This document shows positions 1 through 37,655 of a stretch of 37,655 nt of DNA, in pieces. How positions within the stretch are numbered: position 1 is the stretch's first letter; each line of letters starts with the position of its first letter. Made by a program: the position numbers and the translations under genes. Under the pieces are notes generated by a model. The model was not told the origin of the DNA and did not search any database. It saw only the letters and a program-made list of their open reading frames with translations. Origin of the DNA: an uncultured Alphaproteobacteria bacterium (GTDB lineage: Bacteria > Pseudomonadota > Alphaproteobacteria > Bin95); assembly GCA_937891825.1 (NCBI GenBank), contig CALAHN010000157.1, positions 1 to 37,655 on the forward strand, given 5' to 3'.

Positions 1-51
1 TGGAACTTCCTCAGAAACGCTGCCTATGTTGCAGATTAATCGCCCGACGCT

Positions 52-852
52 CTAGGCGGAGTGTTCGGCAGACTTGGCTGGCTCAGCCCGAAGGTCGGCC
101 GGCGCCACGCCTTTTTCCAGGGCCATTACCAGACGATCATAGCTTGGATGCAGCGTGCCGCATATCCGGTCCCAGAAGCTGAACTGATTGCCGAAATTCA
201 CGTCGAAATACTGATGATGCTGTTCGTGGTGGAGCACCGCGATGAACGGCCATGGCGCCCGCGCCAACCGGCCGGCGAAATGCTCATGCCCGGCATGCCC
301 GATCAGCCCGCGCACTTCGTCGAACAGCCGCATGCCGATCAAGGCCAGCGGCGGGATCGGCAGGATGAAGGGCAAGACGAGAAAGAAGGCCTGGATCAGA
401 AAGGCGTCGGTCACGGTGAAGGCGTTGTTGCTCCAGACCGACGGCGCGACGCTCAGGTGATGGCGGCGATGGAAGCGTCGATAGAGCGGCTTCATGTGCA
501 TCAGGCGGTGCTGGAAATACAGCCAGGCATCCTGCAGCACGACCGCGACGGCGAATGTCCACAAGAGCGATACCGGCGTCATCGCGAGCGGCGTCTGGGT
601 CCAGCCCAGATGCTGCATATAGAGGCCGCCGGCGGTGCAGAACGCCGTGGCCGCCAGGGCTTTCAAGCTTTGCCGGATTTCCTCGCCCGCCGACATGCGC
701 GAGCGCCGGTCCCGGCCGTTCAGGCCATGGATCTGGCGTTCGGGATACCGCCGGTTGATGCGAAGCAGCGCCCAGCCGACCGTGAAATACACCAGCAGCA
801 GAACGGCGTAAACCAGCGCCCACAGGCCAAGGAAGGTCAGTGCTTGCAACAC
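52..852 (-). CDS. Sterol desaturase / fatty acid hydroxylase family membrane protein
   Basis: Integral-membrane di-iron oxygenase-type protein, expected to hydroxylate or desaturate a lipid; the substrate cannot be read from sequence. It has 266 residues, the usual length for the family. The sequence shows the histidine clusters that bind the two irons: HRLMH (about residues 115-119), HRRHH (128-132), HAGHEH (186-191) and HHEQHH (208-213). Hydrophobic segments lie at about 5-30, 66-80, 95-112 and 150-175. The start is a GTG placed directly after the TGA stop of the threonine aldolase gene upstream, so the pair is probably co-transcribed and translationally coupled; no strong ribosome-binding site is seen. 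Related families include sterol C5/C4 oxidases, beta-carotene hydroxylase-like proteins and alkylglycerol monooxygenase, and I cannot choose among them. Confidence 0.9.
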   Translation of the reverse strand: MLQALTFLGLWALVYAVLLLVYFTVGWALLRINRRYPERQIHGLNGRDRRSRMSAGEEIRQSLKALAATAFCTAGGLYMQHLGWTQTPLAMTPVSLLWTFAVAVVLQDAWLYFQHRLMHMKPLYRRFHRRHHLSVAPSVWSNNAFTVTDAFLIQAFFLVLPFILPIPPLALIGMRLFDEVRGLIGHAGHEHFAGRLARAPWPFIAVLHHEQHHQYFDVNFGNQFSFWDRICGTLHPSYDRLVMALEKGVAPADLRAEPAKSAEHSA

Positions 853-1908
853 TCAGGCGCGTCCGGCGACCACGTCCCGGACGGCGGCGAGCGCCAGGTC
901 GATGCCTTTGGCGTCCACGTCCAGATGGGTGACGGCGCGCATCAGGTCGCGCGGGCCATACCCGGTCCCGATGCGCACGCCTTTCGCCAGAAGTCGTTCG
1001 GACATCTCGAAATTCGTCATGCCGGCGCCGTTCACGTCGAAGAACACCATGTTGGTTTCAGGCTCTTCCGGATCGACTTCGATGCCGGGAATCTGCATCA
1101 GGCCCTGGGCCAGGCGCTTGGCGTTCTGGTGGTCGTCGGCCAGGCGCTGCACATGGTGCTTCAGGGCGTAGACGCCGGCGGCCGCGACAATGCCGGCCTG
1201 GCGCATGGCGCCGCCGAACTGATGCTTCCAGCGCCAGCTTTCCTCTATGAAGTCCCGGCTGCCGACGAGCACTGCCCCGACCGGGCAGCCCAGTCCCTTG
1301 GAGAGATCGATCCAGGTCGAATCGCATTCACTGGCGAACGCCTTGGCCGACGTGCCGGTCGCCGCGACCGCATTCAGCATGCGCGCGCCGTCCATGTGCA
1401 GGGCCAGTTTGTGCTTGCGGGCGGCGCTCGCCACGTCCTTGACCTCATCCAGCGTCCAGCACGCGCCGCCGCCGAAATTGCTTGTCTGCTCGATCGAGAC
1501 GACCTTTGGCAGCGGCCGATTGTGCTTGTAGGGCTTGATCGCCTTTTCGACGGCGGCGCCGGTGAAGATCCCGCGCCGGCCGCCGTCGACCTGGGTCAGC
1601 ATGCAGCCGGAAAGCGCCGCCGGGCCGCCGGCCTCCGCATGGATCGGGTGCGCGAGCTGGTCGAGAATCACGCTGTCGCCCTGGCGGCAATAGACCCGAT
1701 AGGCGATGGCGTTGCACATGGTGCCCGACGGCACGAAGACCGCGGCTTCATGGCCGGTGAGTTCCGCCGCCATGGCGCACAGCTCGTTGACGGTCGGGTC
1801 CTCGTGGGCCTGTTCGTTGCCGACTTCGGCTTCCGCCATGGCTTTGCGCATGGCAGGGGTCGGACGGGTGACTGTATCGCTGTACAGGTCGACGGCGAGC
1901 GCTGGCAT
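853..1908 (-). CDS. Threonine aldolase family PLP enzyme (low-specificity L-threonine aldolase-like)
   Basis: Fold-type I PLP enzyme of the beta-eliminating lyase/threonine aldolase family, which typically cleaves L-threonine or L-allo-threonine to glycine and acetaldehyde in the cytoplasm. The 351-residue product begins with the family N-terminus (DLYSDTVTRPTPAMR). It keeps the cofactor region PSGTMCN (60-66), the DGAR motif (173-176) and the Schiff-base lysine in DLSKGLGCPVG (Lys204). I chose the ATG at 1908 over an upstream ATG at 1962 because homology begins there and GGAGG sits 10 bases before it. It is followed without a gap by the sterol desaturase-like gene. Substrate preference (L-threonine, allo-threonine or phenylserine) cannot be deduced. 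Confidence 0.93.
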   Translation of the reverse strand: MPALAVDLYSDTVTRPTPAMRKAMAEAEVGNEQAHEDPTVNELCAMAAELTGHEAAVFVPSGTMCNAIAYRVYCRQGDSVILDQLAHPIHAEAGGPAALSGCMLTQVDGGRRGIFTGAAVEKAIKPYKHNRPLPKVVSIEQTSNFGGGACWTLDEVKDVASAARKHKLALHMDGARMLNAVAATGTSAKAFASECDSTWIDLSKGLGCPVGAVLVGSRDFIEESWRWKHQFGGAMRQAGIVAAAGVYALKHHVQRLADDHQNAKRLAQGLMQIPGIEVDPEEPETNMVFFDVNGAGMTNFEMSERLLAKGVRIGTGYGPRDLMRAVTHLDVDAKGIDLALAAVRDVVAGRA

Positions 1909-1972
1909 GGAAGGGCAACCTCCGGTCGGATCAATGGATCGTTCGGGCAAGTGATACCACAATAGCAGCGGT

Positions 1973-2521
1973 TCAGAAGCCGCGGCCTTTTGTTTCGGCG
2001 AACGCGATTTCGGCCGGCGTCGATAGGCGGCGAAGCGCGGCGTTTCGGTGCGGAAAGCGTCCGAACCGGGCGATGATATCCCGGTGCGCCTCAGCGAACT
2101 TCAGGTATTCGGGATCGCCGAGGGCGCTATAGAGGCGCACGCTTTCGTCCTGGGCCGCCATATCCTCGGCATGCTCGAACGGCAGGTAGAGGAAAGCCCG
2201 TTCATGCAGGGTCATCGCCGTATCCCAGCCGCGCCGAACGGCGAGGCCGGCGGCGCTCAAGGCCGCGCGGTCGGTGGCGAAGGCGCGCGGGTCCTCCCGG
2301 AAGATGTTACGCGGGATCTGGTCGGTCAGCACGACGAAGGCCAGCAGACCCTCCGGCGTCGCCAGCCAGTCGGCCAGCGCGCCGGCGGCGGCGCGGCGCC
2401 AGTCCGGCTCGAACTGGCGGCAGAGGTCGTCGAAGGCGGGGCCGCCGGCGAACCATTCCGCCCGCTTTTCGCCTGGGTCGGGGCCAAACCAGAAATCGAG
2501 AATCCGGGCAGGGTCGGCCAT
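1973..2521 (-). CDS. DUF924 family protein
   Basis: A 182-residue cytoplasmic protein of the DUF924 family, an all-helical TPR-like fold of unknown function found widely in proteobacteria and eukaryotes. Family hallmarks are the opening ILDFWFGPDP, the central DQIPRNIFR and the FLYLPFEHAED block followed by a FGRFPHRN motif. The ATG at 2521 is preceded by AAGGGAG at a suitable distance. It lies upstream of the threonine aldolase gene on the same strand with a 64-base gap, so it may belong to the same transcript. A hairpin terminator separates it from the EF-hand gene upstream. No catalytic role should be assumed. Confidence 0.9.
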   Translation of the reverse strand: MADPARILDFWFGPDPGEKRAEWFAGGPAFDDLCRQFEPDWRRAAAGALADWLATPEGLLAFVVLTDQIPRNIFREDPRAFATDRAALSAAGLAVRRGWDTAMTLHERAFLYLPFEHAEDMAAQDESVRLYSALGDPEYLKFAEAHRDIIARFGRFPHRNAALRRLSTPAEIAFAETKGRGF

Positions 2522-2548
2522 CGAACTGCGCTCCCTTCAATCGCGAAA

Positions 2549-2576
2549 ACGGCGCCCGAAGGGTATCGGGCGCCGT
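2549..2576 (-). terminator. Rho-independent terminator downstream of EF-hand gene
   Basis: An 11-bp perfect stem (2549-2559 with 2566-2576) and a 6-base loop. Read on the minus strand the stem is followed by TTTT. It ends transcripts coming from the EF-hand gene just before the DUF924 start. Confidence 0.7.
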
Positions 2577-2592
2577 GTCCGAAGGGAAGGCA

Positions 2593-2618
2593 GGGTTAGA
2601 AGGGTAGAAGGGTTAGGG
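2593..2618 (+). repeat. Telomere-like G-rich repeat, predicted G-quadruplex
   Basis: Four GGG runs at 2593-2595, 2602-2604, 2610-2612 and 2616-2618 are separated by loops of 6, 5 and 3 bases (TTAGAA, TAGAA, TTA). This satisfies the simple G3N1-7 quadruplex rule on the plus strand. It overlaps the left arm of the adjacent palindrome and lies in the 3' region of the EF-hand transcript, where the RNA would be C-rich. Confidence 0.55.
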
Positions 2619-2653
2619 CGAGGCGCGTCCAGGCGGACACGGGATCCTCGCCC
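2616..2653. repeat. REP-like palindrome, copy A
   Basis: Outer arms 2616-2623 (GGGCGAGG) and 2646-2653 (CCTCGCCC) enclose an inner stem, CGCGTCC at 2624-2630 against GGACACG at 2635-2641, with an AGGC loop. The same inner core, arms and offset of a few bases on the right side occur at 18293-18332 and, less perfectly, at 23808-23841. All copies are intergenic. Confidence 0.6.
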
Positions 2654-2667
2654 CGTTTGACCCCGTC

Positions 2668-3135
2668 TTACTTCGTCGCGGGCTTGCCAGCTTCGCCCGG
2701 CATGCCCTTGTGGCCCTTGTGGCCGTGGCGGCGGCCTTCGCCTGGCTCAAGCACGCCGTCGCTGTTCTGATCCATGCGGGCGAAGCGTTCCGTGCCCTTG
2801 GCGCGGGCTTCGTCGGCGGAGATCGCGCCGTCGCCGTCCGTATCCATGCGGGCAAGGCGCTTCGCGACATGCTCGGCGATACGGGCCTGCATCGATGCTT
2901 CCAGTTCCGCCTTGGACAGTTTGCCGTCGCCGTCCGTGTCGGTCTTGGCGAAGCGGGCGTCGCCGAAAGCCTGGGCTTCGGCCTGTGTGACCTTGCCGTC
3001 CTTGTCGGCGTCGATCGCCTGGAACGTGGCCTGCTTGCCGCCGTGCATGCCGCCATGGCCGCCCGAACCGCAGGCGAAAGCGCCGGCGACGGGAATGGTC
3101 ACGAGGGCGGCGGCGATGATGAGAGTGCGTTTCAT
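2668..3135 (-). CDS. Secreted four-EF-hand calcium-binding protein
   Basis: A 155-residue protein with an N-terminal signal peptide (about residues 1-21, MKRTLIIAAALVTIPVAGAF), so it is probably periplasmic. Four canonical 12-residue calcium loops follow: 42-53 (DADKDGKVTQAE), 66-77 (DTDGDGKLSKAE), 98-109 (DTDGDGAISADE) and 122-133 (DQNSDGVLEPGE), each with acidic residues at positions 1, 3, 5 and 12 or close substitutes. Gly/His-rich stretches flank the EF-hands at both ends (GSGGHGGMHGG near 23-33 and RRHGHKGHKGM near 135-145), which could bind transition metals. The ATG at 3135 is chosen because the signal peptide begins there and AAGGA precedes it. A terminator follows at 2549-2576. The role may be calcium buffering or sensing; no partner is evident. 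Confidence 0.9.
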   Translation of the reverse strand: MKRTLIIAAALVTIPVAGAFACGSGGHGGMHGGKQATFQAIDADKDGKVTQAEAQAFGDARFAKTDTDGDGKLSKAELEASMQARIAEHVAKRLARMDTDGDGAISADEARAKGTERFARMDQNSDGVLEPGEGRRHGHKGHKGMPGEAGKPATK

Positions 3136-3239
3136 GGCTGTTCGGTCCTTCTTGAGAGAGGGCTGAGGGGTTTCGAGAGAGCCGGAGCGCATCCAGCTTT
3201 CACTTATCCCAACGAAGGCCACGGGCATTTCCGTCGAAG

Positions 3240-3832
3240 TTATTTTTCCCGCACAGCATGGGACGCCCGGTCCAGCCGATACAGCACATGGCGGAGGAGC
3301 GGCGAGGCCGCATCCAGGGCCGGATGATCGAAGCTGCCGGCGACATCCTGGCGCATGCCGATCCGCGCCATGACCGCGCGCGAGGGCAGGTTCTGTTCGC
3401 CGTGAAGCTGACGACCTCCTCCAGGCCAAGCGCCGCAAAGCCGTGCTCGAGCCCGGCCAGCGCCGCCTCCGTGGCATAGCCCTGGCCCCAATAGCGCCGC
3501 GCCAGCCGCCAGCCGATTTCGACGGCCGGCGTGAACCGGGCCGGAAACCGCGCGAGCGCCAGGCCGGCGAACCCGATCAGGGCGCCGCTCGACTTCAGCT
3601 CCAGGGCCGGGAAGGCGAACCCGTCCGCCGCCGCGCGGGTTTGCAAGCGGTCGAAGAACGTATCGCTTTCCGCCCGTGTCAGCGTGGACGGAAAAAAGCG
3701 CATCACCTCGGGATCGGCGTTCATCGCCGCCAAAGGCTCTCGGTCGTCCTCCCGCCAATGGCGCACGATGAGCCGCGGCGTTTCATAAAGCGAACCGGGC
3801 TGGGCGCCGTCCCGATAGGGCCGACGGATCAT
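3240..3832 (-). pseudogene. GNAT N-acetyltransferase (RimJ/RimL type), frameshifted
   Basis: The reading frame opens at ATG 3832 and encodes an acetyltransferase_3-type GNAT: ETPRLIVRHWREDD, then EIGWRLARRYWGQGYATEAA (the acetyl-CoA-binding region) and EEVVSFTA. At about 3399-3400 the frame shifts. The natural C-terminal part (NLPSRAVMARIGMRQD, then FDHPALDAASPLLRHVLYR) continues in another minus-strand frame to the TAA at 3240. The span of 593 bases is one short of a whole number of codons, which fits loss of a single base after FTA. Without it the protein would be about 197 residues, normal for the family. The start overlaps the amidase stop as ATGA, so the gene was built to be translated with the amidase. 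A sequencing or assembly error is a real alternative to true decay. Confidence 0.82.
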
Positions 3833-5304
3833 TTCTCGACGATGGACTTCAGCGCCGGCGTCGGCCCGGCCGCGAGCTTCGCGATATCCGGGGTCGGCCG
3901 GCCAAGGCCCGGCATGCGCCTCACGGCCTGCTCGATCGCGTGGGCGGCGCCCAGGACGAAGCCGTCGTCCTTCGCGGGGCCGATCACCTGCAAGCCGAAC
4001 GGCATGCCCTTCTCGTCCAGCCCAAGCGGGATCGAGGCGGCGGGGCAGGTCGTGAGCGTGATGCCGAAGGTCGGCGCCAGCCATGAGAAATAGCTGCGCA
4101 ACGGTTCGCCGTTCATCTCCTCCAGATACCAGGTCTGCCAGGGGAACGGCGAAATCGGCACGGTCGGCCCGATCAGGAGATCGAATTCCTGGAAGAATTC
4201 CTCGGTCCGCCGATACAGGTTCGTGTGTTCGACCTCCGCCGCCGCGACGTCGGCCAGGCTCATGGCGGCTCCCTGCTCATAATTCGCGCGCACATTGGGG
4301 CCGAGCAGTCCCGGATCGCGGGCATAGGTCTCGCGATGATTGGCGACGAAGCTGAGGGCGCGGAGCGTCGAGAACGTGCCCTCGGCGTCGCCCAGGTCCG
4401 GCGTCGCCTCGACGCATTCCCGGAAGAAGCCTTTGATCTGGCGGACCTTGTCGCGCATCGTCTGCGCATAGGCCTTGTCGACCGGCGCGAAGCCGAAATC
4501 CGTCGTCCAGCCGACATTCAGGCCGCCCAGGTCGATGGGCATCGGCGTCGCGAAATCGCGCGGATCGACCGCGGTCGAAAGCGGGTCGCGGGCGTCGTCG
4601 GCGGCTTGATGGGCGAGCAGCATGCAGATGTCGTCGATCGAGCGCGCCATCGGGCCGGAGACGCTGAGCGAGGACCAGCCGAGCTTGCGCTTGGCGGTCG
4701 CGACCAGGCCCGGCGTCGGCCGGAAGCCGGCGACGCCGCAATATGCGGCTGGAATGCGCAAGCTGCCGCCCATGTCGGAACCCGTCGCGAGCGGCATCAT
4801 GCCTGTCGCGAGCGCGACCGCGGAGCCGCCGGACGATCCGCCGGCGTTGAGCATCGGGTTGAACGGGTTGCCGGTCGCGCCCCAGACGGGGTTCCGCGTA
4901 TTGGCGCCCGCGCCGAATTCGGGCGTATTGGTCTTGGCGAAGACGATGCCGCCGGCGCGCTTGACCCGGGCCACCATGATTTCATCGGTCTCCGGCACAT
5001 GGTTCCTGTACTGGGGCGAGCCGTAGGTCGTCAGCAGTCCTGCCGTGTCTTCCAGGTCCTTCACGCCGACGGGCAGGCCGTGCAGCGGCGGCAGGTCGTC
5101 GCCGCGCACGACGGAGCGTTCGGCTTCCACCGCCGCGACGCGGGCGCGATCGAAGTCCCGGGCGCAGATTGCGTTGACGGCCGGGTCGACCGCCTCGATC
5201 CGCTCGACGCAGGCCTCCAGCAATTCGACCGGCGAGATTTCCTTGCTGCCGATCATCCGGCGGGCTTCGCGGGCGGAGAGGTCGTTCAAGCTTGGGTCGG
5301 CCAT
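3829..5304 (-). CDS. Amidase (amidase signature family)
   Basis: A 491-residue amidase-signature hydrolase related to GatA and to bacterial aryl/acyl amidases; it would hydrolyse a C-N amide bond in the cytoplasm. The Ser-cisSer-Lys triad is visible: Lys82 in GVKD, Ser157 in the AGGSSGGSA loop and the nucleophile Ser181 in GSDMGGSLRIPAA. ATG 5304 was selected because homology starts there (SLNDLSAREARRMI) and AGGAG lies 7 bases upstream; an upstream in-frame ATG at 5451 falls inside the malic enzyme gene. There are no gatC/gatB neighbours, so a tRNA-amidotransferase role is unlikely. The coupled downstream gene is the frameshifted GNAT. Substrate unknown. Confidence 0.93.
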   Translation of the reverse strand: MADPSLNDLSAREARRMIGSKEISPVELLEACVERIEAVDPAVNAICARDFDRARVAAVEAERSVVRGDDLPPLHGLPVGVKDLEDTAGLLTTYGSPQYRNHVPETDEIMVARVKRAGGIVFAKTNTPEFGAGANTRNPVWGATGNPFNPMLNAGGSSGGSAVALATGMMPLATGSDMGGSLRIPAAYCGVAGFRPTPGLVATAKRKLGWSSLSVSGPMARSIDDICMLLAHQAADDARDPLSTAVDPRDFATPMPIDLGGLNVGWTTDFGFAPVDKAYAQTMRDKVRQIKGFFRECVEATPDLGDAEGTFSTLRALSFVANHRETYARDPGLLGPNVRANYEQGAAMSLADVAAAEVEHTNLYRRTEEFFQEFDLLIGPTVPISPFPWQTWYLEEMNGEPLRSYFSWLAPTFGITLTTCPAASIPLGLDEKGMPFGLQVIGPAKDDGFVLGAAHAIEQAVRRMPGLGRPTPDIAKLAAGPTPALKSIVEK

Positions 5305-5345
5305 GGGGCGTCTCCTGTAACTGGGGTGCGAAGGGTGATCGGCCG

Positions 5346-7622
5346 TCAGGCGCGGGCGCGGTCCTGGGCTTCGACCGAGGCGATGGCGGTGACGTTCAGC
5401 ACGGTGCGGGCGGTCGCGGCTGGGGTCAGCACATGGGCCGGCTCGGCGCATCCGAGCAGGATCGGCCCGATGTGCAGGCCATCGGCGGCGCCCTTGGCGA
5501 AATTGAAGGCGATGTTGGCGGCGTCCAGGTTCGGCATGATCAACAGGTTGGCGGCGCCGGTCAGCTTCGCGCCCGGAAAGATCCGCTTGCGGACCTCTTC
5601 GTCGATGGCGGCGTCGGCATGCATTTCGCCTTCGACCTCGAAGTCGAGCTCCATGTCATGCAGCTTGGCGAGCGCTTCCCGCATCTTGACCGCCGAGGGG
5701 CTGTCGCGGCCGCCGAAGTTCGAATGGGAAATCAGCGCGACCTTCGGCGAAATGCCGAAGCGGCCAAGTTCGCCCGCCGCCAGCACGGTCATGCGCACGA
5801 TATCGTCGGCGGTCGGGTCCTGCTGCACATAGGTGTCGCAAATGAAATAGGCCCCGGACGGCAGGAGCAGGCCGCTCATCGCCGCCATGCTGCGCACGCC
5901 CTGGGCCTTGCCGATAACGGCTTCGATCAGCGCCAGGTTGGCTGCATAGGCGCCGTCCAGGCCGCAGATCATGGCGTCGGCGTCGCCGCGTTTGAGCGCG
6001 ACCGTCGCAATCGCCGTGGTGTTCGAGCGGATCGCCGTCCGCGCCGCGTCCGGCGTCACGCCGCGCCGCGCCATGGCCGTGTGGAAGGTCTCCACATAGT
6101 CCCGGTAGCGATCGTCCTTCTGCGGATTGATCAGCTCGAAATCGACTCCGGGACGAATTCTGAGGCCAAGCCGCTTCAAGCGGGTTTCGATGACCGCCGG
6201 CCGGCCGATCAGGATCGGGCGCGCGACGCCTTCCTCGACCGCCGCCTGGGCGGTCCGCAACACGCGCTCGTCCTCGCCGTCGGCGTAGATCACGCGCTTG
6301 GGATCTTCCCGCGCGCGCTCGAAGACCGGCTTCATCACGAGGCCGGAGCGGAAGACGAACGTGCCCAGCCGCTCCTTGTAGGCGCGCCAGTCGGCGATCG
6401 GCCGGGCCGCGACGCCGGTCTCGCAGGCGGCCTTGGCGACGGCCGGCGCGATCTCCAGGATCAGGCGCGGGTCGAACGGCTTCGGGATGATGTAGCTCCG
6501 CCCGAAGGAATATGCCTCGCCGCCATAAGCCGCCTGCACGTCCTCAGACTGCTCCTGCATGGCGAGATTGGCGATCGCCTCGACGGCGGCGCGCTTCATC
6601 GCCTCGTTGATCTCGGAGGCGCCGACATCCAGCGCGCCGCGGAAGATGAACGGGAAGCACAGCACGTTGTTGACCTGGTTTGGATAGTCGGACCGGCCGG
6701 TCGCGATGATCGCGTCGGGCCTCGCTTCCCGCGCCAGCGCCGGGTCGATCTCCGGGTTCGGATTGGCGAGCGCCAGGATCAGGGGATCGGGCGCCATTTG
6801 CGCCAGCATCTCCGGCTTCAGCACGTTGGCGGCGGAGAGGCCGAGGAAAATGTCCGCGCCGGGCATGACTTCAGCGAGCGTGCGGAGCGGGGTCGGCTGC
6901 GCATAGGCGGCTTTCCATTCGTCCATCACCTCCTGGCGGCCTTCGAAGACGACGCCGACGATATCGGTCACCCAGATGTTCTCGCGCTTCAGGCCGAGGC
7001 CGCAGAGCAGGTTCAGGCAGGCGATCGAAGCGGCGCCCGCGCCGGACGCGACGAGCTTCACCGCGCCCGGGTCCTTGCCCACCAGCCGCAGCGCATTCAG
7101 GACCGCCGCGGAGACGATGATCGCCGTGCCGTGTTGATCGTCGTGGAAGACGGGGATGTTCATGCGCGACCGAAGTTCGCGTTCGATCACGAAGCATTCC
7201 GGGGCCTTGATGTCCTCCAGATTGATGCCGCCGAAGGTCGGCTCCAGGGCGGCGACGACGTTGCAGAAGCGCTCGGGATCGGTTTCGTCGACTTCGATGT
7301 CGAAGACGTCGATGCCGGCGAACTTCTTGAACAGAACCGCCTTGCCTTCCATGACCGGCTTCGCCGCGAGCGGGCCGATGGCGCCCAACCCCAGGACCGC
7401 CGTGCCATTCGAAATGACGCCGACGAGGTTGCCGCGCGCGGTGACCAGCGCCGCCTCGCCCGGATCGTCGACAATCGCTTCGCAGGCCGCCGCGACGCCC
7501 GGCGAATAGGCCAGCGCCAGATCGCGCTGGGTGCTGAGCGGCTTCGTCGCCTGGATCGCCAGCTTCCCGGCAGGCGCCCTGCGATGATACGCCAGGGCCG
7601 CTTCTTTGAGTGTGTCGGCCAT
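5346..7622 (-). CDS. maeB: NADP-dependent malic enzyme with C-terminal phosphotransacetylase-like domain
   Basis: Oxidative decarboxylation of malate to pyruvate, supplying NADPH and linking the TCA cycle to gluconeogenesis. The 758-residue protein has the hybrid architecture of MaeB: malic N-terminal domain (about 15-150, with [14 protein letters not shown]), NAD(P)-binding domain (about 160-400, with [11 protein letters not shown] and [11 protein letters not shown]), and a C-terminal phosphate acetyl/butyryl-transferase-like domain (about 425-750). In known MaeB proteins the tail is regulatory (acetyl-CoA response) and has no transacetylase activity. ATG 7622 ([10 protein letters not shown]) is preferred because AGGG lies 9 bases upstream; an in-frame ATG at 7631 is the alternative. 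It is divergent from the nitrile hydratase-like gene, with about 120 bases between them. Confidence 0.96.
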
Positions 7623-7752
7623 GCCATCCATCCCTAAACGCCGTCAGTGAGGCGACAAAGCATAATGCTGTGAGCCGATGCCTGAAAGAGACAGTTCCGC
7701 GAAGCGGACAGTCGCTGTATCATGCCGGACCGGACCGCCAAGGAGACCTGAC

Positions 7753-8067
7753 ATGTCGCGTCTGCCATCGGACTATGGCGGCCAGCCAGCCGGCCCCATC
7801 GACCAGAGCGCCTATGAGCCGAACCTCTTCGACAAGCGCGTCGACGCCATGCGCATCCTGATGGGGAAGGTCGATCCGAAAATGACCTCGGACGTCTCCC
7901 GGCGAACCCAGGAAGAGCTTGACCAGGCGACCTATGACAACGCGCCCTATTACGGGCGCTGGCTGCTCGGCCTGCACAAGACCCTGATCGAGCGCGGCCA
8001 TCTGGAGCGTGAGGCCATCGAAGCCCGCGTCGCCGCCATCAAGCGACGCAACGCCGGGACCCGTTGA
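7753..8067 (+). CDS. Nitrile hydratase beta-subunit N-terminal-like protein
   Basis: A 104-residue protein resembling the helical N-terminal domain of nitrile hydratase/thiocyanate hydrolase beta subunits and the small accessory proteins of these enzymes. The telling features are the FDKRVDAMRILM segment, RRTQEELD, the YYGRWLLGLHKTLIERG block (compare YYERW..AL..LL.EKG in the family) and a C-terminal helix. It lacks the SH3-like C-terminal domain of a full beta subunit, and no alpha subunit with a metal-binding CxxCSC motif is present in the window. The start is fixed by AGGAG at 7741-7745. A TATCAT at 7718-7723 could be a -10 element. The stop overlaps the TerC start as TGATG, implying coupled translation. 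Catalysis by this protein alone is not expected. Confidence 0.7.
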   Translation: MSRLPSDYGGQPAGPIDQSAYEPNLFDKRVDAMRILMGKVDPKMTSDVSRRTQEELDQATYDNAPYYGRWLLGLHKTLIERGHLEREAIEARVAAIKRRNAGTR

Positions 8068-8801
8068 TGCTCGATCTCCTGTCCAACCCGGATATCTGGT
8101 TGAGCTTCGCGACGCTTGCGGCGCTCGAAATCGTCCTCGGCGTCGACAATCTGGTGTTCATCTCGATCGTCGCCGCGAAGCTGCCGGCGTCCGAGCAAGC
8201 CCTGGCCCGGCGCATCGGCCTGGTCGCGGCGATGGTGATGCGGATCCTGATGCTGTTCGCCGTCGCCTGGATCGTCGGCCTTACGAAACCGGCATTCGAG
8301 GCGTTCGGCACGGCGGTCTCCTGGCGCGACATCATCCTGATCGGCGGCGGCCTGTTTCTTCTGACCAAGGGCACGCTGGAAATCCATCATGCCGTCGAAG
8401 GCGGCTACGACGACGACCGCCCGAAGAAGCCGTCGACGACATTCGCCCTCGCGGTCGGCCAGATCATGGTGCTGGATTTGGTGTTCTCGCTCGATTCGAT
8501 CATCACGGCCGTCGGCATGACCGATGAGCTCGCCGTCATGATCGCCGCCGTTGTGACCGCCGTCGGCGTCATGATGTTCGCGGCCGGGCCGGTTTCCAGT
8601 TTCATTCAAGCCCATCCGACGGCGAAGATGCTGGCCCTGTCGTTCCTGCTGCTGATCGGCGTCGCGCTGATCGCCGACGGCCTGCAATTCCACATTCCGC
8701 GCGGCTATCTGTACTTCGCGATCGCTTTCGCCATCGCCGTGGAAGGCCTGAACCTGTTCGCGAAATCCGCGGCGAAGCGACGGCGGGAGCGCCAAGGCTG
8801 A
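8067..8801 (+). CDS. TerC family integral membrane protein
   Basis: A 244-residue polytopic membrane protein of the TerC family, several members of which act as manganese or other metal-ion exporters; tellurite resistance is the historical name. Motifs of the family are EIVLGVDNLVFISI near the N-terminus and its internal counterpart DLVFSLDSIITAVGM; the repeated acidic residues in membrane segments are typical of the ion pathway. Seven or so hydrophobic segments are visible and the C-terminus is a basic tail (KSAAKRRRERQG). The ATG at 8067 overlaps the preceding stop (TGATG), so no separate ribosome-binding site is needed. Two strong hairpins follow. Confidence 0.9.
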   Translation: MLDLLSNPDIWLSFATLAALEIVLGVDNLVFISIVAAKLPASEQALARRIGLVAAMVMRILMLFAVAWIVGLTKPAFEAFGTAVSWRDIILIGGGLFLLTKGTLEIHHAVEGGYDDDRPKKPSTTFALAVGQIMVLDLVFSLDSIITAVGMTDELAVMIAAVVTAVGVMMFAAGPVSSFIQAHPTAKMLALSFLLLIGVALIADGLQFHIPRGYLYFAIAFAIAVEGLNLFAKSAAKRRRERQG

Positions 8802-8805
8802 AAGC

Positions 8806-8837
8806 CGCAAGCCGGGCGCCGCTTCGCCCGGCTTGCG
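8806..8837 (+). terminator. Hairpin terminator candidate 1 after terC-like gene
   Basis: A 13-bp perfect stem (8806-8818 with 8825-8837) and a CCGCTT loop begin five bases after the stop codon. No T-tract follows, so it may act as a transcript-stabilising or factor-assisted terminator. Confidence 0.55.
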
Positions 8838-8852
8838 CGGCCCGTTCCAACG

Positions 8853-8885
8853 CCGCCCCACGCCCATTTGACGGGCGTGGGGCGG
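8853..8885 (+). terminator. Hairpin terminator candidate 2 before CoA-transferase array
   Basis: A second 13-bp perfect stem (8853-8865 with 8873-8885), unrelated in sequence to the first, with an ATTTGAC loop and no clear T-tract. With the first hairpin it insulates the terC-like operon from the CoA-transferase operon. Confidence 0.5.
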
Positions 8886-8943
8886 TCGTCCACGATTTGG
8901 CCTTGCCCGCGCTCCTTTGCGTCATTCCTTGGAACCATCATCT

Positions 8944-10170
8944 ATGCCCGCACCCGCCAAAGCCGCTCCGCCGCTGGACGGCGTCGTCATCCTGGATTTT
9001 ACCCGCGTCCTTGCCGGCCCCTGGGCGACGCTCGCGCTCGCGGACCTTGGCGCGCGCGTCATCAAGATCGAGCACCCGAAGACCGGCGACGATACCCGCC
9101 GGTATGACGCGCTGCCGGAACTGAACGGCGAGTCCGCCTATTTCCTGGCCGCCAATCGGAACAAGGAAAGCCTGGCGCTGGATATCGCCAGCCCGGCCGG
9201 GCAGGCGGTCGTCAAGCGCCTCGTCGTCAAGGCGGATATCCTGGTCGAGAATTTCCGGGCGGACGTCATGACCCGCCAGGGCCTTGGCTATGCCGACCTG
9301 GCGGCGATCAACCCGAAGCTCGTCTATTGCTCGGTCACGGGCTACGGCCATGCCAGCTCCAACAAGATGGTCGCCGGCTACGATCCGATCGCCCAGGCCG
9401 AAAGCGGCATGATGTGGATGACCGGCGAGCCGGACGGCCTGCCGCTGCGCACCGGCGTCTCCTACGCCGATATGTTCACGGGCATGTACGCGAGCCAGGC
9501 GATCCTCGGCGCGCTGCGCGCCCGCGACCGGGACGGCCTTGGCCAGCATATTGACATCGCCTTGCTCGACAGTTCCGCCGCTTCGGTCGCCAACTACGCC
9601 CAAGTCGCGCTATCGACCGGCAAAAGCCCGATGCGCTATGGCGGCGGGCATCCGTTCATCGAGCCGCTTGGCTTGTATGAATGCGCCGATGGGCTGATCT
9701 CCCTGGTCTGCGGCAACGAACGCCAGTGGGAACGGCTCTGCACGGCCGGCCTTGAACGGCCGGACCTCTTGACCGACCCGAAATTGATCGACGTCAAGAC
9801 ACGGGTCGCCAACCGCGCCTATTGCCGCGAAACCCTGGGCGCGATCCTGAAGACGAACACCCGCGCCGCCTGGATCCCGAAACTGCGCGATGCGGGCCTG
9901 CCTGTCGGCGCCGTGCGCGATATCGTCGAGGCCTTGCATGCGCCGGAACTCCGCGAGCGCGGCATGATCGTAACGACGGAGCATGCCTCGCTCGGCCCGA
10001 TCGAGCAGGTCGCGAGCCCGATGAAGCTCTCCCGCACCCCGACCGCGGCGCCGTTCGCGCCGGCGCTGCTCGGCCAGCACAGCCGCGCGGCGCTGGCCTT
10101 CGCCGGCTACGACAATGACGAGATAGAAGCGCTGATCGCCGCTGGCGTCGCAACCGAACCGAAGGAGTGA
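8944..10170 (+). CDS. Family III CoA-transferase (CaiB/BaiF), paralogue 1
   Basis: A 408-residue family III CoA-transferase, moving CoA between carboxylic acids through aspartyl-CoA thioester chemistry (relatives: formyl-CoA:oxalate transferase, CaiB, succinyl-CoA:mesaconate or benzylsuccinate transferases). Visible family blocks are VILDFTRVLAGPWAT at the N-terminus, KIEHPKTGDDTR, ILVENFRADVM, YGH, YDPIAQAESGMM and the catalytic Asp176 in YADMFTG, then GQHIDIALLD. The start at 8944 (MPAPAKAAPP) is preferred to a TTG at 8917, although the ribosome-binding site is weak (GGAA). It leads four tandem paralogues and is separated from the next by 4 bases. The substrate acid is unknown. Confidence 0.93.
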   Translation: MPAPAKAAPPLDGVVILDFTRVLAGPWATLALADLGARVIKIEHPKTGDDTRRYDALPELNGESAYFLAANRNKESLALDIASPAGQAVVKRLVVKADILVENFRADVMTRQGLGYADLAAINPKLVYCSVTGYGHASSNKMVAGYDPIAQAESGMMWMTGEPDGLPLRTGVSYADMFTGMYASQAILGALRARDRDGLGQHIDIALLDSSAASVANYAQVALSTGKSPMRYGGGHPFIEPLGLYECADGLISLVCGNERQWERLCTAGLERPDLLTDPKLIDVKTRVANRAYCRETLGAILKTNTRAAWIPKLRDAGLPVGAVRDIVEALHAPELRERGMIVTTEHASLGPIEQVASPMKLSRTPTAAPFAPALLGQHSRAALAFAGYDNDEIEALIAAGVATEPKE

Positions 10171-10174
10171 CGCG

Positions 10175-11365
10175 ATGCGCCCGCCGCTGACCGGCATCAA
10201 GGTCGTCGATTTTACGCGCGTCATCGCCGGCCCCGTCGCCTCGATGATCCTCTCCGACCTCGGCGCCGAGGTTGTGAAACTCGAGCATCCGGAAGGCGGC
10301 GACGACACGCGCGGCTACCAGCCGCCGAGCTACAAGGGTCTTTCGCCCGCGTTCCTGGTCTACAATCGCGGCAAGCAGTCGGTCGCGCTCGATCTCGCGA
10401 CGGACGCCGGCTGCAAGGCGGCCCGGGCGTTGATCGACCAGGCCGATATCGTGATCGAGAATTTCTCGACCGGCGTCATGGCGAAATACCGCCTCGACTA
10501 TGACAGCGTGCGCCGAGAAGAGTTGATCTACTGCTCCACATCCGCCTATGGCCGCGACGGGCCGTTCGCGAAGCGGCCGGGATATGACCCCGTGGTGCAG
10601 GCGGAATCGGGCTTCCAGTCGGTCACGGGCCAGCCGGAGCATGAGCCTGTGCGTCTCGCCATTCCCATGACGGACGTGACGACCGGCCTGAACGGCGCGC
10701 TCGCGGCGCTTGCAGCCCTCTGGCATCGCAAGCAGACCGGCAAGGGCCAGTTTGTCGAAGTGCCGCTCTACGATACCGGCGCCTTCAACACGACGCCGCT
10801 CGCGGTCCAGTACATGGCGGGCGGCGCGGTTCCGGTGAAGCTCGGCAATGCGGACCATTGGGCCGCGCCCGCCAATCGCTATGTCGCCGCCTGCGGCCAG
10901 CCGATCATGGTCGTCGCCGATTGCGACCGCAGCTTTCTGGCCCTGATGGGCGCCATCGACCAGCCGGCGCTCGGCCAGGACCCGCGCTACCGGACTGCGG
11001 AGGGACGCATCGCGGACCGGGCGACGCTCGATGCCGCCGTCGCGGCCGCGATTTCGGCCCGGCCGGCGGACTACTGGATATCGACCTTGCGCGGCCTTGG
11101 CGTGCCGGCCGCGCCGATCCGCGAAATTCCCGAAGCGCTCGCCTCGGTCGAGACCATGCGCCGGGGGCTTGCCGGCACGGCGCCGCATCCGGTGCACGGC
11201 ACGGCGCCGGAACTGGCGCCGCCCTACCGCCTGAAACGGCGCGGCCTGAAGCCGGCCCAGGCGGCGCCGATGCTCGGCCAGGATACCGCGGCCGTGCTCC
11301 AGCGCTGGCTGGGCTATGACAGCAGCCAGCTCAAAGCCGTCGGCGCCGAGGAGATCGCATCATGA
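10175..11365 (+). CDS. Family III CoA-transferase (CaiB/BaiF), paralogue 2
   Basis: A 396-residue second paralogue. Conserved blocks are VVDFTRVIAGPVAS, KLEHPEGGDDTRGY, IVIENFSTGVM, SAYGRDGP, YDPVVQAESGF and the catalytic Asp167 in MTDVTTG, followed by GQFVEVPLYD. The ATG at 10175 has AAGGAG inside the end of paralogue 1, so translation is probably coupled. Its last bases overlap paralogue 3 (ATGA). In sequence it is clearly diverged from paralogues 1 and 4 (different insertion after GGDDTR and a different C-terminal third), which argues for different substrates rather than recent duplication. Confidence 0.93.
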   Translation: MRPPLTGIKVVDFTRVIAGPVASMILSDLGAEVVKLEHPEGGDDTRGYQPPSYKGLSPAFLVYNRGKQSVALDLATDAGCKAARALIDQADIVIENFSTGVMAKYRLDYDSVRREELIYCSTSAYGRDGPFAKRPGYDPVVQAESGFQSVTGQPEHEPVRLAIPMTDVTTGLNGALAALAALWHRKQTGKGQFVEVPLYDTGAFNTTPLAVQYMAGGAVPVKLGNADHWAAPANRYVAACGQPIMVVADCDRSFLALMGAIDQPALGQDPRYRTAEGRIADRATLDAAVAAAISARPADYWISTLRGLGVPAAPIREIPEALASVETMRRGLAGTAPHPVHGTAPELAPPYRLKRRGLKPAQAAPMLGQDTAAVLQRWLGYDSSQLKAVGAEEIAS

Positions 11366-12492
11366 CCGGGCCGCTCGCGGGGATGAAGATCGTCGAGATC
11401 GGCGAGGGTCCCGCCATCGCCTATGCCGGCCGGAATTTCGCCGATCTGGGCGCCGACGTCGTGAAGATCGAACCGCCGGAAGGCGACGCCATGCGCCGCT
11501 GGCCGGGGCCGGTCATCCTGGACGCGCCCGCCGCCTTTCATGCCCTGCATCGGGGCAAGGCCTCGATCGCGCTGGACCTGGCGCTGCCCGCCGATCGGGC
11601 GACCTTGCGCGCCTTGCTGCTGGCGGCCGATGGCGCGATCGACGGCACGCCGGAAGGGATCGTGCGCCAGCTTGCGCCGGCGGCCGAGGCGACAGCTCTC
11701 GTCGTCGGGCGGTTGACGCCCTACGGCGACGGCGTCGATCCGGACGTGCCTGCCCATGACGCCACGATCCAGGCGGAATCCGGCTGGCTCTCAATCAACG
11801 GGCGGCCGGATTTCGATGCGGTCCGTTCCGGCCTGCCGATGCCCTCGGTCGCGGCCGGCGCGAGCGTCGTTCAGGGGATGCTCGCCAGCTTGATCGCCCG
11901 CTGCGACGACGGCGAGGGCGAGGATGTCGATGTGGCGCTTTATGACCAGTCGGTCGTGATTTCATATCATTATGCCATGCAGTTCCTGGTCAACGGCGAG
12001 CGGCCGAAGCGCTGGGGCAATGGCAGTCCGGCGGCCCAGCCCCTCGGCGTATTTGAGGCGAGCGACGGCGAGTTTCAGATGACCGTCGCGGGCGACCGCG
12101 TCTGGCGCCGCTTCGCGGAAAACGTGCTGGAACGGACCGACCTGATCGACCATCCGGACTACGCCCGGAACAGCGGCCGCGTCGCCAACCTGGATGCGTT
12201 GATGGACATTATCATCCCGCTCTTCAAGACCCGGCCGCGCGCCCACTGGATTGCGAAGATGCAAGCCGGCAGCGTGCCGGGCGGCCCGATCCGCACCCTA
12301 GACGAGGCGGTCGTCGCCCCGGAATCCGTGGAGCGCGGCCTGATCGTCTCCGCCGAGGCTGGCGGCGGCGCGCCGTCGATCCGCAACCCCATGCGCTTCC
12401 GCGACACCCCGCTCGCGACGCCGCGCCCGGCCCCGCGCCTTGGCGAAGGCGGGCCAGCGCGCGCCCGGAACTGGGAGGCCAAAAGCCGATGA
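11362..12492 (+). CDS. Family III CoA-transferase-like protein lacking the catalytic aspartate, paralogue 3
   Basis: A 376-residue divergent paralogue. The fold signature is recognisable: MTGPLAGMKIVEIGEGPAIA, RNFADLGADVVKIEPPEG, LHRGKASIALDLALP, ATIQAESGW and VDVALYDQ. However, the residue aligned with the catalytic aspartate is Ser162 (PMPSVAAG, codon TCG at 11845-11847) where the neighbours have ADMFTG, TDVTTG and VDTMTG. The usual ENFRPGVM block is reduced to DGTPEGIV and the GYG-TGP turn to TPYGDGV. The frame is fully open and overlaps both neighbours by ATGA, so it is maintained and not a pseudogene. It may be a non-catalytic partner subunit, by analogy with BaiF/CaiB heteromers such as benzylsuccinate CoA-transferase (inference). 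Confidence 0.88.
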   Translation: MTGPLAGMKIVEIGEGPAIAYAGRNFADLGADVVKIEPPEGDAMRRWPGPVILDAPAAFHALHRGKASIALDLALPADRATLRALLLAADGAIDGTPEGIVRQLAPAAEATALVVGRLTPYGDGVDPDVPAHDATIQAESGWLSINGRPDFDAVRSGLPMPSVAAGASVVQGMLASLIARCDDGEGEDVDVALYDQSVVISYHYAMQFLVNGERPKRWGNGSPAAQPLGVFEASDGEFQMTVAGDRVWRRFAENVLERTDLIDHPDYARNSGRVANLDALMDIIIPLFKTRPRAHWIAKMQAGSVPGGPIRTLDEAVVAPESVERGLIVSAEAGGGAPSIRNPMRFRDTPLATPRPAPRLGEGGPARARNWEAKSR

Positions 12493-13718
12493 CCGCTCCT
12501 GAAACGACTACCGGCGCGACCTTGCCGCCGCCCCTGACCGGCATCCGGGTGCTCGATTTCTCGCGCATCATCGCCGGTCCCCTTTGCACCCAGCAGCTTG
12601 CCGATCTGGGCGCCGACGTCATCAAGGTCGAGAACCCCGATGACGGCGACGATACCCGGCGCATGACGTCGCCCAGCATCGGCGGCGAGGCGCATTTCTT
12701 CCTGGCCTTCAACCGCTCCAAGCAAAGCCTCGCCCTCGATCCGCGCACGGCGGACGGCAAGGCGATCCTCCTGGCGTTGCTCGAGGATGTCGATGTCCTG
12801 GTCGAAAACTACCGGCCCGGCGTCATGAAGCGCTTCGGCCTCGACTATGCCAGCTTGAAGGACCGGTTCCCGAAGCTGATCTATCTCTCGGTCTCCGCCT
12901 ATGGGCAGACCGGTCCGATGTGGGACCGGCCGGGCTTCGATCCCGTCCTGCAGGCGGAAAGCGGCATGATGTCCCTGACCGGCGCGGCGGACGGGCCGCC
13001 GATGCGCCATGCGCTCAGCCTGGTCGACACCATGACCGGCCTGCAGTCGGTCGCGGCCGTCTGCGCGGCGCTCCTGGCGCGCGGGCAATCGGGGCAGGGC
13101 CAGCATATCGATCTCGCGCTGATGGACATGGCGGTCGCGTCGCTCGGCAATGCCGGGCTGTTCTATCTCTGCTCCGGCGATCAGCCGAAGCGCGCCGGCA
13201 ATTCGCACATGACCTCGACGCCGACCAATTTGTTCGACACCGCCGACGGGCCGATCTACATGGCGCTCGGCACGAACCGGCTTTACGGCCAACTCTGCCG
13301 GGATGTGCTGGACCGGCCGGACCTTGTCGACGATCCCCGCTTCAAGGAGCCGGCGGACCGGCTGGCCAATCGGCCGGCGCTGTTCGAGATCCTGGAAGAA
13401 ATCTTTGCCGCCAAGCCGCGCGACGCCTGGCTGAAGCGGATGCGCCATCTGCCGGCGGGGCCGGTGCGCATGGTCGGCGAGGCGCTCGAATCAGAGGAGG
13501 TCGCCGCCCGCGGCATGGTCGCGACGGTGGAGCATCCGGTCGCCGGTCCGGTCCGGGTGATCGGCTCGCCCTTGAATTTCTCCGCCTCGAAGCTCCGTCC
13601 CTACGCGCCGCCGCCGACGCTCGGCCAGCACACGTCCGCAATCCTGAAGGAGCGGTTGGGCTATGACGACGCCAGGATCGCCGCGCTCAAGGCCAGCGGC
13701 GCGATCGGCGGCGAATAG
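12489..13718 (+). CDS. Family III CoA-transferase (CaiB/BaiF), paralogue 4
   Basis: A 409-residue CoA-transferase with all family blocks: VLDFSRIIAGPLCT, KVENPDDGDDTRRM, VLVENYRPGVMKRFG, SAYGQTGP, FDPVLQAESGMM, the catalytic Asp180 in LVDTMTG and GQHIDLALMD. An N-terminal extension of about 14 residues precedes the fold. The ATG at 12489 overlaps the stop of paralogue 3 (ATGA). With paralogue 3 directly upstream it could form a catalytic/non-catalytic pair. It is followed after 4 bases by the aspartate dehydrogenase-like gene, which continues the operon. Substrate unknown. Confidence 0.93.
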   Translation: MTAPETTTGATLPPPLTGIRVLDFSRIIAGPLCTQQLADLGADVIKVENPDDGDDTRRMTSPSIGGEAHFFLAFNRSKQSLALDPRTADGKAILLALLEDVDVLVENYRPGVMKRFGLDYASLKDRFPKLIYLSVSAYGQTGPMWDRPGFDPVLQAESGMMSLTGAADGPPMRHALSLVDTMTGLQSVAAVCAALLARGQSGQGQHIDLALMDMAVASLGNAGLFYLCSGDQPKRAGNSHMTSTPTNLFDTADGPIYMALGTNRLYGQLCRDVLDRPDLVDDPRFKEPADRLANRPALFEILEEIFAAKPRDAWLKRMRHLPAGPVRMVGEALESEEVAARGMVATVEHPVAGPVRVIGSPLNFSASKLRPYAPPPTLGQHTSAILKERLGYDDARIAALKASGAIGGE

Positions 13719-13722
13719 GCGG

Positions 13723-14526
13723 ATGGGCCAGGTTCTGAAGGTCGGCCTCATCGGCCTTGGCGCTGTCGCGGCGCCGCTCGTGCGGCAATATCTGGCGGGC
13801 GGGTTTCCCCGGAATGTCGTCTTCGTCGGCGCGCTTGTCCGCACGCCGCGACCGGACGCCGGCCTGCCGACGGTGACGACGGCGGCGGCGCTGCTGGCGC
13901 TCGAGCCGGACTATATCGTCGAGGGCGCGGGTCATGGGGCCGTGCAGACCCATGTGGAGCCGCTGCTGCGCGCGGGCAAGGAAGTCGCCGTCACCTCCAT
14001 CGGCGCATTGATCGACGACGGCCTGCGCGCGCGCCTTCTGGATGCGGCGACGGCGGGCGGCGGCAAGCTGATCCTGCCCTCGGCCGGCATCGGCGGGCTC
14101 GACATGCTTGCGGCGATGGCGGAAGGCGGCGTCGATAGCGCGGTCGTCACGGTCAGGAAGCCGCCGGCGGCCTGGCTCGGCACGCCGGGGGAAAAGCTGG
14201 TCGATCTGATGGCGCTTCGGGCGCCGGCAGTGCTGTTCGACGGCACGGTGCGCGAAGGCGCGCCGCATTATCCGGGCAATGTGAACATCTCGGCCGCGGC
14301 GGCGTTCGCCGGGGCCGGCCTCGACAAGACCCGTCTGGTCATCATCGCCGACCCGACGATCGTCAATCACGTGATCGATCTGGAAGCGACCGGCGCCGCC
14401 GGCCGCCTGGCGTTCCACGAAGATATGATCCCAAGCCCGGCCAACCCGAAAACCGGCGTCATCGTCGCCATGGCGCTCGCGAAGACGATTCGCCAGCGGG
14501 CCGGCAGCTTCGTCGTCGGCGCCTGA
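13723..14526 (+). CDS. L-aspartate dehydrogenase-like protein (NadX family)
   Basis: A 267-residue NAD(P)-dependent dehydrogenase resembling L-aspartate dehydrogenase, which converts aspartate to iminoaspartate/oxaloacetate plus ammonia. The Rossmann glycine motif GLIGLGAVA is at residues 8-16. DYIVEGAGHGAVQTHVEPLL, SIGALIDDGL, LILPSAGIGGLD, KPPAAWLGTP, NVNISAAAAFAG and PNPKTGVIVAMAL match the family. ATG 13723 lies 4 bases after the stop of the last CoA-transferase; an upstream in-frame ATG at 13663 would be inside that gene. No nadA or nadC is nearby, so a role in NAD synthesis is not supported by context; it may process an amino-acid intermediate of the CoA-transferase pathway (inference). 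Confidence 0.85.
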   Translation: MGQVLKVGLIGLGAVAAPLVRQYLAGGFPRNVVFVGALVRTPRPDAGLPTVTTAAALLALEPDYIVEGAGHGAVQTHVEPLLRAGKEVAVTSIGALIDDGLRARLLDAATAGGGKLILPSAGIGGLDMLAAMAEGGVDSAVVTVRKPPAAWLGTPGEKLVDLMALRAPAVLFDGTVREGAPHYPGNVNISAAAAFAGAGLDKTRLVIIADPTIVNHVIDLEATGAAGRLAFHEDMIPSPANPKTGVIVAMALAKTIRQRAGSFVVGA

Positions 14527-14603
14527 TCGGTCAGATGGTTTAAGAGCGGTCTCGCAATCCCCACATGTTCTGTTCCCTTCGCTAACCGGAAGCGCCATCC
14601 GCC

Positions 14604-15422
14604 ATGAGCATCCACGCATCGATCCGTCGCCGCACGGCGCCCGACATCCGCGCCATGAAGGGCAAGGCCCCGATCGTCAGCCTGACCGCCTATACGGCGC
14701 CCCTGGCCGCCATCGTCGACCGGCATTGCGATTTCATTCTGGTGGGCGACAGCCTTGGCATGACGATCTATGGCATGGCGTCGACGGTCGGCGTCACCAT
14801 GGACATGATGATCGCCCATGGCCGCGCCGTCGTCAGCCGCAGCGCCGCCGCCCTGGTCGTGGTCGACATGCCGTTCGGCTCTTATGAGGAATCGCCCGCG
14901 CAAGCTTTCCGGAACGCCGCCCGGCTGATGGCCGAGACCGGCTGCGGGGCGGTGAAGCTGGAAGGCGGCGCCCATATCGCGCCGACGGTCGCTTTCCTCC
15001 AGGCGCGGGGCGTGCCTGTCCTCGCCCATATCGGCGTGACGCCGCAGGCGGTGAACGCGCTTGGCGGCTACAAGGTCCAGGGCCGGGGCGACGACGCCAG
15101 CCGCCTGATGGCCGACGCACAGGCGCTCGCCGACGCCGGCGCCTTCGGCATCGTGATCGAGAAGACGACAGAAGCCGCGGCGCGCGCGATCACGGCGGCG
15201 GTTCCGGCCGTCACCATCGGCATCGGCGCCTCGCCGGCCTGCGACGGCCAGATCCTGGTCGTGGATGACATTTTGGGCATGTTCCCGGATTTCCGGCCGA
15301 AGTTCGCGAAGGTCTACGCCGAGCTCGCCGCCAGCGCCGACGCCGCCGTCGCCGCCTATGCCGACGATGTGCGAAGCCGGGCCTTCCCCGGGCCCGAACA
15401 CACCTTCAAGGACCGGCCGTAA
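14604..15422 (+). CDS. panB: 3-methyl-2-oxobutanoate hydroxymethyltransferase
   Basis: Ketopantoate hydroxymethyltransferase, which transfers a hydroxymethyl group from 5,10-methylene-tetrahydrofolate to 2-oxoisovalerate in pantothenate/CoA synthesis. The 272-residue length is typical. Metal and substrate residues are visible: Asp49 in VGDSLGM, Asp88 in VVDMPFGSY, Glu120 in KLEGG, the [20 protein letters not shown] block, and Glu186 in GIVIEK as the catalytic glutamate. It lies 77 bases after the aspartate dehydrogenase-like gene and is followed by a terminator. panC is not in the window, so whether this is the housekeeping copy or a paralogue is unknown. Its place after CoA-transferases may reflect demand for CoA or simple chance. 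Confidence 0.94.
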
Positions 15423-15444
15423 CCGCCCCAGGCTCAGGCGGACG

Positions 15445-15464
15445 CGCGAAGTTCGCGATTTTTT
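15445..15464 (+). terminator. Rho-independent terminator after panB
   Basis: A GC-rich 5-bp stem (15445-15449 with 15453-15457) with a 3-base loop is followed by A and a run of six T (15459-15464). The left end of the IS remnant begins only four bases further on. Confidence 0.6.
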
Positions 15465-15468
15465 ATAT

Positions 15469-15486
15469 CCCGCATTTCCCATATGG
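15469..15486 (+). repeat. Left terminal inverted repeat of the IS remnant
   Basis: CCCGCATTTCCCATATGG, pairing with the right repeat except at positions 3, 5 and 15. Confidence 0.65.
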
Positions 15487-15559
15487 ACCGGAGTTTCTCG
15501 ACCTCTGTCAGCGTGATAACCTCACGATAGCAATGGGTTGATGGTATTGGAGCAAGGAT

Positions 15560-16711
15560 TTGGGGTCGAACGCGACGGATGAAGCGCATTCCGGCCCTTT
15601 GCAGCTTCAGTTCGACCGCTCCGTGAAGCTTTCATTCCAGGGGTCTTCGATCAGTTCGGATGGCGGCTTGCTGCTGCGCCGTGAACTCGACGACGCGCTT
15701 GGCCTCATTGATGTGGCCACGAACCACATCGCCGATCCCCGCACCGGGAAGAACGGCCGCCATCACCTCGCCGGCCTGCTGCGCCAGATGATCTTCTCGC
15801 GCCTGGCCGGCTATGAGGATGTCAACGACGCCGACCGGCTCAGCTGCGACCCGGTCATGCGCCAACTGATCGGTGGACGGGCGTTGAAGCATGGCGCATT
15901 CTCACCTTGTTTGTCGCCGTGCAATCTGGAGCGATGCGCGCTCCGGCCCGGCAACGTCCAAAGCGCCGACGGCTGGGAAGATGTTCTGAAGCCGGTGCTG
16001 GCGCGTTATTCCGCCGACGCGCGGCCTTCGATCACGCGCCGGCGGTTCCGGGCCGATGCGGCGTTCGCCATCCCGGCGCTGTTCGACCTCCTGGAGACCG
16101 AGGGCTGGGATTATGCGATCCGCATCAACGGCAATCCCAAGCTCCACGAACAGGTTGCGTTCCTGACCCGGCGACCGCCAGGCCGCCCGCCGAACCATGT
16201 CGTGCGCCGCAGTACGAGCTTCCACTACCGTGCCAGGAGCTGATCGACGCCCAGGCGGATCGTGGCGAAGGTCGAGTTCCATCCGGGCCAGTTGTTCCCG
16301 ACCATCGGGTTCATCGTGACCAACCGCAGCCTGCCGAATGAGCGGGTGCCGGTTTTCTACAATGACCGGGGCACGGCAGAGCAGCACATCAGGGAAGGCA
16401 AGTACGCTGTGAAGTGGTTGCGCCTTTCATGCATCCGCTTCGCCGCCAATGCCGTGCGCCTCCAGCTGCATGCGCTTGCCTACAATCTGGCGACCTTCCT
16501 GCGCACGTCAGCCACGCTAAAGGCTATCGAGAGCTGGTCGCTGGCCTCGCTTAGGGAGCGGCCGATCAAGACGGGCGCGCGAATGGTGCGCCATGCGCGC
16601 TATGCCGTCTTCTAGACGGCCGAAACCGCCCTGCCGCGCGCGGTGTTCGCCGGCGTCCTCGACCTGATCAACGGCCTGCGCGGGCCGCCAGTTGAGGCGG
16701 CGTCTTCATGA
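15560..16711 (+). pseudogene. IS1380-family transposase, inactivated
   Basis: The translation from TTG 15560 matches IS1380 transposases: LSFQGSSISSDGGLLLRREL, HHLAGLLRQMIFSRLAGYED, VNDADRLSCDPVMRQLIGGRA, then LERCALRPGNVQSADGWEDVL, FRADAAFAIPALFDLLE and VAKVEFHPGQLFPTIGFIVT. Three lesions are visible. First, near 15890-15920 about 85-90 residues between GGRA and NLERCALR are missing, including the first catalytic aspartate of the DDE site. Second, TGA at 16241-16243 replaces an expected tryptophan codon in the same frame. Third, TAG at 16613-16615 interrupts the C-terminus, after which TAETALPRAVFAGVLDLING still matches until TGA 16709-16711. It cannot encode a working transposase. Confidence 0.9.
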
Positions 16712-16908
16712 CCGGGGCGCCTGTCGCACCATCGGCCTGCAGCGAAAGCGGGAGAGGTTTGTCCAGAAGGCGGCGAACTCTATCTCTTGCCGGTCCTCAG
16801 TGCCCGCCAGCGTGCATTCCGGCTTCGGCCGGATCGCCCTGTCAGCAGTTCTCCTCGACTTCCAGCTTGACCGCCGCCGTTGGGCGCGGCACGCTTCGCT
16901 TGGGAGAG

Positions 16909-16926
16909 CCAAATGGGAAATCCCGG
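16909..16926 (-). repeat. Right terminal inverted repeat of the IS remnant
   Basis: On the minus strand it reads CCGGGATTTCCCATTTGG from the outer edge inward, matching the left repeat at 15 of 18 positions. It ends 57 bases before the start codon of the cupin gene. Confidence 0.65.
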
Positions 16927-16983
16927 TTGAAACATGCCTGCCCCGCCCGATCGCGCCCGCAACAGACCAGAAGGAACCGCCAG

Positions 16984-17409
16984 ATGAACAACGTCGACAA
17001 CCCGGCTGGCGCGCTGATCGCACGGCCGGACCAACATCCCGGCACGGTCGGGCGCTTCGGCAATATCACGCGCATGGTCATCCATCCGACGGCGGAGGAC
17101 CCGACCGCGCCCAACGCCGGCACGATCCGCTATCCTGCAGGAACTGGCTTTCCGCTTCATGGCCACGACTTCGCCCAGGTCTGGTATGTGCTGGAAGGCG
17201 CGTGCCGACTGGGCGACAAACGCCTGGAAGCCGGCGACCTCGTCTATCACGCGGACCCGCACGTCGAGCAGGAAATGTTCACGGAATACGGCTGCACGAT
17301 GCTGTTCGTGCAGTACCAAGGGCCGACGACGGGCGAACGGCCAATCTACGACCGGCGCTTCGACGCGGACGCATCAACCGCCGCCGCCGACATGGACCTT
17401 ACGAAATGA
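16984..17409 (+). CDS. Cupin domain-containing protein
   Basis: A 141-residue single-domain cupin. Cupin motif 1 is visible as GTGFPLHGHDFAQVWYVLEG (two His and a Gln/Glu-position ligand) and motif 2 as LEAGDLVYHADPHVEQEM, suggesting a metal-binding small beta-barrel of enzymatic or sensory function; the substrate is unknown. ATG 16984 is set by AAGGAA at 16971-16976. The ribosome-binding site lies only 45 bases beyond the IS remnant, so the native promoter may have been displaced and expression could depend on the element's right end (inference). It is convergent with a truncated cupin fragment. Confidence 0.82.
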   Translation: MNNVDNPAGALIARPDQHPGTVGRFGNITRMVIHPTAEDPTAPNAGTIRYPAGTGFPLHGHDFAQVWYVLEGACRLGDKRLEAGDLVYHADPHVEQEMFTEYGCTMLFVQYQGPTTGERPIYDRRFDADASTAAADMDLTK

Positions 17410-17427
17410 ACGCAAGCACGGCTGGCC

Positions 17428-17805
17428 TCAGTAGGGCGAGCTGTCCTTGTGGAGAAATCGCCACCGGCCGTCGCTGTCCATTTCGGCCTTGAGGTCGTCT
17501 TTCGGGTAACTGCCTTCGTCGCCGGCGGCGCGGTCGCCGATTGCCAGAATGAACACGTCTATCCTGGTGCGATTGACGATCTGGTGGGCGCCCCCGTCGG
17601 GCGAGAACCCGGCGCACATGCCGGATTGGAGTTGAATGTCTTCGGCTTCCGTCACCAGGGTCGGCGCGCCCTCGACGATATAGACAAACTCCTCCTGCAC
17701 CGAATGGCGATGCAGGAGCGCGCTTTCGCCGCCAGACTCCAGTCGCGTCAGGTTGACGCCAAACTTGGAGAGGCTGAGCAGGTCTCCAAGCTGGCGCTTT
17801 TCGCG
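17428..17805 (-). pseudogene. Cupin domain protein, 5'-truncated
   Basis: The open frame between the TAA at 17806-17808 and the stop at 17428 reads KRQLGDLLSLSKFGVNLTRL, then ESALLHRHSVQEEFVYIVEG (cupin motif 1 with both His and the Glu), SGMCAGFSPDGGAHQIVN (motif 2) and the ending DGRWRFLHKDSSPY. This matches a common proteobacterial cupin family of about 150 residues that normally starts some 20-25 residues earlier. No ATG, GTG or TTG lies in frame before GTG 17700, and that start would discard the metal-binding HxH. The gene therefore appears to have lost its 5' end at about 17806, where sequence composition changes to AT-richer DNA. Function is presumed lost. Confidence 0.7.
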
Positions 17806-17897
17806 TTATAAATTTTCAGCGCCGGTTTGCGCGGACGTCTTTACAAGAATTCGTTCTGAGATTAGCCTTTTACTTCAAGCAATTCGGAGTGCGAAAG

Positions 17898-18266
17898 ATG
17901 CGGTCGTCGGTTTTTGCGGCGGTTCTGGCGTTTGTCGGCGCCTGTTTTTTTCAATTGGCGCCTGTGCAAGCCGATCAACTGGAATTCATCGTTGAAAGCC
18001 AGCATCCGAATGTCGTCCAGATTGAATTCTACAGCCAGGACTATAACCGCTCCTGGCCGGGCGGCGGCTCAGCTTATAATCTCGACGATTACGAGACCAA
18101 GACCATCAATCTGTCATGCCGGCCCGGCGAGCAGATCTGCTATGGCGCCTGGCTGGCGGGCGACGCCAGCGTGTATTGGGGCGTCGGCCACGGCGACAAG
18201 GAACAGTGCTCTGACTGCTGCTATAGCTGCGGCGGCACGACCGAGCATATCGTCCTCAGCCCATGA
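17898..18266 (+). CDS. Small secreted cysteine-rich protein, unknown function
   Basis: A 122-residue protein with a clear signal peptide (about 1-26, MRSSVFAAVLAFVGACFFQ then LAPVQADQ). The mature part holds six or so cysteines, with paired motifs SCRPGEQICYGAW and EQCSDCCYSCGG, suggesting disulfides or metal binding in the periplasm or outside. Aromatic-rich patches (FYSQDYNRSWPGGG, VYWGVGHGD) may form a beta-sandwich. I recall similar uncharacterised secreted proteins in alphaproteobacteria but cannot name a family. ATG 17898 is preceded by GGAG 8 bases upstream; a GTG at 17889 is the alternative. The 90 bases upstream are AT-richer than the surroundings and probably hold its promoter. It stands alone, bounded downstream by REP-like copy B. 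Confidence 0.75.
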   Translation: MRSSVFAAVLAFVGACFFQLAPVQADQLEFIVESQHPNVVQIEFYSQDYNRSWPGGGSAYNLDDYETKTINLSCRPGEQICYGAWLAGDASVYWGVGHGDKEQCSDCCYSCGGTTEHIVLSP

Positions 18267-18292
18267 TGGCGCGATAGCGCCTGCCCGGCTTC

Positions 18293-18332
18293 AGAGCATG
18301 GCGCGTCCAGGCGGACGCGCGGTCCATGCTCT
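18293..18332. repeat. REP-like palindrome, copy B (also a terminator candidate between convergent genes)
   Basis: Outer arms AGAGCATGG (18293-18301) and CCATGCTCT (18324-18332) enclose CGCGTCC (18302-18308), loop AGGC, GGACGCG (18313-18319) and a 4-base bulge CGGT. The core is the same as copy A. It sits between the stop of the secreted protein gene and the stop of the minus-strand GNAT gene, so it could terminate both transcripts. Confidence 0.65.
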
Positions 18333-18348
18333 ACCTTATTGAGATCGA

Positions 18349-18924
18349 TCAAATTATCCAATCTTGGGCGATTCCGCCTAAGATTGGTTTGATCTGGGCG
18401 GCGCTGGCGGCCCAGTCCCAGGCATAGACGAGATTGCGGGAGCGCCAGCGCGGGCCGGGGTCGGTGTAAGCGCCGATTCTGACGCCGCCCAGCCGCTCGT
18501 AGAACGCGATCGCGGGCGCGTTGCCGTCGACGACGCCGAGGGCGGCGCCGGGGGCGCCCTGGCCCGCAAGATGCCGCATCAGCGCGCCGAGCAACGCCCG
18601 GCCGACTCCCTGCCCCTGGGCCGCCGCCGCCACATAGAGATGCTTGATCTCGCCCCGTCCGCCCATCGCCGGATGGCCGTCCCGCCCGGCCATGCCGAAA
18701 CCGGCGAGGCCGCCGGCGCGATCGCGGGCGACCAGAATGCCGCCTTGCCGCTCCGGGTCCGCCAGCGCCGCCGCCCAATAGGGGAGGCGGACCCGCTCAT
18801 CCAGCGCGTTGAAAGCGTCCGCCGGCGCGAGGCCGGCATAGGTCAGCCGCCAGACGGCCACATGCAGCGCCGCGATCGCCGATGCATCCTGCGGGGTCGC
18901 TTGTTCGAGAGGCGGCGGCAGCAT
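18349..18924 (-). CDS. GNAT family N-acetyltransferase
   Basis: A 191-residue acetyltransferase using acetyl-CoA; the acceptor is unknown. The GNAT core runs from AIAALHVAVWRLTYAGLAP to IAFYERLG, with the acetyl-CoA pyrophosphate loop visible as QGQGVGRALL (motif A, R/QxxGxG/A) after EIKHLYVAAAA. The gene starts at ATG 18924 immediately after the TAG stop of the RsmB-family gene, so it is probably translated from the same messenger. Length and motifs are intact. Confidence 0.87.
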   Translation of the reverse strand: MLPPPLEQATPQDASAIAALHVAVWRLTYAGLAPADAFNALDERVRLPYWAAALADPERQGGILVARDRAGGLAGFGMAGRDGHPAMGGRGEIKHLYVAAAAQGQGVGRALLGALMRHLAGQGAPGAALGVVDGNAPAIAFYERLGGVRIGAYTDPGPRWRSRNLVYAWDWAASAAQIKPILGGIAQDWII

Positions 18925-20214
18925 CTAGGCCCTGATCAGGCGCGCCACGTAGAACCCGTCCATGCCGCCCCGTTCGGCCCAGTGGCAGGGCAGCGTGCGG
19001 AGATCGCCGTCGGAGGTCAGCGCATCTTCCGGCAGGCCGCTGACCTCGTCCGGGCCGATGGGCTTCCTGGCGAAGTCCGCCTTGCGTTCGAGGAACCGCG
19101 CAATCTGCTCGGGGCCTTCCGCGGGCTGGAGCGAGCAGCAGGCATAGACCAGAACCCCGCCGGGCTTCAGCATCTCCGCGGCGGCGTCCAGGAGCTCGGA
19201 CTGGATCGGCAGCAAGGCGCGGACGGCGGCCGTCGATTTGCTCCAGGCGACGTCGGGATGGCGGCGGATGGTGCCGGTCGCGGAACAGGGCGCGTCCAGC
19301 AGCACGCCATCGGCCGGCATGTCCGGGCGCCATTCCAGGCTGTCGGCGACGACGGCGGTCACGTCGAGCTTCAAGCGGCGCATGTTCTCCGCCAGGCGGC
19401 GCATGCGCGGCTCGGCGATATCGACCGCGGTCACCCTGGCGCCGGCCGCCGCCAGTTGCGCGGACTTGCCGCCGGGCGCGGCGCAGAGATCGACGATCGA
19501 TTTGCCGGCGACCGGCCCGAACAGGCGCGCCGGCAGGGCGGCGGCCGCGTCCTGGGGCCACCAGGCGCCGTCGCCATAGCCGGCGAGGTCGGTCGGCCGG
19601 CCGGTCGCGACCAGGCGAACGCCGCCGGTCGGCAGGGCTTCCCCGCCAAGCGCCGCCGCCCATCGGGCGTCCGCGCCGTCGCGGACGGTCAGGTCGAGCG
19701 GCGGCTCGACCATATGCGCGTCGGCGATCCTGCCGGCGACGTCCGCGCCGTAAGCCTTGGCCCAGCTTTCCCAGAGCCAGCCCGGCGTGTTCCGGCGGGC
19801 GGCTTTCGAGGGATCGGCGAGCGCCGGGCCGCCCTCGGCGATGCGCCGCAGGACAGCATTGGCGAGGCCTTTGTAGCTTGCCGCCTGGCCGCGGGCGAGG
19901 CCGGTGGTCTCGCCGACGGCGGCATGGGCGGGCGTATTCAGAAACAACAATTGCGCTGCGCCGAGCCTCAGAATATTCGACGCGGTCAGGGCTTTCTTGG
20001 GCAGCGGCCGGCGGAGGAAGGGCGCGATCACCGCATCGATCTCGCCGAGCCGGCGAAGCGTCACGGCGACGAGCAGGCGGGCGAAGCCCCGGTCGGGGCC
20101 GGTCAGATCCTCGCGCGCGGCGGCGCGCTCGAAGGCGCGGTCGAGCGTCGCGCGGCCTGAAAGCGTGGCGTCCAGGACGGAAAGCGCTGCGGCCCGCGCG
20201 CGGCTCAACCCCAC
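18925..20214 (-). CDS. RsmB/NOP family 16S rRNA (cytosine-C5)-methyltransferase
   Basis: A 429-residue S-adenosylmethionine-dependent m5C RNA methyltransferase, similar to RsmB, which modifies C967 of 16S rRNA in E. coli. It has an N-terminal NusB-like helical domain (about 1-130) and a C-terminal Rossmann methyltransferase domain. The SAM motif is [10 protein letters not shown] (242-251), the first conserved cysteine is Cys310 in [10 protein letters not shown], and the catalytic cysteine is Cys360 in YACCSLQ. The start is uncertain: GTG 20214, with GAAGG upstream, overlaps the HtpX stop; TTG 20208 is possible. An ATG at 20451 lies well inside htpX and its extra residues do not look like family sequence. 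It forms a coupled chain htpX - rsmB-like - GNAT. Confidence 0.92.
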
Positions 20215-21080
20215 GGCCCCGGCGCCTTCGCGGTCAGGCCCATCGCCGCCGCCTGGGCCTCCAGCCGCGCGATGCGGTTCGCCATCGCCGGATGGGTCGA
20301 GAACAGCCCGTCCACCGCATGGGCATGCAAGGGGTTCACGATGAACATGTGGGCCGTCTGCGGGTTCGCTTCGGCGCTCGGGTTGTCGATGCGCGCGGCG
20401 CCCCGGTGCAGATTGGCCAGCGCCGACGCCAGCCAGAGCGGATTGCCGCAAATCTCGCTGCCGATGCGATCGGCTTCATATTCTCGGGTTCGGCTGATCG
20501 CCATCTGCACGACGGCCGCCGCCATGGGCGCCAGGATCATCATCAGGATCACGCCGACCATGCCAAGGGGATTGTTGCGGCTGCCGCCGAAGAACATCGC
20601 GAAATTGGCGATCATGGAGACGCCGCCGGCGATCGTCGCCGTGATCGTCATGATGAGCGTGTCGCGGTTCTTGATATGGGCGAGTTCGTGCGCCATCACG
20701 CCCGCCGTCTCCTCGTGGGACAGCGATTGCAGGAGGCCGGTCGTCGCGGCGACAGCGGCGTTCTCGGGGTTGCGGCCGGTCGCGAAAGCGTTCGGCTGCG
20801 GATTGTCGATGACATAGACCCGCGGCATCGGTAACTCGGCGCGGGCCGAGAGGTTTTCAATCATTGCGAACAGATTGGGCGCGTCCTGCCGGCCGATTTC
20901 CCTGGCGCCGTGCATGCGGAGCGCCAGCTTGTCGGAATTCCAGTACGCGAAGGCGTTCATCGCGCCCGCGAGGCCAAGCGCGATCAGCATGCCGCCGACG
21001 CCGCCAAGCATCAGCCCGATCGCGCCGAAGAGCGCGGTCATGGCTGCGATCAGAATGAAGGTGCGGCCGTAGCTGGTCAT
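20205..21080 (-). CDS. htpX: Membrane zinc metalloprotease HtpX
   Basis: A 291-residue M48-family inner-membrane metalloprotease involved in quality control of membrane proteins. The zinc motif HELAH is at 131-135 and the third ligand is Glu200 in REYEAD. Hydrophobic segments lie at about 8-25, 28-46, 145-165 and 172-195. The start [10 protein letters not shown] at 21080 matches family N-termini; an in-frame TTG at 21098 is less likely. The last bases overlap the start of the RsmB-family gene, a pairing seen in other alphaproteobacteria. It is separated from the polysaccharide locus upstream by a terminator. Confidence 0.95.
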
Positions 21081-21172
21081 CTGGGGCAATTCTCGCAATC
21101 GATCCGGGAAGGCATCAAGTGGCGATTGCCAGGCGCGGGGTCAAGACAAAGGCGCAAGGGGCAGGCATGAAG

Positions 21173-21202
21173 AACCCCGCGCCGGTCGCCCGACGCGGGG
21201 TT
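21173..21202 (-). terminator. Rho-independent terminator of the dehydratase gene
   Basis: A 9-bp stem, AACCCCGCG (21173-21181) with CGCGGGGTT (21194-21202), and a 12-base loop. On the minus strand it is followed by CTTCATG, a modest pyrimidine-rich tail. It closes transcripts from the polysaccharide gene at 21255. Confidence 0.6.
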
Positions 21203-21254
21203 GGAAGCTTCGGCGATCCGGCTTCGGATCAGGCGACCGGATCGGATGCGCCGA

Positions 21255-22319
21255 TCAGGCGACGGCGACCCGCGGCTGGCGCGCCGGCTTGTAGTCCAGC
21301 GGCAGCACGCCGGCGCGTTCGATGAACTGGCGGATGCTGTCCTGGGCGAGCGCGGGCTCAGTCGAGGAAATATAAACCCGGTCGGCTCTGGTCGGCTTCG
21401 CGGCGGGATATGTGCGGTCGCCTTTCGCGCCGAGCGGATCTACGACGAAATACCGGCCGCAATCCCACATCCGCGCGACTTCCTCGGCGGTGGAGAGTTC
21501 CTCATAGAGCTTTTCGCCAGGGCGCATGCCGACAATCCTGATCTCGATATCTTTCGGATCGCGGCCGTAATAGGGCGCCATCATTTCGACCAGCACCTCG
21601 GCCACATCGATGATGCGCATGACCGGCATCTTGGTGATGAAGATTTCGCCGCCCGTGGCATAGCGGATGGAATCGATCACCATCTCAGCCGCTTCATCCA
21701 GGGTCATCATGAAGCGCGTCATGTCCTGGTGGGTCAGGGTGACCGGGCCGCCCTTGGCGATCTGCTGAATGAACAGCGGAAACACGGAGCCGCGCGAGCC
21801 GACGACATTGCCGAAGCGGGTCGAGGCAAACTGGGTCGGGCGGCGCGCGCTGACCGACATCTGCGCCGCCGTGATCAACCGCTCGCCCATCAATTTCGTC
21901 GTGCCCATGACGCTGGTCGGATTGACCGCCTTGTCCGAGCTCGTGAACAGCACCTTCTTGACGCCCCCCGCCTGGGAGGCCCGCACGACATTTTCCATGC
22001 CATGCACGTTGACCTTGACCGCCTCGAACGGGCTCGATTCACAAAGCGGCACATGCTTCAGGGCGGCGGCATGGAAAACGTAATCGACGCCGTCGAGCAA
22101 GCGCATCAGGCCTTCCTGCTTGCTGATGTCGCACAAATAGGCAGCCAGCTGGCCAGGCTTGTTCATTTCGTGCTCAAGCTCGAACAGGCCGGTTTCGTTG
22201 TTGTCGAGCGCGCGCACCTGCGCCGTCGGCTCCAGCATCAACTGACGCACGAGTTCCTTGCCGACAGTTCCGGCGGCGCCGGTGACTGCGACGCAAGCGC
22301 CTTCGAAGGACTTAAACAT
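21255..22319 (-). CDS. Nucleotide-sugar 4,6-dehydratase-like protein (WbpM/PglF/CapD type, soluble)
   Basis: A 354-residue extended SDR of the polysaccharide_synt_2 family, whose members make UDP-4-keto-6-deoxy-hexosamines for surface glycans. The NAD motif TGAAGTVG is at 13-20. HAAALKHVPLCE, the SSDKAVNPTSVMGTTK block and FASTRFGNVVGSRGSV are family signatures, as is GMRPGEKLYEEL near residue 260. The usual YxxxK catalytic tyrosine is Met138 (MGTTK, Lys142), the SMK arrangement known from WbpM-type enzymes. It lacks the four-helix membrane domain of full WbpM/PglF and so is a short cytoplasmic form. GGGGAAG precedes the ATG. The capsule export genes upstream point to a role in that polysaccharide. 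Confidence 0.9.
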   Translation of the reverse strand: MFKSFEGACVAVTGAAGTVGKELVRQLMLEPTAQVRALDNNETGLFELEHEMNKPGQLAAYLCDISKQEGLMRLLDGVDYVFHAAALKHVPLCESSPFEAVKVNVHGMENVVRASQAGGVKKVLFTSSDKAVNPTSVMGTTKLMGERLITAAQMSVSARRPTQFASTRFGNVVGSRGSVFPLFIQQIAKGGPVTLTHQDMTRFMMTLDEAAEMVIDSIRYATGGEIFITKMPVMRIIDVAEVLVEMMAPYYGRDPKDIEIRIVGMRPGEKLYEELSTAEEVARMWDCGRYFVVDPLGAKGDRTYPAAKPTRADRVYISSTEPALAQDSIRQFIERAGVLPLDYKPARQPRVAVA

Positions 22320-22442
22320 TATCTTCCCCGTTGTTCGTGTCGCACAGTCCCACGCGGCGTTCGCCGTTGGCTGCGACGGTCACTTGCAGGCCCATGCGAG
22401 TACAAGCACCGAATGGCATGTGGGTCAACCATCTCCATAATC

Positions 22443-23759
22443 CTAATGGCAAAGCGGATTAATAATGTGACGGCTGTCACGCGACGCCGATCTAGCCAGC
22501 CTGCCATAGAGACAGCCCCAGGCCCCTATCGAGGTCGCGTCGCCATAGCGCGCGAGGAATGCTGCGCGCGCCGCCCGATACCTGGGCTGGCCGTGGCGCG
22601 CCGCCTGTCGGCGGATGGCGGCGGCCAATGCGGCGGGATCGCGTTCGTCGACGGCTTCGCCGATGCCGGTCGCGGCCGAGATGCGGCGAAGCGCCCGGGT
22701 GCGGCCGACGATGACGGGAAGGCCCGCCGTAACCGACTGGAACAACTTGTTCGGCAGGGCGAAGATATAGCTGGCGCAGGTCGGCTCGCCGAGGGCGAGG
22801 GCCACGTCGGCATCCGCGACGAACCGCGCCGCCGCGCCCGGCGCGCGCGCCGCCGCCGCATGAACGCGGCCGACGGCTCCGGCCGCTTCGACGATGGCGC
22901 CATAGCGCTCCTGGAAAACCTCGGTCAGCGGCCCGATCACCGCCAGGTGCAAGCTTGGGTCCAAGCCGGTCGCCCGGATGGCGGCTTCCAGGCCGCGGTT
23001 CTTGGCGGCGGCCCCGATATAGACCGCGAGCGTCGCTTCCGCGTCGAGCCCGATCGCCTTCCGCAATCCCGGCTCAACCGGATCGGCCGGGCCGGTGTTG
23101 TAGATCGTGTCCGGCAGCCGGACGGCGTAGTCGCGCGCCGCCTGCAGGGATATCTCCTCGGATACGGCGGCGCAGGCGTCGGCCTGACGGATCCAGTAGC
23201 GCTCCAGGCGGAGGCGCATCCAATGAAACGCGGGATTATACCGGGCATTGCGGTCGCGCTCGAGCTCGATGATGTCGTAGACGAGGCGCGCGCCATAAAG
23301 GCGGGCGAGCCGCCCGGCGCCCGGCAGCGCCGGCAGGCCGGTCGCATGGACGATATCGACCCGGCCCTGCCACTCGCTTTCGACGAACGCTTCGCCATGG
23401 CTCGCGATCGCCCAGAATTCCTGCGACAGGGTGCAAGCGCGCATCAGCGCCGCAGCGCCCAATGCGCCTGCGATGCTGCGCCAGAAGCCAAGCAAGCGGA
23501 TCCAGCCGCGGGCCGCGGGGCCGAGCGAGCGCGATCGCCGCAGGTTCGGGACTTCGTTGAAGATGCGGCGGACGAGGCGGGCCTTGCCGAGGGCCTCTTC
23601 GGCCGGGGCGTCGGCATGCTCCCGGCAGATCAGAACGACCTCATGGCCGAGCGCCGCGAGCTGCTGGGCGGTGAAACGCGGCCGCGCATCATGCAGGCAC
23701 GGGGAAGCTGAAACTGCAAGAACGCGCACCGGACCTGGCTTCCCTGGATCAGCCCGCAT
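22443..23759 (-). CDS. Glycosyltransferase, GT-B fold (family 4-like)
   Basis: A 438-residue putative glycosyltransferase. The N-terminal half starts VRVLAVSASPCLHDARPRF and contains VDIVHATGLPALPGAGRLA (the typical D(I/V)(I/V)H motif), VYDIIELE and ADACAAVSEEIS. The C-terminal half has LAVYIGAAAKNRGLEAAIRA, ADADVALALGE, ALPNKLFQSVTAGLPVIVGR (the nucleotide-sugar contact region) and the usual closing helices. It acts on the cytoplasmic side in sugar transfer. The start is uncertain: ATG 23759, TTG 23798 and GTG 23729 are all in frame and none has a strong ribosome-binding site. It follows the KpsD homologue by about 110 bases containing REP-like copy C. Donor and acceptor unknown. Confidence 0.85.
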   Translation of the reverse strand: MRADPGKPGPVRVLAVSASPCLHDARPRFTAQQLAALGHEVVLICREHADAPAEEALGKARLVRRIFNEVPNLRRSRSLGPAARGWIRLLGFWRSIAGALGAAALMRACTLSQEFWAIASHGEAFVESEWQGRVDIVHATGLPALPGAGRLARLYGARLVYDIIELERDRNARYNPAFHWMRLRLERYWIRQADACAAVSEEISLQAARDYAVRLPDTIYNTGPADPVEPGLRKAIGLDAEATLAVYIGAAAKNRGLEAAIRATGLDPSLHLAVIGPLTEVFQERYGAIVEAAGAVGRVHAAAARAPGAAARFVADADVALALGEPTCASYIFALPNKLFQSVTAGLPVIVGRTRALRRISAATGIGEAVDERDPAALAAAIRRQAARHGQPRYRAARAAFLARYGDATSIGAWGCLYGRLARSASRDSRHIINPLCH

Positions 23760-23807
23760 CGCGGCGGCAGCGCCGGAATGGGGGTCGATCGCTTTCAATC
23801 AATGAAT

Positions 23808-23841
23808 GCATGGCGCGTTCGGGCAAGCGCGCGTTCCATGC
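23808..23841. repeat. REP-like palindrome, copy C
   Basis: Arms GCATGG (23808-23813) and CCATGC (23836-23841) flank CGCGTTC, a GGGC spacer and AAGCGCG plus CGTT. It resembles copy B in arms and spacing, with an imperfect inner stem. It lies between the KpsD homologue and the glycosyltransferase and may reduce read-through within the operon. Confidence 0.5.
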
Positions 23842-23873
23842 TCGAACATGAGGATCCAGCGCCCGAAAGCCGG

Positions 23874-25646
23874 TCAGAGCGCGACGACGGCGGCGGCGAT
23901 GATCGCCACCCTGAACAGGATCTCGATGATGTCGGCCCCGATCTGGAAGAACTTCGGATCGACGCCCGGCAGCACCAGAATCTGATCGCCCCGGCGCACC
24001 TCGACGTCGGCGCCGACCAAGGCTGCGCCGCTGGCGCGAATGACGACGATCTTGTCGGGGTCGGCGCGCTCGGCATAGCCGCCCGCCTGCCGGACATAGT
24101 CGGCGACGCTGGCCCCTGGCGTGAACGCGACCGAAGCTGGCAGCACCACCTCGCCTGAAACCAGCACCAGATCGGTCTGCTGCGGGATGACGATCTGATC
24201 GCCGGCTTCCATGCGGATATCCGCGCGCCCGGCGTCGGTCGAGACGACGACGCGGCCATCGGGCTGCACGGAGCGGGCGCGCTTGATGAACTCCAGGACC
24301 AGCCTGGCTTCCTGCTCGCGGATCGCCGCCTGGCTGGGCGTTTGAGAAAGCGCCGAAAGCGCCGTGCGCTCAAGCTCGTCCAGGGTGCGGTCGAGCGCGC
24401 GCTTCTGGTCGCGGGCGACGCTCTCGCGCCGGATGAAGATGCTGTCGGTCGCGGCGACCCTGGGATCGACCGGAATGAGGTCCAGCACGCTGTCCAGGGT
24501 CACGCCGCGCCCGATGGCGATCAGGCCGGCGCCCTGATGGGCCCCCTCGACCTCGACGAAGACTTCCTCCGCCTTCAGGTCCGCCTGGAAGATCACGAGG
24601 TCGCCGTCCTGCAGCGATGCGCCCAGGAATTCCTGGTACGGCACATAGCTGTTGAACGGCTGGCCATTGCGGAAGCCGCTGAACGCCACATGGGTCACGT
24701 CCGCCTTCGGGCGCGCATAGGACGCCAGTTCGCGTCCCAGCACGGGAAAGCGCGGAAACTCGAAAGCCGCGGTCGCGCGGGCGTCGCCATTGACCGTGAT
24801 CGCGCCGCCAATGGGGCCGATCAGGATGACGTCGCCGTCCTTGAACTGCGGCGTCGGCAGGGCGCCGCGCAGCAGGAAGTCATAGAGATCGGCTTTGGCG
24901 ATCGGCTGGCCGCCGCGCAGGATGGAGACGTTCCGGAACGAGCCGCTCTGCAGCGCGATGCCGCCCGCCTTGTCGATGAAGGAGAGCAGGGAATCGCTGG
25001 GCAGCCCTGCATACCGACCGGGATTCCGGACGGCGCCGGTCACGAAGACCCCAAGCGTCTGGGCGCCCATCAGGTTCACATAGACCTGCACATTGTCGGT
25101 GAAGATCCGGTTCACCCGACTTTCGACGGTCTTCTGCAACTGGCTATTGGAAATGCCGGCGACCGGGATCGGGCCGACCTCGGGCACGAACAGATTGCCC
25201 TGGGCGTCGACGGGCACGACTTCGCTGAATTGCTGGGCGCCGTAGAGATTGACCGCGATCTGATCGCCGGGCGCGATCTTGTATTGCGGATTGACGCCGC
25301 TTGGCCGCTCGCGCGCGAACTGGCCGCCGAAGAGGCTGGCGCCGAATGGCTGGGTGCCAAGCTCGATCCGGTCGAGGGACTGCTCGCTCGCAGCCTCGCC
25401 GCTGACGCCGGCGGCTTCCTGCCCGACTTCGGTCGCGCCGTTCCCGGCGCTTGGCAGGGGCGTCTGCGCGCGCGATGCTCCGAAGGCGGACGCGGCGGCG
25501 CTGCCGATCGCATATTTCCGAATTCGGTCCAACTGGGCGTTGTCGGCGGCGAGCGCGCTTGTGGATGCCATGAGCAGCGCCAGCACGGCGGCTGCGACGG
25601 ATGAGGTGACGCGCGAGGCGATGGGTCGAATTTCAAGCGCGGGCAT
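23874..25646 (-). CDS. KpsD-like polysaccharide export protein (periplasm/outer membrane)
   Basis: A 590-residue protein with a signal peptide (about 1-33, ending SALAADN). The poly_export domain begins YKIAPGDQIAVNLYGAQQFS with VPVDAQGNLFVPEVGPIPVAG. SLBB-type beta-grasp domains follow (LGVFVTGAVRNPGRYAGLP and later LVLVSGEVVLPASVAFTPG), and the C-terminus is hydrophobic (IIEILFRVAIIAAAVVAL). The length and absence of a lipobox cysteine resemble KpsD (about 558 residues, ABC-dependent group 2 capsules) more than lipoprotein Wza. It would form the outer part of the envelope conduit. The start at 25646 overlaps the KpsE homologue by 14 bases, indicating a joint operon. Confidence 0.9.
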   Translation of the reverse strand: MPALEIRPIASRVTSSVAAAVLALLMASTSALAADNAQLDRIRKYAIGSAAASAFGASRAQTPLPSAGNGATEVGQEAAGVSGEAASEQSLDRIELGTQPFGASLFGGQFARERPSGVNPQYKIAPGDQIAVNLYGAQQFSEVVPVDAQGNLFVPEVGPIPVAGISNSQLQKTVESRVNRIFTDNVQVYVNLMGAQTLGVFVTGAVRNPGRYAGLPSDSLLSFIDKAGGIALQSGSFRNVSILRGGQPIAKADLYDFLLRGALPTPQFKDGDVILIGPIGGAITVNGDARATAAFEFPRFPVLGRELASYARPKADVTHVAFSGFRNGQPFNSYVPYQEFLGASLQDGDLVIFQADLKAEEVFVEVEGAHQGAGLIAIGRGVTLDSVLDLIPVDPRVAATDSIFIRRESVARDQKRALDRTLDELERTALSALSQTPSQAAIREQEARLVLEFIKRARSVQPDGRVVVSTDAGRADIRMEAGDQIVIPQQTDLVLVSGEVVLPASVAFTPGASVADYVRQAGGYAERADPDKIVVIRASGAALVGADVEVRRGDQILVLPGVDPKFFQIGADIIEILFRVAIIAAAVVAL

Positions 25647-26850
25647 GTTCGCGGACCGCTCCTACAATCAGGCTGCCGACGCCGAACGCCAGCAGGCTTA
25701 CGACGAAAGCTGTCGCGATCTTGTACATGCGCTTTGGCTCGACCGCTACATCTGGAAGCGAAGGCGGGGCATAAGCGACGAGATAACTGCGGTCGTTCTG
25801 GGCGCTGGCGCGAGCGGCCTCCAGGGACGCCAGGGCGGATTTGTAGCCGGCCTCGGCCAGTTCCAACTGCAGGCGCGCTGCATTGAAGCCGCGCAAATCC
25901 TCGGTCAGGGTTTCGGAATTACTGTCGGCTAACCGCCGCCTTTCGACTGCGATCTGCCGCTCCAGCGCCGCGATCTTGCTGTTCAGGGAATTCACCTGGG
26001 GCGTATCGGCCCGGAAATTGCTCCTGAGAGAGGCCATGGCCACGCGGGATGTCGCCAGCTCCGCTTCCAGGCCGGCGATGACGCCAAGCACCGCGTCCGC
26101 CGATCGTCTGGGATCGATGTCGCCGCTGGCCTTCTGGTAGGCCGTGACTTCATTCGCGGCGCGGATCATCCGTTCTTCGCCGCGCTCGACCTCCGCCAAT
26201 GCGGCCCGGAGCGCGTCTTCCTGGGCGACTTCCGACAGGCGGTTGACCATTTGCTCGGCGGCGCCGATGGCCGATGACGCGACGGCCACAGCATCGTCGG
26301 GCGTGAAGGCGCGGACGGTCAGCGTCAACAGGCCCGCCCCGTCGTCGGTCACGCGAAGCGTGTCCTTGAAGAAGCTGTGCATCTGCTCCTTGCTGGCGCC
26401 AGGCTCGAGCCGGGAAAAGAAATCGGCCTTGTAGCTGGTGAAGCGTTCGCGGAAATTGATCTCCCGGTCCACCCGCTCCATCAGGTCGCGGCTCCTGAGA
26501 TAGTCCGCGACGAGTTGCGTTTCGGTATTCCCGACAGTCACGTCGTTCGGATTGATCAGCCCCTCGAACAGGGACACGCCCTGCGCCTTCGACGATCGGA
26601 TGGTGACGCTGGCCTCGGAAATATAGAGCGGCGAGGCGATCAGGCCGAAATACAGCGCGGCCAGAAGCGTCGGCGCGCCGACGACGGCGGCGAGCAGGAT
26701 GCCCCACTGGGACTTCGGCCGGCGGCGGCGGCCAGGGGCGCTTGGCCGGATCGGCGGCGCGACCTTGGACGGTCCCCGTTCGGCCGGCGGCGCGCCGGGC
26801 TTGGCGGCGGCGGGCGGCGTTCCGCGCCGGGCTACAGCGGTCGCGTTCAA
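25633..26850 (-). CDS. KpsE/CtrB/BexC-like capsule export inner-membrane protein
   Basis: A 405-residue polysaccharide co-polymerase-type protein that links the ABC transporter with the outer-membrane component. There is a Pro/Ala-rich cytoplasmic N-terminus (1-48), a transmembrane segment at about 49-72, a long periplasmic region with predicted coiled coil (about 210-350, heptad-rich AALAEVERGEERMIRAANEV and similar) and a second transmembrane segment at about 376-398. The N-terminal periplasmic block YISEASVTIRSSKAQGVSLF is typical of the CtrB family. The start is a TTG at 26850 with GGGAG upstream; no in-frame ATG occurs before residue 150. It lies 60 bases after the KpsT homologue and overlaps the KpsD homologue. 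Confidence 0.92.
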   Translation of the reverse strand: MNATAVARRGTPPAAAKPGAPPAERGPSKVAPPIRPSAPGRRRRPKSQWGILLAAVVGAPTLLAALYFGLIASPLYISEASVTIRSSKAQGVSLFEGLINPNDVTVGNTETQLVADYLRSRDLMERVDREINFRERFTSYKADFFSRLEPGASKEQMHSFFKDTLRVTDDGAGLLTLTVRAFTPDDAVAVASSAIGAAEQMVNRLSEVAQEDALRAALAEVERGEERMIRAANEVTAYQKASGDIDPRRSADAVLGVIAGLEAELATSRVAMASLRSNFRADTPQVNSLNSKIAALERQIAVERRRLADSNSETLTEDLRGFNAARLQLELAEAGYKSALASLEAARASAQNDRSYLVAYAPPSLPDVAVEPKRMYKIATAFVVSLLAFGVGSLIVGAVREHARA

Positions 26851-26910
26851 AACAGGCGTACTCCCAAGCTGAAACGGGAACGGCGTCGAGCCGGGATATT
26901 CGGCAACGGT

Positions 26911-27561
26911 CTACTCTTCATCGAGATAATAGTCGATTGCATCCTCGATCGCCTCGAACAGCGTCAATTGTCCGTCCCGCAGCACAAGGCCCGTGTCGCA
27001 GAACTTCCGGATCGTCGTCGGACTGTGGGACACGATCAGCAGGCCGGCTTCGTCGCGGATGCGGTCGAATTCCTGAGCGGCCTTGGCGCGAAACCAGTAG
27101 TCGCCGACCGACACCAGTTCGTCGATCAGGTAAAACTCGAACCGCATCGCGAGGCTGAGGCCGAACGCCAGCCGGCCGCGCATGCCTGACGAGAAGGTGT
27201 TGATCGGCATGTCGAAATATTCGCCGAGCTCCGCGAAGTCATTCACGAACGCCGTCACTTCATCAATGTCGGCGTCATAAACCCGGGAGATGAACCGCAA
27301 ATTCTCCCGCGCCGTCAGGGCGGGGTGAAAGCCGCCGGTGAAGCCAAGCGGCCAGGAAACCTTGGCGTCGCGCTCGATCCAGCCGGAATCCGGCTGCTCT
27401 TCGCCGGAGATCATGCGCAGCAGCGTCGACTTGCCGGCGCCGTTGCGCCCAAGCACGCCGATATGCCGGTCCGTCGGCAGGACCAGCGAAACATTGTCCA
27501 GGATCACCCGGTAGCCGTTATCGGTCCGGTAGGACTTGGAGACGTCATGCAGGACGATCAT
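26911..27561 (-). CDS. kpsT: KpsT-like capsular polysaccharide ABC transporter ATP-binding protein
   Basis: A 216-residue ATPase of the KpsT/CtrD family that powers export of lipid-anchored polysaccharide across the inner membrane. Walker A GRNGAGKST (38-46), a signature-like SSGMRGRLAFGLS (from 124), Walker B FYLIDE (143-148) and the switch His179 in VSHS are all present. The length is typical (about 219). It starts at ATG 27561 overlapping the KpsM stop (ATGA). A longer in-frame extension upstream lies inside kpsM in the wrong frame for family sequence and was rejected. Confidence 0.95.
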   Translation of the reverse strand: MIVLHDVSKSYRTDNGYRVILDNVSLVLPTDRHIGVLGRNGAGKSTLLRMISGEEQPDSGWIERDAKVSWPLGFTGGFHPALTARENLRFISRVYDADIDEVTAFVNDFAELGEYFDMPINTFSSGMRGRLAFGLSLAMRFEFYLIDELVSVGDYWFRAKAAQEFDRIRDEAGLLIVSHSPTTIRKFCDTGLVLRDGQLTLFEAIEDAIDYYLDEE

Positions 27562-28349
27562 CGCATGGCCCCGCCGCGGCGCCGGCGGACGGCCAGCTCC
27601 ATGATCGCCGCCGTGGCGCCCATGCCGATCGCCCAGGAAATCACATAGTCGATGTCGGCATAGGGCGCGGAATAGCCCGTGATCCAACCGCCGCGCGCCA
27701 GATCGATCAGGTGGGCGAGCGGGTTCAGCAACAGGTAATGGCGCCATTGCTCCGGCACATGCACCAGGGCGAAGAGCACGCCGCTGGTGAAGAACAGCAG
27801 GCGACGAACCGCGTTGACGCCAAAGCCGATCGAGGGCGCGACCACGAGCGCGCATCCGACGATATGCCCGAACGTGGCCCCGAAATAGACCATCGCGCCC
27901 ATGGACACGGCCACCGCCAGGGGGTCGTCCAGCGTCATGGCGATGCCGGCGGCGTAGAAGATGATGGCGAGGATCGCTGTCGCCGCAAGCTTGGTGCCGA
28001 ACTCCAGGGCAGAGCGCGCGATGACGATGTCCACCACGGTCACCATTGGATAGACCAGCAATTGCCGGTTCGTCTGAAATGCCCGCGAGACATGCCCCTG
28101 GGTGTCGATGAAGCAGAGCCAGGCCATCATGCCGGAAAACAGCAGCAACTCGATCGGCGCGCCATAGGCCGAGCGTTTGCCGAGAAAGGCGAAGAAGACT
28201 GTCAGGGAGATCACGAACATCAGCGGGACCAGCACGGCCCACAGATAGCCCAGGTGGTACATGCCGAAACGGGTGCGGATCTCGCGCAGGATAACGGCAG
28301 AGATGACCCGGCCCTGAACGCTGAGCCCTTTCACCGCCAGATCAAGCAT
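27558..28349 (-). CDS. kpsM: KpsM-like capsular polysaccharide ABC transporter permease
   Basis: A 263-residue ABC-2 type permease, six transmembrane segments, that forms the channel with KpsT. The family motif LREIRTRFGMYHLGYLWAVL is near the N-terminus, and the C-terminal part has LLLNPLAHLIDLARGGWI, typical of KpsM/CtrC. ATG 28349 is preferred because GGAG sits 9 bases upstream; ATG 28367 (MVERRD) would add 6 residues and lacks a good site. The ATGA overlap with kpsT shows coupling. It is the first gene of the export operon; the lipoprotein gene upstream on the same strand is separated by about 80 bases. Confidence 0.94.
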   Translation of the reverse strand: MLDLAVKGLSVQGRVISAVILREIRTRFGMYHLGYLWAVLVPLMFVISLTVFFAFLGKRSAYGAPIELLLFSGMMAWLCFIDTQGHVSRAFQTNRQLLVYPMVTVVDIVIARSALEFGTKLAATAILAIIFYAAGIAMTLDDPLAVAVSMGAMVYFGATFGHIVGCALVVAPSIGFGVNAVRRLLFFTSGVLFALVHVPEQWRHYLLLNPLAHLIDLARGGWITGYSAPYADIDYVISWAIGMGATAAIMELAVRRRRGGAMR

Positions 28350-28430
28350 GTCTCGACGCTCCACCATCGATCTTGCCGGCGTCGGAATGCCGTGTCCCGC
28401 CGCTCCGGCCGTTCTTCGCCTGAACGCTAG

Positions 28431-28787
28431 TCATGAGGTAATTGACGCGCGGCTCCAATACCAGCCGGTCTGGCCCCAGCAAGCGACCCGGGTGCTTGAG
28501 CCGGCCGCAGCTTGAATGGCGACGCGCTTGCAGCGCCGCCCGCTCGCTGCCGTATAGTCCGAGACGACCGTGATCGTGACGTCGCCGCCCAGGTCCGGGT
28601 CGACGACGCGGGCGCGGGCGCCGGGCGCCGCGTTCATCGTGGCGGCGAGGGCTGGCGCGACGGGCGCGGCAGGCTGCGCCGCCGCTGCCTGAGCCTGGCT
28701 TGCGGCCTGCGGGCTGGGCTTCTGCAGCGTCACGCAGCCGGAGACCAGGGCCGCCGCGAGCAGAACGAAATGGAAGTTCTTATGCAT
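28431..28787 (-). CDS. Small lipoprotein, unknown function
   Basis: A 118-residue predicted lipoprotein: the signal sequence MHKNFHFVLLAAALVSGC ends in the lipobox LVSGC, with Cys18 as the lipidated residue and Val at +2. An Ala/Pro/Gln-rich linker follows (about 25-60), then a compact domain with VTITVVSDYTAASGRRCKRV and STRVACWGQTGWYWSRA, two cysteines that may pair. This end resembles the C-terminal part of small surface-antigen lipoproteins, but I cannot assign a family with certainty. The ATG at 28787 was chosen because the lipobox falls at the expected place; the 22 in-frame residues before it do not look like a signal. It is directly upstream of kpsM on the same strand, so a role in envelope polysaccharide is possible. 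Confidence 0.75.
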   Translation of the reverse strand: MHKNFHFVLLAAALVSGCVTLQKPSPQAASQAQAAAAQPAAPVAPALAATMNAAPGARARVVDPDLGGDVTITVVSDYTAASGRRCKRVAIQAAAGSSTRVACWGQTGWYWSRASITS

Positions 28788-28879
28788 GATCGCTTGCGGG
28801 TCGCATAGCGCCGTCGCCGCGTCAAGAGGCGACAGCGCTTCGTCTTGCGCCAAAGGGCCGAAATCCGCTAAACGCCGCC

Positions 28880-29857
28880 ATGATGCAAAATTCCCCCGAA
28901 GACCAGACTGCGGCCGCCGTCGCCATCGGACGCAGCCTCATCGCGACGGAAGTCGCTGGATTGAACGCCCTCGCGGACAGCCTCGGCGCCGCCTTCGCGC
29001 TGGCGGTCGACGCCTTGACGGCGATGCAGGGCTATTGCGTCGTCACGGGCGTCGGCAAGTCCGGGCATATCGGCACGAAGATCGCCGCGACCTTCGCCTC
29101 CACCGGCACGCCGTCGTTTTTCGTCCACCCGACCGAAGCAAGCCACGGCGATCTCGGCATGCTGGCGGGCGCGGGCGTGCTGCTCGCCATCTCCAATTCC
29201 GGCGATACCCGGGAAATGCGCGATATCCTGACCTACGCCCGGCGCCAGTCGATTCCGGTGATCGGCGTCACCAAGCGGCAGAACAGCTTGCTGGGCGGCA
29301 TGTCGAATATCCTCCTGCAATTGCCGGACGTCGAGGAAGCTTGCCCGAACGGTCTGGCGCCGACGACATCGACGACCGCGACGCTGGCGCTCGGCGATGC
29401 GCTTGCGGTCGCGGTGATGGCGAAGCGCGGCTTCGGCCGCGAGGACTTCGGCATGGTGCACCCAGGCGGCAAGCTTGGCCTGCAATTGCAGCATGTCTCG
29501 GACTGGCTGACCGATGCGCCGCCGGCGCCCAGGGTCCCGCCGGCGCTCGCGGCTGGCGATGTCGTCTCCGCGATCGCCGATGGCGGCATGGGCTGCGTCG
29601 CCGTCGTCGAGGGCGAGCGGCTGATCGGCTGCATCACCGATGGCGATTTGCGTCGGGCGTTCGCGCGGGACTTTTTCGAGAAGCAGGCGCGCGACATCAT
29701 GAGCGCCGCGCCCTCGACCGTGACGCTCGACATGCGTATGGCCGACGCCATCGGCATGATGACCGACCGCAGCATCTCCAACCTGTTCGTCGTCGAAGGC
29801 GACCGCCTGCTCGGCGTCATCCACATGAAGGACCTGCTGAAAGCCGGATATCTTTGA
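28880..29857 (+). CDS. kdsD: Arabinose-5-phosphate isomerase (KpsF/KdsD/GutQ family)
   Basis: A 325-residue sugar isomerase converting ribulose-5-phosphate to arabinose-5-phosphate, the first step of Kdo synthesis. The SIS domain (about 40-180) shows VVTGVGKSGHIGTKIAATFA, GTPSFFVHPTEASHGDLGM, LLAISNSGDTREM and APTTSTTATLALGDALAVAV. Two CBS domains follow (about 205-325), including ERLIGCITDGDLRRAF and DRLLGVIHMKDLLKAGYL. ATG 28880 or ATG 28883 can start. It is divergent from the export operon with 92 bases between. In group 2 capsule loci kpsF lies beside kpsEDM, since Kdo forms the linker of the exported glycolipid; the same context is seen here. Confidence 0.94.
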   Translation: MMQNSPEDQTAAAVAIGRSLIATEVAGLNALADSLGAAFALAVDALTAMQGYCVVTGVGKSGHIGTKIAATFASTGTPSFFVHPTEASHGDLGMLAGAGVLLAISNSGDTREMRDILTYARRQSIPVIGVTKRQNSLLGGMSNILLQLPDVEEACPNGLAPTTSTTATLALGDALAVAVMAKRGFGREDFGMVHPGGKLGLQLQHVSDWLTDAPPAPRVPPALAAGDVVSAIADGGMGCVAVVEGERLIGCITDGDLRRAFARDFFEKQARDIMSAAPSTVTLDMRMADAIGMMTDRSISNLFVVEGDRLLGVIHMKDLLKAGYL

Positions 29858-29950
29858 GACAGGCGGCCATTCGGACAGGTTCAGGGGCGGGAATCATGCC
29901 AAACTGTGACGGCGCTCGCGCTTCTGACTGTCCGTTTTCCAATCGCAGGG

Positions 29951-29979
29951 TTGCCATGGGGGCGGCCGCCAACTAGAGC
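29951..29979 (+). promoter_or_regulatory. Candidate promoter upstream of the SQD1-like gene
   Basis: TTGCCA (29951-29956, five of six matches to TTGACA), a 17-base spacer and TAGAGC (29974-29979, weak -10). It lies 41 bases before the SQD1-like start codon. Pattern match only. Confidence 0.25.
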
Positions 29980-30020
29980 TTCAGCCGTTTTATCGGGCGT
30001 TCGCCCTGGAGGAGAGACTT

Positions 30021-31172
30021 ATGCGCATCATTATTCTAGGCGGCGACGGGTATCTTGGCTGGCCGACGGCGATGCACTTCGCCGCCCGCGGCTGCGAGGT
30101 GCTGGCGGTCGACAATTACATGCGCCGCAACATCGCCCGTGAAACCAGTTCGGAAGCGCTGGTCGAAGCGCCGAATCTCGTGGATCGGGCTGAGGCCTTC
30201 GAGGAAATCACCGGCAAGAAGATCCAGGTCGAAATCGGCGACTGCTGCGATTATCGCTTTATGGAGCGCATCTTCCGCGACTTCAAGCCGACGGTCTGTA
30301 TTCACTACGCCGAGCAGCCTTCGGCGCCCTATTCGATGAAGGGCTATGAGGAAGCGCGGCGGACGCTCGACAACAATCTGGCCGTGACGTTCAACACGAT
30401 CTGGGCGGTCAAGGAGCAGGCGCCGGACTGTCATATCGTGAAGCTTGGCACCATGGGCGAATATGGCACGCCGCCGATCGACATCGAGGAAGGCTACATC
30501 GACATCAAGCACAATGGCCGGGAAGGGCGCTTCCTGTTCCCGCGTCAGGCCGGGTCGCTCTATCACACGACCAAAGTGCTCGATACGGACCTGATCTGGT
30601 TCTATGTCCGCACATATGGCCTGGAGGTGACCGATCTGATGCAGGGCCCGGTCTACGGCCTTTCGACCGATGAGGCCGATCAGGACGATCGCCTGCTGCC
30701 GAACTTCCACTATGACGACATTTTCGGCACGGTCGTGAACCGCTTCCTGGTCCAGGCTGTCGCCGGCATTCCGCTGACGGTCTACGGCAAGGGCGGCCAG
30801 GTGCGCGGCTATCTGAACCTGAAGGATACGCTGCAGTGCGTCGAGCTTGCGGCGAACAATCCGCCGGGCAAGGGCCAGCTTCGCATCTTCAACCAGTTCA
30901 CCGAGACGTTCTCGGTCAATCAGTTGGCGGAAGAGGTCAAGAAGGCGGGCGCGGTCGTCGGCCTGAAGGTCGAGGTGAAATCGATCCCGAATCCGCGCAA
31001 GGAGCTTGAGGAGCACTACTACAATCCCAAGCACTCCGGCCTGACGGAACTCGGCCTGAAGCCGCACCACATGACGACGGAAGTCCTGGTCGAGATGCTG
31101 AAGAAGATCATGACCTACAAGGATCAGATCGTGCCGGCGCGGGTGCTGCCGAGGGTTGTCTGGAACAAATAG
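30021..31172 (+). CDS. sqdB: UDP-sulfoquinovose synthase-like NAD-dependent epimerase/dehydratase (SQD1/SqdB family)
   Basis: A 383-residue extended SDR very similar in motif order to plant SQD1 and bacterial SqdB, which add sulfite to UDP-glucose to make UDP-sulfoquinovose. The NAD motif is GGDGYLGWPTA (7-17). EQPSAPYSM (98-106), VKLGTMGEYGTPPIDIEEGY (from 140; Thr144, Glu147), LYHTTK with Tyr181 and Lys185, and VYGKGGQVRGYLNLKDTLQC near residue 255 all match SQD1. The ending NPRKELEEHYYNPKHSGL is also characteristic. The ribosome-binding site GGAGGAG lies about 6 bases before ATG. No sulfolipid glycosyltransferase gene (sqdD/sqdX) is in the window; kdsD is upstream and capsule genes are nearby, so the product could serve a polysaccharide or a sulfolipid. 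Confidence 0.92.
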   Translation: MRIIILGGDGYLGWPTAMHFAARGCEVLAVDNYMRRNIARETSSEALVEAPNLVDRAEAFEEITGKKIQVEIGDCCDYRFMERIFRDFKPTVCIHYAEQPSAPYSMKGYEEARRTLDNNLAVTFNTIWAVKEQAPDCHIVKLGTMGEYGTPPIDIEEGYIDIKHNGREGRFLFPRQAGSLYHTTKVLDTDLIWFYVRTYGLEVTDLMQGPVYGLSTDEADQDDRLLPNFHYDDIFGTVVNRFLVQAVAGIPLTVYGKGGQVRGYLNLKDTLQCVELAANNPPGKGQLRIFNQFTETFSVNQLAEEVKKAGAVVGLKVEVKSIPNPRKELEEHYYNPKHSGLTELGLKPHHMTTEVLVEMLKKIMTYKDQIVPARVLPRVVWNK

Positions 31173-31198
31173 CAGCAGCCCGCCGGCCCGCCAAAAGT

Positions 31199-31226
31199 GC
31201 GGGGATGCCCCCTCGGGCGTCCCCGC
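31199..31226 (+). terminator. Hairpin terminator after the SQD1-like gene
   Basis: A 12-bp stem with one G-T pair (31199-31210 with 31215-31226) and a CCTC loop, 26 bases after the stop; no T-tract. The rest of the 293-base gap (31173-31465) shows no further gene; it must hold the promoter for the ligase operon, but I see no convincing -35/-10 pair. Confidence 0.55.
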
Positions 31227-31465
31227 TGGCTTGGGCCGGCCGCCCATCCCCATTAATTCCCCCTGTAAGATTGCGTCCCTGAGCCCCTATTGGAGCCTTG
31301 CCGCGGCGTGCGGCATACTGGGGTTCCACGGGCGTTCGCCCCTGTCGTCCGACGCTGCGCCAGAAGGCCAGCGGCGGCGCGGCGCGCCGTTTTGGAAAAG
31401 GGCCTAGGGCGCGACGGTTCACTTCCGTTACGATGCTGGCATTACCGATTGAGGAGACGGGTTCG

Positions 31466-33004
31466 ATGACCCAGACCGTGCTTGATCTGATCGAAGCGCA
31501 GCCGAACGATGGCGTCGCCATTGCGATGCCGCCAAGCGAAGCAGGCGGCCGGCCGGCGATGTCGTTTGGTCGTTTGAAGAAGCTGATCCGGGACGTTCAG
31601 AAAGATCTGAACGCTCTTGGCATCGGCCGGAACGATCGTGTGGCGATCGTGCTGCCGAACGGCCCGGAGATGGCTGCGAGCTTTATCGCGATCGCCTGCA
31701 CCGCGACGACGGCCCCCTTGAATCCGTCATATGGCCAGGACGAGTTCGAGTTCTACCTGAAGGACCTCCGCGCAAAGGCGGTGGCGCTCGCCGAGGATGA
31801 GGCGGGGGCGGCCGCCGAAGCCGCCAAGGCGCTCGGCATTCCGATCGTTCGGGTCGCGACCGATCCGGCGGAGGCTGTCGGCGTGTTCAAACTGCTCGCC
31901 GAGGCCGCCAGGGCTGGCGAGCGCGCGGCCACGACCGGCTTCGCGGCGCCCGCCGATACGGCATTGGTGCTCCACACCTCCGGCACCACGTCGCGGCCGA
32001 AGATCGTGCCGCTCAGCCATGAGAACGTGACGGCGTCGGCGCGCCATATCGGCAAGACCTTGCAATTGACCCCCGCCGACCGCTGCCTGAACATCATGCC
32101 GCTATTTCATATCCATGGCCTGATCGCCGCCGTGCTGTCCTCGCTCGGCGCCGGCGCGTCGGTCTGGTGCGCGCCGGGCTTCAACGCCCTGAAGGCGTTC
32201 TCCTGGCTCGAGGAGGTCGACCCGACTTGGTACACGGCCGTGCCGACGATGCATCAGACGATCCTCGCCCGCGCGCCGCGCAATGCCGAAATCCTCGCCA
32301 AGTTGAAGCTGCGGCTGATCCGGTCGTCCTCCGCCAGCTTGCCGCCCCAGGTGATGACGGCGCTGGAGGAAACCTTCGGCTGCCCGGTCATCGAGAGCTA
32401 CGGCATGACGGAAGCGGCGCATCAGATGGCGTCGAACCCGCTGCCGCCTGCAGCCCGCAAGCCCGGCTCTGTCGGGATCGCGGCGGGGCCGGAGGTCGCG
32501 ATCATGGACGATGCCGGCGACCTGAAGCCCCAGGGCGAGATCGGCGAGGTCGTGATCCGCGGCCCGAACGTCACCAAGGGCTACGAAAGCAATCCGTCCG
32601 CCAATGACGCCGCCTTTAGCAATGGCTGGTTCCGGACCGGCGATCAGGGCGTGCTGGATGAGGAAGGCTATCTCCGCCTGACTGGCCGCTTGAAGGAGAT
32701 CATCAATCGCGGCGGCGAGAAGGTCAGTCCGCTCGAAGTCGATGAAGCGATCATGGACCATCCGGCGGTCGCGCAATGCGTCACCTTCGCCATGCCGCAC
32801 AAGTCGCTTGGCGAGGACGTCGCGGCCGCGGTCGTGCTCAGGGAAGGCCAGACCGCCGACGAAAGCGAGATCCGCAAATTCGTGCAAGGCAAGCTCGCGG
32901 ATTTCAAGACGCCGCGCCGGGTCATCATTCTCGATGAAATTCCGAAGGGCGCGACCGGCAAGCTGCAACGGATCGGCCTCGCCGCGAAACTGGGCCTCAA
33001 GTGA
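31466..33004 (+). CDS. AMP-forming acyl-CoA synthetase, oxalate-CoA ligase-like
   Basis: A 512-residue ANL-superfamily enzyme activating a carboxylate with ATP and CoA. The P-loop is LHTSGTTSRPKIVPLSHENV. MPLFHIHGLIAAVLSSLGAG, WYTAVPTMHQTIL, IRSSSASLPPQVMTALEETF and ESYGMTEAAHQMASNPLPP closely follow the oxalyl-CoA synthetase (AAE3/Pcs60) subgroup. The adenylation motifs GWFRTGDQG and LTGRLKEIINRGGEKVSPLE, and the C-terminal lysine in PKGATGKLQR, are intact. ATG 31466 was chosen for GAGGAG 9-10 bases upstream; the ORF extends further but without family sequence. Oxalate as substrate is inferred from subgroup similarity; family III CoA-transferases elsewhere in the window include the oxalate-CoA transferase family. 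Confidence 0.9.
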   Translation: MTQTVLDLIEAQPNDGVAIAMPPSEAGGRPAMSFGRLKKLIRDVQKDLNALGIGRNDRVAIVLPNGPEMAASFIAIACTATTAPLNPSYGQDEFEFYLKDLRAKAVALAEDEAGAAAEAAKALGIPIVRVATDPAEAVGVFKLLAEAARAGERAATTGFAAPADTALVLHTSGTTSRPKIVPLSHENVTASARHIGKTLQLTPADRCLNIMPLFHIHGLIAAVLSSLGAGASVWCAPGFNALKAFSWLEEVDPTWYTAVPTMHQTILARAPRNAEILAKLKLRLIRSSSASLPPQVMTALEETFGCPVIESYGMTEAAHQMASNPLPPAARKPGSVGIAAGPEVAIMDDAGDLKPQGEIGEVVIRGPNVTKGYESNPSANDAAFSNGWFRTGDQGVLDEEGYLRLTGRLKEIINRGGEKVSPLEVDEAIMDHPAVAQCVTFAMPHKSLGEDVAAAVVLREGQTADESEIRKFVQGKLADFKTPRRVIILDEIPKGATGKLQRIGLAAKLGLK

Positions 33005-33036
33005 GCCGATAAGGGGCCGATAAGGGGCTGATAAGG
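33005..33036 (+). repeat. Three tandem 11-bp repeats between ligase and exporter genes
   Basis: GCCGATAAGGG occurs at 33005-33015 and 33016-33026, and a shorter variant GCTGATAAGG at 33027-33036. Each carries a TAAGG core like a ribosome-binding site; the second ends about 10 bases before the GTG start at 33038. Confidence 0.8.
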
Positions 33037-33037
33037 C

Positions 33038-33766
33038 GTGGCGGACATTTACTGGCTGGCCGCCTTCGTGGTTCTGGCGGCGGGCACGGTTCGCGGCTTT
33101 TCCGGCTTCGGCGCCGGCCTGATGATGATGGGGCCGCTCTCGCTGCTGTTCGGGCTCCCGGCGGCGGTGGTGTCGGTCGCCGTGATCGATGGCGGCGCCA
33201 CGCCGACGATGTTGCGGGGCGTCTGGCGCCTGGCGGACAAGCGCCGCGCCTTCATCGCGGCGGCGGCGGCGGCCCTGACCCTGCCAGCCGGAACCTATAT
33301 CCTGCAGACCTGCGACCCGGCCTTGCTGCGCCAGGCCGCAGGCGCGGGCGTGCTCGCCTTCGTCGTGCTGATCTCCGTCGGCCTGAAGTGGCGCGGCGGC
33401 GGCGAACCGGCGACGGCTGGCGCGGGCGCCGTCGGCGGCCTGATCGGCGGCGCGACCAGCTTGATCGGCCCGCCGGTCATTCTCTACCTGCTCGCCCGCC
33501 AGGAGCCGGCGGATAAGACCCGGGCGACGCTGGCGATCTATATTTCGGCGGTCGTCGCGACGCAGGCTGCGATCCTGGCCGTCGCGGAGGCAGGGAGCGG
33601 CGTCGCCGGCTGGGACGCCTGGCTGACGGCGGCCTGTCTGATCCCGGTCTACATGGCGGGCATCATGATCGGGCGGAAACTGTTCGGGCTGGCGCCGCCT
33701 GCGTTCTACCGTAAAGTCGCGCTGACGCTGGTGACGGCGGCGGGCCTGCTGGCGTTGTTCGGCTGA
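33038..33766 (+). CDS. TauE/SafE family membrane exporter
   Basis: A 242-residue polytopic inner-membrane protein of the TauE/SafE (DUF81) family, implicated in export of sulfite, sulfoacetate or other organosulfur anions in characterised members. The N-terminal half carries the family motif GFSGFGAGLMMMGPLSLLFG and the second half the counterpart GGLIGGATSLIGPPVILYLL. About seven or eight hydrophobic segments are visible. The start is GTG 33038; AAGGGG in the middle repeat is the likely ribosome-binding site. It is 33 bases after the acyl-CoA ligase gene and so co-transcribed with it. Substrate uncertain. Confidence 0.88.
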   Translation: MADIYWLAAFVVLAAGTVRGFSGFGAGLMMMGPLSLLFGLPAAVVSVAVIDGGATPTMLRGVWRLADKRRAFIAAAAAALTLPAGTYILQTCDPALLRQAAGAGVLAFVVLISVGLKWRGGGEPATAGAGAVGGLIGGATSLIGPPVILYLLARQEPADKTRATLAIYISAVVATQAAILAVAEAGSGVAGWDAWLTAACLIPVYMAGIMIGRKLFGLAPPAFYRKVALTLVTAAGLLALFG

Positions 33767-33802
33767 CCCTGGCTGCATCTGGGCCGGCAAGGAAGGATCG
33801 AC

Positions 33803-34201
33803 ATGACATCAATCGCCGGAACCTGGGCCTTGTCCCACGGCCTGACGACCGCGCCCGACGGTACGGCGCTGCCCCCGCCCTACGGCGCCGAAAAGCCCAT
33901 GGGCCGGGTGGTCCTGACGGCGGAAGGCCGCATGATGGCTGTGCTCTGCGACGGCCGGAAGGACCTGCCGCCGGGCGCCGTCCGGGAATACACGTCCTAT
34001 TGCGGCGACTATACGTTCGACGGCAAGACCCTGATTACCCGCGTCGACGCAGCGTCCGACGCCAGCCGCATGGGGACCGACCAGGTCCGGCAGGTGACGT
34101 TCGACGGCGACTTCATGGTGCTGCGGCCGGCCGATCGGACCCGCGACGGTCAGGTCGAGGTCAGGCTGCTGTACTGGCGGAAGATCTCCGACCTGGCATA
34201 G
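33803..34201 (+). CDS. Lipocalin-like domain protein
   Basis: A 132-residue single-domain protein of the lipocalin-like (Lipocalin_5) type. The typical opening SIAGTWALSHGLTTAPDGT is followed by PPPYGAEKPMGRVVLTAEGRMMAVLCDGRK and YCGDYTFDGKTLITRVDAASD, the strand-turn pattern of a small beta barrel. There is no signal peptide, so it is cytoplasmic. AAGGAAGG precedes the ATG. Such proteins often accompany catabolic genes, but the ligand is unknown. It lies between the exporter and an SDR in the same direction. Confidence 0.8.
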   Translation: MTSIAGTWALSHGLTTAPDGTALPPPYGAEKPMGRVVLTAEGRMMAVLCDGRKDLPPGAVREYTSYCGDYTFDGKTLITRVDAASDASRMGTDQVRQVTFDGDFMVLRPADRTRDGQVEVRLLYWRKISDLA

Positions 34202-34278
34202 AGCCTGATCCGACGGCCGCTTCGCATCCGCTTGGCGCGGGCGTAAGCTGGCGCGAAATCATGGGGAAGGGAAGCGAG

Positions 34279-35049
34279 ATGGCTGGAATGCTTGAGGGAA
34301 AGACAGCGCTGGTGACCGGCGGCGCGCGCGGCATCGGGCGGGAGACAGCGCTATTGTTCGCGGCCGAGGGCGCCCGCGTCGCCGTTTCCGACCTGAATGC
34401 CGATGGCGTCGCGGAGACGGTCGGCATGATCAACGCCGCCGGCGGTCAGGCCCTGTCGATCGGCTGCGATGTCACTGTCGCGGCCGAGGTCGACGCGATG
34501 GTCAAGGCGGCGGTCACGGCCTTCGGGCGGCTCGATTGCGCCTTCAACAATGCAGGCATCGCGCCCTACCAGATCGGCGCCGCGGGCAAGCTGACGGCGG
34601 ACTGGCCGGAAGACGCGGTCGATCGCATGCTGGACGTCAATCTGAAAAGCGTCTGGCTCTGCATGCGGGCTGAATTGCGCCAGATGACCCAGCAGGGCGG
34701 GGGCGGCAGCATCGTCAACACGGCGTCCATCGCCGGCCTGAACGGCTTGCCCACTTCCTCGCTCTATGTGGCGGCGAAGCATGGCGTCGTCGGCCTGACC
34801 AAGACCGCGGCGATCGAATATGCCAAGGACGATATCCGGGTGAATTCCGTCTGCCCCGGTTATATCGAAACCGACATGACCAAGGACACGATGGCCCGGC
34901 GCGGCGATCAGATTTTGGCGCAGGTTCCGGCTAAGCGCATGGGCAAGCCCAGGGAAATCGCGGAAATGGTGTGCTGGCTGGCCTCCGACCGGGCCTCGTT
35001 CGTCACCGGCGCCAACTACAATGTCGATGGCGGCTTCGTCGCCGCCTGA
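34279..35049 (+). CDS. SDR family NAD(P)-dependent oxidoreductase
   Basis: A 256-residue classical short-chain dehydrogenase/reductase. The cofactor motif TGGARGIG is at 13-20, NNAG at 90-93, and the catalytic residues are Ser150 (NTASIAG), Tyr163 and Lys167 (YVAAK). The C-terminal signature RVNSVCPGYIETDMT and the closing GANYNVDGGFVAA are typical. SDLNADG after the first beta-alpha-beta unit suggests an NAD(H)-preferring Asp near residue 38. ATG 34279 is chosen because the purine-rich GGGAAGGGAAGCGAG is its ribosome-binding site; an ATG at 34261 would overlap that site. Substrate unknown; it lies 30 bases upstream of the dioxygenase gene. Confidence 0.93.
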   Translation: MAGMLEGKTALVTGGARGIGRETALLFAAEGARVAVSDLNADGVAETVGMINAAGGQALSIGCDVTVAAEVDAMVKAAVTAFGRLDCAFNNAGIAPYQIGAAGKLTADWPEDAVDRMLDVNLKSVWLCMRAELRQMTQQGGGGSIVNTASIAGLNGLPTSSLYVAAKHGVVGLTKTAAIEYAKDDIRVNSVCPGYIETDMTKDTMARRGDQILAQVPAKRMGKPREIAEMVCWLASDRASFVTGANYNVDGGFVAA

Positions 35050-35079
35050 TCCGGCCCTTGGATTGAGGACATCTTTGCG

Positions 35080-35982
35080 ATGCTGACCCTGACTCCGTTG
35101 CATCCGCTCTTCGCCGCCGAGGCGGCCGGCGTCGATCTGCGCCAGCCCGTGGCCCCGGCGGACTTCAAGGCGATTGAGGCGGCGCTCGACCGCTATGCGG
35201 TCCTGGTCTTCCGCGGTCAGGACCTGACCGACCCGCAACAGATTGCGTTCAGCAGTTTGTTCGGGCCGCTCGGCAAGACACGGCAGGCGGACCGGCCGGG
35301 GCAGAAGCTCCGGCTCCATCCCGAGCTTTCGGATATCTCGAATCTGGACGAGAGCAACCGCTTGCTCGCCGCGAACGACCATCGCCGCATGGACGGCCTC
35401 GGCAATCGGTTGTGGCACACGGACCGGTCGTTCCACCGGGTTCCGGCGAAGTATTCGCTGCTGACCGGGCATGTCGTCCCGCGGACCGGCGGCGAGACGG
35501 AGTTCGCCGATATGCGCGCTGCCTATGACGCCCTGCCCGAGGCGACGCGGCAGTCGCTTGAGGACCTGATCGCGATCCATTCGATCTTCACGTCGCGCGC
35601 CGTGATCGGCTACACCGATTTCACGCCGGAAGAACGCGCGGCCCTGCCGCCTGTGCCGCAGCGCCTCGTGCGCGTGCATCCAGGCTCGAAGCGAAAGTCG
35701 CTCTATCTCGCGTCCCATGCCAGCCATATCGAAGGCATGCCCCTGCCGGAGGGACGGCTGCTGCTGCTTGAATTGATGGAGCACGCGACCCAGCGGCCGT
35801 TCGTCTATTCCCACGCCTGGCGCCAGGGCGACCTAGTGATCTGGGACAACCGGTGCACCATGCACCGCGCCCGCCCGTTCGACCCGGCCGAACCCCGCGA
35901 CATGCGCCGCGCCACCGTCGCCGACAGCGCCTCGACGCTGGATCAGATCGACCCGCTGCAAGAGCAAGGAGCGGGCGGATAG
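35080..35982 (+). CDS. TauD/TfdA family 2-oxoglutarate/Fe(II)-dependent dioxygenase
   Basis: A 300-residue non-heme iron dioxygenase that oxidises a substrate with 2-oxoglutarate and O2, as in taurine or 2,4-D degradation. The iron facial triad is visible: His113 and Asp115 in LWHTDRSF, and the distal His262 in CTMHRARPFD. The 2-oxoglutarate-binding arginine lies in RDMRRAT (about 276-277). DRYAVLVFRGQDLTDPQQIA near the N-terminus is typical. It is closer in motif style to TfdA/2,4-D-type than to taurine enzymes, but the substrate cannot be fixed. It ends 12 bases from the convergent FecR-domain gene. Confidence 0.93.
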   Translation: MLTLTPLHPLFAAEAAGVDLRQPVAPADFKAIEAALDRYAVLVFRGQDLTDPQQIAFSSLFGPLGKTRQADRPGQKLRLHPELSDISNLDESNRLLAANDHRRMDGLGNRLWHTDRSFHRVPAKYSLLTGHVVPRTGGETEFADMRAAYDALPEATRQSLEDLIAIHSIFTSRAVIGYTDFTPEERAALPPVPQRLVRVHPGSKRKSLYLASHASHIEGMPLPEGRLLLLELMEHATQRPFVYSHAWRQGDLVIWDNRCTMHRARPFDPAEPRDMRRATVADSASTLDQIDPLQEQGAGG

Positions 35983-35994
35983 TTCGGCGGCAGC

Positions 35995-37401
35995 TTACTG
36001 AACGGCGCCTGAATTCGCCGAATTCACGATCGTGTTGACGGCGTCGATGACGCCTGTCGCCGGGTTCAGTTCGGCCGCGACCCAGGTGTTGCCGGCGCCG
36101 ACTTCCGGCGGCCGCACCGTCAGTTGCGGCGTGCCGTTGATGATAGAGGAACCGCCTTGCGCATCGCGCGCGATCGTGCCGTTCTGGAATACCTTCATCG
36201 TTATCGCGCCGCTGTTCTCGGAAAAATCGGTTCCCGTCGCGGCCTGGTTGCCGTCATTGAACAAGCTGGCGCGGTAGACTCCGCCCTGGACAAACTTCTG
36301 GACAGTGATGACCTCGCTGCACGAGGCCGACGTGCAATCCTGGTCGAGCGCCGCAAACGGCGCGCCGACGAGCGATCCTCGGTTGCTGAAGAAAACGTGG
36401 AAGCGGCCGCCTTCGTCCTCTGGGCCGGTCAGGTGGGCGTCCAGGTCGCGTAAAGCCGAATCCCGCCAATCGAACTCGATGAACGCCGCGAGGTCGACGT
36501 TGAAGTTCCCGGTTTCGGTCTGGGCCAGATCGAGGATGGCCTGAAGTTGCGCCTGGTCCGTCCCTTCCTGCAGCAGGGCGCTGGACTGGTCGACGCGCAG
36601 ATCGTTGGCGGTCCCTTGCAGCGTCGCCGTGGTTTGCCCCGAGTCGCTTTCCGCTTGCCCGCCGACGATCTCGCCCGTCTCGGAGCTGGTCCCGTCGGAT
36701 TTGCCGGTCTGATTGGGCTGGCTGGGGTCGCCTTTCAGGGGGCGCGAGAGGAAATCGCGAATGGCGTCCGGGATGACGACAAGCGGTCCGGGCGCTTCGC
36801 CGACCTTGGCGAAGAATCCGATTCCGGCCTGGTTGATCGTCCGGCCGCCCAGATCGTTGTTGAAGGTGATCTGCGATGCGGGCGCGCCGATATTATTCTC
36901 CTGGCCGGGTCCGAGCAGTCCGACGAAATATTCCTCGCCCGGCGTCGTCTCGACCATGATCGCCGAGGTGCCGCGGACGCCGAGCGTGCCGGCGGGCGTC
37001 TTGATCTGAACATTGCTCCGCGCGATCGCGGAGGTGCGTCCGGAAACGAACCGCATGCTGCCTTTCAGGAAGTTCGCGACCATGGCGCCGGCGCCCTTGT
37101 CCGGGTCATAGATGAAGCGATCGATCACGACCTTGCTGTTCGGGCCGAGGGTCAGGGCGGTTTCGTCCAGCAACAGGGCCTGCATGCGGGACTCGTCGCC
37201 CGTCGAAATGTTGTCGAGCGCGTACAATGCGCTGCCGCTTGTCGCCCGCTCGCTTGCCGGCCGCGCATCGCCTGCGACGGTCACATCGCCGACAACGCCG
37301 CCTGCGACGCCAGCCCGCGCCGCCTCGGCGCTCGCGGCGCTCGGCGCGGCCGCCGCCAGGGCCAGCAGGATGCCAAGCGGAATATGCACGCAACGGGCCA
37401 T
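35995..37401 (-). CDS. Secreted FecR-domain protein with C-terminal unknown region
   Basis: A 468-residue protein with a signal peptide (about 1-25, ending AASAEA). A FecR domain follows (about 55-150): LDNISTGDESRMQALLLDET, LTLGPNSKVVIDRFIYDP, FLKGSMRFVSG and TPAGTLGVRGT (135-145). In Fec systems this domain transmits signals to sigma factors, but here no transmembrane anchor or anti-sigma N-terminal domain is present, so it is more likely a periplasmic or surface structural protein. The C-terminal 170 residues contain DWRDSALRDLDAHLTGPEDE (311-330), a pattern like YfaP/DUF2135-type domains, and two cysteines at about 356 and 361. ATG 37401 has GGGGGAG 7 bases upstream; the ORF extends upstream but without signal features. 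Confidence 0.88.
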   Translation of the reverse strand: MARCVHIPLGILLALAAAAPSAASAEAARAGVAGGVVGDVTVAGDARPASERATSGSALYALDNISTGDESRMQALLLDETALTLGPNSKVVIDRFIYDPDKGAGAMVANFLKGSMRFVSGRTSAIARSNVQIKTPAGTLGVRGTSAIMVETTPGEEYFVGLLGPGQENNIGAPASQITFNNDLGGRTINQAGIGFFAKVGEAPGPLVVIPDAIRDFLSRPLKGDPSQPNQTGKSDGTSSETGEIVGGQAESDSGQTTATLQGTANDLRVDQSSALLQEGTDQAQLQAILDLAQTETGNFNVDLAAFIEFDWRDSALRDLDAHLTGPEDEGGRFHVFFSNRGSLVGAPFAALDQDCTSASCSEVITVQKFVQGGVYRASLFNDGNQAATGTDFSENSGAITMKVFQNGTIARDAQGGSSIINGTPQLTVRPPEVGAGNTWVAAELNPATGVIDAVNTIVNSANSGAVQ

Positions 37402-37438
37402 GGTGTCGCTCCCCCAAAAAACTCTGTCTGATCCCCTG

Positions 37439-37468
37439 AGTATAGCCGAATACTTTCGCGTTTGGCAG
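37439..37468 (-). promoter_or_regulatory. Candidate promoter for the FecR-domain gene
   Basis: On the minus strand CTGCCA (37463-37468), an 18-base spacer and TATACT (37439-37444, five of six matches to TATAAT) lie about 40 bases before the start codon. The rest of the upstream DNA to the window edge is AT-richer than average, as expected for a promoter region, and holds no gene I can support. Confidence 0.3.
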
Positions 37469-37655
37469 TTGGCGCAAATATTTTTAAATATCGGATGGTC
37501 GATTTGTTGGATTTCCCGGTCGCGGCGATGTAAACTCCGAAACGTCCGCCAGTTGCGGTATGTGGGTTGGCGCGACGGTGCAACTATGGTGGGCATAATG
37601 GCTAAGTGTCTGTCCGGAAACATGTTGAATCCATTGAACGAATTGTGATTCAAGG

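Follow-up and report, generated by a model that had tools for sequence, protein, structure and literature searches.

The export locus

The window, the whole stretch of 37,655 nucleotides analysed here, is one contig (C157) of a 4.3 Mb alphaproteobacterial genome that is 99.97% complete in 163 contigs. Its minus strand carries genes recognised by homology to Kps-type capsule exporters, which encode an SLBB-type outer-membrane polysaccharide export protein (KpsD-like; 23874-25646), a KpsE/BexC/CtrB-family inner-membrane export protein (25633-26850), a KpsT-like ABC ATPase of 216 amino acids (approximately 26911-27561) and a KpsM-like ABC-2 permease (27558-28367). The KpsM, KpsE and KpsD-like proteins are genuine homologues, each scoring below its equivalog cut-off. 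The start of KpsT has been corrected: a longer open reading frame (26911-28242) crosses KpsM in a different frame and does not represent the true extent of KpsT, and the counterpart in a congener (locus L011) also has 216 amino acids. Divergent from this block, on the plus strand, lie kpsF, which encodes a KpsF/KdsD arabinose-5-phosphate isomerase of Kdo precursor synthesis (28880-29857; KpsF/GutQ family cut-off passed with 268 against 203.7 bits), and, 163 bp downstream of it, a gene for an enzyme of the SQD1 (UDP-sulfoquinovose synthase) family (30021-31172). The kps block and SQD1-like gene together span 7.3 kb (23874-31172). The initial annotation, which placed these genes within about 8 kb with kpsF and the SQD1-like gene side by side, thus holds apart from the corrected KpsT start. 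Two adjacent PF05159 genes on another contig (C100), outside the window, form a KpsC/KpsS-type pair, which makes a Kdo-linked Kps capsule plausible and agrees with the presence of kpsF.

The only recognised glycosyltransferase near the export genes is a GT4-like protein identified by homology (22443-23798, minus strand), a speculative candidate user of the sugar. Its case as a dedicated conserved partner is weak; it shares 29% identity with the SQD1-adjacent glycosyltransferase of one relative. SqdX of sulfolipid synthesis is itself a GT4 glycosyltransferase, so the earlier statement that the window lacks a sulfolipid glycosyltransferase is not fully confirmable.

The SQD1-like enzyme

The SQD1-like protein (383 amino acids) is encoded by a single-copy gene and aligns end to end with Arabidopsis SQD1 (1qrr/1i24) over 382 residues at 49% identity (E 4e-127), which bears out its earlier assignment to the SQD1 family. 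Its predicted fold superposes on 1qrr with a TM score of 0.94. The NAD motif and the T/M/E and YxxxK residues of SQD1 are present, with H96, E99, T145, M146, E148, Y182 and K186 all retained. These features are common to plant SQD1, bacterial SqdB and archaeal Agl3, from which the window protein differs in belonging to a separate clade and in carrying Pro in place of Arg101 (SQD1 numbering), along with other clade-invariant changes, a dehydratase partner and a polysaccharide context. Arg101 is present in plant SQD1 and in 18 of 18 sulfolipid-type SqdB proteins and is replaced by Pro in all 81 members of the set formed by the window protein and its 80 nearest relatives; the active site is otherwise invariant across the clade. 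The R101A mutant of Agl3 is inactive. The window enzyme is, therefore, best filed as a member of a clade within the SQD1 family rather than as a proven synthase, and its substrate may be either UDP-Glc or UDP-GlcNAc. The replacement was also considered as proof of a new substrate and dropped, because Pro occurs at this position in two other SQD1-like groups that have no Pen-like neighbour. The NCBIfam UDPsulfquin_syn model scores the protein at 449 bits, below its cut-off of 575, as it does the other SqdB proteins of the class; this cut-off is non-discriminating (0 of 385 class genomes pass) and was abandoned as a membership criterion. A promoter and terminator scan of 28300-31450 gave no signal beyond chance.

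Relatives and their genomic neighbours

Among 84,980 species genomes scanned, 229 relatives were recovered, and the best 80 (64-87% identity) were analysed, with neighbour families defined by clustering open reading frames across their loci and that of the window. These 80 come from Saprospiraceae and other Bacteroidota, Chloroflexi, many Proteobacteria, Rhodothermales, Rubrobacter, Nitrospinota and others, and form a single clade with the window protein. The standout neighbour is a CapD/PseB-like dehydratase of about 350 residues (PF02719), found within 300 bp in 64 of 81 loci, 63 of them with both genes on the same strand, at a median gap of 2 bp. CysH, a PAPS reductase and hence a source of sulfite, occurs in 21 of 79 loci of the best relatives; in 16 loci from Bacteroidota, Chloroflexota and Pseudomonadota it shares the strand and is at most four genes and 3.1 kb away, and both CysH proteins scanned (n=2) reach the equivalog cut-off. 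At one locus (L054), the cysH, SDR, dehydratase and SQD1-like genes abut or overlap. A GalE-like SDR, possibly a 4-reductase or epimerase, is common near the pair. Some clusters also contain CysD, CysN, CysC, sulfotransferases, UDP-glucose dehydrogenase and Wzx, and some contain polyprenyl-phosphate sugar transferases, glycosyltransferases, and NeuB/NeuC or aminotransferases; judged by gene content, the relatives' loci are surface-polysaccharide clusters. Four relatives with Pro101 (L124, L126, L128 and L129) lack a Pen-like neighbour, and three of them sit in NeuB-containing clusters.

Sulfolipid-type SqdB loci from 18 genomes of the window genome's class, with proteins scoring 327-353 bits against the NCBIfam model, served as a control; their label reflects distance from the window clade and the context of Sinorhizobium meliloti sqdB, which lies on pSymB with a glycosyltransferase gene alongside, rather than lipid data. 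By tblastn, a CapD/Pen-like dehydratase lies within 400 bp of the SQD1-like gene in 66 of 79 loci compared with 0 of 18 control loci (Fisher, 1e-11), and CysH is found in 0 of 18 controls compared with the 21 of 79 loci given above (Fisher, p 0.01), values that serve as guides given that the relatives are non-independent.

These comparisons bear on the conventional reading, under which the enzyme supplies ordinary UDP-sulfoquinovose to synthesis of SQDG, the membrane sulfolipid, and has no functional tie to the kps genes nearby. Membership of the SQD1 family, the GT4 protein in the window and the existence of SQDG-type SqdB in Alphaproteobacteria are all compatible with it. However, the sulfolipid-type SqdB proteins of the class fall outside the window clade and have neither dehydratase nor CysH neighbours, and the relatives of the window protein sit in polysaccharide clusters. 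In addition, no homologue of S. meliloti SqdD was detectable in the whole genome (a search run without a positive control). A role in SQDG synthesis is thus distinctly unlikely.

Distribution within the family points the same way. Of 14 family genomes, only those of the window and its congener (G000 and G013) have the SQD1-like gene, the dehydratase (counted at the strong level) and KpsE; all three are missing from the other twelve, so that the co-occurrence in relatives proposed for checking by the initial annotation was found. This is modest evidence because several of the 14 genomes are incomplete. The congener has a matching locus, and its SQD1-like protein is 87% identical to that of the window. 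By contrast, kpsF-SQD1 pairing was discarded as a conserved feature, as it recurs only in this congener among the relatives. That finding, and the position of the SQD1-like gene on the strand opposite the kps block, would suit a chance neighbourhood in which the gene has no connection to the capsule. Set against the shared locus in the congener, joint presence and absence across 14 family genomes and the polysaccharide context of other relatives, such an accident appears very improbable.

The partner dehydratase and sulfite supply

In the window, a CapD/Pen-type UDP-HexNAc dehydratase is encoded at 21255-22319 (minus strand), 7.7 kb from the SQD1-like gene and on the opposite strand. It nests within the clade of dehydratases that adjoin SQD1-like genes in the relatives; the other CapD-type protein of the genome is a true PseB. 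Profile and fold searches place Pen (6bwc) first among solved structures (383.6 bits, against 306 for FnlA and 277 for PseB), a tree groups the window dehydratase with Pen at a support of 0.99, and the two share about 40% identity. Pen of Bacillus thuringiensis is a UDP-GlcNAc 5,6-dehydratase that forms a 5,6-ene (PMC8987622). Its [ST]DK...YxxxK active site is kept only in part in the window dehydratase, in which SDK is retained and the catalytic Tyr is Met. Since a Met-for-Tyr motif characterises the PglF/WbpM 4,6-dehydratases (PMC8987622), the window enzyme might yield a 4-keto-6-deoxy sugar instead of a 5,6-ene.

The distance between the two genes in the window leaves room for a variant of the exported-glycan reading, in which the two enzymes do not act in series but supply one glycan with separate sugars, the SQD1-like enzyme sulfoquinovose and the CapD-like enzyme a 6-deoxy-HexNAc (for instance QuiNAc or FucNAc). 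CapD-like dehydratases often make 6-deoxy-HexNAc for surface glycans (PMC8987622), and the GalE-like SDR frequent near the pair could contribute a 4-reductase or epimerase step. The 2 bp median spacing and the pairing across phyla suggest a single pathway instead, and we regard two separate sugars as somewhat unlikely.

The genome encodes CysD, CysNC, CysG and CysI (the last two named from sequence and Pfam NIR_SIR), while a search of the window's genome for a PAPS reductase (CysH) found none, so sulfite would have to come from another source. Organosulfonates are one speculative example, hinted at by genes in the window for a TauE/TSUP permease (33038-33766) and a TauD-family dioxygenase (35080-35982). 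The missing CysH, together with the uniform loss of an arginine that is essential in Agl3 and a partner that acts on UDP-HexNAc, could also indicate a divergent SQD1 homologue that has ceased to add sulfite and instead follows the CapD-like enzyme as, for instance, a dehydratase, reductase or epimerase for UDP-HexNAc, in which case no sulfonated sugar would form. Such a homologue would hardly account for a cysH gene accompanying the pair at 16-21 loci from several phyla or for the invariance of the remaining SQD1 active site, and we consider it unlikely.

A proposed sulfonated sugar for surface glycans

Taken together, the dehydratase and CysH pairing, its absence from all 18 controls, the dehydratase in the window and the family co-occurrence favour an exported glycan carrying a sulfonated sugar over a sulfolipid. 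That such a sugar is made at this locus and exported in a surface glycan, whether or not it is N-acetylated, has in our judgement a slightly better than even chance. Gene identities, clade membership, pairing and co-occurrence are observations, whereas we infer the reactions, their substrate and the entry of the sugar into the polymer as follows. The CapD/Pen-like dehydratase would take UDP-GlcNAc as its substrate, and the SQD1-like enzyme would add sulfite to C6 across a 5,6-double bond and then restore the sugar; SQD1 and Agl3 both form a 5,6-ene intermediate and add sulfite to it (PMC4388408). The nucleotide-activated product would be a UDP-6-deoxy-6-sulfo-hexose, most likely N-acetylated (UDP-6-sulfo-quinovosamine) and otherwise UDP-sulfoquinovose. 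A glycosyltransferase could then polymerise the sulfonated sugar, KpsMTED would export the polymer, and KpsF would supply Kdo for a KpsC/KpsS linker, to give an ABC-transported, probably Kdo-linked surface glycan. Sulfite would come from CysH of the same operon in many relatives and from elsewhere in the window's genome. The proposed link between the sulfonated sugar and the Kps polymer is drawn wholly from co-localisation and co-occurrence of genes. The initial annotation had envisaged a capsule-like glycan containing sulfoquinovose; the dehydratase and CysH pairing and KpsE co-occurrence strengthen its exported, sulfonated part, while kpsF adjacency was seen only in the congener and the sugar may be something other than plain sulfoquinovose.

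By analogy with known enzymes, a Pen-like dehydratase followed by an SQD1-like enzyme and sulfite would yield a sulfonated amino sugar, a route weakened by the Met in place of the dehydratase Tyr and by the presence of Pro101 in SQD1-like groups that lack this partner. A more general proposal is that UDP-GlcNAc-5,6-ene formation by a Pen-like enzyme and sulfite addition by an SQD1-like enzyme, often with CysH in the operon, constitute a widespread bacterial pathway to UDP-N-acetyl-6-sulfoquinovosamine for exported capsules and exopolysaccharides, and perhaps also for sulfonated nonulosonic acids; this is possible, and we consider it doubtful.

The scheme resembles the split Pen/Pal pathway of B. 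thuringiensis, in which UDP-GlcNAc is converted to a 5,6-ene that a second SDR takes up, in having a Pen-related partner and two SDRs proposed to act in series; it differs in that the second enzyme is SQD1-like instead of Pal, the expected product is sulfonated and the Pen Tyr is Met. From ABC-dependent Kps capsules, with which it shares KpsM/T/E/D-like proteins, KpsF and KpsC/KpsS in the genome, it departs in the location of kpsC/S on a separate contig and in the added SQD1-like gene. C-sulfonated surface glycans are known from Sulfolobus (6-sulfoquinovose, made by the SQD1-family enzyme Agl3) and Thermoplasma (sulfofucose), although these are archaeal protein N-glycans and a bacterial exported polymer is proposed here (PMC4388408, PMC12421959). 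In a mainly non-subscription literature, we found no bacterial capsule or exopolysaccharide with sulfoquinovose or sulfoquinovosamine from an SQD1-like enzyme, and an earlier description is possible.

The tight SQD1-like/dehydratase pair, often with a sulfite-making gene and spread across many phyla, suggests an overlooked route for building sulfonated sugars into bacterial surface polysaccharides. A 2026 review lists phototrophs and certain archaea as producers of sulfoquinovose and heterotrophic bacteria as its degraders (PMC12890257). Should the module produce sulfonated sugars, the producers would include heterotrophic bacteria from many phyla as well; their surface glycans would carry a permanently charged C-S bond that resists sulfatases (which cut sulfate esters), and an unrecognised pool of organic sulfonate would exist.

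Relatives with NeuB

SQD1-like genes at four loci in other genomes (L123, L039, L045 and L071) are neighboured by a CapD-like UDP-HexNAc dehydratase gene and NeuB, with a NeuC-like gene also present in most, which suggests sulfonated nonulosonic acids as possible products. Clusters with NeuB and without a Pen-like dehydratase gene occur at L124, L126 and L128, which encode a second group of SQD1-like proteins with Pro101 in place of Arg101 (57–59% identity to plant SQD1).

Sulfite supply and neighbouring genes

CysD, CysNC, CysG and CysI are all encoded in the host genome (contigs C54, ~11200–13947, and C61, 3616–7168) and no PAPS reductase was found in this 99.97% complete assembly; sulfate assimilation appears to be interrupted at that step or to follow an alternative route. 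Near the SQD1-like gene, a TauE/TSUP permease (33038–33766) and a TauD-family dioxygenase (35080–35982) have a possible role in sulfite handling.

Upstream of the locus, a DDE_Tnp_1_4 transposase in two ORF pieces (15560–16615) is probably a broken insertion sequence. Four successive ORFs occupy 8917–13718; the two of them that were scanned, at 8917–10170 and 11362–12492, belong to CoA-transferase family III, and the remaining two seem, by sequence, to be alike.
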